The notes below the pieces were generated by a model. The model made no database searches. It was not told where the DNA came from and saw only the letters and a program-made list of their open reading frames with translations. A DNA stretch of 64,000 nt from Actinomadura oligospora ATCC 43269 (GTDB lineage: Bacteria; Actinomycetota; Actinomycetes; Streptosporangiales; Streptosporangiaceae), in assembly GCF_000518265.1 (NCBI RefSeq), contig NZ_KI912410.1, positions 538,774 through 602,773 of the forward strand, written 5' to 3'. This document shows positions 1 to 64,000 of the stretch, piece after piece. Every line of letters begins with the position of its first letter. The first letter of the stretch is position 1. The position numbers were made by a program, and so were the translations under genes.

Positions 1-1331
1 GGCTGCGCCGTGAGGCCGCCGCCAACGACGCGGCCATGTCCACGCAGATGACCGAGCGGTTCTCCGCGCCCGGCGCGACCCTGGTCAAGCTGTTCGGACG
101 GCCCGCCCGCGAGTCCGCCGAGTTCGCCGTCCGGGCCCGCCGGGTGCACGACATCGGCGTCCGCACGGCCATGCTCCAGCACGTGTTCATCACGTCCCTG
201 ACCGTCGTGTCCGCGCTCGCGCTGGCGCTCGTCTACGGCGTCGGCGGCTTCCTGTCGCTGCGCGACCAGCTCGACGCGGGCGCGGTCGTCGCGCTCGCGC
301 TCCTGCTCACCCGCCTGTACGCGCCGCTCACCGCCCTCGCGGGCGCCCGCCTGGAGGTCATGAGCGCGCTGGTCAGCTTCGAGCGCGTCTTCGAGGTCCT
401 CGACCTCGAGCCCCTGGTCAAGGAGAAGGACGACGCCGGATCCGTGCCGGACGGCCCGGTCTCGGTCGAGTTCGACGGCGTCCGCTTCGGCTACCCGTCC
501 GCCGACAAGGTCTCGCTCGCCTCGCTGGAGGAGGTCGCGACCCTCGACACGCGCGGCGGCGTCGAGGTGCTGCACGAGGTGTCGTTCCGCGCCGAGCCCG
601 GCCAGATGATCGCGCTCGTCGGCTCGTCCGGCGCGGGCAAGTCCACGATCGCGCAACTGCTGCCGCGCCTGTACGACGTGGACGAGGGGGCCGTCCGGCT
701 CGGCGGCGTCGACGTCCGCGACCTGACCTTCGACGCCGTCCGCGACACGCTCGGCATGGTCACCCAGGACGGCCACCTGTTCCACGACTCGATCCGCGAG
801 AACCTGCTGCTCGCCCGTCCCGAGGCCGACGAGGACGAGATCTGGGACGCCCTGCGCCGCGCCCGCCTCGACGACCTGATCCGCTCCCTGCCCGACGGCC
901 TCGACACCATCGTCGGCGAGCGCGGCTACCGGCTGTCCGGCGGCGAGCGCCAGCGCCTCACCATCGCCCGCCTGCTCCTCGCGCGCCCGCGCGTGGTGAT
1001 CCTCGACGAGGCGACCGCGCACCTCGACTCCACGTCCGAGGCCGCCGTCCAGGAGGCGCTGTCCGAGGCCCTCGACGGCCGCACCGCGATCATCATCGCC
1101 CACCGGCTGTCCACCATCCGCGCCGCCGACCAGATCCTCGTCATCGAGTCCGGCCGCGTGGTCGAGCGCGGCACCCACGACACCCTGATCGCCGAAGGAG
1201 GCCGCTACGCAGAGCTCCACCGAACGCAGTTCGCCGACCAGTCCCCAGCCACCGACAGCGCGTCCACTGACAGCGCGTCCACTGACAGCGCGTCCACCCA
1301 GAGCCCGTCCAGCGAGAAGGCCCTGGCCTGA
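1..1331 (+). CDS. ABC exporter, fused membrane/ATPase protein, C-terminal part
   Basis: The reading frame is open from base 3, so the true start lies before the window. The visible protein has the last part of a transmembrane domain (two hydrophobic stretches encoded at about 180-320) followed by a complete ABC ATPase domain: Walker A GSSGAGKST (from about 621), signature LSGGERQR (about 933), Walker B ending ILDEATAHLD, and the H-loop histidine in IIAHRLST. Fusion of both domains in this order is typical of homo- or heterodimeric exporters (lipid, drug or peptide export); the substrate cannot be read from the sequence. The C-terminus ends in a Ser/Thr/Asp-rich tail made of a tandem repeat. 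A partner half-transporter may lie upstream. Confidence 0.93.
   Translation, partial: LRREAAANDAAMSTQMTERFSAPGATLVKLFGRPARESAEFAVRARRVHDIGVRTAMLQHVFITSLTVVSALALALVYGVGGFLSLRDQLDAGAVVALALLLTRLYAPLTALAGARLEVMSALVSFERVFEVLDLEPLVKEKDDAGSVPDGPVSVEFDGVRFGYPSADKVSLASLEEVATLDTRGGVEVLHEVSFRAEPGQMIALVGSSGAGKSTIAQLLPRLYDVDEGAVRLGGVDVRDLTFDAVRDTLGMVTQDGHLFHDSIRENLLLARPEADEDEIWDALRRARLDDLIRSLPDGLDTIVGERGYRLSGGERQRLTIARLLLARPRVVILDEATAHLDSTSEAAVQEALSEALDGRTAIIIAHRLSTIRAADQILVIESGRVVERGTHDTLIAEGGRYAELHRTQFADQSPATDSASTDSASTDSASTQSPSSEKALA
1254..1298 (+). repeat. Three tandem 15-bp repeats inside the exporter tail
   Basis: GACAGCGCGTCCACT occurs three times head to tail (1254-1268, 1269-1283, 1284-1298; the last copy differs at its final base). 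It encodes a DSAST repeat at the C-terminal tail of the ABC exporter. The period is a multiple of three, so copy changes would keep the frame. Confidence 0.85.
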
Positions 1332-1383
1332 CCCCGGCCCCACCCCCCGAACGAGCGGCGACCCGCGAGCCGCGCCGCTCCCC

Positions 1384-1435
1384 CCGGATCTGGTCCGTTC
1401 CACTTCCCTGGGAACGGGCCAGATCCGGCGTTTTC
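1384..1435. terminator. Hairpin terminator between convergent genes
   Basis: CCGGATCTGG and CCAGATCCGG (1384-1393 and 1419-1428) form the outer stem, with CCGTTCC and GGAACGG as the inner stem, followed by CGTTTT. It lies between the convergent ABC exporter and ROK kinase genes and probably ends transcription of the exporter, possibly of both. Confidence 0.75.
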
Positions 1436-1514
1436 AGCGAGCTGAGGCCGGACGATGGCCGCCGTCCTGCGAAAGCGACGACCACCGCCCGGTGATCAGG
1501 AAGCGGCGAGTCGC

Positions 1515-2396
1515 TCAGGCAGTGACGAGCCGCTGCGCCATGACAGCCGCGCCGTGCATGCCGGCGAGGGGCCCCAGCTCCGCCGGGACCAGGGGCGGGG
1601 GAGCCCGGAACGTCAGCCGGGGGACGAGGCGCTCGGCGAGCGGCGGCAGCAGCGCGTCGCCCGCCTCGGCCAGTCCGCCGCCCAGCACGATCCGGGACGG
1701 ATCGAGCATCAGCGTCGCGGCGGCCAGTGCGTCCGCGAGGGTGTCGAGCGCCAGGGACCAGACCTCGCCGCAGCGCTCGTCCCCGGCGGCGGCGCGCCGG
1801 ACGACCTCCTCCGCCGGGATCCCGCCCGCCCGCCGCGCGACGGCGGACGCGGACGCGTAGGTCTCCAGGCAGCCCCGGTTCCCGCAGGCGCACGGCTCGC
1901 CCCCGGGCCGGACGACCACGTGCCCGATCTCGCCGCTCCACCCCGACGAGCCGGGGTAGGGCGTGCCCGCCAGCACCATCGCGGCCGCGATGCCGGTGCC
2001 GATCGGCAGGAACAGGAAGTCGCCGCCGGAGCGTCCCGCCCCGCGCACGGCCTCGCCGAGCCCGCCCGTCCGCACGTCGTGCCCGAGCGCCACGGGCAGC
2101 CCGAGCCGCTCGGCGGCGAGCTTGCGCAGCGGCACGTCCCGCCAGCCGATGTTGGACGAGTTGACCGCCGTGCCGGTCGCCTCGTCCACCAGGCCGGGGA
2201 CGGCGATCCCGGCGGCGGTGACGCCGGGCGCGCTCGCCGCCAGCTCGGCCGCGAACCCGATGATCGCCCGGACGACCGTGTCAGGCCCGTGCTCGCGCCC
2301 GGTGGGACGGCCCTCGGTGCGCAGGACCGTCCCGTCCGGCTCGATCAGCGCGCCCTTCATCGACGTCCCCCCGACGTCCAGGGCGACGACGGTCAT
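1515..2396 (-). CDS. ROK-family sugar kinase
   Basis: A 293-residue cytoplasmic kinase that phosphorylates a hexose or amino-sugar with ATP. The N-terminal phosphate-binding motif LDVGGTSMKG (6-15), the catalytic Asp in GHDVR (D107) and the ROK zinc motif GHxxxxxxGxxCxCGxxGC (H159, C169, C171, C176) are all present, so it is an active-type kinase rather than a ROK repressor, and it has no N-terminal HTH. The start was chosen because its ATG overlaps the stop of the upstream permease (ATGA). It is the last gene of a binding protein-permease-permease-kinase operon, so it probably phosphorylates the sugar that the transporter imports. N-acetylglucosamine or glucose are the likeliest substrates; the DasR-like operator upstream favours an amino-sugar (inference). 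Confidence 0.92.
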   Translation of the reverse strand: MTVVALDVGGTSMKGALIEPDGTVLRTEGRPTGREHGPDTVVRAIIGFAAELAASAPGVTAAGIAVPGLVDEATGTAVNSSNIGWRDVPLRKLAAERLGLPVALGHDVRTGGLGEAVRGAGRSGGDFLFLPIGTGIAAAMVLAGTPYPGSSGWSGEIGHVVVRPGGEPCACGNRGCLETYASASAVARRAGGIPAEEVVRRAAAGDERCGEVWSLALDTLADALAAATLMLDPSRIVLGGGLAEAGDALLPPLAERLVPRLTFRAPPPLVPAELGPLAGMHGAAVMAQRLVTA

Positions 2397-3274
2397 TTGA
2401 CGGAGCCCGCGGTGAGTCCGCCGACCAGGTACCGCTCGATAACGACAAATAGGATCACAACGGGCACGATAGCGATGACCGAGGTGGCGAAGAGAAACTG
2501 CCAGTGCGCCTGGTACTGCGTCACGAACGACGGCGCGACCACGGTCAGCGGCTTGCGGTCGGGGGAGACGGCCACGGTCAGCGCGACGATGAACTCGTTC
2601 CAGGCCGCGATGAACGTGTAGACGACGGCGGTGACCACGCCCGGCATCGAGATCGGCAGGGTCACGCGGGTGAGCGCGCCCATCCGGCCCGCGCCGTCCA
2701 GGAACGCCGCCTCCTCCAGCTCGCGCGGGATCGACGAGAAGTACCCGTGCAGGATCCACACGCAGAACGGCAGGTTGAACGCGGCGTTCACCAGGATCAG
2801 CGCGAGCAGCGTGTCGGTGAGGTTGAGCGCCACCATCTCCCGGTAGATGCCGATGACCAGCGCCGTCGGCGCGAACATCTGCGTCACCAGGACGAGCAGC
2901 AGGAACGCCCCGCGCCCCCGGAAGCGGTTGCGCGCCGTGTAGTACGCCGCGGGCAGCGCGCACAGGAGCGTCACCAGCGTGGACGCGACCGCGACCTCCA
3001 GCGACACCCCCAGCGCCTGCCCGACGCCGGTGCCCTTCCACACGTCCGCGTAGTTCGACCACTGCCAGTGGGACGGCACGTACGTGCCCGGCGAGTGCGT
3101 CAGGTCGGCCGGCGACTTCAGCGACGTGAGGAACATCTGCAGGTAGGGCAGCACGAACAGCAGCCCCACCATCCACCCGACGGCGGTCAGCAGGATCGTC
3201 CGCAACCGCACCGGCCGCCGCCTCCCCCGGGCCGGACGCCCCGGGGAGGCCGCCGCGGAGGTCCGTTCGCTCAT
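2393..3274 (-). CDS. Carbohydrate ABC transporter permease, MalG type
   Basis: A 293-residue inner-membrane permease of the MalG/CUT1 class with an Arg-rich N-terminus and about six membrane segments. The EAA loop that contacts the ATPase reads EEAAFLDGAGRMGALTRVTLP, with the conserved glycine. The ATG overlaps the stop of the preceding permease and its own stop overlaps the ROK kinase start, so the three genes are translationally coupled. No ABC ATPase gene is present in the operon. Streptomyces-type CUT1 transporters of this design borrow the shared ATPase MsiK, which is the expected arrangement here (inference). Confidence 0.93.
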   Translation of the reverse strand: MSERTSAAASPGRPARGRRRPVRLRTILLTAVGWMVGLLFVLPYLQMFLTSLKSPADLTHSPGTYVPSHWQWSNYADVWKGTGVGQALGVSLEVAVASTLVTLLCALPAAYYTARNRFRGRGAFLLLVLVTQMFAPTALVIGIYREMVALNLTDTLLALILVNAAFNLPFCVWILHGYFSSIPRELEEAAFLDGAGRMGALTRVTLPISMPGVVTAVVYTFIAAWNEFIVALTVAVSPDRKPLTVVAPSFVTQYQAHWQFLFATSVIAIVPVVILFVVIERYLVGGLTAGSVK

Positions 3275-4236
3275 CGGGTCTCCTCCCGCCAGCGCGAGAA
3301 GCGCAGGTACAGCAGCACCATGACCAGCACGAGCGCGAAGTTGACCACCGACATCGCCGCGGACTCGCCCACGTGCTGGTCGGAGAAGGCCAGCTTGTAC
3401 ATGAACGTGGTCGTGGTGTCGGTGTCGTTGCCCGGCCCGCCCCCGGTCATCTCGTAGATGATCGGGAACGAGTTGAACACGTTGATGACGTTGATGATCC
3501 CGGCGATGAGGATCGCCGGGCGCAGCAGCGGCAGCGTGATCTGGAAGTAGGACCGCCACGGGCCCGCGCCGTCCACCCGGGCCGCCTCGTACACGTCGGC
3601 CGGGATGGTCTGCAGCCCGGCGAGGATCACGAACGAGGTGAACGGCAGCGACACGAACACCGCCACCCACATCATCCAGAGCATCGCCTGGTGCGGGTCG
3701 CCCAGCCAGTTGTGCGGCTGGTCGATCACGTGCAGGTCGAGCAGCACCCGGTTGACCAGGCCGGAGAAGTTGTCCAGCATCCACTTCCAGATCAGCGCGG
3801 TCATCAGGACCGACGCCGCCCATGGCACGATGACCGCCCAGCGCACCACGCGGCGGCCGGGGAAGCGGGCGTTGAGCAGCTGGCCGAGCGCCAGCGACAA
3901 CAGCAGCGTCACGACGACGACGCCCCCGACCCACAGCACCGTGCGGAGCAGGACCGGGACCAGGGCGTCCTCGTCGAACAGGTCGGAGTAGTTACCGGTC
4001 CCGTTCCAGCCCGAGGTCAGGCCGGACGAGGTGATCTTCTGCAGCGAGGTGCGGGCCATCTCCACGACGGGCCACAGCACCACGAAGGCGATGAGCAGGA
4101 GCGACGGGCCGAGCCACAGCAGGGGCGCGAGCTTGCGCAGCGCCCGCAGCGCGGCCGGGGACGCGGCCCCGGGGCGGGAGGCCCCGGGTGCCGCGTCCGG
4201 CGGGCTCACGTCGTCCGTGTGTTGGACGTCGTGCAC
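3271..4236 (-). CDS. Carbohydrate ABC transporter permease, MalF type
   Basis: A 321-residue permease with an Ala/Pro-rich cytoplasmic N-terminal extension (about 40 residues) followed by about six membrane segments. The EAA loop reads YEAARVDGAGPWRSYFQITLP. It pairs with the downstream MalG-type permease to form the membrane channel. It starts 7 nt after the stop of the solute-binding lipoprotein gene, in the usual order binding protein-MalF-MalG. Confidence 0.93.
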   Translation of the reverse strand: MHDVQHTDDVSPPDAAPGASRPGAASPAALRALRKLAPLLWLGPSLLLIAFVVLWPVVEMARTSLQKITSSGLTSGWNGTGNYSDLFDEDALVPVLLRTVLWVGGVVVVTLLLSLALGQLLNARFPGRRVVRWAVIVPWAASVLMTALIWKWMLDNFSGLVNRVLLDLHVIDQPHNWLGDPHQAMLWMMWVAVFVSLPFTSFVILAGLQTIPADVYEAARVDGAGPWRSYFQITLPLLRPAILIAGIINVINVFNSFPIIYEMTGGGPGNDTDTTTTFMYKLAFSDQHVGESAAMSVVNFALVLVMVLLYLRFSRWREETR

Positions 4237-4243
4237 GGCTCGA

Positions 4244-5491
4244 TCAGCCGGCCTTCTCGGCGGTCTTCTGGATGTCGCCGAGGACGGCCTTCGGGTCCTT
4301 GCTCGCGACGGCCGTGCCGAGCTGCTGCTTCACCGCGCCCGCGACCGCGCTCCACGCGGGGTTGCTCGTCGGGGCGAACTTGCTGGTGGGCAGCGCGTCC
4401 ACGAACTGCTTGAAGTACGGGTCGGCGCTCAGCGCGTCACCGGCGGACTTGGTCACCGGCAGGAAGTTCTCCAGCTTGAGGAACTTGCTGGTGTTGTCCT
4501 TGGTGTAGAAGAAGTCGAGGAACTTCCTCACGGCCTCCTTGTTCTTGCCGTCGTTCTTCTTGAACGCGGCGAGGACGTCCATGACGCCGAGCGTGTTGTG
4601 CGCGGTCCCGTCCTTGCTGGGCAGCGGGGCGATGCCGTAGTTCAGGTTCTTGTTGACCGGGTCGATGAACCCGGCGCGGGTGAACGGTCCGCCGATCGAC
4701 ATGCCGACCCGGCCCTGCGCGAACTGGTTGAACACCGTCTTGCGGTCGGTGCTCTCCGGGTTCGGCTGGGTCAGCCCGGACTTGTTGAGGTCCTTGAGGA
4801 AGTTCAGCGTGTCCACGTTGGCCTGCTGGTCGATCGCCCACTTCCCGGACGCGTCGACCCAGCCGCCGTTGTTGTTCATCGCCCAGGAGTAGAACTCGGC
4901 CTGCGCCTCCTCGGGCCCGAGCGGCAGGCCGTAGCCGATCGCCCCGCCCGCCTTGACCTTCTGCGCGTCGGCCTTCACGTCCGCCCACGTCTTGGGCGCG
5001 TCGTTGATGCCGGCCTTCTTGAACAGGTCCTTGTTGTAGAACATCAGCCGGGCGCTGGAGATGAACGGCAGCGCGTACTGCGTGCCGTTGTACTTGGCCT
5101 GGTCCACGAAGGTCGGGGAGAAGTCGCTCAGGGTGTTCGGCGACACCACGTCGGACGCCTGGTAGATCAGGCCGTCCCGCGCGAAGTCGGAGAACGCGTT
5201 GTAGTTCAGCACGTCGGGGACCTGCTTGGTCTGGACGTAGGTCTTCACCTTGGCGTCCATCTGCGTCCAGTCGACCATCTCCAGGTCGACCTTGTACCCC
5301 GAGTTCCTGGCCTCGAAGTCCTTGATCAGGCCGTCCCAGTAACCCTTGGTGTTGTCGTCGTAGATGGCCGCGACGAACTTGATCGTCTTGTCGGACCCGC
5401 CGTCGCTCGACGAGCTTCCCTTGCCGCAGCCGCTCGCGCCCACGGCGACCGTGAGACCCGCGGCGATGGCGACCGTGAGATGCCGTTTCAT
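4244..5491 (-). CDS. Sugar-binding lipoprotein of an ABC importer
   Basis: A 415-residue family 1 extracellular solute-binding protein. The N-terminus has a basic start, a hydrophobic stretch and a lipobox ending ASGC (C22), followed by a Ser/Gly-rich linker, so it should be anchored outside the membrane. The in-frame ATG at 5491 was chosen over upstream starts because it begins the signal peptide and is preceded by a purine-rich GGAGAAGGCGGGG region. It delivers sugar to the two downstream permeases. The ligand is not evident; a chitobiose or N-acetylglucosamine oligomer (DasA-like role) is suggested only by the operator and the ROK kinase. Confidence 0.92.
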   Translation of the reverse strand: MKRHLTVAIAAGLTVAVGASGCGKGSSSSDGGSDKTIKFVAAIYDDNTKGYWDGLIKDFEARNSGYKVDLEMVDWTQMDAKVKTYVQTKQVPDVLNYNAFSDFARDGLIYQASDVVSPNTLSDFSPTFVDQAKYNGTQYALPFISSARLMFYNKDLFKKAGINDAPKTWADVKADAQKVKAGGAIGYGLPLGPEEAQAEFYSWAMNNNGGWVDASGKWAIDQQANVDTLNFLKDLNKSGLTQPNPESTDRKTVFNQFAQGRVGMSIGGPFTRAGFIDPVNKNLNYGIAPLPSKDGTAHNTLGVMDVLAAFKKNDGKNKEAVRKFLDFFYTKDNTSKFLKLENFLPVTKSAGDALSADPYFKQFVDALPTSKFAPTSNPAWSAVAGAVKQQLGTAVASKDPKAVLGDIQKTAEKAG

Positions 5492-5570
5492 CTGGTCCCC
5501 GCCTTCTCCGCGCACATTGAAAGAATGTGCGCGGTACGAATGCCCTATGAGCAGAAACGCGCGTGGCCCG

Positions 5571-5599
5571 ACGATAAGAGGTGGTCCGTACCAGTTCAA
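5571..5599 (-). promoter_or_regulatory. Predicted promoter of the sugar-uptake operon
   Basis: On the minus strand, TTGAAC (5599-5594) and TATCGT (5576-5571) are separated by exactly 17 bp, matching sigma-70-type -35 and -10 boxes at 4 of 6 positions each. The expected transcript start is near 5565, giving a leader of about 75 nt before the lipoprotein start at 5491. Confidence 0.6.
5581..5596 (-). promoter_or_regulatory. DasR-like (dre) operator
   Basis: On the minus strand the sequence ACTGGTACGGACCACC (5595-5580) agrees at 12 of 16 positions with the Streptomyces dre consensus ACTGGTCTAGACCACT bound by the GntR/HutC regulator DasR, and keeps the TGGT-N4-ACCA dyad (5582-5593). It fills the spacer between -35 and -10, an ideal repressor position. 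No regulator gene of this family is in the window. Confidence 0.6.
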
Positions 5600-5761
5600 G
5601 AGTCCACTTACCCACGAGTCTCAACCGTTATCGGCTCTCTTGCCCTGGTCTGTGCTGGTACGTGCCGTACGCAGGACTGGTCCGGTCTCCGGCCGCCGTC
5701 CTCCCGGGGTTGCGGCCCGGCACCTAACCGCGATTGCGTCCCCGCCGCTGCCTCGAGCACC

Positions 5762-6595
5762 TCAGGTGAGCGCGGTGGCGTCCAGGATCCGGGAGAACAC
5801 GAACGGTCGCAGGACGTCGTCCCGGCGCCACGTCCCGGCCGGAACGGCGTCCTCCATCCCCACGTGCGCGCGGGTCCTCATCCCGCACTCCGCCACGAGC
5901 GCCTCGGCCTCGTCGGGCGTCAGGAACGTCCGGTACGGCTCGCCGCTCTCCACGACCGCCTGGTCGGCGAACGCCCCGTACTCGCGCCCGATCCCGTCCC
6001 GCAGCCCGGGCGGGACCATGTAGTCCATGACGAGCTCGGCCCCGAGCCCGGCGACCGCGCGGACGGTAGTCTCAACAGTCGCCCGGGACAGATAAACACT
6101 CACCCCGAGCCACCCCACGAGCGTCCGCCGCCGGGGATCGAACCCCGCCGCCGCAAGCCTTTCGGCCAACCCGCCGCGCTCCAGATCGAGCGGGACGAAT
6201 TCCAGCCCCTCCGGCACGGCGAGCCCCGCCGTCGAGATCAGCTCCCGTTTCCATGCCTGCGTGTCAGGGTGATCCACCTCGAATACCCGGACGTCCGAAT
6301 TCCGGAAGGCGAACGTGTCGAGCCCCGCTCCGAGAAGCACGTACTGTTCGACTCCGGACGCCGCGATCCGGTCTTCGACGAAGCGGCTCCGCGTCACCCC
6401 GAGCGCCCGCGTCCCCCACAGGACGACATGGTCGCCATGCGCCCGGTGGTATCCGACCAGCTCGTCCGCCGCGTCCCCGAGCAGTGCCGCCACGACGTCG
6501 TCCCGCAGAATCGCCGGTTCCCCGTCCACCGCCAGGTGGGCCGCCCGCGCGGCCGCCACCATCATCGCCGTCCGGCTCGCCGTTCCGTCCCGCAT
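5762..6595 (-). CDS. SAM-dependent methyltransferase, leucine carboxyl methyltransferase-like
   Basis: A 277-residue class I methyltransferase of the LCM/TIGR00027 type often annotated in actinomycetes. The SAM-binding motif is LLGAGLDTFAFR (about 87-98), followed by the acidic strand VFEVDHPDTQAWK and a C-terminal YMVPP region. The ATG at 6595 is preceded by GGGAGGCGGAGAG, a good ribosome-binding site. The substrate is unknown. It is divergent from the radical SAM gene fxsB, so a tailoring role in that RiPP pathway is possible but unproven. Confidence 0.85.
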   Translation of the reverse strand: MRDGTASRTAMMVAAARAAHLAVDGEPAILRDDVVAALLGDAADELVGYHRAHGDHVVLWGTRALGVTRSRFVEDRIAASGVEQYVLLGAGLDTFAFRNSDVRVFEVDHPDTQAWKRELISTAGLAVPEGLEFVPLDLERGGLAERLAAAGFDPRRRTLVGWLGVSVYLSRATVETTVRAVAGLGAELVMDYMVPPGLRDGIGREYGAFADQAVVESGEPYRTFLTPDEAEALVAECGMRTRAHVGMEDAVPAGTWRRDDVLRPFVFSRILDATALT

Positions 6596-6922
6596 CTCTC
6601 CGCCTCCCGAAAATCGTCCCGGCGGAGATGCTAAATCGCTGATGTGGGCGATTAAAGCAATCATAGCAGTCGAAAATAAATTCCCGATAACCATTGAAAG
6701 GCAATTCGGGGCGGTGTTGGAGTCGCCCCGGAGCCGGTGCGGTGTCGCGGGGCCGGGGGCGACGGATTCGGAACCCGCCGCGTCGAAGGACGCGTCCGGG
6801 CTGCCCGCATGTGGCCGGAGTGACGGGTTTGTTGATCTTGAAGACTGCTTACATATCCGGACAAAGGTGCTGGGCCGTCCGGCGTCGCACCGTGCCCGGA
6901 CCAACCCTGGGGGCTGATCGGC
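6596..6922. promoter_or_regulatory. Divergent control region between methyltransferase and fxsB
   Basis: No gene is seen here. The methyltransferase side is AT-rich for this genome (about 6628-6700). On the minus strand it contains TATGAT (6665-6660) as a good -10 candidate, followed by an inverted repeat AATCGC-N8-GCGATT (6634-6653) in the leader that could be an operator. On the fxsB side, TTGATC near 6833 lies upstream of an AT-rich stretch at about 6850, but no convincing -10 is seen. fxsB itself has only a weak ribosome-binding site (GGGGG about 10 nt before GTG). Confidence 0.4.
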
Positions 6923-9526
6923 GTGGCGGCTCGCACCGACGGAGGCGAGTGGCCCGGCTCCCCGGACTTCGCGGCGGGCCTCGCGGCGCTGCGGGAGTCC
7001 GGCTGGCGGCCGACCCCGTTCCGCCAGTTCATCCTGAAGGTCCACAGTCGCTGCAACCTGGCGTGCGACTACTGCTACGTCTACGAGATGGCCGACCAGG
7101 GGTGGCGGGAACAGCCCCGGAGGATGAGCGGCGCGGTCGTGGACGCCACCGCGCGGCGGATCGGCGAACACGTCCGCGCGCACGGGCTGACCGACATCGA
7201 GGTGATCCTGCACGGCGGTGAACCGCTGCTCGCCGGGCCCGACCTGATCCGGCACGCGGTCGTGGCCGTCCGTCAGGAGGTCGGAGCTCGCGCGCGCGTG
7301 CGGGTGGGCGTCCAGACGAACGGCGTCCTGCTGGACGAAACGTTCCTGGCCCTCTTCGACGAGCTGGACATCCGGGTCAGCGTCAGCCTGGACGGCGACG
7401 AACGCGGTCACGACCGGCACCGGCTGCACGCGAACGGCCGGGGCAGCTACGCGCAGACGGCCGCCGGACTCGAAAGGCTCACGGCCGAGCCGTACCGCCA
7501 CCTGTTCGGCGGCCTCCTCGCCACGATCGACCTCGCGAACCCGCCCGTCGAGACCTACGAGGCGCTGCTCCGGTTCCGTCCGCCCGCCGTCGACTTCCTG
7601 CTTCCGCACGGCAACTGGGACACTCCGCCGCCGGGACGCGACCCCGCCGCCCCGGACGCCCCCTACGGCGACTGGCTGACCGCCGTCTTCGACCGCTGGA
7701 CGGCCGCGCCGCGCCGGGAGACGCACGTCCGGCTGTTCCGCGAGCTCATCGCGCTGAGCCTGGGCCGTCCGTCCGCGAGCGAGATGGTCGGGCTGTCCCC
7801 GGCCGCGATGGTCGTGGTCGAGACGGACGGCACGGTCGAGCAGGTCGACACGCTCAAGTCCGCCTACGAGGGCGCCGCCGCGACCGGCCTGCACGTCGGC
7901 CGGGACGGCTTCGACGCCGCGCTCGCCCTGCCCTCGACCGCCGCCCGGCAGATCGGCGCGGACGCCCTGTCCGCGACCTGCCGCGCCTGCCGGGTCGGGC
8001 GGATCTGCGGCGGCGGCCAATACGTCCACAGGTACCGGGCGGGCAGCGGCTTCCAGAACCCGTCCGTCTACTGCCGCGACCTGTTCCGGCTGGTCAGCCA
8101 CGTCCGCGACGCCGTCGCCCGCGACCTCGCGCGCGCGAAGGACGAGGCCGCGAGAGCCGGACGAGCGCGGACCCGACAAGCGCAGGTGGGAGACGCACGG
8201 ACGAGGAGCGAACCGATGCGGCCGGAACTGAAACGCCTGTCCCTCCCCGAGAAGGTCTTCGCGGGTCTCGCCCAAGGCGGCGGCGGGGCCTACGCCGTGG
8301 ACGAGCTGTGGCGCGTTCAGCGGTCCAAACGCCTGCTGCTCCTGCGCTGGGTGCGCGAGGCCGCCAGGTCACGCGACCCCGGACGCGAGGCCCGCGCGCG
8401 CCAGGCGTACGCGCTGCTCGCCGACATCCAGGGCCGCGCGCCGGACGCCGTCCGCGTCGTCCTCGACCACCCGTCCGTCGGCGTCTGGGCGCACGCCGTC
8501 GCCTCCGCGGGCGCCGACACCGACCCGATCGGCGCGCTGGCCGCCGCCGCGGCGATCCACGCCCGCGACCCGCGTCCGGTCGAGGTCGCCGGCGGCCCGG
8601 ACGGCCTGTTCCTGCCGTCCCTCGGCATGGCCGTCCCCTTCGCCGGGCCCGGCGTCGTCCGCGCCGCCCCCGAGGGCCCGGTCACGATCTCGTCCGGCGC
8701 GGGCACGACCGTCCTGCCCGGCGAGGACCCGCACCGCGACGCCCCCGGCTGGCACGGCCTGCGCACGCTCGAGGCCGAGTACCACGGCATGGCCCTGCGC
8801 CTCCTCCTGGACGACTGCGACCCCCTCCGCTCCGTCGGCGGCGACCCGATGCCGCGCCTCACCCCCGAGGAGACCGAGCAGTGGCGGGACATCCTGCGCG
8901 GAGCGTGGCGCCTGCTCGTCCGCCGCCACTGGACGATCGCCGAGGAGGCGGCCCGCACCCTCCGCGTCCTCACCCCCATCGCCCCTTCGGAGCGGGGAAT
9001 GAGCAGTGCCACCGCCCACGAGGCTTTCGGCGTCGTGTTTACGTCTTTACCGCAGGACGAACGGGACCTCGCCGTGGCCTTCGCCCACGAAGTTCAGCAC
9101 GCGAAACTCGGTGCGTTGAACGACGCGATCCCCCTCGCCAAGGCGGACGATGGCGGTCTTCACTACGCGCCCTGGCGAGACGACCCGCGCCCGGCGGCCG
9201 GACTGCTCACCGGCGCGTACGCGCACCTCGGCGTCGCCGGATTCTGGCGCAGGCAGCGCCACCACGAGCACGGTGCCGCAGCGTTGCACGCACACACCGA
9301 GTTCGCGCGGTGGCGTGACGCGTCTGCGCTGGTCACCGGTGTTCTCATACGCAGCGGCAGGCTGACCGCTGAGGGCGAGCGGTTCGTCGCCGAGATGGAC
9401 CGTACGTTGCGCGCATGGCGGCGCGAACCCGTCCCGACTGCGGCGCTCGACCTCGCTCGCGCCATCGCGGCCCGGCATCGCGAGCGTTGGCGGGGGCGGC
9501 ACGGCGACCTCCGCCCGCTGTTCTAG
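6923..9526 (+). CDS. fxsB: FxsB-type radical SAM/SPASM maturase fused to a HEXXH-motif domain
   Basis: An 867-residue RiPP-modifying enzyme. Residues about 30-400 are a radical SAM domain with the 4Fe-4S motif CNLACDYC (C44, C48, C51), HGGEPLL, and a SPASM auxiliary-cluster region with C353, C356, C362 and C384. A charged Arg/Ala linker (about 397-431) leads to a C-terminal domain beginning RPELKRLSLP, which carries HEVQH (H722, E723, H726) and later an H/E-rich helix. FxsB enzymes are known to form three-residue cyclophanes in FxsA peptides. The HEXXH domain family (TIGR04267 type) has recently been linked to oxoglutarate-dependent peptide beta-hydroxylation; I recall this and cannot verify it here. 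The FxsT-like gene and precursor next door support the call. The exact product is unknown. Confidence 0.88.
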   Translation: MAARTDGGEWPGSPDFAAGLAALRESGWRPTPFRQFILKVHSRCNLACDYCYVYEMADQGWREQPRRMSGAVVDATARRIGEHVRAHGLTDIEVILHGGEPLLAGPDLIRHAVVAVRQEVGARARVRVGVQTNGVLLDETFLALFDELDIRVSVSLDGDERGHDRHRLHANGRGSYAQTAAGLERLTAEPYRHLFGGLLATIDLANPPVETYEALLRFRPPAVDFLLPHGNWDTPPPGRDPAAPDAPYGDWLTAVFDRWTAAPRRETHVRLFRELIALSLGRPSASEMVGLSPAAMVVVETDGTVEQVDTLKSAYEGAAATGLHVGRDGFDAALALPSTAARQIGADALSATCRACRVGRICGGGQYVHRYRAGSGFQNPSVYCRDLFRLVSHVRDAVARDLARAKDEAARAGRARTRQAQVGDARTRSEPMRPELKRLSLPEKVFAGLAQGGGGAYAVDELWRVQRSKRLLLLRWVREAARSRDPGREARARQAYALLADIQGRAPDAVRVVLDHPSVGVWAHAVASAGADTDPIGALAAAAAIHARDPRPVEVAGGPDGLFLPSLGMAVPFAGPGVVRAAPEGPVTISSGAGTTVLPGEDPHRDAPGWHGLRTLEAEYHGMALRLLLDDCDPLRSVGGDPMPRLTPEETEQWRDILRGAWRLLVRRHWTIAEEAARTLRVLTPIAPSERGMSSATAHEAFGVVFTSLPQDERDLAVAFAHEVQHAKLGALNDAIPLAKADDGGLHYAPWRDDPRPAAGLLTGAYAHLGVAGFWRRQRHHEHGAAALHAHTEFARWRDASALVTGVLIRSGRLTAEGERFVAEMDRTLRAWRREPVPTAALDLARAIAARHRERWRGRHGDLRPLF
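8203..8218 (+). promoter_or_regulatory. Possible internal ribosome-binding site and in-frame ATG
   Basis: GAGGAG (8203-8208) lies 7 nt before an in-frame ATG at 8216 (residue 432 of FxsB), exactly where the HEXXH domain begins after a low-complexity linker. It could allow separate synthesis of a 436-residue HEXXH protein. This may also be chance in an Arg/Glu-rich linker. Confidence 0.35.
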
Positions 9527-9562
9527 GCCGGTGGCGCTGCCTGACTCGCCGGACAGTGCAGC

Positions 9563-12142
9563 CTAGATTGGTGGCGGGTCGAAGTCGCAGTCCAGGTGGC
9601 GTCGCTCGGCTGCGACGACCGCGTCTGGGTGGTTGAGGCCGAGCACCCGCGCGTACCGGTGGATCGTGTCCTCGTACAACTCCTCGCCCTCCTGCTGGAG
9701 GGCGTCGTTTCGCTGCTCTCGGCCCTCGCGCTCCAGATCGGCTGAGAGGTTCGCGGCGCACGCCAGCGTCATGAAATGGTCCGTGCCGAGCAGTGACCGC
9801 AGCCGCCGCATCGTGTCCCGGCCAAGCGCGATCGCGCTGTCGAGGTCGCCCAGGTCAGCGAGGTCACTGGCGAGGTTGGTGGCGATGGTCAGTGAATAGT
9901 GATGGTCGCGGCCGAGCCTGGCTTCCAGTCCGTCAAGGGCCTTCTCATTAACTGACCGAGCCGTCGTCGTCTCACCGCGGACCCGGTGCAGCAGCGCCAG
10001 GTTTCCTTGGACGCCGAAGACGTAGGGGTGCGTTGGACCGAACATGTCCGGGTAGAGGTCGGCGACGCTCTTTGCCAACTTCAGCGCCTCATCTTGTGTG
10101 TTCACGGTCCGGTAGGTGTTCGCCAGATTGGTCGCCGACGCGAGCGTGTCAGGGTGGATCGGGCCGAATACGCGCAGGCACCGGTCATGGGTTTCCCTGG
10201 CGAGCTCCAACGCCTCCTGGTAGCGGCCGGCGCGGCGCCTGGCGATCGCAAGGTCGGTGGACGCGCGGACCGTCACCGCGTGCTCCAGCCCGAGTTGTTC
10301 GGTGGCGAGGGCGAGCGCGTCCTCGCCGAAGTCCATCGCGTCCCGGAAATCCCCGAGGAGCCGGACGGCTCGGGCGAGACCGTTCAGCCGCAGGGCCTCC
10401 TCCATGGCGCTCACGCCCTGGGGACGTGGCCGTCCGGAGGACGCCCGGTAGCAGCGTTCCTGGAGATCTCGCGCCTTCACGTAGTCGCTGACCAGGCCAT
10501 GGTCGAGCGCCAGATTGTTCATCGCGCGGAGGGTGCGGAAGTGGCCCGGTCCGAAGAAGCGCTCATGCTCGCGTAGCGAGAGCTCACCCTGTTCCTGCCC
10601 TTGTCGGAAGTCGCCGCGGGCGCGCAGGTCGGCACCGCTGCTGTCGATCACGGCGAGTAGCAGGTCGCGGAACGCGTCGTCGTCACGGCCACTGGCCCGC
10701 ATGGTGCGTAGAGCTTCCTGGTTGATCATGTATGCCTCGGCGTACTGACCCCGTTCCCGGATGAGAATGGCGCGCAGACGCTGTGCTGCCAGGACGTCGG
10801 GATCGTCCGGCGGCGAGGTTAGCCGCCAATGGTCTTGAACCCGTTTGGTAAAGCTGGCTCCGCCTGCCTGATCACTCGACACGTACAGGTAGCGCGCGAA
10901 CGCCAGGATCATCGCGCGAACCCTTGGATCAGTGCTGTCGATAGCAGCAGTCGGGTGAATATGGCCGTAAAGGGCGCCGAAATCCCGCCAGGACTCGGTC
11001 TGGTCGGGGTCCTTGGGGGTCGCTTCGGCGAGCAGCAGGTGGACGTCCGAGAGATAGCGTGCCTTGTCCTCCGTTGACAATGCGTTGCGGACGAGACCCT
11101 GAATAAGTCGGTGCATCTGGATCGTGCGGTTGTCTCCTTCGATCTCCACCCGTACTAGGGCGTACCTGCGCAGGCCCGCGATGGCACGGCTGGTCTCGAT
11201 GGAGTCGGCAAGGATCTCTGCCAACTCAGGCGACACGCCTTTGGGAGCGGCTCGAAAGACGTCTCGCGGGAAAGGTTCCGGTCCGAAGAAAGCGCAGCAG
11301 CGCAACAGCGAGACAGCGTTCGGATAGTTCCGTTCCAGCTCCTCTACCGCAAGCCGCCACGCTGCCGTCATTGGACGCGGATATTCGCTCGCTTCGCCTT
11401 CCAGAAGGAGGTCGCCGATCCGGTCGTGGAGCAGGGAGAGGTAATCCCTCACCGACATCGCGGACTCCTGTAGGAGCGACGCCGCCTGCTCCAACGCGAG
11501 CGGGAGATCGCCGAGTTCGTCGGCGAGGCGGGAGGCGTCCTCGTCAACGAGCGCGCCGGGCAGCCGCCGACTGAGGAACTCGACGCTCTCCACTCGGGAG
11601 AAGACGTCCACCTCGACTGTGGCGACGCGCCCGCGCCCTTTCCAGTTGGGATTACGGGAGGTGATGAGGACGTCGCCGGGGCCCTGAGGTACGAATGAGT
11701 AGATGTCCTCCGGTTCGTCTGCGTTGTCGAAGATCAGCAGCCAGCGGCCATAAGGTTCTCCACGTTCCAGGGCTTGACGGACCGAGTTGGCGGCCTCCTC
11801 CACGCCGACCTTGTTGGCGGGCGGCAGGCCCAGGTGAGGTGCAAGCCCGGCGAGTGAGGCGCGGACGAGGCTCTCCTGCGCGGACGGAATCCACCAGACG
11901 AGCTGGTATTGGGAGCGGAAGCGGTGGGCGTACTCAATCGCGAGCTGCGTCTTGCCGACTCCGGCCATCCCGTGTAGGGCATATGGCACTACCGCTGCGG
12001 CGACATTATTACTGATGCTCTCCCGTAGGGAGGACAGCAAATCCTTGCGCCCGGTAAAATTGTGGTTGCGTGCGGGAACCTTGGTGCCCCAGATGCGCGG
12101 GACTCCTGCGGTTATCGGGGTGGCGTCGATGGAATCCTTCAC
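9563..12142 (-). CDS. fxsT: FxsT-like NB-ARC/TPR (STAND) protein
   Basis: An 859-residue cytoplasmic STAND protein. The N-terminus PRIWGTKVPARNHNFTGR is typical of the NB-ARC/TPR proteins accompanying FxsA/FxsB. Walker A is GMAGVGKT (58-65) and Walker B is WLLIFDNADE (about 143-152); an RNBS-like TSR and a GDLPLALEQAA (GLPL-like) motif follow. Roughly residues 430-830 are kinesin-light-chain-type TPRs with repeated LG-x-x-H-x-x-T and NLA motifs, and the end is DCDFDPPPI. The GTG at 12142 was chosen for its GGAGG, 8 nt upstream; an in-frame GTG at 12172 is an alternative. It is convergent with fxsB (36 bp apart) and divergent from the precursor gene. Its role in Fxs systems is not established; sensing or scaffolding through the TPRs is inferred. 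Confidence 0.88.
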   Translation of the reverse strand: MKDSIDATPITAGVPRIWGTKVPARNHNFTGRKDLLSSLRESISNNVAAAVVPYALHGMAGVGKTQLAIEYAHRFRSQYQLVWWIPSAQESLVRASLAGLAPHLGLPPANKVGVEEAANSVRQALERGEPYGRWLLIFDNADEPEDIYSFVPQGPGDVLITSRNPNWKGRGRVATVEVDVFSRVESVEFLSRRLPGALVDEDASRLADELGDLPLALEQAASLLQESAMSVRDYLSLLHDRIGDLLLEGEASEYPRPMTAAWRLAVEELERNYPNAVSLLRCCAFFGPEPFPRDVFRAAPKGVSPELAEILADSIETSRAIAGLRRYALVRVEIEGDNRTIQMHRLIQGLVRNALSTEDKARYLSDVHLLLAEATPKDPDQTESWRDFGALYGHIHPTAAIDSTDPRVRAMILAFARYLYVSSDQAGGASFTKRVQDHWRLTSPPDDPDVLAAQRLRAILIRERGQYAEAYMINQEALRTMRASGRDDDAFRDLLLAVIDSSGADLRARGDFRQGQEQGELSLREHERFFGPGHFRTLRAMNNLALDHGLVSDYVKARDLQERCYRASSGRPRPQGVSAMEEALRLNGLARAVRLLGDFRDAMDFGEDALALATEQLGLEHAVTVRASTDLAIARRRAGRYQEALELARETHDRCLRVFGPIHPDTLASATNLANTYRTVNTQDEALKLAKSVADLYPDMFGPTHPYVFGVQGNLALLHRVRGETTTARSVNEKALDGLEARLGRDHHYSLTIATNLASDLADLGDLDSAIALGRDTMRRLRSLLGTDHFMTLACAANLSADLEREGREQRNDALQQEGEELYEDTIHRYARVLGLNHPDAVVAAERRHLDCDFDPPPI

Positions 12143-12223
12143 GCGGCTCGCCTCCGCACGTGGTCGCACCACTGATCTCGCTTCGCATCCTATGCCGCCA
12201 GAGGCTGCCCGGCCACGGCGCCG

Positions 12224-12249
12224 GTCTCACCTGATTGGTCAGGTGAGAC
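12224..12249. promoter_or_regulatory. Perfect inverted repeat, probable operator of fxsT/precursor
   Basis: GTCTCACCTGA (12224-12234) and its exact reverse complement TCAGGTGAGAC (12239-12249) are separated by TTGG. The repeat sits in the 255-bp divergent region between fxsT and the precursor gene and has no T-run, so an operator is likelier than a terminator. A CATAAT hexamer at 12304-12309 is a possible -10 for the precursor, but I see no matching -35. Confidence 0.65.
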
Positions 12250-12397
12250 TATGGTGAAGGGCGCATGGTCTCTCGCGCAATGCAGGGTGGCAATGCCGGA
12301 CAGCATAATGGCGCGATGTGGTCAGGTTGCCCCACGGCCTGCAGGGAACATGCAGAATCACAGATGAGCCCCGACCGCCGGAGCAAGGAGTCTTCCG

Positions 12398-12574
12398 ATG
12401 CGCGACGAGGTGGATTTCCGCAGCGACCTGCCGGATCTCTCCGGGGCTTCCCTGGAGGAGCTGAGCGGCCTGGGCGGGACGGTTCTCGCCGAAGAAATCG
12501 AGACCCTGCTCAAGCCTGTGCGCAAGCCGGCGGTGGTGTGCGCGAACTTCAGCGCCTACCTCGGCGACGAGTGA
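12398..12574 (+). CDS. fxsA: FxsA-like RiPP precursor peptide
   Basis: A 58-residue acidic peptide. The conserved leader-like part LPDLSGASLEELSGLG is followed by VLAEEIETLL (residues 11-38), which resembles FxsA leaders (DLxxxSLxEL...VLAxALxxxL). The C-terminus after KP reads VVCANFSAYLGDE (46-58), with Cys48, Phe51 and Tyr54. It lacks the canonical terminal FxSxA, so the crosslink site is uncertain; Phe51, Tyr54 and Asp57 are candidates for modification. AAGGAG at 12385-12390 stands 7 nt before the ATG, an excellent ribosome-binding site. The gene lies between fxsT (divergent) and the STAND-like gene (70 nt downstream, same strand). No cleavage protease or dedicated exporter is adjacent. 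Confidence 0.8.
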   Translation: MRDEVDFRSDLPDLSGASLEELSGLGGTVLAEEIETLLKPVRKPAVVCANFSAYLGDE

Positions 12575-12643
12575 CGCGCCCGATCCGTGATATCGAGCTG
12601 GGCTCCGACAGTTAGAAGGACGTCGGGCGAGGGAGTGGGCGAC

Positions 12644-14713
12644 GTGGAGAAGCTCACGTCCCGCCACGACCCAAACCCCTATCCGGGGCGAAGGCCGTTC
12701 ACCGATGCTGAGGGACACCGATTCTTCGGCCGTGCCCAGGAGTCACAGAGACTCGCCGATCTCTGGACGCACCGTCCCGTCACGGTGCTGCGCGGGCCGA
12801 GCGGCTGTGGCCGGACCTCACTGATCAACGCAGGTGTGATCCCGCTCCTGCGAGACACCCGGCACGACCTCGTCCCCGTCGCGGACGTCGGCCCCTTGGC
12901 CGTCCCGCCGCAGGGACGGGTCCTGCCGAACGCGGCGTTTCCGGAGTCTGATCCGTATTTGCTGGCGCTGCTCGCCGCGTGGCGGGAGGAGCCCGGCGAG
13001 ACCATTCCCGTGGCCGCGTTCCCGCACCAGACCAAGCGACGCGGCCGGTTCGGCGAACGGCGTCCGACCCTGTTCGCGATCGACTGCGCCGAACGCTGGT
13101 TCACCGGCCGCGTACTGTTCCGCCAACAGACCGGCCTTCATGAAGTCCTCGCGACCGTGGCAGCCGATCCGAGCGTCCGGCTGCTGCTCTCCGCCCGGGA
13201 GGAGGGGGCCGACCACCTGATCGACGCCGTCGCCCGGCACGACCTGCCGGTCGCGGAGATGCGCCTCGGGCCGCTCACCTGGAGCGGGGCCCTGACCGCC
13301 GTGGCGGAACCCGCGCAGCGGGCGGGCCGCCCGTTCGAGGACGGCGCGGCCGAACGCCTGGTGGACGAGCTGAGCGCCGGGCACGAGGACGCGCTCGTGG
13401 AACCGGTGCTCCTCCAGGCCGCGTGCCGAACCCTCTGGGGCCGCCTCGCCGACACCGACGAGACCATCCCCGGACGCCTGCTCCCCAACCTGGACGACAT
13501 CCTCGCCGACCTGTGCACCGCGACCGTCGACAGCGTCACGGACGACCTGGACGCCGCAGCCCGTTCCGCGGGCGCGATCTCCGAAACCGAGTGGCGGACG
13601 CTCAGGACGTGGGAGCACGCGCCCGAGGAGGTCGCGCGCCGGGCCGCCGAGATCCCGTCGGATCCCAAGGACGCCGCGGCTCCCGCCAGAGAGCGGGCAC
13701 GGGGCCGCCCCGCCTCGTCCGCCGCCGCGCGGCACCTGCTCAGGGAGGCGCACCTGGTGCGGAGCGTCCGCACCGGCGACACCTCGACGACCGGCGACAC
13801 CATCACGACCGGTGACACCGTGCCGTCCGGCGACTCCGTGACGGACGTCCTGCAGCATCCCGACCTCGCCCTCGCCCTCGAACGGCTGGGGGAGCGGCCG
13901 AGGCGCAGCAGGTACCACACCGGCCCCTGGCATCGCCTGCGCGCGGCCGAGGCGGCGCTGGCCGCCGGGCAGGCGCTGCTCGCGCGGGGACTCGCCGGGT
14001 CGGCCGCGGGGGACCCGGGCACCGACGCCGGATTCCAGGCGGACGTGCAGACCGTCCTCGGCAACATCGCCTACCTGCACGGACGCTACGACGAGGCGGC
14101 CCGCTGCCACCAGCGCGCGGGCGAGCTCCTCCAGACGATCGAGGACAGCGCGGCCGTCGTCCGGCAGCTCGCGGCCGAGGGCTGGTCGCGGTTCGCCGCC
14201 GGTGACGTCGAACGCGGCGTCGCGCTGCTGCGCAGCGGGGCCGACCTGGCCCCCGGCGACGCGTCCGTCCAGGTCGGGCTGGGCCGGATGCTGTGGCGGG
14301 CCGGACGTCCCGAGGCGGCGCTCGCGGTGCTCAGCGGCGTGCTCAACCGGCACGGCGACGTCCACGAGGCCCTGGAGATCCGCGGTGAGATCCGCGCCGA
14401 CCGGGGCGAGTCGGAGTCGGCGCTGCGCGACCTGGACCGGCTCGGCCGGTCCGCCGACCCCGCCGCCCGCGCGGCCCGCGCGCTGGCGCTCGCGCGCCGG
14501 GGCCGCCTGGACGCGGCCCGCGCGGAGATCGGCGAGGTCGTCGTGGCGGGCGCGGAGAGCGGCCCGGCGCTGTACCGCGCGGCGCAGGTCGAGCTGATGA
14601 CCGGCGACACCGGAACGGCCACCGACCTCGCGACCCGCGCGGTCGAGGCCCGGCACCCGCCGCTGCCCGAGCACCTGCGCGCCGAGGCCTGGCGTCTGCT
14701 GGCGGACGTGTGA
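12644..14713 (+). CDS. STAND-like NTPase/TPR protein with altered P-loop
   Basis: About 689 residues. The N-terminus NPYPGRRPFTDAEGHRFFGR is the usual entry to a novel STAND (nSTAND1-type) NTPase. Walker A reads GPSGCGRTS (51-59), with Arg57 in place of the invariant Lys, and the usual hhhhDQFEE Walker B is degenerate (LFAIDCAER, D147). Nucleotide hydrolysis may therefore be lost. A low-complexity segment of GDT repeats follows near residue 380, then about 250 residues of TPR-like helical repeats (for example NIAYLHGRYDEAARCHQRAGELL). Starts at GTG 12587, 12635 or 12644 are possible; 12644 has GAGGGAG about 8 nt upstream. It follows the RiPP precursor by 70 nt and is probably co-transcribed. 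Its function is unknown; it may be a sensor or adaptor for the peptide system. Confidence 0.78.
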   Translation: MEKLTSRHDPNPYPGRRPFTDAEGHRFFGRAQESQRLADLWTHRPVTVLRGPSGCGRTSLINAGVIPLLRDTRHDLVPVADVGPLAVPPQGRVLPNAAFPESDPYLLALLAAWREEPGETIPVAAFPHQTKRRGRFGERRPTLFAIDCAERWFTGRVLFRQQTGLHEVLATVAADPSVRLLLSAREEGADHLIDAVARHDLPVAEMRLGPLTWSGALTAVAEPAQRAGRPFEDGAAERLVDELSAGHEDALVEPVLLQAACRTLWGRLADTDETIPGRLLPNLDDILADLCTATVDSVTDDLDAAARSAGAISETEWRTLRTWEHAPEEVARRAAEIPSDPKDAAAPARERARGRPASSAAARHLLREAHLVRSVRTGDTSTTGDTITTGDTVPSGDSVTDVLQHPDLALALERLGERPRRSRYHTGPWHRLRAAEAALAAGQALLARGLAGSAAGDPGTDAGFQADVQTVLGNIAYLHGRYDEAARCHQRAGELLQTIEDSAAVVRQLAAEGWSRFAAGDVERGVALLRSGADLAPGDASVQVGLGRMLWRAGRPEAALAVLSGVLNRHGDVHEALEIRGEIRADRGESESALRDLDRLGRSADPAARAARALALARRGRLDAARAEIGEVVVAGAESGPALYRAAQVELMTGDTGTATDLATRAVEARHPPLPEHLRAEAWRLLADV
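13772..13843 (+). repeat. Four imperfect 18-bp repeats in the STAND-like gene
   Basis: Four consecutive 18-bp units beginning ACCGGCGACACC (13772, 13790, 13808 and, more diverged, 13826) encode the linker TGDTST-TGDTIT-TGDTVP-SGDSVT between the NTPase and TPR parts. The period is a multiple of three, so unit number can change without a frameshift. Confidence 0.75.
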
Positions 14714-14789
14714 GGAACCCCGGACGCCGGGTCCGGGGAGTGTGGCATGTGACGCTGAGCGCCGTCCGCCCCGGACGGAGGATCAAGGC

Positions 14790-15488
14790 ATGGGGTCCAC
14801 TGCCACCGCGCTGGTGACGGGCGGGACGGCCGTCCTCACCGGAACGCTCACCGCGGTCGTCGGCGTCGTCACGGCCCGCCTGGGTCATGCCTACGAGCGT
14901 CGCCGCGCGGCCGACGCCCGGCGTGACGAGCAGTCCGACGCCGCCGACCAGCGCGTCCGCGAGGCCCTGCGGAGCATGGACAACGCCGTCGTCGACCTCG
15001 GGGTGACTGTCCGCCTCTGCGAACGCCTGCGTTCCCTCGGAGCCCTCGGCGAGGACGAGGAGCTGGCGGGCGGACGCCGCGTCTCCTCCGAGTACCGGAC
15101 GGCCGTCCGCGAGATCCAGGGCTTCCTCGACGCCGTCGGCCACAGGACGGACCTGGTGAAACCGGTGGACGCCCTGCGCGCCGAGGTTCGCAGGGCCTGG
15201 CTGCACGGTCTCGGTGACGCCGGGAAGCAGGACCCGCGCAGCGCCGGTGCCGTGGACGAGGAACTCCAGCGCCGCATGAGCGACATAGGACGCACCCTCA
15301 CGGAACCGTCCCCGACAGGTTCGTCCCTCATACCCGAGCGGGCACGGCCGCCTTCCGTACCGTCCCGTGACGGAGCCGCCGCCGAAGCCGGAGGACGCGC
15401 GCCCGCCGGGCCGCCCAGAGCAGGACGCCGGTGGCGGCGATGGCGATCGGGACCGCCCACGCGACGGCGAGAGCGCCCACCGCGGTGA
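14790..15488 (+). CDS. Membrane-anchored hypothetical protein
   Basis: A 232-residue protein with a single hydrophobic N-terminal segment (about 5-28, Gly/Thr/Val-rich), then a long charged, probably helical domain (ERRRAADARRDEQ..., REIQGFLDAVG, LRAEVRRAWLHGL), suggesting a membrane-tethered coiled coil. GGAGG lies 8 nt before the ATG. It begins 76 nt after the STAND-like gene and may belong to the same transcript. The last 160 nt overlap the convergent MFS gene, and the codon pattern there is poorer, so the C-terminal Arg/Pro-rich tail may be unusual or the result of a frameshift. No family recognised. Confidence 0.6.
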   Translation: MGSTATALVTGGTAVLTGTLTAVVGVVTARLGHAYERRRAADARRDEQSDAADQRVREALRSMDNAVVDLGVTVRLCERLRSLGALGEDEELAGGRRVSSEYRTAVREIQGFLDAVGHRTDLVKPVDALRAEVRRAWLHGLGDAGKQDPRSAGAVDEELQRRMSDIGRTLTEPSPTGSSLIPERARPPSVPSRDGAAAEAGGRAPAGPPRAGRRWRRWRSGPPTRRRERPPR

Positions 15489-16656
15489 TGGCGACCCCGC
15501 CGCACATCGTGCCGATGGGCGCGATCCCGAGGGTCACGAACCGGTTCGTCCCGGCGACGCGTCCACGCAGCTCAGGAGGGGTGCGGCTGGCCTGGTAGGT
15601 CGACAACGCGATGTTCAGCCGCGCCCCCACGAACCCGACGCCGCCCCACGCGACCATCCAGACGCCGGCCCAGGGGAAGACCGCGAGCAGCGTGGTCATC
15701 CCGAGCCAGGCCCACATGCACAGCTTGACGAGCTTGATCGGACGGCGTCCGAAACGGCGTCGCCGCGTGACCGCCACATATCCGGAGACGAACGACCCGC
15801 CTAAGCCGGGCGCGGCGAGCAGCACCCCTGCCATCGCGAGCGGAAGGCCCGCCTCACGCGCGCGCACGACCAGAAGCAAGGTGACGACCTGGAACAGCAG
15901 ATTCGTGGCCGTGCACGCGATCAGCGTCGAGCGCAGGAACCTGTACCGCCACAGCCACGTCAACCCCTCCAGCATCTCGGCGACGAGCGACCCGCCTCGC
16001 TGGAGCTCGGATCGCACCCTGGACGCATCGGTCGGCCCATCGGCGCGCAGCGGACGGGCATGGTTCCAGCGCCCCCGGAGCCCGGCGGACCGCAGCGTCA
16101 GGATCGCCGCCGTGGACGCCAGCCCGAACAGGGCGTCCGCGGCGTACGGGAAGCCGGTGCCCGCCGCGTGCAGGACGCCGCCCAGGGGCCGTCCGAGCAG
16201 CATCGCGCCGTTCGCCCGCCCCTCGTTCTGCGCCATCGCCCGCTGGAAGTGCTCCGCCGGGACGACGCTCGGGACGGCGGTCACCTCGGCGACGTTGTAG
16301 AAGGTCGTGCACGTCCCGCTGACGAGCGCGGCGACGATCAGGACGGGCGGCCGGAACACCCCGGCGGCGAGGGTCAGCACGACCGCCAGCGACACCAGCG
16401 TCCGGACGGTCTGGCTGAGCAGCATCGTCCACCAGTGGTCCAGCCGGTCCACCAGCATTCCGGCGGGAATGTGCAGCAGCAGGCTCGGAACCGTCCCGGC
16501 CGCAACGACATAACTGACAAAAGTAGGCGATCTGGTAAGCGTGAAGGCGAGCAGAGGCGCCGCGGTGGTGACGCTCATCGCGCCGAGCAGGGAGGCCGCC
16601 GAACCCGTCCAGAGCAGGCCGAACCGGAAACGCCAGCCGTCCGGTTCCTTCGCCAT
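15328..16656 (-). CDS. MFS transporter (MFS_3/EntS-like)
   Basis: A 442-residue integral membrane protein with about 12 hydrophobic segments, resembling the EntS/MFS_3 branch that exports siderophores and drugs. The ATG at 16656 (MAKEPDGWRFRFGLLW) was chosen because the first membrane segment follows directly; a TTG at 16695 would add 13 residues. The Arg-rich C-terminus (RRARVLRLRRRLRHG) is cytoplasmic. The 3' end overlaps the convergent gene at 14790-15488. The substrate is unknown; proximity to the RiPP locus makes peptide export conceivable but not shown. Confidence 0.88.
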   Translation of the reverse strand: MAKEPDGWRFRFGLLWTGSAASLLGAMSVTTAAPLLAFTLTRSPTFVSYVVAAGTVPSLLLHIPAGMLVDRLDHWWTMLLSQTVRTLVSLAVVLTLAAGVFRPPVLIVAALVSGTCTTFYNVAEVTAVPSVVPAEHFQRAMAQNEGRANGAMLLGRPLGGVLHAAGTGFPYAADALFGLASTAAILTLRSAGLRGRWNHARPLRADGPTDASRVRSELQRGGSLVAEMLEGLTWLWRYRFLRSTLIACTATNLLFQVVTLLLVVRAREAGLPLAMAGVLLAAPGLGGSFVSGYVAVTRRRRFGRRPIKLVKLCMWAWLGMTTLLAVFPWAGVWMVAWGGVGFVGARLNIALSTYQASRTPPELRGRVAGTNRFVTLGIAPIGTMCGGVAITAVGALAVAWAVPIAIAATGVLLWAARRARVLRLRRRLRHGTVRKAAVPARV

Positions 16657-16836
16657 CTGTGTCGCCCAAGAAGAAGGGACCGTGCAGGTCAACAAGGTGG
16701 TACGGATGAGCGCGCGCAGACGGCCAGATCAAAAAGCCGCGCGTGGTCGGCCCAACAGAAGCTCAGCCTAGAGGGTGCCCGGTATTGCGCTCACCAAGGG
16801 TGAAGTAGAGGCCGGAAAATGTAACTCTGGGGTATT

Positions 16837-18198
16837 TCACGGATGGGGGTGATCCATGGGATGGAGGGGTTCGGCCGCCGGGAGCAGCAGGGTGAAGATG
16901 GGCGGGGAGGGACGGCGGAGGACGAGGCGTCCGCCCTCGGCCTCGGCGAGGGAGCGGGCGAGGGCGAGGCCGATTCCGTGCCCCTCGGCGGACGCCGAGC
17001 TCCGGCGGGCGAAGATGTCCTCGGCGTCGTCGGTGACGCCCGGCCCCTCGTCGGAGACGTCGATGGCGAGGCCGCCGCCGATGTCGCTGGCCTCGACGGT
17101 GATGCGCCCCGCGCCGTGCGAGATGGCGTTGTCGACCAGGACGTCCAGGATCTGCCGGACCGCCGACGCCTTGACGTGCAGCTCCGGCAGCGGGTCGTGG
17201 GCGGTGACCGACAGCGGGCGGTCGACCCCCGTCAGGGTCGCCGACCAGCGGGAACGCAGCCCGCCGAGCAGCTCGGGGACGTCCAGGACCTCGGCGTCGG
17301 GACCGGCGTCGCGGGCCAGGCGGAGCAGGTCGTCGATGATGTCACGCAGGTGCTCGCCGCGCCGGACGGCCGCGCGGATCGCCGCGGTCAGGTCCGCCCC
17401 CGGACGCTCCAGCGCGGACTCCAGCCCCAGCAGCAGGCCGGTCAGCGGGGTGCGGAGCTGGTGCGACACGTCCGCGCTGAAGGCCCGCTCGCGGTCCAGC
17501 ATCGAGCCGAGGTGGCGGGCGGTGACCTCCAGCGCGCGGCCCGCCTCGTCCGCCTCCCGCACCCCGGACGGCTCGGCGCGCACGGTGAAGTCGCCGTCGC
17601 CCAGCGCCTGGGCGGCGCGCGTCAGCCGCTCCAGCGGCCGCGCGAGGCGGCGCGACTGGTAGAACGCCGCCGCCGCGGCCAGCCCGACGACCACCACGGC
17701 GAACACCCCCATCAGCAGCCAGGACCGGTCGCGCCGGTCGTGCACCTCGTCCTGCGGCATGCCGACGCGGGCGATCGAGGTCACGCCCACCTCGGACGGG
17801 ATGGGCGCGACGACCGTGAGGGTGCCGCCCTCGACCGACTCGTGCAGCCGTCCGTTGGCCGCCTCGGACGCCAGCGGCGAGACGTCCGGGCCGTCCCCGA
17901 CGATGCGGCTGCCGTCGACCCGGTAGATCCCGACGACCAGGCGTTCGTTCAGCCCGGCGGGCTTGGTGAACGGACGGGGGTTGTGCGCCTCGTCGTCCGG
18001 CGCGGTCGCGGCGACCCGGGTGGCGTCCCGCTCCAGCTTGGTGATCGCCTCGCTGTGGTACAGCCGGTCGACGGCGACGGCGAGCAGCAGCGCGAGCACG
18101 AGGACGGCGATGGAGGTGATGCCCACGATGGTGACCAGGAGCTGGCGGCGCAGCGGCGTGCTCGCGGCGCCGGCCGGGTTCCGGACCGGCATCGGCAT
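16837..18198 (-). CDS. Sensor histidine kinase (OmpR-type partner)
   Basis: A 453-residue membrane sensor kinase. A first membrane segment (about 18-40), an extracytoplasmic sensing region of about 110 residues, a second segment, a HAMP linker (SRRLARPLERLTRAAQALGDGD), a HisKA H-box ADVSHQLRTPL with the phospho-accepting His, and an HATPase domain with N-box DNAISHGAG, DEGPGV and GHGIGLALA are visible. Two in-frame ATGs (18198 and 18192) follow GAGAGGGGG; the second has the better spacing. The response regulator at 18773 is the likely partner, on the opposite strand with a small secreted protein gene in between. Confidence 0.92.
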   Translation of the reverse strand: MPMPVRNPAGAASTPLRRQLLVTIVGITSIAVLVLALLLAVAVDRLYHSEAITKLERDATRVAATAPDDEAHNPRPFTKPAGLNERLVVGIYRVDGSRIVGDGPDVSPLASEAANGRLHESVEGGTLTVVAPIPSEVGVTSIARVGMPQDEVHDRRDRSWLLMGVFAVVVVGLAAAAAFYQSRRLARPLERLTRAAQALGDGDFTVRAEPSGVREADEAGRALEVTARHLGSMLDRERAFSADVSHQLRTPLTGLLLGLESALERPGADLTAAIRAAVRRGEHLRDIIDDLLRLARDAGPDAEVLDVPELLGGLRSRWSATLTGVDRPLSVTAHDPLPELHVKASAVRQILDVLVDNAISHGAGRITVEASDIGGGLAIDVSDEGPGVTDDAEDIFARRSSASAEGHGIGLALARSLAEAEGGRLVLRRPSPPIFTLLLPAAEPLHPMDHPHP

Positions 18199-18354
18199 CC
18201 CCCTCTCACCTGGGCACCGGTGGTGACCGGAGGATATCCGGGCGGGTTCGCGGCGAAGGTAAACGCCACCATAACCACCGTTGGAAGGACTTCTCACCCG
18301 TAGGGGACTAGCCTGGTCCGGCGAAACGGCGACGGAACGTGCCCGGGAGGTCAC

Positions 18355-18600
18355 ATGCGCAAGGTGCTCGTAGGGGTCCTCGCCCTGGTGCTGCTGGCCT
18401 CGCTGGGCATCGGGCACGCCGCCCGGTCGCCCCTGTCCAGCGCCTGCCAGGCCGAGCCGCACAGCGGCGGGCGGCTGTCCAAGGTCGTCGACACCGTCAG
18501 CGACACCCTGCAGATGACCGAACGCAACACCTACTGCCACCCGGAGCGCGGCGGCGTCAGCCGCCCGGTGCCCGGATCCGGCCACGACGCGCCCGCGTAG
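18355..18600 (+). CDS. Small secreted protein
   Basis: An 81-residue protein with a basic start and hydrophobic segment (residues 4-22), so probably exported or membrane-attached. The mature part has two cysteines (C31, C61) that could form one disulfide. GGGAGG lies 6 nt before the ATG. It sits between a sensor kinase (divergent) and its probable response regulator, so it may be a target or accessory of that system (inference). No family recognised. Confidence 0.7.
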   Translation: MRKVLVGVLALVLLASLGIGHAARSPLSSACQAEPHSGGRLSKVVDTVSDTLQMTERNTYCHPERGGVSRPVPGSGHDAPA

Positions 18601-18685
18601 GACGACCCGGAGCGCGCAGGTGACCACCGAGCCGTCCGAGACCCCGCCGGGGCCGGGCGGACGCGCGGCGTCCGGGGATCTCGCG

Positions 18686-18713
18686 TTGACCGGGGACCTC
18701 ATGTTGACCGGGG
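18686..18713 (+). promoter_or_regulatory. Direct repeat TTGACCGGGG upstream of the response regulator
   Basis: TTGACCGGGG occurs at 18686-18695 and 18704-18713, 18 bp apart, about 60 bp before the response regulator start. Spaced direct repeats of this size are typical of OmpR-family binding sites, so autoregulation is possible. TAACCT (18745-18750) and TACGCT (18760-18765) lie close to the start codon as candidate -10 boxes, which would give a very short or absent leader. Confidence 0.35.
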
Positions 18714-18772
18714 TGAACGCCCGGTACGGGTGTGAACGTCACGCTAACCTAGCCGCCCCTACGCTAGGTGGC

Positions 18773-19462
18773 ATGGCGGGACCATACGTGCTCGTCGTGG
18801 AAGACGACGAGGTCATCGGCACCGAGCTGGGCGAGGCCCTGGCCGCGCAGGGATACGAGCCCGGCTGGGCGACCACGGGGAAGGACGCGCTCGAGCGCGT
18901 CTCCGTGCGCGCCCCCGACCTGATCCTGCTCGATCTCGGCCTGCCGGACATGGAGGGCGTCACCCTCTGCCGGCGGCTGCGCTCGGTCCTCACCGACACG
19001 GTCATCGTCGTCCTCACGGCCCGCACCCAGGAGTTCGAGGTCGTCGTGGCGCTGGACGCGGGCGCCGACGACTACCTGACCAAGCCGTTCCGGCTCACCG
19101 AGCTGATGGCCCGGCTCCGCGCCCACCTGCGGCGCAGCAACGCGTCCCGGGCGGACGAGCGGTTCGTCGGGTCCGGCAGCCTGAACCTGGACCTGGCCGC
19201 CCGCCGGGCCACCTTCGACGGCTCCGAGATCGCGCTGCGGCCGAAGGAGTTCGACCTGCTGGCCTGCCTGGTGTCCCGGGCGGGCGAGGTGGTGACCCGC
19301 GAGGAGCTCATCGACCAGGTCTGGGACGTCAACTGGTTCGGCCCCACCAAGACCCTGGACGTGCACATCTCCGCGCTGCGCCGCAAGCTCGCGCAGCACG
19401 GCGCCGACCCGCGCGCGATCACCACGCTGCGAGGCCGCGGCTACCGCTACGAACCCGCCTGA
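18773..19462 (+). CDS. OmpR-family response regulator
   Basis: A 229-residue DNA-binding response regulator. The receiver domain has acidic residues in VVEDDE, the phosphorylation Asp in LILLDLGLPD, the conserved Thr in VLTAR and Lys in YLTKPF. The C-terminal winged helix contains LRPKEFDLLACLVSRAGEVVTREEL and ends ITTLRGRGYRYEP. The ATG at 18773 lies next to -10-like sequences and lacks a well-spaced Shine-Dalgarno, so a leaderless transcript is possible. It is probably phosphorylated by the kinase encoded at 16837-18198. Confidence 0.93.
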   Translation: MAGPYVLVVEDDEVIGTELGEALAAQGYEPGWATTGKDALERVSVRAPDLILLDLGLPDMEGVTLCRRLRSVLTDTVIVVLTARTQEFEVVVALDAGADDYLTKPFRLTELMARLRAHLRRSNASRADERFVGSGSLNLDLAARRATFDGSEIALRPKEFDLLACLVSRAGEVVTREELIDQVWDVNWFGPTKTLDVHISALRRKLAQHGADPRAITTLRGRGYRYEPA

Positions 19463-19494
19463 CGTCCGGTTCGGACGGGGGCCGGGCGCGCGGG

Positions 19495-20298
19495 TCAGTT
19501 CTTCCGGGCCACCGCGCAGTACCCGGCGACGTTGTCGGCGCCCTCGAACGCCGAGCGCCACCGCGTCATCGACACCACGCCCGGCTCCAGGACGTCCAGC
19601 CCCTCGAGGAACGAGGCGACCTCGTCCCGGGACCGGGGCCGCATCGGGTTCGCGGACTTGGCGTTCCAGTCGCTCTGCGCCTCGGCCTGCGCGGACGGGT
19701 CGGGGTCGAAGTCCAGCGTGGAGTGCGTGAGGACCAGGTGGCTGCCGGACGGCACCGCGTCCAGCAGCGTCCGGACGATCGCGTGCGCGTCGCCCATGTC
19801 GTGGACGAAGTGCAGGATCCCCAGCAGCATGATCGCGACAGGACGGTCGAAGTCGAGCGTCTTGGCCGCCCGCTCCAGGATGGACTCCGGGTCGCGCAGA
19901 TCGGCCTCGATGTAGTCGCACGCGCCCTCGGCCGTGCTGGTCAGCAGGGCGCGCGCGTGCACGAGGACGAGCGGGTCGTTGTCGACGTACACGATCCGCG
20001 TCTCGGGCGCGATGCCCTGCGCGACCTCGTGGGTGTTGTCCATCGTCGGCAGGCCCGTCCCGATGTCGAGGAACTGCCGGATCCCGAGGTCGGCGACCAG
20101 GTGCCGGACGGCCCGCCCGAGGAACGCCCGGTCGGCCCGGGCGATCGCCAGGATCGCGGGGAACGTCGCGATGAACCGTTCCGCGGCCTCCCGGTCGACC
20201 TCGTAGTTGTCGTTGCCGCCGAGCAGGTAGTTCCACACCCGCGCCGAATGCGGCACCGACGAGTCGATCCGCGAACCCCCGACGTCAGAGCCGCCCAC
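19495..20298 (-). CDS. DUF574-type SAM-dependent methyltransferase
   Basis: A 267-residue member of the Methyltransf_19 (DUF574) family, abundant in Streptomyces and relatives. The hallmark start RIDSSVPHSARVWNYLLGGNDNYEVDR is followed by the SAM motif FLDIGTGLPT, VYVDNDPLV and DLRDP. GTG at 20298 is chosen because AAGGGAG precedes it by 5 nt. The substrate is unknown. It is convergent with the response regulator, with 32 bp and a small CGTCCG/CGGACG hairpin (19463-19477) between them. Confidence 0.92.
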   Translation of the reverse strand: MGGSDVGGSRIDSSVPHSARVWNYLLGGNDNYEVDREAAERFIATFPAILAIARADRAFLGRAVRHLVADLGIRQFLDIGTGLPTMDNTHEVAQGIAPETRIVYVDNDPLVLVHARALLTSTAEGACDYIEADLRDPESILERAAKTLDFDRPVAIMLLGILHFVHDMGDAHAIVRTLLDAVPSGSHLVLTHSTLDFDPDPSAQAEAQSDWNAKSANPMRPRSRDEVASFLEGLDVLEPGVVSMTRWRSAFEGADNVAGYCAVARKN

Positions 20299-20437
20299 GA
20301 CAACTCCCTTCACCCACGAATGTTCCCGCCCACATTAGTGCGTCGGCCGCGTGCCGTCCGACTTTCGAGTTCCGCTGGACGAAAAGCCCCGCGAGGATTT
20401 CCCCGCCACGCCTTCCCAGCGTCACCGGAGAACCCCC

Positions 20438-20797
20438 ATGATGGACGGCATGCAGCGGCCAACGGACGAAGAGTGGATCAGGATCGCCGGGTGGGAGAAC
20501 GTCCCCGGCGCCCCGCGCCCGGCCGACGCCGTCCACGCTTGACTGCGTGACCGCGGCGTCTTCTCGATCCCGTTCGAGGAACACGAGATCCGCGTCGATC
20601 TGGCCTGCGGCCCCGACGAGACCGGCCGCTGGCACGGCTGGATCACCCTCAGGCTGAGCGCTTCCGCCCTGCGTGAGCTGGGACTTCACCCCGACCAGCC
20701 ACCGGCGCGCCACCTCGGTCCCGAGCCGCCCGCGTGGTGGACCAGGACCGGCCGCGTCACCCGCCGCCACGGCGGAAGACGCCACCGCCGGAAATGA
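20438..20797 (+). pseudogene. Small gene interrupted by an in-frame TGA
   Basis: An ATG at 20438 with GGAGA 7 nt upstream opens a frame of 34 codons that ends in TGA at 20540-20542. The same frame continues without a stop for 84 more codons to TGA at 20795, with protein-like content ([31 protein letters not shown]). Reading the TGA as TGG (Trp) would give a natural HAWLRDRGV, so a single-base nonsense change in a gene of about 119 codons is the simplest explanation. A sequencing error or recoding is also possible. The family is not recognised. Confidence 0.55.
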
Positions 20798-20903
20798 CGT
20801 CACCGAAAGTGACGGCCCGGAAAAACCTTTCGCCCTCACGCTGAGTCAACGGTTAGTTTCGTGTCGGCCCGAAACAGTCGATCAGGTAGGGAGGGCCTTC
20901 CCC

Positions 20904-22910
20904 ATGCTCACCACGAACCGTTACCAGTCCACCGTCAGGAACATCGGGGTCATGGCCCATATCGACGCGGGCAAGACCACGACCACGGAACGTATTCTCT
21001 TCTACACCGGCGTTTCCCACCGCGTCGGCGAGGTCCACGACGGCGCGGCCGTCACCGACTTCATGAAACAGGAACGCGACCGCGGCATCACCATCGCCTC
21101 GGCCGCCGTCTCCTGCCACTGGACGCTGGACGGCGTCCGCCACACGGTCAACCTCATCGACACGCCCGGCCATGTCGACTTCACCATCGAGGTCGAGCGC
21201 TGCCTGCGCGTCCTGGACGGCGCGGTCGCGGTGTTCGACGGCGTCGCCGGGGTCGAGCCGCAGTCGGAGACGGTGTGGCGGCAGGCCGACCGGCACGGCG
21301 TCCCCCGCGTCTGCTTCGTCAACAAGCTCGACCGCGTGGGCGCCGACCACGAGCGCTGCGTCGCCATGATCGCCGATCGTCTCGGCGCGGTGCCGCTGCC
21401 CGTCCAGCTGCCTCTCGGAACGGGCCCCGGCCTGCGCGGAGTGATCGACCTGATCACGATGAGGGCCCTGGTCTGGCCCGCGGACGCCGAGCCGGGCGAC
21501 GCCTACGAGACGACCGTCGTCCCGTCCTCGCACGCGGACCGGGCGGCCCGGTGGCGCGCCCGTCTCCTGGAGACGCTGGCCGATCACGACGAGGTGTTCA
21601 CGGAGGTCTATCTCAACGGTGAGCCGTCCGCCGACGACGTCCACGCGGCGATCCGCCGCCTCACGCTCGCGAACGCGGCGACGCCCGTCCTGTGCGGGAG
21701 CGCGTTCAAGAACAAGGGCGTGCAGCCGCTCCTGGACGCCGTCGTCCGCTACCTGCCCTCTCCCGAGGCCGCCGGGGACGACCCGTTCAGCGCCCTGGCG
21801 TTCAAGGTCACGACCGACCCGCACGTCGGCGCGCTGATCTTCGTCCGCCTCTACGCGGGACGGCTCGTCCGGGGCCAGGCCGTGCTGAACCCCCGGCACG
21901 GACGGCGGGAACGCGTCGCCCAGATCTTCCGGATCCGGGCCGACCGGCGCGAGGAGGTCACCGAGGCGGTCGCGGGCGACATCGTCGCCGTCCGCGGCCT
22001 CCGCGAGACCACGACCGGCGACACCGTGTGCGACCCGGCGCACCCGGTCGAGCTGGCCCCGATCGAGTTCCCGGCGCCCGTCCTGGAGCTGGCCGTCGAG
22101 CCTCGAACGCACGCCGACCAGGAGAGACTGGCCACCGCGCTGCGCGTGCTGACCCTGGAGGACCCGTCCTTCAAGGTCCGCGCCGACCCGCGCACCGGCC
22201 AGACCCTGATCGGCGGGATGGGCGAACTGCACCTCGAGGTCCAGGTCACCCGCCTGGCGGACGACTTCGGCGTCGAGACCAACGTCGGCCGACCGAGGGT
22301 CGCCTACCGCGAGACGATCACCCGCGAGGCCACGGCCCGCCTGACCTGGAAGAAGCAGACCGGAGGCAAGGGCCAGTACGCCCAGGTCGAACTACGCATC
22401 GAACCGATCACCGAAGGAGACGCGACCTATGAGTTCGTCAACCGCGTGACGGGCGGACGCGTCCCGAGGGAGTACGTCCCGGCCGTCGACGAGGGCTGCC
22501 AGGAGGCCATGCGCACGGGCATCCTGCACGGCCACGAGATGACCGGCGTCCGCGTGACCCTCCTGGACGGCGACTTCCACAACGTCGACTCGTCCGAACT
22601 GGCCTTCCGCATCGCCGCGTCCAAGGCTTTCCGCGAGGCCGCCCAGAACGCGTCCCCGGTCCTCCTGGAACCCGTCATGGCCGTCGAGATCACCACCCCC
22701 GACGACCACACCGGCGACGTGATCGGCGACCTCGGCGCCCGCCGAGGCCGCGTCCGAGCCCTGACCGACGACCGCGGAACCCGAACCATCGAAGCCGAGA
22801 TCCCCTTGGCCGAAATGTTCGGCTACGTGGCCACCCTCCGCACCCTCACCCAGGGCCGAGCCACCTACACCATGCACCTCCACACCTACGCCCAAGCCCC
22901 GAGCAACTAA
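20904..22910 (+). CDS. Elongation factor G paralogue
   Basis: A 668-residue translational GTPase. G1 [10 protein letters not shown], switch [11 protein letters not shown]3 DTPGHVDF and G4 NKLD are intact, followed by domain II and the EF-G domains III-V ([23 protein letters not shown]). It is slightly shorter than canonical EF-G (about 700) and lies away from rpsL-rpsG-tuf, so it is probably a second copy (EF-G2-like) rather than the housekeeping fusA. The ATG at 20904 is preceded by GGGAGGG. Paralogues can act in ribosome recycling or antibiotic protection; which applies cannot be decided here. A perfect hairpin terminator follows. Confidence 0.9.
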
Positions 22911-22932
22911 CCCCACCCGATACCCGTGAGGC

Positions 22933-22970
22933 GGCGGCGCTCGCGCCAAACGGCGCGAGCGCCGCCGTCG
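22933..22970 (+). terminator. Terminator of the EF-G-like gene
   Basis: A perfect 15-bp stem (GGCGGCGCTCGCGCC at 22933-22947, its complement at 22952-22966) with the loop AAAC, followed by GTCGTTG. It lies 22 nt after the stop codon. Confidence 0.8.
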
Positions 22971-23086
22971 TTGATCCCAAGCGGTCAGGTTCGGCGAGAA
23001 AGTCTGGAGCGATCCCAAGGGCCCAGGGGCGACCGCCATCTCTCTCTTGTAACTTAGGGTGGTCACTTCAACACGGGGAGAGATTC

Positions 23087-23383
23087 ATGGCACGTCGTAC
23101 CGGCGCCTTGGTCGCCGTCGTCGCAGCAGCGCTCACTCAGACCGTCTCAACCCCCGCGTCGGCTCAGGCGGCTGAGCCCGGCCCCAAGGCCGCCGAGACC
23201 ATCACCTGCGATTCGCTCGGCGTGGACGGTACGAACGTCCACGGGCAGATCTGCAACACCACCCACTGGGGTCCGCTCTCGAACGTCACCCTCAAAGACC
23301 GCAACCAGAGGTCGTACTCCTGTAAGACCGGCCGGGCCGAAGGCAGCCTCCGGGCCGATGGCCAGGACTGCCAGAAGAGCTGA
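23087..23383 (+). CDS. Small secreted cysteine-containing protein
   Basis: A 98-residue protein with a clear signal peptide (MARR basic start, hydrophobic core to about residue 20, cleavage near ASA/AQA at 26-29). The mature part of about 70 residues has four cysteines (C41, C56, C79, C95), enough for two disulfides, which fits a secreted, folded mini-protein. GGGGAGA lies 4-5 nt before the ATG, and a terminator hairpin follows about 80 nt downstream. It stands alone. No family recognised. Confidence 0.75.
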   Translation: MARRTGALVAVVAAALTQTVSTPASAQAAEPGPKAAETITCDSLGVDGTNVHGQICNTTHWGPLSNVTLKDRNQRSYSCKTGRAEGSLRADGQDCQKS

Positions 23384-23462
23384 GCCCCCCTCGCCTGAGG
23401 ACCATCCGGCCGGGCACTGGTTCGTCCGAATGGACCGGTGTCCTGGCCGGTGGCAGCCCAAG

Positions 23463-23497
23463 AGGAGTCCCGGTTCCGTGCCGGGGCTCTTTTCTCT
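23463..23497 (+). terminator. Terminator downstream of the small secreted protein
   Basis: GAGTCCCGG (23466-23474) pairs with CCGGGGCTC (23482-23490), with one G-T pair, and is followed by TTTTCTCTC. This is a factor-independent terminator on the plus strand. Confidence 0.75.
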
Positions 23498-23591
23498 CTC
23501 CTGGCCTGCGGAAAAGGCGCGGAAGCCGTTCCGTGAATGTTCCGCGGATGGTGACGAACGGCTGCTTCCAGCGGCACATGGCCACACAAAC

Positions 23592-23640
23592 AAAAAACCC
23601 CCGTGCCGGGCATGATGCCTGGTCAACCGGGGTTTTCTTT
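23592..23640 (-). terminator. Terminator of tRNA-Arg
   Basis: AAAACCCC (23594-23601) and GGGGTTTT (23629-23636) form an A/T-flanked stem with an inner GGGCAT/ATGCC(T) hairpin. It lies just 3' of the minus-strand tRNA gene and has T-runs in both directions. Confidence 0.75.
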
Positions 23641-23652
23641 GGTCCGGAAAGG

Positions 23653-23724
23653 TGCCCCCTGCAGGATTCGAACCTGCGCACACGGCTCCGGAGGCCGTTG
23701 CTCTATCCCCTGAGCTAAGGGGGC
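23653..23724 (-). tRNA. tRNA-Arg (anticodon CCG)
   Basis: The minus strand folds as a 72-nt cloverleaf: acceptor GCCCCCT with AGGGGGC, D-arm GCTC..GAGC, anticodon stem ACGGC/GCCGT with loop CTCCGGA (anticodon CCG, reading CGG), and T-arm GCAGG-TTCGAAT-CCTGC. The discriminator base is A, followed by CC but not an encoded CCA. CGG is a frequent Arg codon in this high-GC genome. It lies close to an ArgS-related gene. Confidence 0.95.
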
Positions 23725-23835
23725 GTTGCGCCCGGTGTTCTTCGGCGCGAGAAGAAGACTACCAGGGTTGGGGGCCTGGTGCGCACCTGGTTGTTTGGGG
23801 TGCGGGGGGATCGGACGTCGGCTAGCTTCGGGGGC

Positions 23836-24216
23836 GTGACCGAGCCACTGGGACGGGTGCTGGTCGTCGACGACGACGAGGTGATTCGGCAGCTGATCGC
23901 TGTGAACCTGCAGTTGGAGGGGTTCGAGGTCGTCACGGCGGTGGACGGTCAGGACTGCCTGGACAAGGTCCGGGACGTGCGTCCGGACGTGATCACGCTG
24001 GACGTGATGATGCCGCGGCTGGACGGGTGGGTCACGGCGGTGCGGCTGCGCGAGGACGACGAGACGCGGCACATCCGGGTCGTGATGATCACCGCGCGCG
24101 CGCAGGAGCATGACGTGCGGCGGGGGCATGAGATCGGGGTGGACGCCTACGTCACCAAGCCGTTCGATCCGAACCGGCTGATTCAGACGGTGCGGACGCT
24201 CGCGGCCGGTGCGTGA
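23836..24216 (+). CDS. Stand-alone receiver-domain response regulator
   Basis: A 126-residue single-domain receiver (CheY-like). LVVDDDE, the phosphorylation Asp in ITLDVMMPRLDG, Thr in MITARA and YVTKPFD are intact; no output domain follows. GTG at 23836 is taken as the start. TAGCTT 7 nt before the GTG resembles a -10, and no Shine-Dalgarno is seen, so the mRNA may be leaderless. It precedes the ArgS-related gene by 34 nt. The partner kinase is not in this region. Confidence 0.88.
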   Translation: MTEPLGRVLVVDDDEVIRQLIAVNLQLEGFEVVTAVDGQDCLDKVRDVRPDVITLDVMMPRLDGWVTAVRLREDDETRHIRVVMITARAQEHDVRRGHEIGVDAYVTKPFDPNRLIQTVRTLAAGA

Positions 24217-24250
24217 CGTGTCCGCATAGTGGTCGGATAGTCTCGCGAGG

Positions 24251-24937
24251 GTGACTCCAGCGGTGGTGAGCGGCGTGCTTCGGGACGCCGTGCGGGACGT
24301 CGCGGGCGTAGAGCCCGGCGACGTCGCACTGCGCTGCGTGGGGGCGGGGGTTTACGCGAGTCCCGTGGCGTTCAGGCTGGGGCTTGACGCGGGAGACGTC
24401 GCAAAGGCCGTCTCGCATGATGAGATTTCGGCCGAGGTTGATCAGGGGTTCGTGATCCTGCGCGTCCGGGCCGGGGCGCTCGCCGAGGCGATCGTGGACG
24501 ATCCGGATTACGGGGTCGTGGACGAGGTGCCGACGGTCGAGCTGAGTGACCGGCCTCGGGTTTTCGAGAATCCAGGGTTTTCGGTGCGATTCGCTTATGC
24601 GCGCGCGATGGCCGTTCAGAGGCGGGCCGAGGATTTCGGCATTCGGCGTGGGCGGGTTGAGCCCGCAGGGGACGAGTTGTCGCTGATCCAGGTGTTGGGG
24701 GAGCTGCCCGGGTGGGCGCGGAGCGCCGCCCGCAAGCGGGACGGACGGATTCTGGCGCAGGCGCTGGTCGAGGTGGCGGACGCCTATCACACGGTCTATG
24801 AGCGCTGTCCGGCGTTGCCGGTGCAGGAGAAACCCTCGGCGGTGCACGCGTCCCGTGTGACGATCGCGGCGGCGGCGGGCATCGCCTTGCGCAACGGCCT
24901 CACCATGATCGGCGAAACCCCTAGAGAGCGGATATGA
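24251..24937 (+). CDS. nrtL: ArgS-related anticodon-binding protein NrtL
   Basis: A 228-residue protein matching only the C-terminal DALR anticodon-binding part of arginyl-tRNA synthetase ([22 protein letters not shown]-type helix [21 protein letters not shown]). It has no catalytic HIGH or KMSK motif, so it cannot charge tRNA by itself. Such proteins (NrtL) are typical of actinomycetes and sit in front of lysA, where other genera have the full argS. GTG start at 24251; its stop overlaps the lysA start (ATGA), so it is translationally coupled to lysine synthesis. A tRNA-Arg lies 0.5 kb upstream. Its role is unknown; tRNA binding is inferred from the domain. Confidence 0.85.
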
Positions 24938-26328
24938 GCAGAGTTCACCCGGCCGGCGGCCGTCACGCCGACGTCCTCCCCGAAGACCACCCCCTGCCGC
25001 CCCCGGCCGACCTCAACGCGCTGGACGAGCGGGTCTGGCCGCACCACGCCCGCAGGGACGAGGGCGCCCTGACCGTCGGCGGCGTCGACGTCCGCGACCT
25101 CGCCCAGGAGTTCGGCACCCCGCTGTACGTGTACGACGAGGACGACGTGCGCGCGCGGGCGCGTGAGTACGCGGCGGCGTTCCATGACGGCAACGTCCAC
25201 TATGCGGGCAAGGCGTTCCTGTGCGTGGCGATGGCCAAGTGGCTCAAGGAAGAGGGCCTGGGTCTGGACGTGTGCACAGGAGGAGAGCTGGCCATCGCGT
25301 TGGCGGCGGATTTCCCTGTTGAACGCATCACTTTGCACGGGAACAACAAGTCCGTGCACGAGCTCGAGCGGGCGGTGGCCGTCGGCGTCGGGCACATCGT
25401 CATCGACTCGTTCGAGGAGATCGCACGGCTCGCCTACCTGGCCGAGAAGCTGGGTAGGCGACCCAAGGTCATGGTGCGCGTCACGACCGGCGTGGAGGCG
25501 CACACGCACGAGTTCATCGCCACGGCCCACGACGACCAGAAGTTCGGGTTCTCGCGCAGTAGCGGGGCCGCGCTGGAGGCCGTCCGGCGCGTTCTCGAAC
25601 TGCGGGACACCCTTGAGCTGGTCGGGCTGCACAGCCACATCGGTAGCCAGATCTTCGATCCGGACGGTTTCGAGGTCGCCGCGCACCGGCTGGCGGAACT
25701 GCTCGTCTCCATCAGGGACGAGCACGGCGTCGAGCTGCCCGAGCTGGATCTCGGCGGCGGCTATGGCATCGCCTACACGAACGGCGACGAGCCCATCGAT
25801 CCGAAGACGATGGCCGATTCGCTCAGGGACATCGTCCAGCGCGAATGCCGTTCCTACGGGCTCACCATGCCGAAGCTCACGGTCGAGCCCGGACGGGCGA
25901 TCTCCGGTCCGGGCGGCATTACGCTGTACGAGGTCGGCACGGTCAAGAACGTCGAGGGGCTGCGCACCTACGTGTCCGTCGACGGGGGCATGAGCGACAA
26001 CCTTCGCACCGCCCTCTACGGCGCCGAGTACACCTGCGTCCTGGCAAGCCGGGAGTCGCAGGCGGAGCCCATGCTCAGCAGGCTCGTGGGCAAGCACTGC
26101 GAGAGCGGCGACATCGTCGTCCGCGACCTGTGGCTTCCGGACGACCTGGCGGCGGGAGACCTGGTGGCGGTGGCCGCGACCGGTGCGTACTGTCGATCGA
26201 TGGCGAGTAACTACAACCATGTCCCGAGGCCCGCCGTCGTGGCCGTGCGGGACGGCGCGGCGCGGGTCGTCGTGCGCCGCGAGAGCGACGCCGACCTGCT
26301 CCGGCTCGATGCGGAGGTAGAGGCGTGA
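24934..26328 (+). CDS. lysA: Diaminopimelate decarboxylase
   Basis: A 464-residue PLP-dependent fold-type III enzyme making L-lysine from meso-diaminopimelate. The PLP lysine is in HYAGKAF (K93). [15 protein letters not shown] and the catalytic cysteine region HCESGDIV are present. It is the usual length for actinobacterial LysA. The ATG overlaps the nrtL stop, and the stop overlaps the hom start (GTGA), forming an aspartate-family operon. Confidence 0.97.
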
Positions 26329-27638
26329 AACAGGGCGGGCCGCTGCGGGTGGCGCTGCTGGGGTGCGGCGTCGTCGGCACCGAGGTCGTACGGCTGCTGC
26401 TCGAGCAGGCGGGCGATCTCGCGGCGCGTGTCGGGATGCCGCTGGAACTGGCGGGGATCGCCGTCCGGCGGCCGGAGCGGGTCCGCGAGGGAGTGCCGCG
26501 CGAGCTGCTCACCACCGACGCGCTGGGCCTGGTCACCCGGGACGACGTGGACATCGTCATCGAGGTGATCGGCGGCATCGAGCCCGCCCGGACGCTGATC
26601 CTGGAGGCGATGAAGACCGGCAAGTCGGTCGTCACCGCCAACAAGGCGCTGCTCGCCGAGGACGGCGCGACCCTGTTCGCCGCCGCGCGCGAGTACGGCG
26701 TCGACCTGTACTACGAGGCGTCCGTGGCGGGGGCGATCCCCCTGCTGCGGCCGTTGCGCGAGTCCCTGGTCGGCGATCACGTGCACCGGGTCCTGGGCAT
26801 CGTGAACGGCACGACCAACTACATCCTCGACCAGATGGACACGCACGGCGCCGGGTTCAACGAGGCGCTGGAGGAGGCCCAGGCGCTCGGCTACGCCGAG
26901 GCCGACCCGACCGCGGACGTGGAGGGGTTCGACGCCGCCGCCAAGGCCGCGATCCTGGCCCAGCTCGCCTTCCACACCCCGGTCACGGCCGCCGACGTGC
27001 ACCGTGAGGGCATCACGGAGGTCTCCGCCGCGGACGTGGCGGGCGCCAAGGAGAGCAACTCGGTCGTCAAGCTGCTGGCCATCTGTGAGCGCGTGCCCGC
27101 GGAGGAGGGACGCAACGGACGCGGCGTCTCCGTCCGCGTCTACCCGGCGATGATCCCCCGGTCGCACCCGCTCGCGAGCGTGCGCGAGGCGTACAACGCG
27201 GTGTTCGTGGAGGCCGAGTCCGCGGGATCGCTGATGTTCTACGGCGCGGGCGCGGGAGGCGCTCCCACGGCGAGCGCCGTCCTGGGCGATCTGGTGGCCG
27301 TCGCGCGCAACATGCGCGGCGGGACGCCCGGTCCGCTCGAGGTCACCTACGCGAAGCTGCCCGTCCTGCCCATGGGCGAGACGCGCACGCGCTACTACAT
27401 CCAGCTCGACGTCGCCGACCGCTCCGGCGTGCTCGCGACGGTCGCGGAGGAGTTCGCCAAGCACGACGTGTCGATCCAGGCCGTCCGGCAGGTCGGGTCG
27501 GGTGAGGACGCCCAGCTCGTGGTCGTGACGCACCGGGCCGCGGACGCCGCGCTGTCCGCCACCGTCGAGCGGTTGCGGAGCCTGGACGACGTCCGCCAGG
27601 TGGCCAGCGTCATGCGCGTGGAAGCGGACGAAGTGTAA
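26325..27638 (+). CDS. hom: Homoserine dehydrogenase
   Basis: A 437-residue NAD(P)-dependent enzyme converting aspartate semialdehyde to homoserine. The N-terminal Rossmann motif [11 protein letters not shown], the central catalytic region with [11 protein letters not shown] and [19 protein letters not shown], and a C-terminal ACT domain ([21 protein letters not shown]) for threonine feedback are visible. The GTG start overlaps the lysA stop. Confidence 0.97.
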
Positions 27639-27737
27639 AAGCGACGGGGTTTTCCACAACTCCCGTCACGGACGACAAAGGCGTCGGCCGGTCCCCTAGG
27701 ATTTAGATATAACCGCAGGTCAACAAGGAGACCGACT

Positions 27738-28805
27738 GTGAACGCGACCACCCGTCCCTGGCGTGGGCTCATCGAGGAGTACCGTGACCGGCTGCCGGTG
27801 ACGGAGGCGACGCCCGTCGTCACGCTGCTCGAGGGCGGAACGCCGCTCGTGCCCGCCACCCGGGTGTCCGAGCTGACGGGCTGCGAGGTGTACCTCAAGG
27901 TCGAGGGCCTGAACCCGACCGGCTCGTTCAAGGACCGCGGCATGACGGTCGCGATCTCCAAGGCCGCCGAGGACGGCGCGAAGGCGGTCATCTGCGCGTC
28001 CACCGGCAACACCTCGGCGTCCGCCGCCGCGTACGCCGTACGCGCCGGGATGACCTGCGCCGTCCTGGTCCCGCAGGGCAAGATCGCGATGGGCAAGCTG
28101 GCGCAGGCGCTGGTGCACGGCGCGCGGCTGCTCCAGGTCGACGGCAACTTCGACGACTGCCTCGAGCTGGCCCGCAAGCTCGCCGTCGACTACCCCGTCG
28201 CGCTGGTCAACTCGGTGAACAAGTACCGGCTGCAGGGCCAGAAGACCGCCGCGTTCGAGATCGTCGACGCCCTCGGCGACGCGCCCGACGTGCACTGCCT
28301 GCCCGTCGGCAACGCCGGCAACATCTCCGCCTACTGGATGGGCTACTCCGAGTACGCCCGTGACGGCGTCGCCTCGCGCCGCCCGCGCATGCTGGGCTTC
28401 CAGGCGTCCGGCGCGGCCCCGTTCGTCAAAGGCGAGCCGGTGCTGAACCCGCAGACGATCGCCACCGCGATCCGCATCGGCAACCCCGCCTCCTGGGACC
28501 TCGCCATCGCCGCGCGGGACGAGTCCGGCGGCGCGATCGACGCGGTCACCGACCGCCAGATCCTGCGCGCCTACCGGATGCTCGCCGCCGAGGAGGGCGT
28601 GTTCGTCGAGCCCGCGTCGGCCGCGTCCGTCGCGGGCCTCCTCCAGGCCGCCGAGCAGGGCGTGGTCGAGCGCGGCTCGCGCGTGGTCTGCACCGTGACC
28701 GGAAACGGCCTCAAGGACCCGGACTGGGCCATCGCCGGCGCCCCCGCCCCCACCACCGTCAAGGTCGACGCCCAAGCCGCCGCCTCCGCCCTGGGCCTCG
28801 CATGA
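27738..28805 (+). CDS. thrC: Threonine synthase
   Basis: A 355-residue PLP enzyme forming threonine from O-phosphohomoserine. The PLP lysine lies in GSFKDRGM (K65), and the phosphate-binding glycine loop is VGNAGN. The GTG start has AAGGAG 8 nt upstream. It follows hom after 99 nt, a gap that could hold its own promoter. The stop overlaps the thrB start. Confidence 0.97.
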
Positions 28806-29710
28806 CCAGGCCGGGGGGCGTGACGGTCGAGGTTCCGGCGACCAGCGCGAACCTGGGGCCGGGCTTCGACTCGCTGGGGGTCGCGCTGACGCTCACCGAC
28901 GAGGTGACCGTCGAGCTCGGCGGCGACGGCGTCTCCATCGAGGTCGTGGGGGAGGGGGCCGACGTCGCCGACCGGGGCGACCGGCACCTGATCGTCACGA
29001 CCGTCCGGGCCGCCCTGGAGACGATCGACCGGCTCGCGGGCGCGGACGAGGCCGCCCGGCTCGGCAAGGGCGTCCGGTTGCGCTGCGTGAACCGCATCCC
29101 GCACAGCCGGGGGCTCGGGTCGTCCTCGGCGGCGATCGTCGCAGGCATCCTGGCCGCGCGGGCGCTGCATCCGGGCGGCGACGCGATGGACGACGCGGCC
29201 GCCCTGCGGCTGGCGTCCTGGATCGAGGGCCACCCCGACAACGTCGCGCCCTGCCTGCTCGGCGGGCTGACGATCGCCTGGGACGACCGGGCCGTCCGGC
29301 TCGATCTCGACCGCGAGGTCGTCGTGTTCGTCCCGGACGCGCGGCTCGCGACCGAGCAGGCCCGCGGGCTGCTGCCCGAGACCGTCCCGCACGCCGACGC
29401 CGCCGCGAACGCCGCGCGCGCCGCGCTGCTGGTCACGGCCCTGACCGGCGGCCTGGACGACGCCACCGTCCTCGCCGCCAGCGAGGACCGGCTTCACCAG
29501 GCGTACCGGGCCCCGGCCATGCCGGAGTCCGCCGAGTTGATCCGGAAGCTGCGCGAACAGGGGGTTCCGGCCGTCGTGTCCGGAGCCGGGCCGACTGTCC
29601 TGGCCTTCACATCCGCGTCGCGGATTGATTCGAACGCGTGTGAAGTGGGTAATGGGTGGCACATACACCCCTTGCGTGTCGCCCCCCAAGGCGCCTCAGT
29701 CCTAACCTGA
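28802..29710 (+). CDS. thrB: Homoserine kinase
   Basis: A 302-residue GHMP kinase that phosphorylates homoserine for ThrC. The ATP-binding GHMP motif [15 protein letters not shown] and the N-terminal [12 protein letters not shown] signature are present, together with a C-terminal glycine-rich motif [15 protein letters not shown] overlap with thrC shows coupling. It completes the lysA-hom-thrC-thrB run. Confidence 0.97.
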
Positions 29711-30139
29711 CCCGCGTCCGCGGGCGGCCGGGTGTGACGAACCGGCTAGGTAAAATGCGAAGACATCGACCTCTGGGGAATAGCAGTGTGCCCTGGTGAT
29801 GTTAGGCTGAATGCCGCACCAGATGCCCCGATCGGGGCCAAGTGCTCGTCAGCCACGCTTCACCTGACCGGCCCGTCGGCCGAGTCGGTCCCGCGTACCA
29901 GGCTTCCCGTCTCCGTGACACTCCGTTGTCCGGCATTCCAGCGAACTTCGGATCCCCGCGGTCTTGGGAAGACCCATGAGCGAGCCGTCCCGGTCGACCG
30001 CCATCTGGCTGTTGCCCAGCATCGCCTGCCGCGGCGCCTCCGCGGTACGGCGAGCCCGACTCGGCGCCCCCGCCGGGCCGCACCACCGGGTTGACTGGCC
30101 GAACGCCGGCCAACGCCCGCTCCCTGGGAAGGACCCTTA
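29711..30139 (+). promoter_or_regulatory. Long leader and promoter region of rho
   Basis: I see no protein gene in these 429 bases. TAAAAT at 29751-29756 is a good -10, although no strong -35 precedes it. A start near 29763 would give rho a leader of about 375 nt. GCCCCGATCGGGGC (29826-29839) is a perfect palindrome in the leader. Long leaders are known for rho genes under autogenous attenuation, so this is a candidate control region. Confidence 0.45.
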
Positions 30140-32191
30140 GTGAGCGAATCCAGCGAACTCCTTACGGACGCATCCAGCACGGCAGCCGCGACCGCGGACG
30201 AGGCCGGCCAGGGCGCCGCCCCCCGGCGCCGCCGCGCCACCGGCACGGGCCTGTCGGCCATGGTGCTGACCGATCTGAAGAAGATCGCGTCCGACCTCGG
30301 CATCAAGGGCGTCAGCCAGATGCGCAAGGGCCAGCTCATCGCCGCCATCCAGGAGAAGCAGGGTGGCGCGGGGCAGGGCGCTTCGGGGGGCGAGCAGGGA
30401 GCCGCTGCCAGCGACCGCACCGCGTCCGACAAGGCGTCCGACCGGACGGCCGACAAGGCTGAGAAGGCCGAGAAGGCGGAGAAGATCGAGCGTCCGCGCC
30501 GGACCCGCACCGCCGCCGCCAAGCGCGAGGCCGAGGCGGCCGTGACGGCCGACGCCGGGCAGGCGGACGGCCGGCAGAGCGAGGAGCGCGCCGAGCGTTC
30601 CGACCGCGACCGTGACCGCGACCGGGGCGAGCGCTCCGAGCGCGACGGCGGCCGCGGCCGTGACCGCGACCGCGGTCAGCGGGACGAGCAGTCCGGCGAG
30701 CACGGCGGTGACCAGCAGGGCGGTGGCCGCGAGCGCGGCGAGCGCGACGGCGGGGGACGCCAGCGCAGCCGCCGTGACGGCCGCGACCGCGATGGGCGTG
30801 ACCGTGACGGCCGTGACCGTGACGGCCGCGACGGCCGTAACCGCGACCGTGACCGTGACCGCGACCGTGATCGCGACCAGAGCGACCAGGGCGGCAACCG
30901 CCAGCGCGGCGGCGGCCAGGGCCAGGGCCAGGGCGGTCCGGCGGGCGACGACGACGGCGACGGCAGCGGCCGCGGCCGGCGCGGACGCCGCTTCCGCGAG
31001 CGCAACCGCGGCCGCGGACGTGGCGAGCGCTACGAGGAGCCCGTGATCAACGAGGACGACGTCCTCATCCCGGTCGCCGGCATCCTCGACATCCTCGACA
31101 ACTACGCCTTCGTCCGGACGACCGGCTACCTGCCCGGCCCGAACGACGTGTACGTCTCGCTCGCCCAGGTCCGCAAGAACGGCCTGCGCAAGGGCGACGT
31201 GATCACCGGAGCGGTGCGGCAGGCCCGCGAGGGCGAGCGGCGCGAGAAGTTCAACGCGCTGGTCCGGCTCGACACCGTCAACGGGATGGAGCCCGAGCAA
31301 GCCCGGCAGCGTGTGGAGTTCTCCAAGCTCACCCCGCTGTACCCGCAGGAGCGGCTGCGCCTGGAGTCCGACCCGGGCGTGCTGACCACGCGGATCATCG
31401 ACCTGGTGTCGCCGATCGGCAAGGGCCAGCGCGGTCTGATCGTGTCGCCGCCGAAGGCCGGCAAGACCATGGTGCTCCAGTCGATCGCGAACGCGATCAC
31501 CAAGAACAACCCGGAGTGCCACCTGATGGTCGTCCTGGTGGACGAGCGTCCGGAAGAGGTCACCGACATGCAGCGGTCGGTGAAGGGCGAGGTCATCCAC
31601 TCGACCTTCGACCGTCCCGCCGAGGACCACACCACGGTCGCCGAGCTCGCCATCGAGCGCGCCAAGCGGCTGGTGGAGCTGGGCCACGACGTGGTCGTGC
31701 TGCTCGACTCGATCACCCGGCTGGGCCGCGCCTACAACCTGGCGGCCCCGGCGTCCGGCCGCATCCTGTCCGGTGGTGTGGACTCCACCGCGCTGTACCC
31801 GCCCAAGCGGTTCTTCGGCGCGGCCCGCAACATCGAGAACGGCGGCTCGCTGACCATCCTCGCCACCGCCCTGGTGGAGACCGGATCCCGCATGGACGAG
31901 GTCATCTTCGAGGAGTTCAAGGGCACCGGCAACATGGAGCTCAAGCTCAACCGGGCTCTGGCCGACAAGCGGATCTTCCCGGCGGTGGACGTCGACGCGT
32001 CCGGCACCCGCAAGGAGGAGATCCTCATGGCGCCGGAGGAGCTGCGCATCGTCTGGCAGCTGCGCCGCGTCCTGCACGCCCTCGACACCCAGCAGGCGCT
32101 GGAGCTCCTCATCGAGAAGATGAAGGAGACCAAGTCGAACGCCGAGTTCCTTCTGCAGGTCCAGAAGACCACCGTGTCCGATGACCGCTGA
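30140..32191 (+). CDS. rho: Transcription termination factor Rho
   Basis: A 683-residue hexameric RNA helicase. The N-terminal helix bundle (MVLTDLKKIASDLGIKGVSQMRKGQLIAAIQ) is followed by about 240 residues of disordered, Arg/Asp/Gly-rich sequence with RDRDGRD repeats, then the RNA-binding cold-shock-like domain (GILDILDNYAFVRTTGYLPGPNDVYVS) and the RecA-like ATPase (Walker A PPKAGKT; Walker B VVLLDSITRLGRAYN). Large insertions of this type are usual in actinobacterial Rho and add RNA contacts. GTG start with GGAAGGA upstream. A strong terminator follows. Confidence 0.98.
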   Translation: MSESSELLTDASSTAAATADEAGQGAAPRRRRATGTGLSAMVLTDLKKIASDLGIKGVSQMRKGQLIAAIQEKQGGAGQGASGGEQGAAASDRTASDKASDRTADKAEKAEKAEKIERPRRTRTAAAKREAEAAVTADAGQADGRQSEERAERSDRDRDRDRGERSERDGGRGRDRDRGQRDEQSGEHGGDQQGGGRERGERDGGGRQRSRRDGRDRDGRDRDGRDRDGRDGRNRDRDRDRDRDRDQSDQGGNRQRGGGQGQGQGGPAGDDDGDGSGRGRRGRRFRERNRGRGRGERYEEPVINEDDVLIPVAGILDILDNYAFVRTTGYLPGPNDVYVSLAQVRKNGLRKGDVITGAVRQAREGERREKFNALVRLDTVNGMEPEQARQRVEFSKLTPLYPQERLRLESDPGVLTTRIIDLVSPIGKGQRGLIVSPPKAGKTMVLQSIANAITKNNPECHLMVVLVDERPEEVTDMQRSVKGEVIHSTFDRPAEDHTTVAELAIERAKRLVELGHDVVVLLDSITRLGRAYNLAAPASGRILSGGVDSTALYPPKRFFGAARNIENGGSLTILATALVETGSRMDEVIFEEFKGTGNMELKLNRALADKRIFPAVDVDASGTRKEEILMAPEELRIVWQLRRVLHALDTQQALELLIEKMKETKSNAEFLLQVQKTTVSDDR

Positions 32192-32208
32192 GTGAATTCC
32201 TGAGGAAC

Positions 32209-32240
32209 GCCCCGGCCGTCCGGCCGGGGCGTTTTCTTTC
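32209..32240 (+). terminator. Terminator of rho
   Basis: CGCCCCGGCC (32209-32218) and GGCCGGGGCG (32223-32232) form a perfect 10-bp stem around GTCC, followed by TTTTCTTTCT. It lies 18 nt after the rho stop. Confidence 0.92.
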
Positions 32241-32370
32241 TCCGGGAGCGCGCGGCGGGCGGCCCGGGGTGGGGTTAGCCCCAGTTACGGGCCGGGTGGC
32301 TTCTTCATGGTGGGGGAGCGGGCGCCTCGGGCAGGGTGGTGGTGGCTTGGACGAGCATGTGGAGGCACGA

Positions 32371-33711
32371 GTGGGCGAGGCGGCCCGGACGTTGTGGGGC
32401 AGGTCCCGGAGGCTGTGGGACAGGTCCGTACTGGACGCGTCGTGGCGGCCGGTGGCGATGCTGCGGACGCCGGCGACGTGGCTGGCGGTGGCGCAGGCGC
32501 CGCTGGCGTTCGGGTTCGGGCTGTTCTGGCTCGTCGCGCTGGTCGTCGGGCTGTTCCTGTCGCTGGCGCTGTCGGCCCTGTGGGTGGGGCTGCTGATGCT
32601 CGTGGGGATGATGGTGCTGTGGCGGGCCGGGGCGATGCTGGAACGGCGGCTGCTGCGGGTCACCTTCGGGCTGCGGATCGAGGACCCGTACCGTCCGCTG
32701 CCACCGGGACGCAGCGTGTTCGCCAAGGTCAAGGCGATGGTGGCCGACCCGGCGACCTGGAAGGACCTGATCTACCTCGGCGTGCTGCTGCCGATCGCGA
32801 TGGCCGAGTTCGTGGTGTGGGTGTTCGTCTGGGGGATGGTCGGGCTGCTGCTCCTGTCCCCGCTGCTGGCCGTGCAGGACGGCGGGATGCAGTACGTCAT
32901 CGGGCCGTTCACGGTGTACGTCCGTGACGCGCTGAGCGGGCTGTGGGCCACCGGGATCGGGCTGGTCCTGCTCGTCCCGGCGCTGTACGTCACCCGGGTG
33001 ATGGCGATCGCGCACGCGCTGTGGGCGCGGATGCTGCTCGGCTCGTCCGGCTCGCAGGAGGAGAACGCCCAGCTGAGGGAGCGCGCGGAGCGGCTGCGGG
33101 CCAGCCGGGCGCGCGGTGTCGACGCCGTGGAGGCCGAGCGCCGCCGGATCGAGCGCGATCTGCACGACGGCGCCCAGCAGCAGCTGCTGGCCGTCGCGAT
33201 GGACATCGGCCGGGCCCGCGCCAAGCTGGACACCGACCGGGAGGCGGCCCGCGCGCTGATCGAGCAGGCGCACGCGGGCGCGAAGTCGGCGATCGCCGAA
33301 CTGCGGAACCTGGCCCGGGGGATCTACCCGGCGATCCTCACCGACCGGGGCCTGGACGCGGCGCTGTCGGGCCTCGCGGGCCGCGCGGCCGTCCCGGTGG
33401 AGGTGAACGTCGATCTCACCGAGCGCCCGCCGGCGGCGGTGGAGAGCATCGCCTACTTCGTGGTGGCCGAGGCGCTGACGAACGTCTCCAAGTACGCGCG
33501 GGCGACGAGCGCGTCCGTCCTGGTGACGCGCGAGGACGGGTGGGTCGTGGTGGAGATCGCCGACGACGGTGTGGGCGGCGCGACGTCCGAGCCGGGCGGC
33601 GGTCTCGCCGGGCTGGCCGACCGGGCCGCGACGATCGACGGGATCCTCACCGTGGACAGCCCGCCCGGCGGCCCGACGGTGATCCGCGCGGATCTTCCCT
33701 GCGATTGGTGA
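32371..33711 (+). CDS. Sensor histidine kinase, NarL/HisKA_3 type
   Basis: A 446-residue kinase. The N-terminal half has about four to six membrane segments in a sensor domain of the kind fused to actinobacterial HisKA_3 kinases. The dimerisation/phosphotransfer helix is EAERRRIERDLHDGAQQQLL, with the phospho-His in DLHDG. The HATPase N-box is EALTNVSKYA, and GGGLAGLADRA is the glycine-rich loop. GTG at 32371 is chosen for the GGAGG 5 nt upstream; longer in-frame starts exist. The response regulator at 34670 is the probable partner. Confidence 0.9.
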   Translation: MGEAARTLWGRSRRLWDRSVLDASWRPVAMLRTPATWLAVAQAPLAFGFGLFWLVALVVGLFLSLALSALWVGLLMLVGMMVLWRAGAMLERRLLRVTFGLRIEDPYRPLPPGRSVFAKVKAMVADPATWKDLIYLGVLLPIAMAEFVVWVFVWGMVGLLLLSPLLAVQDGGMQYVIGPFTVYVRDALSGLWATGIGLVLLVPALYVTRVMAIAHALWARMLLGSSGSQEENAQLRERAERLRASRARGVDAVEAERRRIERDLHDGAQQQLLAVAMDIGRARAKLDTDREAARALIEQAHAGAKSAIAELRNLARGIYPAILTDRGLDAALSGLAGRAAVPVEVNVDLTERPPAAVESIAYFVVAEALTNVSKYARATSASVLVTREDGWVVVEIADDGVGGATSEPGGGLAGLADRAATIDGILTVDSPPGGPTVIRADLPCDW

Positions 33712-33772
33712 TCATCGCGACGCCCGTCCTGGCATGATCGGAGCAATGCCGACATAGCTGACGGGGAACACC

Positions 33773-34621
33773 ATGTCGCGTTCGATACGGGGACTCGCGC
33801 TCGTCCTGACGGCCGTTCTGGCCGCGGGTGCGTGCGGTGGGACGGGCGGGGAGCGGGCGGCCGACACGGCGTCCGAGGGGAAGGTCGATCAGAAGGCGGT
33901 GGGCGCCGCCGCGTCGTGGTGGCGGCCCAAGCCGCGGACGACCTGGCAGTGGCAGCTCAGCGGACGTGTTGACACGTCCGTCCGGGCCCAGGTGTACGAC
34001 GTGGACCTGTTCGAGACGCCCGCCGCGACGGTCGCCAAGCTCAAGAAGGCCGGGCGCCGGACGATCTGCTACACCGCGATCGGCTCGGCCGAGAACTGGC
34101 GGCCGGACTACAAGCGCTTCCCGGCGCGCGTGCTGGGCAAGAAGGTCGCGGACTGGCCGGGTGAGCGCTGGGTGGACATCCGGCAGCTGAACGTCCTGCG
34201 CCCGATCTGGGCCGCCCGGCTCGACCAGTGCAAGAAGAAGGGCTTCGACGGCGTCGAGCCCGACTGGATGGACGGCTACAAGAACGACACCGGGTTCAAG
34301 CTGACCGCGCGCGACCAGCTCGCGTTCAACCGGATGCTGGCGTCCATGGCGCACCAGCGCGGCCTCGCGATCGGCCTGAAGAACGATCTCGACCAGATCC
34401 CCCAGCTCGTCGGGACCATGGACTTCGCGGTCAACGAGCAGTGCGCCCAGTACGGCGAGTGCAGCCGGCTGGTCCCGTTCATCAGGGCGGGCAAGGCCGT
34501 GTTCCACGCCGAGTACGAGCTGCCCCTTGCCAGGTTCTGCCCGACGTCGCGGAAACTGGGCCTCAGCTCGATCCGCAAGCCGCTGGAGCTGACCGCCCGG
34601 CGCCAGGCCTGCCCGGCGTAG
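33773..34621 (+). CDS. Secreted GH114-like lipoprotein (endo-alpha-1,4-polygalactosaminidase family)
   Basis: A 282-residue exported protein. The signal sequence ends with the lipobox LAAGAC (C21), so it should be membrane-anchored outside the cell. The body matches the GH114/TM1410-like barrel family: WQWQLSGRVD, YDVDLFETP, ICYTAIGSAENWRPD and FDGVEPDWMDGY, with Glu/Asp as probable catalytic acids. Family members cleave alpha-1,4-galactosaminoglycan. It lies between a sensor kinase and its response regulator and may be part of their regulon (inference). Confidence 0.85.
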   Translation: MSRSIRGLALVLTAVLAAGACGGTGGERAADTASEGKVDQKAVGAAASWWRPKPRTTWQWQLSGRVDTSVRAQVYDVDLFETPAATVAKLKKAGRRTICYTAIGSAENWRPDYKRFPARVLGKKVADWPGERWVDIRQLNVLRPIWAARLDQCKKKGFDGVEPDWMDGYKNDTGFKLTARDQLAFNRMLASMAHQRGLAIGLKNDLDQIPQLVGTMDFAVNEQCAQYGECSRLVPFIRAGKAVFHAEYELPLARFCPTSRKLGLSSIRKPLELTARRQACPA

Positions 34622-34669
34622 CGGCAGGTGGCGGGCGGAACCGGCCCCGGCAGCCGGGATACTGGGGAC

Positions 34670-35317
34670 ATGCGGGTGGTGATCGCCGAGGATTCGGTGT
34701 TGTTGCGTCAGGGACTCGTCCGGCTGCTGGCGGACGAGGGCATCGAGACGGTCGCGCAGGTCGGGGACGGCACCGGGCTGCTGGCGGCGGTCGAGGAGCA
34801 CCGTCCCGACCTGGCGGTCGTGGACGTCCGGATGCCGCCGTCCTTCACCGACGAGGGGCTGCGGGCGGCGCTGGCCGTCCGGGAGCGGCTGCCCGGGACG
34901 CCGATCCTCGTGCTGTCGCAGTACGTGGAGGAGCGGTACGCGACCGACCTGATCGGCGGCGGCGCCCAGGGCGTCGGCTACCTGCTGAAGGAGCGGGTCT
35001 CCGACATCGCCGAGTTCGTGGACGCGGTGCGCCGGATCGCCGCGGGCGGCACGGTGATCGACCCGGAGGTGATCGGCCAGCTGCTCGGCCGCCGCCGGGC
35101 CGGGGACCCGCTGAAGAGCCTCACCCCGCGCGAGCAGGAGGTGCTCGGCCTGATGGCGCAGGGACGCACCAACGGCGCCATCGCCGCCGACCTCGTCGTC
35201 ACCGAGGGCGCGGTGGAGAAGCACATCTCCAGCATCTTCGCCAAGTTCGGCCTCCAGCCCGCGAACGGCGAGCACCGCCGCGTCATGGCCGTCCTCACCT
35301 ATCTTGGTCACGCCTGA
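34670..35317 (+). CDS. NarL/LuxR-family response regulator
   Basis: A 215-residue regulator. The receiver has IAEDS, the phosphorylation Asp in LAVVDVRMPPS, and Lys in GYLLKER. The C-terminal LuxR-type helix-turn-helix is LTPREQEVLGLMAQGRTNGAIAADLVVTEGAVEKHISSIFAKF. ATG at 34670 follows GGGGAC. It pairs with the HisKA_3 kinase at 32371-33711. Confidence 0.92.
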   Translation: MRVVIAEDSVLLRQGLVRLLADEGIETVAQVGDGTGLLAAVEEHRPDLAVVDVRMPPSFTDEGLRAALAVRERLPGTPILVLSQYVEERYATDLIGGGAQGVGYLLKERVSDIAEFVDAVRRIAAGGTVIDPEVIGQLLGRRRAGDPLKSLTPREQEVLGLMAQGRTNGAIAADLVVTEGAVEKHISSIFAKFGLQPANGEHRRVMAVLTYLGHA

Positions 35318-35665
35318 CCGCGTCTACTCTTGGTCACACCCGACCACGGCCCTCCAACGGCCGCCGGGCCTCCCCGCCGGGCCACGCCTGTCTTCCCTTC
35401 CCGGCCGGGACCGGCCGGTACCCGGGCCGCGTCCGGCGGCCCCATCACCCACAGCATCCGCATATGAACAGAACGTGCTCACCGTCATCCGGGTTCCAAG
35501 CCCGTGAGAACGGGCCGGAGCAAGATCATTGAGGCGGGTCGGGAATGCCCGGTGACCTCGGCACGTTCGGGTATCTGGCACACTTGGTGTGCAAGCGCTG
35601 CGGTACCGGTTCGCGCCCCCACGTCGCGGGACGTCCGGCGACCGCCCCGAGCGAGGAGAGAACCA
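35318..35665 (+). promoter_or_regulatory. Region upstream of rpmE
   Basis: No gene is supported here. A 16-bp direct repeat, TTGGTCACGCCTGACC (35304-35319, partly in the end of the response regulator gene) and TTGGTCACACCCGACC (35330-35345), 26 bp apart, contains GGTCA-N4-TGACC dyads and could be a regulator site. No clear -10/-35 pair for rpmE was found. A GAGGAGAG ribosome-binding site precedes rpmE at about 35653-35660. Confidence 0.35.
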
Positions 35666-35878
35666 GTGAAGCCCGAGATTCACCCGAACTACGCCGTCAC
35701 GACGGTGACGTGCACGTGCGGTAACACCTTCGAGACGCGGAGCACCGCCAAGAACGGCGTCATCAACTCCGACGTCTGCTCCAACTGCCACCCGTTCTAC
35801 ACGGGCAAGCAGAAGATCCTGGACACCGGCGGCCGGGTGGCGCGCTTCGAGCAGCGCTTCGGCAAGAAGGCCAAGTAG
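35666..35878 (+). CDS. rpmE: 50S ribosomal protein L31, zinc-binding form
   Basis: A 70-residue ribosomal protein with the zinc ribbon CxC...CxxC (C16, C18, C38, C41) and the conserved [10 protein letters not shown], so it is the C+ form rather than the zinc-independent paralogue. GTG start with GAGGAGAG upstream. It precedes prfA as in other actinobacteria. Confidence 0.98.
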
Positions 35879-35968
35879 CCCGCGGCCTGCACCACAGCGC
35901 CAAGGAGGGGGCCCGGGGACGAGCCGTCCCCGGGCCCGCTCAAGTCTGCTACCAGGCCGGGACCCATC

Positions 35969-37042
35969 GTGAAACTCGACGAACTCATCAGCGAATACAC
36001 CGACATCGAGGGACGGCTCGCCGACCCGTCGGTCCACGCCGACCAGGCGCTCGCCCGAAAGCTGGGCAAGCGGTACGCCCAGCTGCGCCCGATCGTCGAG
36101 ACCTACCGTGAGCTGGGCGCGACCGAGGACGACCTCGCCGCCGCCCGTGAGCTCGCGGGCGAGGACCCGGCCTTCGCCACCGAGGCCGAGGAGCTTCAGG
36201 GCCGCGCCGGCGAGCTGGAGGAGCGGCTGCGGCACCTGCTGCTGCCCCGCGACCCCAGCGACGACAAGGACGTGATCCTCGAGATCAAGGCGGGCGAGGG
36301 CGGCGAGGAGTCGGCCCTGTTCGCCGGCGACCTGCTCCGCATGTACCTGCGCTTCGCCGAGCGGACCGGCTGGAAGACCGAGATCATCGACACCCACCCG
36401 TCCGACCTCGGCGGGTACAAGGACGTCACGGTCGCGGTGAAGAACAAGTCCGGCTCCGCCGAGGCCGAGGGCGTCTGGACCCGGCTGAAGTTCGAGGGCG
36501 GCGTCCACCGCGTCCAGCGGGTGCCCGCGACCGAGTCGCAGGGCCGCATCCACACCTCCGCCGTCGGCGTGCTGGTCACCCCGGAGGCCGAGGAGGTGGA
36601 CGTCCAGATCGACGCCAACGACCTGCGCATCGACGTCTACCGGTCGTCCGGGCCCGGTGGGCAGTCGGTCAACACCACCGACTCGGCGGTCCGCATCACC
36701 CACCTGCCGACCGGCGTGGTCGTCTCCTGCCAGAACGAGAAGTCCCAGCTCCAGAACAAGGAGCAGGCGCTGCGCATCCTGCGGTCCCGGCTGCTGGCGA
36801 TGGCGCAGGAGGAGGCCGAGGCCGCCGCGTCCGCCGAGCGCAAGTCGCAGGTCCGGACGGTCGACCGGTCCGAGCGGGTGCGCACCTACAACTACCCGGA
36901 GAACCGGATCTCCGACCACCGGGTGGGCTACAAGGCGTACAACCTCGACCAGGTGCTGGACGGCGACCTGCACAACGTCGTCCAGGCCCTCGTGGACGCC
37001 GACACCGAGCGACGCCTCGCGGAGGCCCAGCAGTCGTCATGA
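35969..37042 (+). CDS. prfA: Peptide chain release factor 1
   Basis: A 357-residue release factor for UAA and UAG. The stop-codon recognition tripeptide PAT is in [10 protein letters not shown], and the catalytic GGQ is in [18 protein letters not shown] coiled N-terminal domain ([15 protein letters not shown]) precedes them. GTG start. The stop overlaps the prmC start (ATGA), coupling the factor to the enzyme that methylates its GGQ glutamine. Confidence 0.98.
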
Positions 37043-37899
37043 ACCTGCTGCTCGACGAGATCGCCAGGGCCACGGCACGGCTCGCCGACGCCGGGGTCGC
37101 CTCCCCGCGCGCGGACGCCGAGGAGCTGGCCGCCGCCGTGCACGAGGTGAGCCGCGCCGAGCTGCACACCGTCCCGGACGGCGCGTTCGACGCGCTGTTC
37201 TGGGAGTACGTGGCGCGCCGGGAGGCGGGCGAGCCGCTGCAGCACATCACCGGACGCGCGTTCTTCCGGTACCTGGAGCTGAAGGTCGGGCCGGGGGTGT
37301 TCGTCCCGCGCCCGGAGACCGAGGTCATGGTCGGCTGGGCCCTGGAGACCCTCCGCGACATGGACGTCCAGGACCCGCTCGTCGTCGACCTCGGCACCGG
37401 CTCCGGCGCGATCGCGCTGTCGCTGGCGCAGGAGGCCCCCCGCGCGCGCGTGCACGCGGTCGAGAAGGACCCGACCGCCTACGTCCACACCGACCGCAAC
37501 ATCGAGGACCTCGACGAGCGCGGCCAGGTGAAGCTGCACCTGGGCGACTTCGCGTCCGCCCTGCCCGAGCTGAACGGCTCGGTCGACCTCGTCGTGTCGA
37601 ACCCGCCCTACATCCCGATGAGCGAGTGGGAGTACGTCCCGACCGACGTCCGCGACCACGACCCGGCGGACGCCCTGTGGGGCGGCGGCGAGGACGGCCT
37701 GGACGCGATCCGCGTGGTCGAGCGCACCGCCCGCCGCCTGCTGCGTCCGGGCGGCCACATCGCGGTCGAGCACAGCGACCTGCAGGGCACCGCCGTCTAC
37801 TGGATCTTCGCTGAGGAGAACGGCTGGCGGGACGTCCGCAACCACAAGGACCTCGTCGGCCGCGACCGCTTCGTCACCGCCCGCCTCGGCACGTCCTGA
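37039..37899 (+). CDS. prmC: Release factor glutamine methyltransferase
   Basis: A 286-residue methyltransferase that N5-methylates the GGQ glutamine of release factors. The SAM motif is [16 protein letters not shown] and the active-site signature is NPPYIPM. An N-terminal helical domain ([18 protein letters not shown]) recognises the factor. Translationally coupled to prfA. Confidence 0.97.
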
Positions 37900-37991
37900 C
37901 CGGCCCGCGAACCGCCCGCGCCCGCGCACTGCCCGGCCGCCGATAGTCTTTCCCACGTCAGCACAGCAAGCCGAGTTCGACGGGGACAGCC

Positions 37992-38852
37992 GTGAGCCGA
38001 CGTTATGACTGCTCGGATCCGATGGAGCGGACGCGCGGGATCGCCGAGGCGGTGTCGGCCGTCCGGCGCGGCGAGCTGATCGTCCTGCCGACCGACACCG
38101 TGTACGGGATCGGCGCGGACGCGTTCACCCCGTCGGCGGTGACCGGCCTGCTGAACGCCAAGGGCCGCGGCCGGAACATGCCGCCGCCCGTCCTGGTCGG
38201 CTCGGTCCGCGCGGCGACCGCCCTGATCGACGATCTCGGCACCTACGGGCAGGACCTGATCGACGAGTTCTGGCCGGGCGCGCTGACCCTCGTGTGTCGC
38301 GCGAACCCCAACCTGATGTGGGATCTGGGCGAGACCAAGGGCACCGTCGCCGTCCGGATGCCGATGGACACCCTGGCCGTCGAGCTGCTGAAGGAGACCG
38401 GCCCGCTCGCGGTGTCCAGCGCGAACCTGTCGGGTCGTCCGGCCGCCCGGAACGCCGATGAGGCCGAGGAGATGCTCGGCGACTCGGTCGAGGTCTACCT
38501 GGACGGCGGCCAGGTCGCGCAGGGCGACGCGTCCACGATCGTGGACCTGACCGGCCCGATTCCGCGCCTGCTGCGCCTCGGCGCGATCTCCGAGGACAAG
38601 ATCCGCGCGGTCGTCGGCGTCCTGCTCACCGACGAGGACGACTTCACGCCGGACGACGACATCCAGCCGGAAGCCCCGCTGGACGTCCCCGCCGAGCCGG
38701 AGAAGCCGTCCGCCGCCGAGTCGGACGGGTCGTCCAAGGAGCAGCCGAAGGCCGAGGAGCCCGAGGCCGCGAGCGGAGCGCAGCGCGCCGAGACCCCCGG
38801 GGGAGAGGCGGAGCCCCCGTCCCGCAAGGACGAGCCGGGTACGGCCTCCTGA
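37992..38852 (+). CDS. tsaC: L-threonylcarbamoyladenylate synthase (YrdC/Sua5)
   Basis: A 286-residue protein. Residues about 5-215 are the YrdC domain (LPTDTVYGIGADAF, NAKGRGRNMPPPVLV, FWPGALTLV, SSANLSGRPA) that makes the threonylcarbamoyl-AMP for t6A modification of tRNA. The last 70 residues are a Glu/Pro/Ala-rich disordered tail. GTG start. It follows prmC as in Mycobacterium. Confidence 0.94.
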   Translation: MSRRYDCSDPMERTRGIAEAVSAVRRGELIVLPTDTVYGIGADAFTPSAVTGLLNAKGRGRNMPPPVLVGSVRAATALIDDLGTYGQDLIDEFWPGALTLVCRANPNLMWDLGETKGTVAVRMPMDTLAVELLKETGPLAVSSANLSGRPAARNADEAEEMLGDSVEVYLDGGQVAQGDASTIVDLTGPIPRLLRLGAISEDKIRAVVGVLLTDEDDFTPDDDIQPEAPLDVPAEPEKPSAAESDGSSKEQPKAEEPEAASGAQRAETPGGEAEPPSRKDEPGTAS

Positions 38853-38903
38853 GCGCCGTCTGACCCCATTCCGGACGTCAAACCCATCCAAGACGCCACG
38901 AAA

Positions 38904-38939
38904 CCCTGTGCTCGACACCCAAAGATGTCGAGCACAGGG
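38904..38939. terminator. Hairpin between convergent tsaC and secreted-protein genes
   Basis: CCCTGTGCTCGACA (38904-38917) and TGTCGAGCACAGGG (38926-38939) form a perfect 14-bp stem with an 8-nt loop. No T-run follows; it is the first of two strong hairpins in this convergent gap. Confidence 0.65.
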
Positions 38940-38947
38940 CTCCGAGG

Positions 38948-39000
38948 ACAACGAAACGGGGGCCTCACCGCAGCCGCTGCGGTGAGGCCCCCGTCGTTGT
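38948..39000. terminator. Bidirectional terminator with long stem
   Basis: GGGGGCCTCACCGCAG (38958-38973) pairs with its exact complement (38977-38992), flanked by ACAACGA and TCGTTGT that extend the pairing. It lies between the convergent tsaC and the secreted protein at 39051-39575 and can serve both. Confidence 0.85.
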
Positions 39001-39050
39001 TCCGCCTACTGATCACGTCCGCCGGCCGTCAGCGCGGCGGACAGAGGAGA

Positions 39051-39575
39051 TCAGGAGAACACGCGCCACTTGCCCGCGTGCGAGATGTGGAAACCCTTGC
39101 TGGTCGGGTATCCCTCGCACTCGCGCATGTAGATCTTGCCGACGTTGAAGGACTGGATGGCGCGGTGCGCCGTCGTGCCCTTGCCCGACCGGTTGTAGAT
39201 CACCTCGGTGTCGGTCTTGAAGTTCTGGCCCCTCGCCGCGTGGAACGCGACCACCATGCAGGAGTACAGACCCTTCTTGTTGTCGCGGACGTAGCCGTCC
39301 ACGACGCGGGTCTTGTAGTACTTCCCGTGGTACTTGTACTTGCCCCACCAGTAGTAGCCCCAGGCGCTGGTCGCGGCCAGGCCGGAGTACTTGAGGGTGA
39401 AGCCGTGCTTGCCCTGGGCCTGGACGTCGCCCTTGGCGAGGACCGGGGCCGAGGTGGCCGGAGCCGCGCCGGAGCCCTTGAGGACTCCGTCGTCGGCGAG
39501 GGCGCTTCCGCCCGTCGCCAGCAGTCCGGCGACCAGTGCGCCGGAGGTGATCGCCACTGTGGCGATGCGTCGCAT
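39051..39575 (-). CDS. Small secreted protein, paralogue of 39966-40445
   Basis: A 174-residue exported protein. The signal peptide MRRIATVAITSGALVAGLLA ends near ALA-DD (residue 28). The mature domain is rich in Tyr, Lys, Trp and Gly (YYWWGKYKYHGKYYK) and includes two cysteines, suggesting a small beta-rich fold. GGAGG stands 5 nt before the ATG. It shares its signal peptide and upstream DNA with the next gene, so the two arose by duplication. Function unknown. Confidence 0.8.
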   Translation of the reverse strand: MRRIATVAITSGALVAGLLATGGSALADDGVLKGSGAAPATSAPVLAKGDVQAQGKHGFTLKYSGLAATSAWGYYWWGKYKYHGKYYKTRVVDGYVRDNKKGLYSCMVVAFHAARGQNFKTDTEVIYNRSGKGTTAHRAIQSFNVGKIYMRECEGYPTSKGFHISHAGKWRVFS

Positions 39576-39965
39576 GGATCCTCCATTTCTGGGGGGATAT
39601 CGGGTGAAGATCGCCGTAACCGTAGCAGGATCCTCCGACACCACCGCGACCCTTTTCCGTGACGCACGGCAATGTTCGCCGAGACGGGAACCGAAGCGCT
39701 TCGACCGACGTCCAAACACCCTCGGGACAGCTCCGGGATGCTCCTCTGGAGCTACTCGGAAGTCTTCTGACCTGCGGAAACGTGAATCGCCTGGAAAGTG
39801 CCCGACTGTGGTGTGGCCTTGACCACATTCTTTCCGGGCGACCGAGTCCGGACCTGAGAACGGTCGGGCAAACGGCGGCGAGAACGGATCGGCAAGACCC
39901 GGGAAAGGCGAATGGCCGGGCGATGAGGGATCGCCCGGCCATTTAGATGATCTTGCTTAGAAGGC
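39576..39965 (-). promoter_or_regulatory. Gap between the two secreted-protein paralogues
   Basis: The gap holds the promoter region of the gene at 39051-39575 and the terminator of the gene at 39966-40445; no gene is supported. Just upstream of the start, the minus strand carries TGCTACGGT followed by GGCGATCTT, also found upstream of the paralogue. TACGGT is a plausible -10. Confidence 0.45.
39911..39943 (-). terminator. Terminator of the second secreted-protein paralogue
   Basis: AATGGCCGGGCGAT (39911-39924) and ATCGCCCGGCCATT (39930-39943) form a perfect 14-bp stem with a 5-nt loop, about 22 nt after the minus-strand stop at 39966. Confidence 0.8.
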
Positions 39966-40445
39966 TCAGTAGAGCTTCTTCCACGGCCCGTAGGCGATCT
40001 TCTTGGTGTTCTTGGTGGAGACGCCGGCCTCGCGCACGTAGAGGTGCTTGGTGTAGCTCGAGTTGAAGACGCCGTAGTAGTGGCTGAACTTGAAGTCCGC
40101 CGGGACGCCGCCGTACCGCAGGTAGTACACGGCCGAGGTGTAGTACCGCGAGCCGTTGCTCGTGCGGAACTGGACGGCCGGGGACCAGCCGTTCTTCTTG
40201 CCGTCGGCGAGCGAGAAGCTGACCTTCACGCCGCTCTTGGAGCGGGTGTACTTCCCGTACGCCTTGATGGTCGTCCACCCGTTCTTGGAGGTCCAAGAGT
40301 AGGAGGCGGCGGCCTGCACGCCGGAGGCGGTGGGCAGCTTGGCGGACTGGGTGAAGCCCTGGTCGGCGCTGGCGGAGCCGGCGCTGACCAGAAGACCGGC
40401 GGCGAGTGCGCCGGTGGTGATCGCCACGGTGGCGATGCGTCGCAT
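39966..40445 (-). CDS. Small secreted protein, paralogue of 39051-39575
   Basis: A 159-residue exported protein with signal peptide MRRIATVAITTGALAAGLLV ending near ASA-DQ (residue 28). The mature domain (YSWTSKNGWTTIKAYGKYTR, ADGKKNGWSPAVQFRTSNGSRYYTS) is aromatic and lysine-rich and lacks cysteine. GGAGGA precedes the ATG. It is similar to the neighbour in signal peptide and general composition, but the mature domains have diverged strongly. Function unknown. Confidence 0.8.
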   Translation of the reverse strand: MRRIATVAITTGALAAGLLVSAGSASADQGFTQSAKLPTASGVQAAASYSWTSKNGWTTIKAYGKYTRSKSGVKVSFSLADGKKNGWSPAVQFRTSNGSRYYTSAVYYLRYGGVPADFKFSHYYGVFNSSYTKHLYVREAGVSTKNTKKIAYGPWKKLY

Positions 40446-40859
40446 GCGTTCCTCCACTTGCTGAATGAGGGGGGTGCGGGCCAGGGAAAGATCGCCACCG
40501 TAGCAAGATCGGCGGCGACCATCTCGGTACTTTTACACGTTCAGTCCGACATCGCGCGCCTGGTGGGGGTCCGTTCGCGCACGCTCCGTGATCACGGTCG
40601 GCGGGGCGGGGGTGGGGCCGTGAGGGCGAGGGGGCGCCGCCGAGGAATGCCGGGCGCACGGGGAGCGTCCCATTGGTGGGCCGGCGTCCACGGACGGCGG
40701 CCGGCGTCCGATGGGAAGTGCTGGGCGGCGGATGCGCCACGCGCCCTCTACGCAGAGTGGTCAAAGGATTCGAAGAGTAATCATTTCGTTGTATGGGCGT
40801 CTCGTGGTGGGCGGTGGGAGCATGGGCGGGCTGAGCTGAGAGCTGGGGGCGAGGTGCCG
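40446..40859. promoter_or_regulatory. Divergent region before the DUF2207-like gene
   Basis: No gene is supported in these 414 bases. The left edge carries, on the minus strand, the TTGCTACGGT-GGCGATCTTT block shared with the paralogue's promoter. The right part (about 40760-40800) is locally AT-rich and contains TAATCAT and TTGTAT, candidates for the -10 of the gene at 40860. GCCGGCGTCC occurs twice near 40680-40710. Confidence 0.35.
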
Positions 40860-41873
40860 GTGCGGAGCCGTGGGACGGCGGTCGCGGGCGTCTGCGCGCT
40901 TGTGCTGGTCCTGTTGTCCGGCGCGCCCGCGCGGGCGCGCGAGGGGGTTCGGCGGCCCGCCGCGGACGGGACGATCCCCACCTACGACGTGGCCATGGTC
41001 ATTCGGCGGGACGGGGTCGTGGACGTCCGGGAGACGATCACCTACGACTTCGGGGCCGAGGGTGGGCACGGGTTCACGCGGCGGGTGCCGTACCGGCGGG
41101 GCGAACGGATGTTCGACATCCGTGACCTGCGGACCAGTTCGTCCACCGGGGCCCCTGCGCGGGCGCGGACCCGCACGCTGCCGCATGATCTCCAGATCAC
41201 CGTCGGGGACCGCCACCAGACGGTCCGCGGGCCGCAGGCGTACGTGATCGAGTACGACCTCGGACGGGCGTTCGCGCGGCTGCCGGACGGCCGGTGGGAG
41301 CTGGAATGGGACGCGATCGGCACCACCTGGGACGTCCCGATCGACAACGCCGCCGTGCGGCTGGAATCGCCGACCGCGCATTGGAAGTCGTCCTGCAGGG
41401 CGGGACACGGCGACGCGACCGTCCCCTGCCTGCGTGACCGGGACGGCCCCTACGCCGTGGACTTCCTGCAGACCGGGCTCGACCCGCATGAGGGCATGAC
41501 CGTCCGGGTACGGCTACCCGGGAGCGCGATCACACCGCAATCACCCCGGTATGTCCGCCCATACTGGGACGGGGGATGGACCGGAACCGGCCTGCTGGGC
41601 CTCACTCTCGTCCTGCTGCCGTGGATGCTGCGGCGTCCCGGGCCCGCCGAGGCCGTCCGGCTGGCGGGGGCCGCGCGGCGCGTTCTGTACGGGCGGATCT
41701 TGCTGGTGGCGGGGGTTCTCGCGGTTCTCTGCGATGCCGCCGCCGACGTTGATCAGTACGGGATCTGGGCGGTGTCGCTGGGCGATCTGACCGTGGCGGG
41801 GATCACGATGGTGATCGCCGGAGCGGCGGCACTGTGCGGGCAATGTGCGTCATGCGACGGACGGGAGGAATAG
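40860..41873 (+). CDS. DUF2207-like membrane protein
   Basis: A 337-residue protein with a signal-type N-terminus (hydrophobic residues 7-22). An extracytoplasmic domain of about 200 residues has DUF2207 hallmarks (VAMVIRRDGVVDVRETITYDFG, HGFTRRVPYR, YVIEYDLGRAF, WELEWDAIGTTWDVPI), and it ends with about three membrane segments. Full DUF2207 proteins are longer, so the C-terminal cytoplasmic part is reduced here. GTG start with GGGGGCGAGG upstream. Role unknown. Confidence 0.75.
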   Translation: MRSRGTAVAGVCALVLVLLSGAPARAREGVRRPAADGTIPTYDVAMVIRRDGVVDVRETITYDFGAEGGHGFTRRVPYRRGERMFDIRDLRTSSSTGAPARARTRTLPHDLQITVGDRHQTVRGPQAYVIEYDLGRAFARLPDGRWELEWDAIGTTWDVPIDNAAVRLESPTAHWKSSCRAGHGDATVPCLRDRDGPYAVDFLQTGLDPHEGMTVRVRLPGSAITPQSPRYVRPYWDGGWTGTGLLGLTLVLLPWMLRRPGPAEAVRLAGAARRVLYGRILLVAGVLAVLCDAAADVDQYGIWAVSLGDLTVAGITMVIAGAAALCGQCASCDGREE

Positions 41874-41995
41874 AGTTGGCCCGGAACACCACCAGGGTGC
41901 ACGACGCGGAACCTTTCGGTGCCCGCCGTACGTAGACACCTCCGTGGGGCCGCGGAGCCCCACCCAGGACCACTGCCGAGGGGAGGCGCGGGGCG

Positions 41996-43258
41996 TTGCG
42001 GGAGTACCTGCTGACCATCCTCGTGGCCGCCCTCGTGACCTACCTGATCACCCCGGCGGTCCGGAAGTTCGCGGTCTGGTTCGGGGCGCAGGCGGTGCCG
42101 CGCGACCGGGACGTGCACGTCATCCCGACGCCGCGGCTGGGCGGCCTGGCGATGTTCGTCGGCATGGTCGGGGCGCTGATCGTGGCCTCGGGGCTGCCGA
42201 AGATGCGGCAGGTGCTGGCCGAGGGCGACGTGAGCGTGGGCCGCGCGCTGCTGCTCGCGGGCGGGCTGATCGTCCTGCTCGGCATCGCCGACGACCGCTG
42301 GGAGGTGGACCCGCTCACCAAGTTCGCCGGGCAGGTCGCCGCCGCCGGGATCTTCATCATGCAGGGCATCCAGCTGTACGTGCTGCCCCTGCCGAGCGGC
42401 GAGCCGCTGTCGCTGCCGCCCGCCTACGGCGTCCCGCTGACCGTCCTGGTCGTGGTCGCGACGATCAACGCGGTGAACTTCATCGACGGCCTGGACGGCC
42501 TGGCCGCGGGCGTCGTCGGCATCGCCTCGCTGGCCCTGTTCTCCTACGCCTACCTGCTGTCGCACGCCAAGGGCATCACGACGCTGAGCGGTCCGACGCT
42601 GACCGCCGCCGTGCTGGTCGGGATCTGCGCGGGCTTCCTGCCGCACAACTTCAACCCGGCCCGGATCTTCATGGGCGACACCGGATCCATGCTGATCGGG
42701 CTGCTGCTGTCCGGCTCGACGATCATGCTGACCGGCCAGTTCGACCCGGCCATCATCGGCACCTACCGGCTCTTCCCGCTGTACGTGCCGCTGCTGCTGG
42801 TGCCGCTGGTCGCGGCCGTCCCGTTCGTCGACATGCTGCTCGCGGTCTGGCGGCGCACCAACGACGGCCGCTCGCCGTTCAGCCCCGACAAACGGCACCT
42901 GCACCACCGCCTGCTGGAACTCGGCCACTCGGTCCGCCGCGCCGTCCTGATCATGTACTTCTGGGTCGGGCTGCTCGCCGGGGGGCTGATGGGGATGGCC
43001 ACCACCAGCAACCTCGTGCTGGTGGGGTCGGCCACGCTGACCGTCGCGGTCGGCGGGGTCGTGCTGATGATCGTCCTGCCGCGGGTGGCCCGCCGCCGGG
43101 CCGCCGCCACGGCGGGCCCGACGCTGTCGGTCCCGGTCGGCGCGACGGTCGCCCCCGTGGTCGCCGCCGACCTGCCGGTTCCCGACGTCTCCGCAGCTCA
43201 GGCCCCGGGTCCGGACGTCCCGGACACGGGCACCGGCAAGCACCGCCAGCACATCTGA
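41996..43258 (+). CDS. wecA: Undecaprenyl-phosphate GlcNAc-1-phosphate transferase
   Basis: A 420-residue polytopic membrane enzyme of the MraY/WecA family that starts cell-wall glycopolymer synthesis by moving GlcNAc-1-P to the lipid carrier. The acidic motifs are DDRWEVDPLTKF, NFIDGLDGLAAG and FNPARIFMGDTGSM; the C-terminal His motif is KRHLHHRLL. TTG start at 41996. Its position just before the atp operon matches Rv1302 (rfe/wecA) in Mycobacterium. Confidence 0.95.
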   Translation: MREYLLTILVAALVTYLITPAVRKFAVWFGAQAVPRDRDVHVIPTPRLGGLAMFVGMVGALIVASGLPKMRQVLAEGDVSVGRALLLAGGLIVLLGIADDRWEVDPLTKFAGQVAAAGIFIMQGIQLYVLPLPSGEPLSLPPAYGVPLTVLVVVATINAVNFIDGLDGLAAGVVGIASLALFSYAYLLSHAKGITTLSGPTLTAAVLVGICAGFLPHNFNPARIFMGDTGSMLIGLLLSGSTIMLTGQFDPAIIGTYRLFPLYVPLLLVPLVAAVPFVDMLLAVWRRTNDGRSPFSPDKRHLHHRLLELGHSVRRAVLIMYFWVGLLAGGLMGMATTSNLVLVGSATLTVAVGGVVLMIVLPRVARRRAAATAGPTLSVPVGATVAPVVAADLPVPDVSAAQAPGPDVPDTGTGKHRQHI

Positions 43259-43524
43259 CCGGACCTCCGGACGGTCCGAGCACGGTTCGGTAGCTCCTAG
43301 ACTGGCGCCCGTCACCGCAGGATGCAGCGGGTGTGCCGGACCCCGGCGCGCCCCACGGCGTTCCGCGGAATCCGAACGTTCTCCTGGGCTACAGTCCGTG
43401 GTGCGCAGGTAACGTTAGGGGAGCGTCCATTCATTACATCTTGGGTAATTGTGGACGTTCTGGACGCTTGTGATACCTTTCACTAACAAGAGCCGACCAC
43501 TGAAAGTGACCGCTCGGAGCCCAC

Positions 43525-43992
43525 ATGCACACTTCCGACGCCCGCATGCTACGCGGCGCCGCGATCCCCTCGGCGATCGCCGGGGTCATCGCCATCGTTC
43601 TCGCGACACTGTTCGCCGGGACCAAGGGAGCCATCGGTGCGGGGCTCGGCACGGTCACGGTCCTCGTCTTCTTCTCCGTGAGCGTCGTGGCGGTCAGCTA
43701 CGCCTCGCGGATCTCGCCGCAGATGATGTTCGCGGCCGCCGTCTTCAGCTACATCGGCAAGCTGCTGGTCATGCTCGCGCTGATCGCCGCCTTCAGTGAC
43801 GCCACCGCGTGGAACCCGCGGGCGTTCGCGTTCACCGTCGTCGCCCTGACCCTGGTCTGGCTCGGCGCCGAGATCCGCACCACGCTGAAGGCCAAGCAGC
43901 TCTACGTCGACCCCGCCCCGTCCGGGCAGAACGCCCAGGCGCAGGACGTGTCCGAGCAGGACGTCGCGACTCCGGCCGACCGGAGCCCGTGA
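43525..43992 (+). CDS. atpI: AtpI-like membrane protein
   Basis: A 155-residue protein with four hydrophobic segments (about 11-31, 34-56, 65-90, 98-116) and a polar Gln/Asp-rich C-terminus. Position between wecA and atpB and topology match ATP synthase protein I of actinobacteria (Rv1303/SCO5366 position), thought to help assemble the c-ring or carry Mg2+. CGGAG precedes the ATG. About 265 bp of leader DNA separates it from wecA and probably holds the operon promoter (a TTGTGG-17-GATACC pair near 43450-43480 is a weak candidate). Confidence 0.8.
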   Translation: MHTSDARMLRGAAIPSAIAGVIAIVLATLFAGTKGAIGAGLGTVTVLVFFSVSVVAVSYASRISPQMMFAAAVFSYIGKLLVMLALIAAFSDATAWNPRAFAFTVVALTLVWLGAEIRTTLKAKQLYVDPAPSGQNAQAQDVSEQDVATPADRSP

Positions 43993-44058
43993 TGCGCGCT
44001 CGGATGATCATGGCGGGATTGGACTACTCCAATATGACCACCGGGGGGGTGGCCTGCT

Positions 44059-44334
44059 ATGGTCCGTCCTGCGATGAGCGAGGAGGGGCACCGGCCCGAT
44101 CCGCAGGACTCCGAGGAATCCGAGCAGGATCGAATCGATGCGGAACACCGAGGCTTCGCCAACGCCGCCTGGTCGATCCCGAGCTACATCCTGAGCGGGA
44201 TGGCGGTGTACGGCGGTCTCGGCTGGCTGCTGGATCGATGGCTGGGCACCTCGGCGCTGTTCCCCATCGGAATCCTGGTGGGCCTTGCTCTCGCGCTCTA
44301 CCTGGTCTTCCACCGCTACGGGCGAACGAGCTGA
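44059..44334 (+). CDS. AtpZ/AtpI-family small membrane protein
   Basis: A 91-residue protein with a charged Glu/Asp-rich N-terminus (about 35 residues) and two membrane segments (YILSGMAVYGGLGWLLDRWLG; FPIGILVGLALALYLVFHRY), the AtpZ pattern. It lies between the AtpI-like gene and atpB. Starts at ATG 44059 or 44074 are possible; 44059 has a G-rich stretch upstream. Probably an assembly or ion-handling accessory of the F1Fo ATP synthase. Confidence 0.8.
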   Translation: MVRPAMSEEGHRPDPQDSEESEQDRIDAEHRGFANAAWSIPSYILSGMAVYGGLGWLLDRWLGTSALFPIGILVGLALALYLVFHRYGRTS

Positions 44335-44470
44335 GGCGACAGCCGCAGCACGGTCCGACCGCAGCCGCGAAGCCCTACGCCGACTTTGGAATGTCGCCGC
44401 TGCCCCCGGGCACGCAGCCGACGAAGAACCACCGACTGACTAGCCGAGTCACTGACGAAGGGACTGCCGC

Positions 44471-45280
44471 GTGAGCGCGCCGCACCTCCTCGCCTCCGGC
44501 AGTGGAGACGAGTTCGAGGCACCCGGCCTCGAAATCTTCCACTGGGGGCCGCTGTTCCCCGACGGTCCCTCGTGGCTGCACTGGCTCACCAAGCCCACCC
44601 TGATCGTCGCCCTGGCCGGGCTGATCGCGATCGTGTTCGCCTGGCGCGCGTTCGCCGGCGCGCAGCTGGTGCCGCGGGGCATGCAGAACGTGGGCGAGGT
44701 CGCCTACCTGTTCGTCCGCGACCAGGTGGCCCGGCCGATGCTCGGCAGGGACGGCGACCGGTGGATGCCGTTCCTGTTCTCCACCTTCTTCTTCATCCTG
44801 TTCATGAACTGGATGGGCGTCGTCCCGGTTCTGTACCTGCCGGTGAACTCGCACATCGCGTTCCCGATCGTGTTCGCGATCGCGGTGTACGTGATGATGC
44901 TCTTCCTGGGCATCAAGCACCAGGGCCTGGTCGGCTACTTCAAGAACATGATGTTCCCGCCCGGCCTGCCCAAGCCGCTGTACGTGATCCTCGCGCCGAT
45001 CGAGCTCCTCTCGAACCTGATCCTGCGCCCCTTCACGCACTCGGTCCGACTGTTCGCGAACATGTTCGCCGGTCACCTGCTGCTCGCCTTCTTCGCCTCG
45101 GTCGCCTACTGGTTCCTGGTGGAGAAGCTCACCGTCCTGGGCGCCGGAGTCGGGATCGTCGGCTTCGTCATGACGATCGTCATGACGGCCTTCGAGCTGT
45201 TCATCCAGGCTCTCCAGGCGTTCATCTTCACGCTGCTCGCCGCCAGCTACATCCAGAGCGGCCTGCACGCGGACCACTGA
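44471..45280 (+). CDS. atpB: ATP synthase F0 subunit a
   Basis: A 269-residue membrane subunit forming the proton half-channels. The essential arginine lies in HSVRLFANMFAGHLLL, and about six membrane segments are present. GTG start at 44471 with AAGGGA upstream. First structural gene of the operon. Confidence 0.97.
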   Translation: MSAPHLLASGSGDEFEAPGLEIFHWGPLFPDGPSWLHWLTKPTLIVALAGLIAIVFAWRAFAGAQLVPRGMQNVGEVAYLFVRDQVARPMLGRDGDRWMPFLFSTFFFILFMNWMGVVPVLYLPVNSHIAFPIVFAIAVYVMMLFLGIKHQGLVGYFKNMMFPPGLPKPLYVILAPIELLSNLILRPFTHSVRLFANMFAGHLLLAFFASVAYWFLVEKLTVLGAGVGIVGFVMTIVMTAFELFIQALQAFIFTLLAASYIQSGLHADH

Positions 45281-45351
45281 TCAGAACCACCCGCAACCAA
45301 GCAACCCTCCGGCGGGGCGGCCCCGCCGGTCGAGTGAAAAGGAAAGAGCAC

Positions 45352-45600
45352 ATGCTCGCTGAAGCCGTCAACGTTCTTGCTGGCAGCGACTCCGTCACCG
45401 GCAGCCTCGGCTCCGTCGCGTATGGCCTCGCCGCCATCGGCCCGGGCATCGGCGTGGGCATCATCTTCGGTCAGGGTGTGCAGGCGATCGCCCGCCAGCC
45501 CGAGCTGACCAACGTCATCCGCCAGAACATGCTGCTGGGCTTCGCGCTCACCGAGGCGCTCGCCCTCATCGGTTTCGTTGTGCCCTTCGTGCACAAGTAA
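45352..45600 (+). CDS. atpE: ATP synthase F0 subunit c
   Basis: An 82-residue two-helix proteolipid. The polar loop ARQPE (47-51) and the proton-carrying Glu68 in FALTEALALIG are present. GGAAAG precedes the ATG. About 70 nt separate it from atpB. Confidence 0.98.
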   Translation: MLAEAVNVLAGSDSVTGSLGSVAYGLAAIGPGIGVGIIFGQGVQAIARQPELTNVIRQNMLLGFALTEALALIGFVVPFVHK

Positions 45601-45642
45601 AGAACCGTCCTTCCACTACTTGAATCGGAAGGTGGGAACTAG

Positions 45643-46179
45643 ATGATTCTGGCTTCGGAAAACCCTCTGGTCCCAGAAGCCTCTGAGCTGATCTTCGGTA
45701 CCGTCGCGTTCCTGGTCGTCCTGATCCTGGTCGGCTGGAAGCTGGTCCCGCAGATCCAGAAGACCCTCGCTGAGCGGACGGACGCGATCGAGGGCGGTCT
45801 CAAGCGCGCCGAGGAGGCGCAGGACGAGGCCAAGGAGACGCTGGAGCAGTACCGCGCCCAGCTCGCCGAGGCCCGCAAGGAGGCCGCCCGGCTTCGCGAG
45901 GAGGCTCGCGAGGAGGGTGCCCAGATCAAGGCCGAGATCACCGAGCAGGCGCAGGCCGAGGCCCGGCGGATCGTCGAGTCGGCGCACGCCCAGATCGAGG
46001 CCGACCGGCAGCAGGCTCTCCAGTCGCTGCGCGCCGAGATCGGCACCCTGTCGGTCGAGCTGGCGGGCCGTGTCGTCGGCGAGTCCCTCGAGGACAGCGC
46101 CCGGCAGAGCCGCGTCGTCGACCGGTTCCTCGAGGAGCTCGAGGGACGCGCGAGCACGCGGGAGCAGATCACATCATGA
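45643..46179 (+). CDS. atpF: ATP synthase F0 subunit b
   Basis: A 178-residue stator subunit with one membrane segment (about 16-34) and a long charged helix (RAEEAQDEAKETLEQYRAQLAEARKEAARL) that dimerises as the peripheral stalk. The stop overlaps the atpH start (ATGA). Unlike mycobacteria, b and delta are not fused beyond this coupling. Confidence 0.97.
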   Translation: MILASENPLVPEASELIFGTVAFLVVLILVGWKLVPQIQKTLAERTDAIEGGLKRAEEAQDEAKETLEQYRAQLAEARKEAARLREEAREEGAQIKAEITEQAQAEARRIVESAHAQIEADRQQALQSLRAEIGTLSVELAGRVVGESLEDSARQSRVVDRFLEELEGRASTREQITS

Positions 46180-46994
46180 CCATCACGGGAGCGGTGAGCA
46201 GGGCGTCGCTGGCCACGGCCCAGGAGCGGCTCGAGACGGTCATCCCGTCCGCCGACCTGAGCCGGCTCGGCGCGGACCTGTTCGCGGTGCTGAACCTGCT
46301 CGACCGCGAGCACGGCCTGCGGCGGGCGGTCTCCGACCCGTCCCGGGACGGCGCGGACAAGGCGCAGCTCGTTCAGGTCCTGCTTGAGGGCAAGGTCTCG
46401 CCGGCCGCTCTCGGGCTGGTCGCCGATGTCGTGCGGTCGAAGTGGTCCAAGCCCTCGGAGCTGTCGGACGCGGTGGAGACCCTCGCGGTCGCCGCCGAGG
46501 CCGCCCGCGCGGAGGCCGACGACCGGATCGACGACCTCGAGGACGAGCTGTTCCGGTTCTCCCGGGTGGTGGAGGGCGACCCCGCGCTGCGCGGGGCGCT
46601 GTCGTCGCCCGGACTGCCGGACGAGCGCAAGACGGGCGTGCTCGACGCGCTGCTCGGCGGCAAGGTCACCGCCGCGACGCTCGAGCTGGTCACCGAGCTC
46701 GTGCTGCGTCCGAGGGGACGTAGCCTGGAGGGCGGGCTGGCCGAGTACGGCAAGCTCGTCGCCAAGCGGCGGGAGCGGCTGGTCGCGCTGGTGCGCACGC
46801 CGGTCGAACTGTCGGCCGAACAGCGCAACAGGCTCGCCGCCGTGCTCGCCACGGCGTACGGCCACCAAGTACACCTCAACATCGAACTCGACCCGAACCT
46901 GGTCGGCGGCCTGTCGGTCCAGATCGGGGACGAGATCATCGACGGCACGATCGCCGGACGGCTGGACGACGTCCGCCGGCGGCTCGCGAGCTGA
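46176..46994 (+). CDS. atpH: ATP synthase F1 subunit delta
   Basis: A 272-residue subunit linking F1 to the stalk. It is longer than the roughly 180-residue E. coli protein, as is usual in actinomycetes with an extra N-terminal helical region. The C-terminal signature ATAYGHQVHLNIELDPNLVGGLSVQIGDEIIDGTIAGRL is clear. ATG overlaps the atpF stop. Confidence 0.96.
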   Translation: MTITGAVSRASLATAQERLETVIPSADLSRLGADLFAVLNLLDREHGLRRAVSDPSRDGADKAQLVQVLLEGKVSPAALGLVADVVRSKWSKPSELSDAVETLAVAAEAARAEADDRIDDLEDELFRFSRVVEGDPALRGALSSPGLPDERKTGVLDALLGGKVTAATLELVTELVLRPRGRSLEGGLAEYGKLVAKRRERLVALVRTPVELSAEQRNRLAAVLATAYGHQVHLNIELDPNLVGGLSVQIGDEIIDGTIAGRLDDVRRRLAS

Positions 46995-47084
46995 CGAGCG
47001 ACGGCTCGCGTCGCTCGGCACGCGCTTCACGCACGACGAGCCACCGACGAGCCACCTGAGCCCCAAGGGAGCAAGAGAGGAATC

Positions 47085-48719
47085 ATGGCGGAGCTGACGA
47101 TCCGTCCGGATGAGATCCGGAACGCGCTGGAGCGCTTCGTCCAGTCGTACGAGCCCGAGGCCGCCGCGCGCGAAGAGGTCGGCACCGTCGTCGATTCCGG
47201 CGACGGCATCGCGCACGTCGAGGGCCTGCCCTCCGCGATGGCCAACGAACTCCTGGAGTTCGAGGACGGCACGCGCGGTCTGGCTCTGAACCTGGACGTC
47301 CGTGAGATCGGCGCCATCGTTCTGGGTGACTCCAGCAAGATCGAGGAGGGCCAGAAGGTCCGCCGCACCGGCGAGGTTCTCTCGGCACCGGTGGGCGACG
47401 GCTTCCTCGGCCGCGTCGTGGACGCGCTGGGCAACCCGATCGACGGCAAGGGCCCGATCGAGTCGACCGAGCGTCGTGCGCTGGAGCTGCAGGCCCCGAC
47501 CGTCGTTCAGCGGCAGTCGGTCAAGGAGCCGCTGCAGACCGGCATCAAGGCCATCGACGCGATGACCCCGATCGGTCGCGGTCAGCGGCAGCTGATCATC
47601 GGTGACCGGCAGACCGGCAAGACCACGGTCTGCATCGACACCATCCTGAACCAGAAGGAAGCCTGGGAGTCGGGCGACGAGAGCAAGCAGGTCCGCTGCA
47701 TCTACGTCGCCGTCGGCCAGAAGGGCTCCACGATCGCCAACGTGCGCCGCACCCTCGAGGAAGCGGGCGCGCTGGAGTACACCACGATCGTGGCCGCCCC
47801 GGCGTCCGAGCCGGCCGGTTACAAGTACATCGCGCCGTACACCGGTTCCGCGATCGGCCAGCACTGGATGTACCAGGGCAAGCACGTCCTGATCGTGTTC
47901 GACGACCTGTCGAAGCAGGCCGAGGCGTACCGCGCCGTGTCCCTGCTGCTGCGCCGTCCGCCGGGCCGTGAGGCCTACCCGGGCGACGTCTTCTACCTGC
48001 ACTCGCGTCTGCTCGAGCGCTGCGCGAAGCTGTCGGACGACCTGGGCGGCGGCTCGATGACCGGCCTGCCGATCATCGAGACCAAGGGCAACGACGTCTC
48101 GGCGTTCATCCCGACCAACGTCATCTCCATCACCGACGGCCAGTGCTTCCTGGAGACCGACCTGTTCAACCAGGGCGTCCGGCCCGCGGTGAACGTCGGT
48201 ATCTCGGTCTCCCGCGTCGGTGGCTCCGCGCAGATCAAGGGCATGCGGAAGGTCGCCGGCACCCTGCGTCTGGCCCTCTCGCAGTTCCGTGACCTGGAGG
48301 CGTTCGCGGCGTTCGCGTCCGACCTGGACGCGGCCTCCCGCGCCCAGCTGGAGCGCGGCGCCCGCCTGGTCGAGCTGCTGAAGCAGCCGCAGGGCTCGCC
48401 GTTCCCGGTCGAGAAGCAGGTCGTCTCGGTGTGGGCGGGCACGTCCGGCGAGCTGGACGACGTGCCGGTGGAGGACATCCGCCGGTTCGAGTCCGAGTTC
48501 CTCGACCACCTCGAGCGCCAGCACGGCGGCATGCTCACCGCGATCCGCGAGACCGGCCAGCTCTCCGACGACGGCCTGACCACCCTGAAGGACGCCATCA
48601 CGGAGTTCAAGAAGGGGTTCGAGACCAGCTCGGGCGGGCTGCTCGGCGACGAGTCCGCCGAGCCGATCGCGGACGAGGCCGTCGAGCAGGAGACGATCAA
48701 GCGCGTCAAGAAGGGCTGA
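47085..48719 (+). CDS. atpA: ATP synthase F1 subunit alpha
   Basis: A 544-residue non-catalytic nucleotide-binding subunit. P-loop [24 protein letters not shown], and the C-terminal helical domain are present, with a charged tail of about 30 residues beyond the E. coli length, typical of actinobacteria. It starts 90 nt after atpH. Confidence 0.98.
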
Positions 48720-48723
48720 CGCA

Positions 48724-51061
<2,338 letters not shown>

Positions 51062-51136
51062 TCCGCTCCGCCGGTCCGTGTCCGCCACGCGCGGGCGCGG
51101 GCCGGCGGTCCGCTCCAGTTTTCGGAGGAATGATTC

Positions 51137-51529
51137 GTGGCAACCCTGAAGGTCGGGCTGGTCTCACCGGAGCGTGAGGTCTGGTCCGGCGAGGCCAAGA
51201 TGGTGGTCGCGCAGACCATCGAGGGCCAGCTCGGCATCATGCCGGGTCACGCCCCGGTGCTGGGCGTCCTGCTGGACGGCAGCGTGGTGAAGATCGAGCC
51301 GGCCGACGGCGGCGAGTGGATCAGCGCCATGGTCGGCAGCGGGTTCTTCTCGATCGCCGACAACGAGGTGTCGGTCCTCGCGGAGCAGGCGGAACTGGGC
51401 TCCGAGGTGGACGTCGCCGACGCACGCCGGGCGCTGGACGAGGCGCTCACGGCGGCGGGAGCGGACCAGGACACCACGGCCGAGCGCCGGGCCCGGGCCC
51501 GGCTGCGCGCGGCGGGCTCGGAAGCCTAG
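51137..51529 (+). CDS. atpC: ATP synthase F1 subunit epsilon
   Basis: A 130-residue regulatory subunit: N-terminal beta-sandwich (TLKVGLVSPEREVWSGEAKMVVAQTIEGQLGIMPGHAPVLG) and C-terminal helices (DARRALDEALTAAGADQDTTAERRARARLRAAG). GTG start with CGGAGGA upstream. Last ATP synthase gene. Confidence 0.97.
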   Translation: MATLKVGLVSPEREVWSGEAKMVVAQTIEGQLGIMPGHAPVLGVLLDGSVVKIEPADGGEWISAMVGSGFFSIADNEVSVLAEQAELGSEVDVADARRALDEALTAAGADQDTTAERRARARLRAAGSEA

Positions 51530-51538
51530 CCGACGGCG

Positions 51539-52018
51539 TTGGGCGGACACCTGGCTCTGGACGCGGGCACGGTGCTCGCCGCCGTCGTCCTGCTGGTCGC
51601 GCTGGTGTTCGGCGTGCTCACGTTGCGGCGCTGGCTGTTCGTCCGGGCGGGCGGGACGGTCGAGTGTTCGCTGCGCGAGCTGCGCGCGGACGGCGACGCG
51701 GCGGACGGCGGCCATGGTCCGTGGCGGCTCGGTTTCGGCCGCTACAAAGGCGACGTGCTCCAGTGGCACCGCGTGTTCGGTTTCAGGCGTAGGCCCCGGC
51801 AGGTGATTCACCGCCGGGGCCTTGTCGTCGCCGGACGTCGCGTCCCGCAGGGCGAGGAGGCGGCCGGGCTGCTGCCGGACGTGACGATCGTCGAGGTGCG
51901 GGACGGCGGTCGGCGGCTGGAGCTGGCGATGGGCGCGGCGGCGCTGACCGGGTTCCTGGCGTGGCTGGAGGCGGCGCCGCCCGGTTCACCGGTGGATCCG
52001 CCGGGGCAGGACTCCTGA
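51539..52018 (+). CDS. DUF2550 membrane protein
   Basis: A 159-residue protein with one N-terminal membrane segment (about 8-26) and a cytoplasmic domain containing RLGFGRYKGDVLQWHRVFGFRRRP, the DUF2550 core. This gene regularly follows atpC in actinobacteria (Rv1312 position). TTG start 9 nt after atpC. Function unknown; the conserved position suggests a link to energy metabolism or envelope. Confidence 0.88.
   Translation: MGGHLALDAGTVLAAVVLLVALVFGVLTLRRWLFVRAGGTVECSLRELRADGDAADGGHGPWRLGFGRYKGDVLQWHRVFGFRRRPRQVIHRRGLVVAGRRVPQGEEAAGLLPDVTIVEVRDGGRRLELAMGAAALTGFLAWLEAAPPGSPVDPPGQDS
51791..51830 (+). terminator. Strong hairpin inside the DUF2550 coding region
   Basis: AGGCCCCGGC-A-GGTG (51791-51805) pairs with CACC-GCCGGGGCCT (51809-51822) around ATT, with a single bulged A, followed by TGTCGTCG. 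It looks like a terminator but sits in the middle of the DUF2550 frame, about 260 nt after atpC. Confidence 0.5.
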
Positions 52019-52134
52019 CCGCGGCCCGGCGCGAAGAGTCTCGCCTTGGTCAAATCTCGCGACGACACTTGTCGTATTGGTCCCGTTCATTTCATGATCT
52101 TGGCACCCCTGTACGTCCCCCCTCGGGAGTTCAT

Positions 52135-53637
52135 GTGCGCAAGTTCGCCATAGGCGCCGCCGCGGCGCTGGCCGCCACCGGTCTCGCGGTGCCGTCCGCC
52201 AACGCGGCCCCGGCCTCGCCCGACCTCGCGAAGCTGGTGACCGCCAAGGACATCAAGCGCCACCTGCGGAACCTGCAGACGATCGCCGACCACAACGGCG
52301 GCAACCGGGCCGCGGGCCAGGCGGGCTTCACCGTCTCGACCAGGTACGTGGTCAGCGAGCTGAAGAAGGCCGGGTACACCCCGACGGTCCAGAACTTCGA
52401 CTTCGACTACTTCCAGGAGAAGTCCCCGGCGACCTTCGGCCAGACCGCGCCGAACAAGGTCGACTACAAGAACGGTGACGAGTTCACCTCGTACCAGTAC
52501 TCCGGCAGCGGCGACGTGACGGCGGACGCCGCCGCGGTCGACACCCCGGCCCCGAACACCGACGGCGACTCCGGGTGCCAGACCGAGGACTTCGCGTCCT
52601 TCCCCAAGGGCGCGATCGCGCTGATCCAGCGCGGTGGCTGCGACTTCGCGGTGAAGGCCGCCAACGCCAAGACGGCGGGCGCGACCGCGGTCGTCATCTA
52701 CCAGAAGCCGACCGTCGCGGACTCCCCGGTGGGCGGCACGCTCGGCGGCCCCGCCACGCTCCCGGTCGTCGGCCCGACCTACAAGGTCGGCTCGGACCTG
52801 GTGAAGCTCGCGAAGGCGGGCGGCCTGAAGCTGCACGTCAAGACCGACACGCTCAACGAGAAGCGCACCACGAACAACGTCATCGCGGAGACGAAGTCCG
52901 GGCGCTCCGACAACGTCGTGGTCGTCGGCGCGCACCTGGACAGCGTGGAGGCGGGCCCCGGCATCAACGACAACGGCTCGGGCACCTCGACCCTTCTCGC
53001 GGTCGCGCAGAAGGCCTCCAAGCTGGGCAAGAAGGGCCTGCAGAACAAGGTCCGCTTCGCCTGGTGGGGCGCCGAGGAGGAGGGCCTGCTCGGGGCCGAG
53101 CACTACGTCACCTCGCTGTCGGCGGGTGACCGGGCGAAGATCGCGCTGAACCTGAACTTCGACATGACCGCGTCCCCGAACGGCGTCCGCGGCGTCTACA
53201 ACGGCTCGGACCCGACGGCCCCGCACGGCTCGGCCGCGATCCAGAAGGTCATCAACGACTACTTCGGCGGACGCAGGCTGCCGACCGTCCCGAGCGACTT
53301 CAACGGCCGCTCCGACTACGGGCCGTTCCTCGAGGCGGGCATCCCGGCGGGCGGCATCGACACCGGCGCCGAGGGCATCAAGACCGCCGAGGAGGCCAAG
53401 CTGTTCGGCGGCGAGGCGGGCAAGCCCTACGACGGCTGCTACCACGCCAAGTGCGACCGCCTCACCAACATCAACTGGAACCTGCTCGACACCAACGCCG
53501 ACGGCGTCGCCTTCGCCGTCCAGTCGTTCGCCAAGAGCACCCTTCCGGTGAACGGCGAGGCCCTTCGCACCGGCCGCGCGTTCGCCAAGCCCGCTCCGAC
53601 GGCTCCCCTGTACCGGGGTGGCCACCTCGTCCGCTGA
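52135..53637 (+). CDS. Secreted M28-family zinc aminopeptidase with PA domain
   Basis: A 500-residue exported peptidase. The signal peptide ends near ANA-AP (residue 24). A protease-associated domain (about 125-240; GAIALIQRGGCDFAVKAANAKTAGATAVVIYQKP) is inserted before the co-catalytic zinc peptidase domain: GAHLDSVEAGPGINDNGSG (His and Asp zinc ligands), WWGAEEEGLLGAEHY (catalytic Glu), FDM, and the late His region YHAKCDRLTNIN. It resembles Streptomyces griseus aminopeptidase, which removes N-terminal residues from peptides. GTG at 52135 is chosen for the GGGAG 5 nt upstream. A terminator follows. Confidence 0.93.
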   Translation: MRKFAIGAAAALAATGLAVPSANAAPASPDLAKLVTAKDIKRHLRNLQTIADHNGGNRAAGQAGFTVSTRYVVSELKKAGYTPTVQNFDFDYFQEKSPATFGQTAPNKVDYKNGDEFTSYQYSGSGDVTADAAAVDTPAPNTDGDSGCQTEDFASFPKGAIALIQRGGCDFAVKAANAKTAGATAVVIYQKPTVADSPVGGTLGGPATLPVVGPTYKVGSDLVKLAKAGGLKLHVKTDTLNEKRTTNNVIAETKSGRSDNVVVVGAHLDSVEAGPGINDNGSGTSTLLAVAQKASKLGKKGLQNKVRFAWWGAEEEGLLGAEHYVTSLSAGDRAKIALNLNFDMTASPNGVRGVYNGSDPTAPHGSAAIQKVINDYFGGRRLPTVPSDFNGRSDYGPFLEAGIPAGGIDTGAEGIKTAEEAKLFGGEAGKPYDGCYHAKCDRLTNINWNLLDTNADGVAFAVQSFAKSTLPVNGEALRTGRAFAKPAPTAPLYRGGHLVR

Positions 53638-53649
53638 TCCCAGCGGCCT

Positions 53650-53696
53650 GAGCCCCGCGTGGAGCCGTCTCGGCTCCGTGCGGGGCTCGTTGCTTT
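53650..53696. terminator. Terminator between M28 peptidase and DUF4097 gene
   Basis: GAGCCCCGC (53650-53658) with GCGGGGCTC (53680-53688), inner stem GGAGCC/GGCTCC, then GTTGCTTT. It serves the plus-strand peptidase gene and possibly the convergent lipoprotein gene. Confidence 0.8.
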
Positions 53697-53707
53697 CGGC
53701 GGGCGCC

Positions 53708-54439
53708 TCAGGCGGAGGCGATGGTGACGTCGCCGGTGTCGGTCCGAGCCTGGATGGTGTGGGGGGCGGAGGACGACGTCGGCACGGTGATCTTCTTCTT
53801 GCCCGTGTTGGTGTCGGCGGTGACGGCGTACTGCCCGGTGGACGGGACGAGGATCCGGATCTGGCCCGTGTTGGCGTGGGCGTTGACGTCGGCGGGGGCC
53901 GTGCCGAGGCTGAGGCGGATGCTGCCGGTGTCGGTGCGGGCGGTGACGTGCGCGGACGCGGCGGGCCGCAGGGCGGTGCCGGTGATCGTGCCGGTGTTGG
54001 CGCGGGCGGTGACCGAGCCGGTGAGGCCGGAGGCGGTGATGTCGCCGGTGTCGGTGCGCAGCTCGGCGGTCAGGGCGCGGGGGACGGTGACGCGGTAGTC
54101 GACCTCGCAGGTGCGCCCGCTGAGCGAGATGGAGCCGGGGCAGGAGTAGGTCAGTTCGAGGACGCCGCCGGTGACCTGGTGCCGGGCGTTCGGGTGGCCG
54201 TTGTCGGTGAAGCGGAGCTTCTCGGTGACGCTGACGGCGCTGACGTCCGCGCCGACGATCTCGACCTTGCCGGTGTGTCCGGTGACCCGCAGGCCGGTCA
54301 GCTTCTGCGCCACCGTGTAGGAACGTTGGTCGTTCTCCGTCTTGGTGAGGCCGAAGCTCGTGCCGCTGCCGCACGCCGACAGGGACAGGACGGCCAGCAG
54401 TGCGGCGGCCGAAGTAAGGGTCTTCGCGGACAGGCTCAT
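53708..54439 (-). CDS. DUF4097 beta-repeat lipoprotein
   Basis: A 243-residue protein with lipobox LSAC (C23). The mature part is a DUF4097-type right-handed beta structure built from repeated (A/R)-x-(D/N)TG units: RTDTGDI, ARANTGTI, ARTDTGSI, AHANTGQI, ADTNTGKK, ARTDTGDV. Such proteins are often tied to envelope stress. ATG at 54439 has GGAAAG about 12 nt upstream. Function unknown. Confidence 0.85.
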   Translation of the reverse strand: MSLSAKTLTSAAALLAVLSLSACGSGTSFGLTKTENDQRSYTVAQKLTGLRVTGHTGKVEIVGADVSAVSVTEKLRFTDNGHPNARHQVTGGVLELTYSCPGSISLSGRTCEVDYRVTVPRALTAELRTDTGDITASGLTGSVTARANTGTITGTALRPAASAHVTARTDTGSIRLSLGTAPADVNAHANTGQIRILVPSTGQYAVTADTNTGKKKITVPTSSSAPHTIQARTDTGDVTIASA

Positions 54440-54523
54440 TGCGTGGCGTCTTTCCGTCAGGAGAAGCGAACTCCTCGATTCTCCCGGCCCGGCGCCATGA
54501 AACACGAGGTGGGGGGCTACAGA

Positions 54524-54553
54524 CCTGGGGGTGGGGTTAACCCCACCCCCAGG
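54524..54553. terminator. 30-bp perfect palindrome downstream of adenosyltransferase gene
   Basis: CCTGGGGGTGGGGTT (54524-54538) is followed directly by its exact reverse complement (54539-54553). It begins 6 nt after the stop of the minus-strand adenosyltransferase gene, so it probably acts as its terminator, though it lacks a T-run. As DNA it could also be a dimeric protein site. Confidence 0.6.
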
Positions 54554-54558
54554 GTGGA

Positions 54559-55200
54559 TCAGCGCTCTCCGCCCGGCTTCCACAGGACGTCGCCGTGCTC
54601 GGCGTTCGCGACGCGGCCGAGGATGAACAGCAGGTCGGACAGGCGGTTGAGGTACTTGGCGGTGAGCGGGTTGACGCCGTTCGCCTCCGCGTCCCCGGTG
54701 GGACGGCCCGACTCGTCCAGCGGGGCGGAACCGTGCGCCTCGATCGCGGCCCACGCGGTGCGCTCGGCGCGGCGGGTGACGGTGCGGGCGACGTGCAGGA
54801 GGGCGCCGCCGGGCGTCCCGCCGGGGAGGATGAAGCTGCGGAGGGGCTCCAGGTCGGCGTTGAACTCGTCGCAGAGGCCCTCCAGGCGCTCGACGTAGGA
54901 CGCGTCGACGCGCAGCGGCGGGTACTCGGGGTCGGGGACGACGGGGGCGCACAGGTCGGCGCCGACGTCGAACAGGTCGTTCTGGACACGGGTGAGGGCG
55001 GTGACGATGTCCTCGCCGAGGCCGCCCGTCGTGACGGCGACGCCGATCGCGGCGTTCGCCTCGTCCACGTCGGCGTAGGCCGCGAGCCGCGGGTCGGTCT
55101 TGCGGGTGCGGGACATGTCGCCGAGCGCGGTGGTGCCGTCGTCACCCGTGCGGGTGTAGATGCGCGACAGCACGACGGGGGTCTCCCTGTTCTTCGCCAT
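54559..55200 (-). CDS. ATP:cob(I)alamin adenosyltransferase, PduO type
   Basis: A 213-residue enzyme that adds the 5'-deoxyadenosyl group to cobalamin. Signature RIYTRTGDDGTTALGD (14-29), YADVDEANAAIG, and RTVTRRAERTA are present. The position after the atp operon matches Rv1314c in Mycobacterium. The ATG start lies 88 nt from the divergent GMC oxidoreductase start. Confidence 0.95.
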   Translation of the reverse strand: MAKNRETPVVLSRIYTRTGDDGTTALGDMSRTRKTDPRLAAYADVDEANAAIGVAVTTGGLGEDIVTALTRVQNDLFDVGADLCAPVVPDPEYPPLRVDASYVERLEGLCDEFNADLEPLRSFILPGGTPGGALLHVARTVTRRAERTAWAAIEAHGSAPLDESGRPTGDAEANGVNPLTAKYLNRLSDLLFILGRVANAEHGDVLWKPGGER

Positions 55201-55288
55201 ACGCCGAGCCTATCCAGCGGGGCCCCGAGTCTGGTTCTGTAGGTTCTCACTTACATGCCCTGGTCTGACCCCCTGCTCGGAGGCGGCT

Positions 55289-56881
55289 GTGACGTACGAC
55301 CACATCATCGTTGGCGCCGGCAGCGCGGGCTGCGTGCTCGCGCACCGGCTGAGCGAGGACCCGGGGACGCGGGTGCTGCTGCTGGAGGCGGGGCCGCCGG
55401 ACGACGCCGTGGAGATCCACATCCCGGCGGCGGTGGCGGCGCTGATCAAGGGGCCGTTCGACTGGGACTACTCGACCGTCCCGCAGGAGCACGCGGACGG
55501 GCGCAGCGTGTACTGGCCGCGGGGCCGGACGCTCGGGGGCTCGTCGTCCACGAACGCGATGATCTACATCCGCGGGCACCGGTACGACTACGACACCTGG
55601 CGTGACTCCCACGGCTGCGAGGGCTGGGGCTACGCCGACCTGCTGCCCTACTTCCGGCGCGCCGAGGACCAGGCGCGCGGCGAGTCGCAGTTCCACGGCG
55701 TGGGCGGCCCGCTGCACGTCGAGGACCGCCGGTACACGCACCCGCTCTCGCGCGCCTGGGTGAAGTCGGCGCGGGCGGCGGGGCTGGCGGAGAACCGCGA
55801 CTTCAACGGCGCGGACCCGGACGGCGTCGGCTACTACCAGGTCACGCACAAGCAGGGGCGGCGCTGGTCGACGGCGACCGGGTACCTGCGTCCCGTCCGG
55901 GAGCGTCCGAACCTGACCGTCGTCACCGACGCCCTGGTCACCCGGGTCGTCATCGAGGACGGACGGGCCGTGGGCGTGACCTACGAGGCCCGCGGCGAGA
56001 CGGTCACGGCGCGCGCCGAAGGCGAGGTCGTGCTGTCCGGGGGCGCGGTGAACAGTCCGCAGCTGCTCATGCTGTCCGGGATCGGACCGGCCGGACACCT
56101 GCGCGAGCACGGCATCGACGTGGTCGTGGACGCGCCGGTCGGCCAGGGCCTCCAGGACCACCCGTTCGTGAACGTCATGTTCGCGACGCCGCGTGTGAAG
56201 AGCCTGTTCGAGCTGCCGAGCCCGCTGAAGTTCGCGCAGTGGCAGGCGTTCGGGCGCGGGCCCTATGCGTCCAATGTGGCGGAGGTCGGCGGATTCACCC
56301 GGACCGTGGACGGCCTGCCCGCGCCGGACCTCCAGTACCACGTGCTGCCCACGCCGTTCGTGAAGCAGGGGCTGGTGGAGTCGTCGCAGCGGCTGCTGTC
56401 GGTGTTCGCCACGGCGGTCGCGGTCGAGAGCCGCGGCGCGCTCACGCTCCGGTCGGCGTCGCCGTACGCCAAGCCGCTGATCGACCCGGCCTACCTGGCG
56501 GCGAAGTCGGACCTGGACATCCTGGTCGCGGGCGTCCGGCAGGCCCGCGAGATCGCGGCGACCGGGCCGCTCGCGTCGATGGTCGCGGGGGAGTTCGCGC
56601 CCGGCGAGCAGGCCGCGTCGGACGAGGACGTCGAGGCGTTCGTCCGGCGGGAGGTGGCGACGCTGTTCCATCCGACGAGCACGTGCGCGATGGGCGGGGA
56701 CGAGTCGTCGGTGTGCGATCCGGAGCTGCGGGTGCGCGGTGTGGAGGGGCTGCGGGTCGTGGACGCGTCGGTCATGCCGTCCGTGCCGCGCGGGAACACC
56801 AACGCGCCGACGATCGCGATCGCGGAGCGCGCCGCGGACCTGATCCGGGGACGTGAGCCGCTCGCCGCCGCGTCGCTGTGA
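55289..56881 (+). CDS. GMC-family FAD-dependent oxidoreductase
   Basis: A 530-residue flavoenzyme like choline or alcohol dehydrogenases. FAD-binding VGAGSAGCVLAHRLSEDP with the acidic LLLEAGP, GRTLGGSSSTNAMIYIRG, the GMC signature GAVNSPQLLMLSGIGP, and C-terminal HPTSTCAMG with NTNAPTIAIAERAADLI (active-site His/Asn pair region) are visible. GTG at 55289 has GGAGG 6 nt upstream. Substrate unknown: an alcohol, choline-like or polyether compound. Confidence 0.93.
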   Translation: MTYDHIIVGAGSAGCVLAHRLSEDPGTRVLLLEAGPPDDAVEIHIPAAVAALIKGPFDWDYSTVPQEHADGRSVYWPRGRTLGGSSSTNAMIYIRGHRYDYDTWRDSHGCEGWGYADLLPYFRRAEDQARGESQFHGVGGPLHVEDRRYTHPLSRAWVKSARAAGLAENRDFNGADPDGVGYYQVTHKQGRRWSTATGYLRPVRERPNLTVVTDALVTRVVIEDGRAVGVTYEARGETVTARAEGEVVLSGGAVNSPQLLMLSGIGPAGHLREHGIDVVVDAPVGQGLQDHPFVNVMFATPRVKSLFELPSPLKFAQWQAFGRGPYASNVAEVGGFTRTVDGLPAPDLQYHVLPTPFVKQGLVESSQRLLSVFATAVAVESRGALTLRSASPYAKPLIDPAYLAAKSDLDILVAGVRQAREIAATGPLASMVAGEFAPGEQAASDEDVEAFVRREVATLFHPTSTCAMGGDESSVCDPELRVRGVEGLRVVDASVMPSVPRGNTNAPTIAIAERAADLIRGREPLAAASL

Positions 56882-56888
56882 AAAGGGA

Positions 56889-56930
56889 GAGGCCCTCGCC
56901 ACCATGCGGTGGTGAGGGCCTCTTGTCATC
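56889..56930 (+). terminator. Terminator of the GMC oxidoreductase gene
   Basis: GAGGCCCTCGCCACC (56889-56903) pairs with GGTGGTGAGGGCCTC (56908-56922), with one G-T pair and the loop ATGC, followed by TTGTCATC. Confidence 0.82.
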
Positions 56931-56980
56931 GCGACAGCCGTCCTGTTTCAGGGACGAGCGTCGCCCGGCTGCTGCGGGGT

Positions 56981-57097
56981 TCACCGCTGACGCGCCTTCT
57001 CCTTGGCCTTCGCCGCGCGCTTGGTGGCCTTGGCCTCCGAGCGCCACGTCGCTACGCGCTGGTTGGCGATGCCCTGGGTGAACGAGTGGTGCAACAT
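56981..57097 (-). CDS. Small basic protein of 38 residues
   Basis: The minus strand encodes MLHHSFTQGIANQRV followed by an Ala/Lys/Arg-rich helix (SEAKATKRAAKAKEKARQR). An AGGAGA ribosome-binding site stands 6 nt before the ATG. The composition (amphipathic, strongly basic) and the Shine-Dalgarno support a real small gene, similar in style to short basic proteins found in actinomycetes. Upstream DNA (57098-57255) is less GC-rich, with CGTATTATCC as a possible promoter element. Function unknown. Confidence 0.6.
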   Translation of the reverse strand: MLHHSFTQGIANQRVATWRSEAKATKRAAKAKEKARQR

Positions 57098-57326
57098 CTT
57101 CTGTCTCCTCTTCTCTGCCGGCAGGTCCCTGCCGACATCTATAGATTCGCCCTAAGACCCCGGTGGGCACATGGGGATGACGCCTTATTCGGGCGTCCTA
57201 GGACGGGCCTAGTACGCGGCACGTATTATCCAATCGCTCGGGCGCCCGCCTGAGTCGGCGGAGAAGGCCTAGGCGCGGACCCTCTCCGCCGTCGCCGAAC
57301 GCCCGGAGACCTGAGCGGACGCAGGG
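57098..57326 (-). other. Gap between DHA2 pump and small basic protein
   Basis: No gene is supported. GGCGGAGA (57257-57264) and TCTCCGCC (57283-57290) form a possible terminator stem for the minus-strand pump gene. The middle is unusually AT-rich (GTATTATCC near 57223-57231) and probably contains the promoter of the small gene. Confidence 0.35.
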
Positions 57327-58730
57327 TCAGGACGCCTGGGGCACCTCCTGTCCGACCTGCGGGTTCGTGGTGACCGGCGCCGGACGGCCGGGCAGCAGGA
57401 GGGTGGTCGCGGCGGCGAGGAGCAGCCCGCCCGCGAGCAGCCAGACGCCATGGTGGACGCCCTGGACCGCGCCGTCCGAGCGCTGCATGATGACCGCCAC
57501 CGCGGCGATCCCCAGGGACCCGCCGAGCTGGTTCAGCATGTACAGCGCCGAGCTGCCCTGGGCGACGAGCTCGGGCGGCAGCGTCCGGTAGAGCGCGCCC
57601 ATCGTCGGCGCGGCCATGAGGCCCATGCCGATCCCGGCGGCGAACGCCGCGAGCCCGCTCCACGCCTCGGGCGTCCGCGCGCCGAGCCACGCCATCGGGA
57701 CGAGGGCCGCGACGGCGAGCAGCGCGCCGCAGCGGGCGAGGACGCGTGAGCCGACGCGGTCGGAGAGCCGTCCGGCGATCGGCATGGCCAGGGACGCGCC
57801 GAGGCCGACCGGGGCGACCAGCAGGCCCGCGACACGCGCGCCGTGCCCGTGCGCCTGCTGGTAGTAGAGCGGCAGCAGGAACAGCATCCCGAACGTCACG
57901 ATGCCCGACAGCGACATGATCCCGACGCTGGCGCTGAACGCCGGACGGGCGAAGAGCCGCAGGTCGAGCAGGGGAGGCGTGCGCCGGACGGTCAGCGCGC
58001 GCACGCCGTACCCCGCGAGCAGCACGGCCCCGATCGCGAACGGCGCCCAGGCGTCCGAGCCGCCCGCCACGCGCGAGAGGCCCAGCAGGACGGCGGCGAA
58101 CCCCGGCCCGAGCAGGACGAGTCCCAGCAGGTCGAGTCGCTGTGCAGGGCCGTCCGGACGGTCGCGCGGCACGACGCGCAGCGCGAGGACGAACGCGACC
58201 ACGCCGATCGGCAGGTTGATCAGGAACATCCAGCGCCAGCCGAGACCGTCCAGGACCAGGCCGCCCAGGGCCGGTCCGAGGACGGGCCCGAGCGACAGCA
58301 CCACGCCCATGAGCCCCATGACCCGTCCGGCCCGCGCGGGCCCGGCGCCGCGCGCCAGGATCACCATGACCAGCGGGTCGAGGATGCCCGCGCCCAGCCC
58401 CTGGACGATCCGGAACGCGACGAGCTGCGGCAGGTTCCCGGCGAACGCGCAGGCCAGCGACCCGGCGACGAACAGTACGAGGCCGAGGAGCCAGGGCCGC
58501 CGGGTGCCGAACCGTCCGGCGGCCCAGGCGGTCACCGGGACGGTCACCGTGAGCGCCAGCAGGTAACCGGTCGAGACCCAGCCCACCGCGCTGAGCGTGG
58601 TGCCGAACTCGCCGACGAGGCGGTCCGCGGCGACGGACACCATCGTGGCGTCCAGGATGCCCATGATCCCGCCGAGCAGCACCACGGCGATCAGGCGCCG
58701 CAGCGCGGGATCGAACGCATCTGTATTCAT
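57327..58730 (-). CDS. DHA2-family MFS drug efflux transporter
   Basis: A 467-residue membrane protein with about 14 hydrophobic segments, the EmrB/QacA arrangement. Motif LDATMVSVA (motif D1) and GRFGTRRPWLLGLVLF (motif A) are present, and GVVLSLGPVLGPALGG is the antiporter motif C. It should export drugs with proton import. AAGGAG precedes the ATG by 4 nt. It is divergent from a TetR gene with operator-like repeats between them, so it is probably repressed by that regulator. Confidence 0.93.
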   Translation of the reverse strand: MNTDAFDPALRRLIAVVLLGGIMGILDATMVSVAADRLVGEFGTTLSAVGWVSTGYLLALTVTVPVTAWAAGRFGTRRPWLLGLVLFVAGSLACAFAGNLPQLVAFRIVQGLGAGILDPLVMVILARGAGPARAGRVMGLMGVVLSLGPVLGPALGGLVLDGLGWRWMFLINLPIGVVAFVLALRVVPRDRPDGPAQRLDLLGLVLLGPGFAAVLLGLSRVAGGSDAWAPFAIGAVLLAGYGVRALTVRRTPPLLDLRLFARPAFSASVGIMSLSGIVTFGMLFLLPLYYQQAHGHGARVAGLLVAPVGLGASLAMPIAGRLSDRVGSRVLARCGALLAVAALVPMAWLGARTPEAWSGLAAFAAGIGMGLMAAPTMGALYRTLPPELVAQGSSALYMLNQLGGSLGIAAVAVIMQRSDGAVQGVHHGVWLLAGGLLLAAATTLLLPGRPAPVTTNPQVGQEVPQAS

Positions 58731-58740
58731 CAGACTCCTT

Positions 58741-58760
58741 AACTAGACTGGCGCGTCCAA
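58741..58760. promoter_or_regulatory. TetR operator, copy 1
   Basis: AACTAGACTGGCGCGTCCAA, an imperfect dyad (CTAGAC...GTCCAA), ends 10 nt before the pump's start codon and overlaps its leader and ribosome-binding region. It matches copy 2 at 16 of 20 positions. Confidence 0.65.
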
Positions 58761-58799
58761 CATAGGAGTCTGTGAAGTCTTAGACAAGGTGGTTTGTAT

Positions 58800-58819
58800 A
58801 ACTAGACTGTTGGGTCCAA
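58800..58819. promoter_or_regulatory. TetR operator, copy 2
   Basis: AACTAGACTGTTGGGTCCAA, 59 bp from copy 1 and 31 bp before the TetR start at 58850. One copy near each divergent start is the common layout for an autoregulated TetR repressor with its efflux target. Confidence 0.65.
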
Positions 58820-58849
58820 GTTGGAAAAACGGCCGGTACACTGCGCGGC

Positions 58850-59497
58850 ATGGAGGCGACGGCGGCGGCGCGAGGCCGCATCGACAAGCGGCAGGCGATC
58901 CTCGACGCCGCGTTCGCGGTGATCGGCCGCGAGGGGTACGCGCAGGCGGGCGTGGACGTCATCGCCGCCGAGGCGGGCGTCGCCAAGGCCACGGTCTACA
59001 ACCACTTCGGCGACAAGGAGGCCCTGCTCCGCGCGTCCTTCGCGGCGCAGGCCGAGCGCGTGCTGGCGGCCAACCTCGCCGCGCTCGAGGTCCTCGCCGA
59101 CGCGGGCGACGACCTGCGCGTCCTGCTGGAGGACGTCGGCGTCCGGCTGCTCGAGTGCTACCTCGACGAGCGGTCCTGGGCCGTCCGGCGCATCCTGCTG
59201 GCCGAGGGGAACCGGTTCCCCGACCTGCTGGACGTCACGCACAGCGGCGTCGCCGACCGTGTCCTGCGGACCCTCGCCGACCGGTTCGCCCGCCTCGCCC
59301 TCGCCGGACGGCTGAGCCTGACCGACCCCGAACTGGCCGCCGAGCAGTTCACGGCGCTGCTGATGGGGCCCATGGAGAAGCGCACCCGGCTCGGCACCCG
59401 GACCGTTCCGGAGGGCGAGCTGAAGACCGCCGCGCGCGAGGCCGTCGACACCTTCCTCAAGGCGTTCGGGCCCGCCGCGGCTCCAGGCCGTCCCTGA
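58850..59497 (+). CDS. TetR-family repressor of the efflux pump
   Basis: A 215-residue regulator. The N-terminal HTH is DVIAAEAGVAKATVYNHFGDKEALL; the C-terminal part is a ligand-binding helical domain (TetR_C/AefR-like). It is divergent from the DHA2 pump, with two matching 20-bp operator candidates between them. The last 41 bp overlap the convergent TetR gene. Confidence 0.92.
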   Translation: MEATAAARGRIDKRQAILDAAFAVIGREGYAQAGVDVIAAEAGVAKATVYNHFGDKEALLRASFAAQAERVLAANLAALEVLADAGDDLRVLLEDVGVRLLECYLDERSWAVRRILLAEGNRFPDLLDVTHSGVADRVLRTLADRFARLALAGRLSLTDPELAAEQFTALLMGPMEKRTRLGTRTVPEGELKTAAREAVDTFLKAFGPAAAPGRP

Positions 59498-60023
59498 CCA
59501 GGCGCAGCAGCCTGCGCGCGTCGCCCGCGTCCCCCGTCGTCATCGCGCCCCCGCTGACCAGCGCCAGCAGGTCGGCGGTCGCGATCTCGTCCCGGAGCGT
59601 CCCGGCCCGCTTGGCTCGTACGGCGAGGACCTCCGCCGCCTCGTTCAGCGCGGTGTGCCACTCGTGGAAGAGCTGTGAACGGCGTCCGTCCGGGGTCTCG
59701 GTGATGGCCAGCGCGAGGTCCCGCTTGGACGCCACGTGCGCGACGAACTCGCCCAGCCACACGTAGAGCGCCTCACCGGACGGCGAGGACGCCAGCTCCC
59801 GCCCGAGCCGCCGGAGCCCCTCGACCTCGTCGGCGTACACGGCGATGAGCAGGTCCTCCCGGGTGGGGAAGTTGCGGTACAGCGTCGCGTTGCCGACCCC
59901 GGCCCGCTTGGCGACCTCGTCGAGCGGCACGTCCGGCCCGCGCTCGTCGAACAGCTCCTTCGCCGCCGCCAGCAGCAGCGCGGCATTGCGCGCCGCATCG
60001 GCGCGCGGACGACGAGGAGGCAT
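59457..60023 (-). CDS. TetR-family regulator
   Basis: A 188-residue regulator. HTH region DVPLDEVAKRAGVGNATLYRNFPTREDLL; C-terminal domain of the SbtR-like type. ATG at 60023 has AAGGGG 8 nt upstream; a TTG 9 nt further up is less likely. It is divergent from the SnoaL-like gene, with a dyad in between, so that gene is its probable target. Confidence 0.92.
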   Translation of the reverse strand: MPPRRPRADAARNAALLLAAAKELFDERGPDVPLDEVAKRAGVGNATLYRNFPTREDLLIAVYADEVEGLRRLGRELASSPSGEALYVWLGEFVAHVASKRDLALAITETPDGRRSQLFHEWHTALNEAAEVLAVRAKRAGTLRDEIATADLLALVSGGAMTTGDAGDARRLLRLVRDGLEPRRARTP

Positions 60024-60071
60024 CGGCGGCAACCCCTTGTGGATCGAGGACGTGGTCCGTAGCCTACCGCC

Positions 60072-60095
60072 TTAACTGGGGAGTTCCCCGTTTAA
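60072..60095. promoter_or_regulatory. Probable TetR operator before the SnoaL-like gene
   Basis: TTAAcTGGGGA-GT-TCCCCgTTTAA-like dyad: TTAAC and GTTTAA flank GGGGA/TCCCC. It lies 13 bp before the SnoaL-like start and about 50 bp before the TetR start. Confidence 0.6.
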
Positions 60096-60107
60096 GGAGC
60101 AGAGAAC

Positions 60108-60506
60108 ATGACACCGGACGACCGCGCCGCCATCACCGACCTGATCTCCATGCACGGCCACCTGTGCGACGACGGGGAGCTCGACCGCCTCCACGAGGTC
60201 TTCACCGACGACCTCGTCTACGACGTGTCCGACATGGGCTTCGGCGAGCTTCACGGCCTGGCCGCCTTCAGGACGGCCGCCGAGACCCTCGGGGACGCCA
60301 ACCCGGTGGGCCACCACGTCACCAACGTCGTCCTCAGGGAGGCGTCGGAGGACGAGGTCCACGCCCGTTCCAAGGCGATCGGCATCCTGGCGGACGGCAC
60401 CGCGGGAAGCGCCGTCTACCAGGACGTCGTCAAGCGCGGCCCGGACGGCTGGCGCATCACCCGCCGCACCGTCCAGGCCCGCAGGAAGCCGCTCGGCGCC
60501 CGCTGA
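60108..60506 (+). CDS. SnoaL-like (NTF2-fold) protein
   Basis: A 132-residue NTF2-fold protein: AAITDLISMHGHLCDDGELDRLHEVFTDDLVYDVSDMG at the N-terminus and GWRITRRTVQARR at the C-terminus are typical of the SnoaL_4 polyketide-cyclase/dehydratase-like group. AAGGAG lies 9-10 nt before the ATG. It may act on a small aromatic or ketone compound; the substrate is unknown. Probably controlled by the divergent TetR. Confidence 0.87.
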   Translation: MTPDDRAAITDLISMHGHLCDDGELDRLHEVFTDDLVYDVSDMGFGELHGLAAFRTAAETLGDANPVGHHVTNVVLREASEDEVHARSKAIGILADGTAGSAVYQDVVKRGPDGWRITRRTVQARRKPLGAR

Positions 60507-60516
60507 GCGGGCGAGG

Positions 60517-62016
60517 TCAGCGCTTGTAGCGCTTCCCGTGGATCATGGTGACGAGCTGCAGGATCTGCGCCATCTGCTTCTCGGTGCGGTCGAAGGACGC
60601 CAGGTTCGTCGGCAGGGCGAAGCGCTGACGCGTGATCGCCTTCGGACGGGCGAACTCGCGCAGCCCGTCGGCGCCGTGGATGCGGCCGAAGCCGGACTCG
60701 CCGACGCCTCCGAAGGGCAGGGCGGCGACCATCGCGAACGCGGCGAAGGCGTTGATGGACGTCATGCCCGAGCGCATGCGGCGGGCGGCGTCCATGGCGC
60801 GGGACCTGTCGCCGGAGAAGATCGAGCCCGCCAGGCCGTAGTTGGTGGCGTTGGCCTTCTCGACCGCCTCGTCCAGGTCGCGGACGCGGTGGACGGTGAT
60901 GGTCGGCCCGAAGGTCTCCTCACGGACGGCGGCCGAGTCGTCCGGGACGTCGGTCAGGACGACCGGCTCGACGTACGGCCTGCGGACGGACTCGGGCCCG
61001 CCGACGACCGCCTTGCCGCCCTTGTCCAGCGCGTCCCTGATGTGCCGCTCGATGATGTCGAGCTGGGACGGCATGGTGATCGGCCCGTAGGCCGCCTCAC
61101 GGTCGAAGCCCGGACGGAGCCTGGCGGCGCGCTCGGTCAGCTTGGCGAGGAACGCGTCGTAGGCGTCGTCCACGACGTAGACGCGCTCGACGCCGATGCA
61201 GGTCTGGCCCGCGTTCGCCATCGCGCCCCACAGCGCCGAGTCGGCGGCGGCCTCGAGGTCGGCGCCCGAGTCGACGATGCAGGCGTCCTTGCCGCCGCAC
61301 TCGGCGACGATCGGGGTGAGGTTCTCGGCGCAGGCCGCCATGACCTTCTTCGCCGTCGGGCCCGAGCCGGTGAAGGCGACCTTGTCGACGTCCGGGGACG
61401 AGGCGAGCGCGCCGCCGGTCGCGCCGAAGCCCGTGACCACCTGGAACACCGGACGCTCCGGGATCACCGTCGTGAACAGCTCGGCCAGCAGGACGCCGAC
61501 GCCGGGGGTGTACTCGGACGGCTTGAACACCACGGCGTTGCCCGCGGCGAGCGCGTAGGCGATCGAGCCCATCGGGGTGAAGATCGGGTAGTTCCAGGGG
61601 CCGATCACCCCGACGACGCCGAGCGGCTGGTACTCCAGGACGGCCTTCTGGTTCAGCGACAGGACGCCCGGGAACACCGTGCGCGGGCCGAGCACCTTGG
61701 CGGCGTGCCGGGCGGCCCAGTCCAGGTGCGAGATCGCCATGATCGTCTCGATCTGGGCGTCCTGGAGGGTCTTGCCGGTCTCCTGGTGGATGAGCTCGGC
61801 CATCCGGTTGAGGTTGCGGGTGAGCGCGCCCTTGACGTTCAGCAGCCGGACGCGCCGCTCCTTCCAGCCCAGCTCGCCCCACCAGGCGGCGGCGTCGCGG
61901 GCCTTGGACACGGCCTCGGCGACCGCCGCGGCGTCGTGCACGGGATGCTCGGCGACCACCTCGCCGGTGGCCGGGTTCAGCGAGGGGAACGTGGTGCGCT
62001 CCGTGGCGACGGACAT
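60517..62016 (-). CDS. Aldehyde dehydrogenase (succinate-semialdehyde dehydrogenase-like)
   Basis: A 499-residue NAD(P)-dependent enzyme. Catalytic Cys in NAGQTCIGVERV, general-base Glu in VAECGGKDACIV, NAD-binding FTGSGPTAKKV and the C-terminal PFGGVGESGFGR are present. It is closest in style to the GabD2 group. ATG at 62016 has GGAGG 8 nt upstream. It is 63 nt from the carotenoid-oxygenase gene on the same strand, so it may oxidise the aldehyde that enzyme releases (inference). Confidence 0.93.
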   Translation of the reverse strand: MSVATERTTFPSLNPATGEVVAEHPVHDAAAVAEAVSKARDAAAWWGELGWKERRVRLLNVKGALTRNLNRMAELIHQETGKTLQDAQIETIMAISHLDWAARHAAKVLGPRTVFPGVLSLNQKAVLEYQPLGVVGVIGPWNYPIFTPMGSIAYALAAGNAVVFKPSEYTPGVGVLLAELFTTVIPERPVFQVVTGFGATGGALASSPDVDKVAFTGSGPTAKKVMAACAENLTPIVAECGGKDACIVDSGADLEAAADSALWGAMANAGQTCIGVERVYVVDDAYDAFLAKLTERAARLRPGFDREAAYGPITMPSQLDIIERHIRDALDKGGKAVVGGPESVRRPYVEPVVLTDVPDDSAAVREETFGPTITVHRVRDLDEAVEKANATNYGLAGSIFSGDRSRAMDAARRMRSGMTSINAFAAFAMVAALPFGGVGESGFGRIHGADGLREFARPKAITRQRFALPTNLASFDRTEKQMAQILQLVTMIHGKRYKR

Positions 62017-62079
62017 GGGGGCTGCCTCCGGGGTGCTCAACCGGGTAAGTGACCACTTGCCAACGTACCGGCTAGTAAA

Positions 62080-63417
62080 TCACCTTACGTCGTCGTCCGG
62101 GATCCAGCTCCCGTGGAAGCCCGCCGGGACGCGTCGTGGCAGCTCGACCCGGGCCCGCTCGGACAGGTCGCCCGCGTTCAGCACGAGCAGCCGGGAGCCC
62201 GCCGGGTCGGACGCGATGGTCAGGAGCCACCCGTCGTCCTCGGACCGGGCGTCCGCCGACGGCACGAACACCGCCTCGCCGACGTGCCCGCCGAAGTCAC
62301 GCTCGTCCGCCGTCCCGGCTTGGACGTCGTACTTGACCAGCGCGGATCCGGCGACGGTGTAGAGGAAGCGGTGAGGAAGCCCGGTGTGGTCGTCGTCGTG
62401 GGTGGGGAACTCGACCCTCCGGTCGTCCAGCGGTTCCTCGGACGCGCGTCCGGTCGCCGGGTCGAGCGTCCAGCGGTGCAGCCTCGCCGCGCCCAGCCCT
62501 GTCGCCGTGCCCAGCCCTGGGGCGGCGGACGCCGGGCCGGGCGCTCCGCCGATGCCGCCCCACAGCGCGGTGATGTCGGCGTCGCGGTAGCGCGCACCCG
62601 TGAGAACGACGCCCCCGCGCTCGTTCTCATAGGCGTTGCCGACGTGGAACACGTAGCAGGGATCGACGTCGAACCAGCGCACCGGCCCGCCGCCCCCGCG
62701 CGGCATGACACCGAGGCGCGCGCCGTACGAGTCGTCCCAGCGGAACGGCATCCCGGCGCGTCCGGCGAGCTCCAGGTCGAACACCATCGGCAGGTCGAGC
62801 CAGACGACGTTGTGCTCGGTGATCGCGAAGTCGTGCATCATCGTGGGCCCGGGCACCTCGACCTCGCGGCTCTCGACGAGCTTCCCGTCCGCCGACAGCC
62901 GGTGGTAGGTCAGGAACGGCGGGACGAACCCGTAGCCGAAGAACAGCAGATCGCCGGTGCGCGGGTCGCGCTTGGGGTGCGCCGTCATCGCCGTCGTGAG
63001 CAGCCCGCCGAAGTCGCACGCGCCGACCGTCTCCAGCTCGGGCGTCAGCTCGTGGGGGAGACCCGCCTCGACCAGCGCGTACACCGTCCCGTCGTGCGCG
63101 ATCACGTGTGTGTTCGCCTGGACGGACGCGAGGTCGAAGGTGCCGTCCTCCCGGACGAACGGCGCGTCCTCGGTGAACCGGCGCGTCCGGACCCAGCGGT
63201 TGCGGTACCACTCGGCGCGCCCGTCGCGCAGCCGGATCCCGTGGACCATGCCGTGCCCGGTGAACCAGTGCCCGCTCGGCTCGCCCGGCTTCGGGTTCGG
63301 TCCGTTGCGCAGGTAGCGGCCGTTCAGTTCGGCGGGCAGGACGCCCGTGACGGGCAGGTCGTGCGCGGTGGTCTCGTCCGGGACGGGTGCCCGGTGGCCG
63401 TCGAGCCAGAGGTCCAT
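62080..63417 (-). CDS. Carotenoid oxygenase family protein
   Basis: A 445-residue RPE65/CCD-type Fe(II) dioxygenase that cleaves a C=C bond in carotenoids, stilbenes or related compounds to aldehydes. The four expected His ligands are visible in TAHPKRD, MMHDFAITEHNVVWLD, YVFHVGNAYE and the terminal FHGSWIPDDD. N-terminal LNGRYLRNGPNP and GHWFTGHGMVHGI are hallmark motifs. It precedes the aldehyde dehydrogenase on the same strand. The substrate is unknown; no carotenoid-synthesis genes are nearby. Confidence 0.93.
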   Translation of the reverse strand: MDLWLDGHRAPVPDETTAHDLPVTGVLPAELNGRYLRNGPNPKPGEPSGHWFTGHGMVHGIRLRDGRAEWYRNRWVRTRRFTEDAPFVREDGTFDLASVQANTHVIAHDGTVYALVEAGLPHELTPELETVGACDFGGLLTTAMTAHPKRDPRTGDLLFFGYGFVPPFLTYHRLSADGKLVESREVEVPGPTMMHDFAITEHNVVWLDLPMVFDLELAGRAGMPFRWDDSYGARLGVMPRGGGGPVRWFDVDPCYVFHVGNAYENERGGVVLTGARYRDADITALWGGIGGAPGPASAAPGLGTATGLGAARLHRWTLDPATGRASEEPLDDRRVEFPTHDDDHTGLPHRFLYTVAGSALVKYDVQAGTADERDFGGHVGEAVFVPSADARSEDDGWLLTIASDPAGSRLLVLNAGDLSERARVELPRRVPAGFHGSWIPDDDVR

Positions 63418-63450
63418 GGCGTCCTCCTCAGGGAAGCGTGGAGGTGCGGG

Positions 63451-64000
63451 TCAGGCGATGGGCTGCTCGATGTCGTGCTCCTCGAAGTACCGCTTCTGCG
63501 CGACCTCCGGGTACCAGCGGGTGAACCAGGCCGGGACCAGGAAGCAGGCGACCTTCACCAGGATCAGCAGCCCGGTCTGGTGCGGCGCGAAGTGCTGCAC
63601 GATGCCGAGGCAGGTGGCCGAGACGGTGAACGCGGCGGCCCAGACACTGGTCAGGACGACGGCGATCCGGTGGAACAGCTCGGTCCTGGCGATCTCCTCC
63701 GACACCTGGCGGCGGCCGATGCCCTCGGTGAACGGGACGCCGACGGCGATCGACACCCACGCGGTCAGCGCGAGCCAGCCGATCGACAGGGACGCGCCGT
63801 AGTGGACGATCGCGGCGTGCGGCGCGGCGAGGACCAGCCCGGTGAAGCCGGCCAGGAAGATCGTCGTGGAGATCTCCAGGACCAGGCCGTCCCAGCGGCG
63901 CCCGCGGCGCAGGTCGGCGGCCAGCAGGACCACCGCCGCGACCAGGCCCGCCGCCGCTCCGGCCTGCGCGTTGAAGCCGCTCACCACGGCCAGGATGATC
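63451..64000 (-). CDS. Membrane protein, C-terminal part (continues past window)
   Basis: The frame stays open to the window edge, so the start is outside or near it (a GTG at 63987 is internal to an open frame). About 180 residues with four to five hydrophobic segments are seen, including LVLEISTTIFLAGFTGLVLAAPHAAIVHYGASLSIGWLALTAWVSIAVG, and the charged C-terminus RYFEEHDIEQPIA. No family recognised; it is 33 nt upstream of the carotenoid-oxygenase gene and probably co-transcribed with it. Confidence 0.7.
   Translation of the reverse strand, partial: IILAVVSGFNAQAGAAAGLVAAVVLLAADLRRGRRWDGLVLEISTTIFLAGFTGLVLAAPHAAIVHYGASLSIGWLALTAWVSIAVGVPFTEGIGRRQVSEEIARTELFHRIAVVLTSVWAAAFTVSATCLGIVQHFAPHQTGLLILVKVACFLVPAWFTRWYPEVAQKRYFEEHDIEQPIA

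Follow-up and report, generated by a model that had tools for sequence, protein, structure and literature searches.

An Fxs-type RiPP locus of Actinomadura oligospora with a variant precursor and linked nSTAND1-TPR and MFS genes

The stretch of DNA analysed here (the window) comprises 64,000 nt from the soil bacterium Actinomadura oligospora ATCC 43269 (NZ_KI912410.1, positions 538,774-602,773) and carries an Fxs-type RiPP locus for a small ring-containing peptide, whose gene set looks complete (Table 1). The locus contains a fused FxsB and aKG-HExxH protein (FxsBH), an NB-ARC/TPR protein of family NF040586 and an FxsA-type peptide of 58 aa, and beyond these parts two more linked genes, which encode an nSTAND1-TPR protein and an MFS transporter. 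An earlier note on this DNA had described an Fxs-type RiPP locus made of FxsB, an FxsT-like protein and a peptide, and both the family scores and the gene order support this description. The nSTAND1-TPR gene had been left out, although it lies inside the range covered by that note (6923-14713), as had the MFS gene, which lies outside it. The peptide family was already known, and the unusual tail of the window peptide is one among many variants of it; new here are the two linked genes, the recurrent change at the acceptor position and a recombined tract that includes the peptide.

Table 1. Features of the locus (positions in the window)
Feature	Position	Strand	Evidence
fxsBH: cyclophane synthase of the radical SAM/SPASM type (N part) with a fused aKG-HExxH hydroxylase (C part), by family	6923..9526	+	TIGR04269, TIGR04267, PDB matches
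Recombined tract with the catalytic HExxH part, the NB-ARC/TPR gene, the intergenic region and the precursor	8991..12574		Identity profile, site patterns, gene trees
FxSxx_TPR protein with NB-ARC (AP-ATPase) and TPR parts, gene divergent from that of the precursor	9563..12172	-	NF040586, Pfam NB-ARC + TPR
Perfect 11-bp inverted repeat GTCTCACCTGA-TTGG-TCAGGTGAGAC, divergent promoter region	12224..12249		Palindrome scan
fxsA, coding for the 58-aa precursor; core predicted near ANFSAYLGDE	12398..12574	+	Translation, orthologues, dN/dS
nSTAND1 NTPase + TPR protein, conserved fourth gene (P0004)	12587..14713	+	PF20703, 99 bits
Fifth gene of the linked set, an MFS transporter; candidate pump for export of the product or for self-protection	15328..16656	-	PF07690, PF05977

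FxsBH is read in one open frame of 867 aa. As proposed earlier, it is a radical SAM/SPASM enzyme with a HEXXH domain: it scored 480 bits against TIGR04269 (FxsB, residues 33-395, cut-off 370), which places it within the peptide-modifying SPASM family on which the earlier reading depended, and 163 bits against TIGR04267 (aKG-HExxH, residues 658-825, cut-off 40), with an intact HExxH motif, HEVQH. Among solved structures, ChlB and an HExxH protein come closest; the PDB matches were ChlB 9gm3 (281 bits), 22nu (126.5 bits over residues 442-837) and ChlH 8s5f (32 bits). ChlBH joins a radical SAM and an aKG-HExxH part in one protein (Morishita 2024, as cited in PMC12636437), and the window has the same two-domain fusion, with ChlB as the best solved match of its radical SAM part; however, ChlH, from Chlorogloeopsis, matches weakly and the ChlBH substrate is another one. 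The HExxH half of FxsBH is probably an iron/alpha-ketoglutarate hydroxylase. The cyclophane synthases YhhB, XyeB and DynA belong to the same radical SAM/SPASM superfamily, but assignment to any of them was rejected, all scores being under their curated cut-offs. The viperin-like PADLOC matches, which the radical SAM part gave at 33 and 21 bits, were set aside as a superfamily cross-match.

Relatives of FxsBH (matches at E 1e-60) were present in 239 of the 338 genomes searched in the host's family, and our literature search returned no paper giving a product or a role for such a locus. FxSxx-type peptide-processing systems with AP-ATPase/TPR proteins were described by Kaur et al. (2020; PMC7159879), and their peptide, radical SAM, HExxH and AP-ATPase/TPR components all recur in the window. 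The parts of that paper covered here took the HExxH domain for a peptidase, whereas here it belongs to the aKG-HExxH hydroxylase family, and neither nSTAND nor MFS has a match in its main text. The vWA, MoxR and VMAP genes of the VMAP-ternary conflict system were absent from the 20 other ORFs scanned (Pfam, 1e-5) of the 48 called in the window.

The precursor, with AAGGAG 7 nt upstream of its ATG, translates exactly as read earlier into a 58-residue FxsA-like peptide. It ends in NFSAYLGDE; the F-x-S-x-x C terminus is absent, as the earlier note had seen, and since the end reads F-S-A-Y-L-G-D-E we regard the peptide as a variant related to the FxSxx-COOH family rather than a canonical member. 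Of the family profiles suggested earlier as a check, that of the enzyme is well exceeded; the window peptide itself scored 13.2 bits against TIGR04268 (FxSxx-COOH), below the cut-off of 28. Its G041 orthologue, 84% identical and with the same last ten residues, is over this cut-off with 28.8 bits, and the A. harenae precursor, which reads FSSYIGDAELG and is 75% identical to the window peptide, gave no TIGR04268 match at all. A peptide lacking conservation beside FxsB homologues, which would speak against such a locus, is not what we found: orthologues lie in the same gene order in three other Actinomadura species, and alignment of the homologues showed that FS[A/S]Y[L/I]GD is kept in all of them. 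Because of these three orthologues and a whole-peptide pairwise dN/dS of 0.22-0.46 across the four genomes, the precursor is a real gene and not a chance ORF. The selective constraint acts mainly on the leader: codons 46-57 gave a pN of 0-0.07 and a pS of 0-0.12 within a core type, and look unconstrained when the two core types are compared (pN 0.24, pS 0.16-0.29). Our guess is that the border between leader and core lies near ANFSAYLGDE.

The NB-ARC/TPR protein, called FxsT-like in the earlier note, scored 901 bits against NF040586 (FxSxx_TPR, cut-off 300). Of 68 cases, 57 have an nSTAND1 homologue on the side of the precursor (L069 and L101, the same locus, taken once); L063, L086 and L094, counted as lacking it, have an nSTAND1 match elsewhere in the stretch. 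PF20703 was over its cut-off in all ten homologues scanned, and the true start of the window gene is likely the GTG at 12644. Among the 63 Walker A rows, which include both L069 and L101, the window protein carries Arg in place of Lys (GPSGCGRT) and, since this Lys is lost, may not bind ATP normally.

Part of the locus has recombined (Table 1). The left border of the tract is clear and the right one is not sharp. Site patterns for harenae, rupiterrae and logoneensis numbered 43/137/28 inside the tract against 145/111/92 in all aligned sequence outside it, a set that includes 4001-6922, where the signal leans slightly to rupiterrae. The gene trees give the window peptide a common history with the NB-ARC/TPR gene. 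The recombined allele suggests which components may need to fit one another.

The MFS gene occupies a fixed slot in 39 of 68 NB-ARC/TPR loci (phmmer with the window protein alone) and was found nowhere outside this slot in the fetched stretches. By profile, which was built from the same loci it was run on, it was in the slot for 28 of the 42 NB-ARC/TPR genes with enough sequence. The L072 stretch has a second NB-ARC/TPR gene, and relative to this one its MFS match falls in the slot. The nearest paralogue of the window protein in its own genome scored 148 bits, and ten Nocardia loci have an MFS gene near fxsB. Since the nSTAND1-TPR and MFS genes are linked to the locus, export of the product is plausible, and the linked transporter opens this hypothesis to testing; because 14 of the 42 genes have no MFS neighbour, export may not be general.

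We consider it reasonably probable, with room for doubt, that the window encodes an Fxs-type triceptide system in which the peptide is crosslinked between Phe51 and residue 53, hydroxylated by the HExxH half, exported by the MFS protein and sensed or controlled by the STAND-TPR proteins. After cleavage, for which no protease family was found among the locus ORFs scanned, the mature C-terminal piece would probably leave the cell through the linked MFS protein, by export or expulsion, and the NB-ARC/TPR and nSTAND1-TPR proteins would probably act as sensors of the peptide or as regulators of the system. Alternatively, the product could stay inside the cell and serve a STAND-based conflict system as its ligand or toxin, an idea put forward for FxSxx loci by Kaur et al.; the MFS gene would then be a passenger or encode an unrelated pump. 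The AP-ATPase/TPR coupling described in PMC7159879, the two STAND proteins of the locus, the shared history of the peptide and NB-ARC/TPR gene and the loci without MFS all fit this idea, and so does a partial Mantel test on 52 loci, in which core distances track nSTAND1 distances given FxsB (0.377, p 0.002, 500 permutations). However, gene trees do not confirm the last link: changes at X3 numbered 15, 13 and 14, and tail changes 8, 8 and 8, on the FxsB, NB-ARC/TPR and nSTAND1 trees. Since these counts hardly differ, co-variation as a pointer to a core partner was dropped and no partner is claimed; the other partial correlations were -0.06 (core and NB-ARC/TPR given nSTAND1) and 0.33 (leader and NB-ARC/TPR given FxsB). 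Moreover, a passenger MFS gene is hard to reconcile with its single slot, far above the expectation from 33 TIGR00900-like genes per 9.35 Mb, or with the Nocardia fxsB-MFS neighbours, which occur without any NB-ARC/TPR match above 500 bits. We therefore rate an intracellular product as somewhat unlikely.

As for the chemistry, in the proposed triceptide the radical SAM half of FxsBH would link the Phe51 ring with the residue 53 beta carbon, giving a three-residue cyclophane; by the i/i+2 rule of the family, Phe51-Ala53 is the predicted crosslink. The locus resembles the FxsA-FxsB (MscB) triceptides (TIGR04268/TIGR04269) in its leader style, its FxsB-family enzyme well over the cut-off, the Phe at the start of the core, the i+2 acceptor position and the NF040586 partner. 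It differs in having Ala and not Ser as the acceptor, a five-residue acidic tail instead of two residues, a synthase fused to a hydroxylase, and the linked nSTAND1-TPR and MFS genes. The family of MscB, IPR026335, is presumably that of FxsB. MscB makes a C4(Phe)-Cbeta(Ser) bond, and HaaB and ScaB make a His-Cbeta(Ala) bond (PMC11002830), so Ala is a chemically known acceptor; in the portions of the literature covered we found no Phe-Ala crosslink made by an FxsB-family enzyme.

The relatives were chosen by similarity to the window FxsB or precursor, and the counts are thus not those of a random sample; duplicates (L097-L100, L105, L106, L109 and L170) were left out of most of them. After L093 and L077 had been reassigned by hand in the automatic core table, and the doubtful L080, L081, L131, L147 and L165 dropped, 85 distinct precursors with an assigned core remained. 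Only 23 have an exact [F/H]xSxx end and 62 depart from it, so treating the window end as an outlier, as was done before, was too strong. The canonical end given then, FxSxA, is not the usual one either, since none of the 23 finishes in Ala; the curated name is FxSxx-COOH. At position 53 and its equivalents we counted S 43, N 26, A 11 and Q 5, under an assignment pattern that admitted only F/H/Y followed by S/N/A/Q. Phe51, one of the residues singled out earlier, fits well, F being invariant in 20 aligned precursors, and residue 53, missing from that list, is Ala in the window and Ser in two sister species. Ala at this position changes at least eight times on the FxsB tree (whose labels predate the correction and dropping of core rows), even between enzymes as close as those of the window (FSA) and L057 (FSS), with 92% identical radical SAM parts. 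This natural Ser/Ala/Asn/Gln series, partly on near-identical enzymes, could serve to test which beta carbons FxsB accepts.

Tyr54, also listed earlier, is out of register because residue 56 is Gly, without a beta carbon. This weighs against a second ring from Tyr54 to Asp57 or a neighbour, which would make the product bicyclic. Tyr does follow X3 directly in 10 of the 85 precursors (in nine, the tail is longer and holds Asp or Glu), Tyr-x-Asp crosslinking is known for YxdB (PMC11002830), and the L086 precursor matches the YxD-tail model weakly (13.9 bits, cut-off 55). However, relatives read YLG, YIG, YVG, YGD, YTD or YTE here, with no fixed acceptor position, and a bicyclic product seems quite improbable. 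A further possibility is that the precursor has decayed or stays unmodified, and that there is no product. This would agree with the low TIGR04268 score, the loss of the acceptor Ser and the lack of clear constraint on the core codons between the core types, but is hardly credible given the whole-peptide dN/dS, the identical end of the G041 orthologue, the intact HEVQH and the recurrence of the acceptor Ala.

Returning to the Phe51-Ala53 cyclophane, the fused HExxH half, using iron and alpha-ketoglutarate, would probably hydroxylate one core residue. Reported hydroxylation targets of this enzyme family, in the sources covered, are Asp, His, Gln, Phe and Pro. Asp57, already a candidate in the earlier note, stands as a possible site by analogy only and is our first choice, followed by Ser52 or Phe51. 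The HExxH domain is kept in loci whose X2 is Gly or whose tail lacks Asp, so no single site fits all loci. Asn occupies X3 in all eight no-HExxH loci whose core was assigned automatically, compared with 18 of the 77 loci that have HExxH (Fisher 3e-5), and three further no-HExxH loci, L123, L127 and L159, read FDN by eye; since the no-HExxH loci are a few related lineages, this pattern is a lead only.

A wider reading, which we offer as speculation and think unlikely to hold in full, is that FxSxx loci are exported-signal systems: a cyclophane with a fast-changing tail, a conserved synthase, a co-inherited MFS pump and paired STAND-TPR sensors, with an allelic unit made up of the peptide, the NB-ARC/TPR gene and the hydroxylase's catalytic part swapped among Actinomadura species, like polymorphic recognition systems. 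The window crosslink would then be an FxsB-type Phe-Ala cyclophane.

Finally, a promoter and terminator scan of 12150-12650 found neither. The palindrome in the divergent promoter region was considered as an operator and rejected: it is a single copy in its own genome with up to three mismatches allowed, and is not at the same place in three sister species, which gives no regulon. In a scan for arms of at least 9, none of the rest of the loci had a palindrome, and other palindromes were present in four other distinct loci (L059, which is the same as L098; L064; L087; and L107).

Our results confirmed the observation of the earlier note, an FxsA/B/T-type RiPP locus whose precursor has a non-canonical end. 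In support of this, the fused synthase-hydroxylase FxsBH scored within the FxsB family. It is the only FxsB over the cut-off in its own genome. Among solved structures, its first part was best matched by ChlB (9gm3, 281 bits) and its second part by 22nu (126.5 bits), ChlH (8s5f) matching weakly (32 bits); the HExxH motif is intact (HEVQH). Note that FDN cores were seen at FxsB loci without an HExxH match, by automatic assignment (L089, L104, L107, L108, L120 and L122) or by eye (L123, L127 and L159).

Coordinates of the Fxs locus genes in the window
Feature	Position	Strand	Evidence
FxsBH, 867 aa	6923-9526		TIGR04269 FxsB radical SAM/SPASM, 480 bits (cut-off 370); TIGR04267 aKG-HExxH beta-hydroxylase, 163 bits (cut-off 40)
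FxSxx_TPR partner	9563-12172	minus	NF040586, 901 bits; NB-ARC and TPR domains
Precursor peptide	12398-12574		MRDEVDFRSDLPDLSGASLEELSGLGGTVLAEEIETLLKPVRKPAVVCANFSAYLGDE
nSTAND1-TPR protein	12587-14713		PF20703, 99 bits; next gene after the precursor
MFS protein	15328-16656		

The precursor scored 13.2 bits against TIGR04268, below the cut-off of 28, and nothing in its own genome matched this family at E 0.01. The A. rupiterrae orthologue (84% identical, with the last ten residues identical) was above the cut-off (28.8 bits), and that of A. harenae (75%) gave no match. Six of ten relatives scanned with scores were over the cut-off, and 18 of 20 aligned precursors matched at E 1 or better. By sequence, the window peptide would be a variant close to the TIGR04268 family and not a canonical member. 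The peptide search found matches in 6 of 65 genomes of the genus at 1e-3, the host counted, and in 24 of 341 genomes of the family at 0.01, one of these matches (L021) sitting inside a long unrelated frame; FS[AS]Y[LI]GD is common to four of the matching genomes, including the host. The conservation in related genomes on which the earlier note had made its reading depend was found, with orthologues in the sister species. Conservation of the end itself was partial: NFSAYLGDE is identical in A. rupiterrae, but A. harenae and A. logoneensis end GFSSYIGDAELG. Pairwise dN/dS over the whole peptide was 0.22-0.46; core constraint across core types is not demonstrated, since codons 46-57 gave, between the two types, pN 0.24 against pS 0.16-0.29.

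How unusual is this end? We sampled 40 regions chosen from match lists and 80 loci of named records, and a profile built from precursors gave 102 precursor rows (90 distinct); 85 were counted after correcting two rows and removing five doubtful ones. The first core residue was F in 84 and H in one, and X3, the predicted crosslink acceptor, was S in 43, N in 26, A in 11 and Q in 5, as assigned by a pattern permitting only F/H/Y at the start and S/N/A/Q at X3, which rarer letters would escape. The tail had two residues in 38, more in 45 and fewer in two. Thus, the earlier interpretation stood in part: the end does depart from FxSxx, but only 23 of the 85 end exactly in [F/H]xSxx (one, L117, with H), and the window end is one among many variants. 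In the Streptosporangium precursors of L117 (14439-14648) and L119 (14438-14647) the core Phe is replaced by His (VAGHQSSV). Two fxs systems with different precursors share one region in L061, L067, L068, L070 and L072; they are divergent in the first four, and the second system of L072 is cut by the stretch end. L077 and L079, from genomes of group g35, have several differing FxsA-like precursors per locus.

We take IPR026335, found in MscB, to be the FxsB family. According to the available text of PMC11002830, MscB forms a C4(Phe)-Cbeta(Ser) bond from i to i+2, HaaB and ScaB form a His-Cbeta(Ala) bond and YxdB a Tyr-Cbeta(Asp) bond. By analogy with the i to i+2 pattern of MscB, an F51-A53 crosslink is predicted in the window peptide. 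This agrees with the previously proposed modification of F51; Y54, also proposed, does not fit, because its would-be partner, residue 56, is Gly. The reported hydroxylation targets of aKG-HExxH enzymes are His and Asp (ChlH), Gln (PosC), Pro (PesO) and likewise Phe (available text of PMC12636437 and PMC13060819), and D57, the third proposed residue, would be the best analogue as a candidate site. However, no hydroxylation site is established, since HExxH is retained also at loci with plain FxSxx ends and at three loci with Gly at X2, the residue after Phe (L152, L169 and L175).

On the 81-row FxsB tree, the Ala label (12 rows, the doubtful L131 among them) requires 10 changes, of which well supported branches force at least 8, and was hardly clustered (77 of 500 shuffles were as low). 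Moreover, the radical SAM parts of the window and L057 are 92% identical, and L057 adjoins an FSS precursor. From these sequences, the acceptor residue seems able to vary while the enzyme stays largely the same. In the four sister species, five residues among the first 400 of FxsBH sort with the acceptor.

The window shows recombination, and the parts of the locus differ in their history. An 1812-base stretch of rpoB places the host nearest to A. harenae (98.45% nucleotide identity; A. logoneensis 98.07, A. rupiterrae 96.96). The radical SAM tree agrees, joining the window with L057 (94/93; 100/96 in the 81-row tree), and the nSTAND1 tree groups the window with L057 and L058 (97/96). The NB-ARC/TPR tree instead pairs L057 with L058 to the exclusion of the window (99/98); there the window joins A. 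rupiterrae (84/84), as it does in the precursor (93/94) and HExxH domain (94/97) trees. Identity to A. harenae, profiled in 200-base steps, was 0.87-0.94 over 6.8-9.0 kb, fell to 0.69-0.90 over 9.0-12.6 kb, and was 0.75-0.89 over 12.6-14.0 kb and 0.81-0.97 over 14.0-16.6 kb; there was no alignment to A. harenae over 5.8-6.8 kb. Within the tract 8991-12574, the informative sites favouring A. harenae, A. rupiterrae and A. logoneensis numbered 43/137/28; over the whole of the aligned sequence beyond it they numbered 145/111/92 (p 6e-14, taking the sites as independent). Outside, A. harenae was favoured only at 6923-8990 (49/25/18) and after 14713 (41/20/28), and not at 4001-6922 (16/25/13) or 12575-14713 (39/41/33), so that the right border of the tract is not sharp. 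All 19 informative sites of the precursor favour A. rupiterrae, and 11 of the 17 FxsBH residues sorting with peptide type lie at 689-813, flanking the HExxH motif on both sides. One transfer explains the shared history of these parts, because they adjoin on the DNA; that they need to match one another is only a suggestion. The divergent promoter region has a perfect 11-bp inverted repeat (12224-12249), found once in the genome allowing up to 3 mismatches; the three sister species lack it at this position.

In 57 of the 68 cases with enough sequence, the NB-ARC/TPR gene has an nSTAND1-TPR homologue within 3.5 kb on its precursor side, 52 of these homologues being on the precursor's strand; all ten homologues scanned were over the PF20703 cut-off. 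In the window and its three sisters, Arg takes the place of the Walker A Lys (GPSGCGRT; GPGGCGRT in A. rupiterrae). This position is Lys in 53 of 63 parsed rows and Leu in one (L128), and the five rows missed by the pattern also have Lys once aligned. Compared with the window, the four species gave pN 0.012-0.028 and pS 0.19-0.33 in the TPR part (last 180 alignment columns), and pN 0.067-0.24 and pS 0.20-0.43 in the NTPase part (columns 101-400). In this clade of four, an almost invariant TPR half accompanies the Lys to Arg change.

The MFS gene lies just beyond the range of the earlier note (6923-14713). Of 68 NB-ARC/TPR loci, 39 have a homologue at a distance of 0.8-5 kb from an NB-ARC/TPR gene, towards the precursor, and none has one solely outside this slot (phmmer, 1e-5). 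With a profile, MFS was found beside 28 of the 42 NB-ARC/TPR genes for which at least 5.5 kb of sequence covers that side, and nowhere else in those loci. The chance expectation for a 4.2-kb slot is about 1.5%, from 33 genomic TIGR00900 matches at 1e-8 over 9.35 Mb. In L062, L064, L092, L095, L115 and L121, MFS occupies the nSTAND1 place, with no nSTAND1 match nearby. Ten Nocardia loci without an NB-ARC/TPR match over 500 bits (L137, L138, L140, L142, L149, L153, L154, L155, L157 and L166) have MFS immediately after fxsB or close to it; no precursor was identified in them save a weak match in L153. The nearest paralogue in the host genome scored 148 bits, a value that 35 of the 39 homologues in the slot exceed, including the protein of the window itself. 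Common descent is less sure for the other four (L072, 128; L141, 117; L132, 99; L164, 58) and for the ten Nocardia genes (88-140 bits), because they do not score above this paralogue.

nSTAND1-TPR and MFS are two extra linked genes, which shifts the likely mechanism from an internal signal alone towards a product that is probably exported. For a role in export or in self-protection, the MFS protein would be the first choice. PMC7159879 describes FxSxx-type loci with AP-ATPase as components of conflict systems, and its main text has no match for MFS or nSTAND; nSTAND1 was named in PMC8195603, with no match for FxSxx in its available text. Literature searches, with most subscription papers outside their reach, returned nothing for FxsB with radical SAM and cyclophane together, two papers for FxSxx-COOH, and only unrelated work for FxsA/FxsB/FxSxA/TIGR04269 terms combined. 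Judged by title and abstract start, no paper among the matches listed concerned an nSTAND1-radical SAM pairing. These searches are weak evidence of novelty.

Finally, the neighbours of the MFS gene, ORF P0006 and a sugar-binding protein, were found in 4 of the 113 loci, and these four are all close relatives. The other flanking genes scanned were ordinary (EF-G, homoserine dehydrogenase, Rho, ATP synthase), and 19495-20313 strongly matches Methyltransf_19 (PF04672, 359 bits), an S-adenosyl methyltransferase family.
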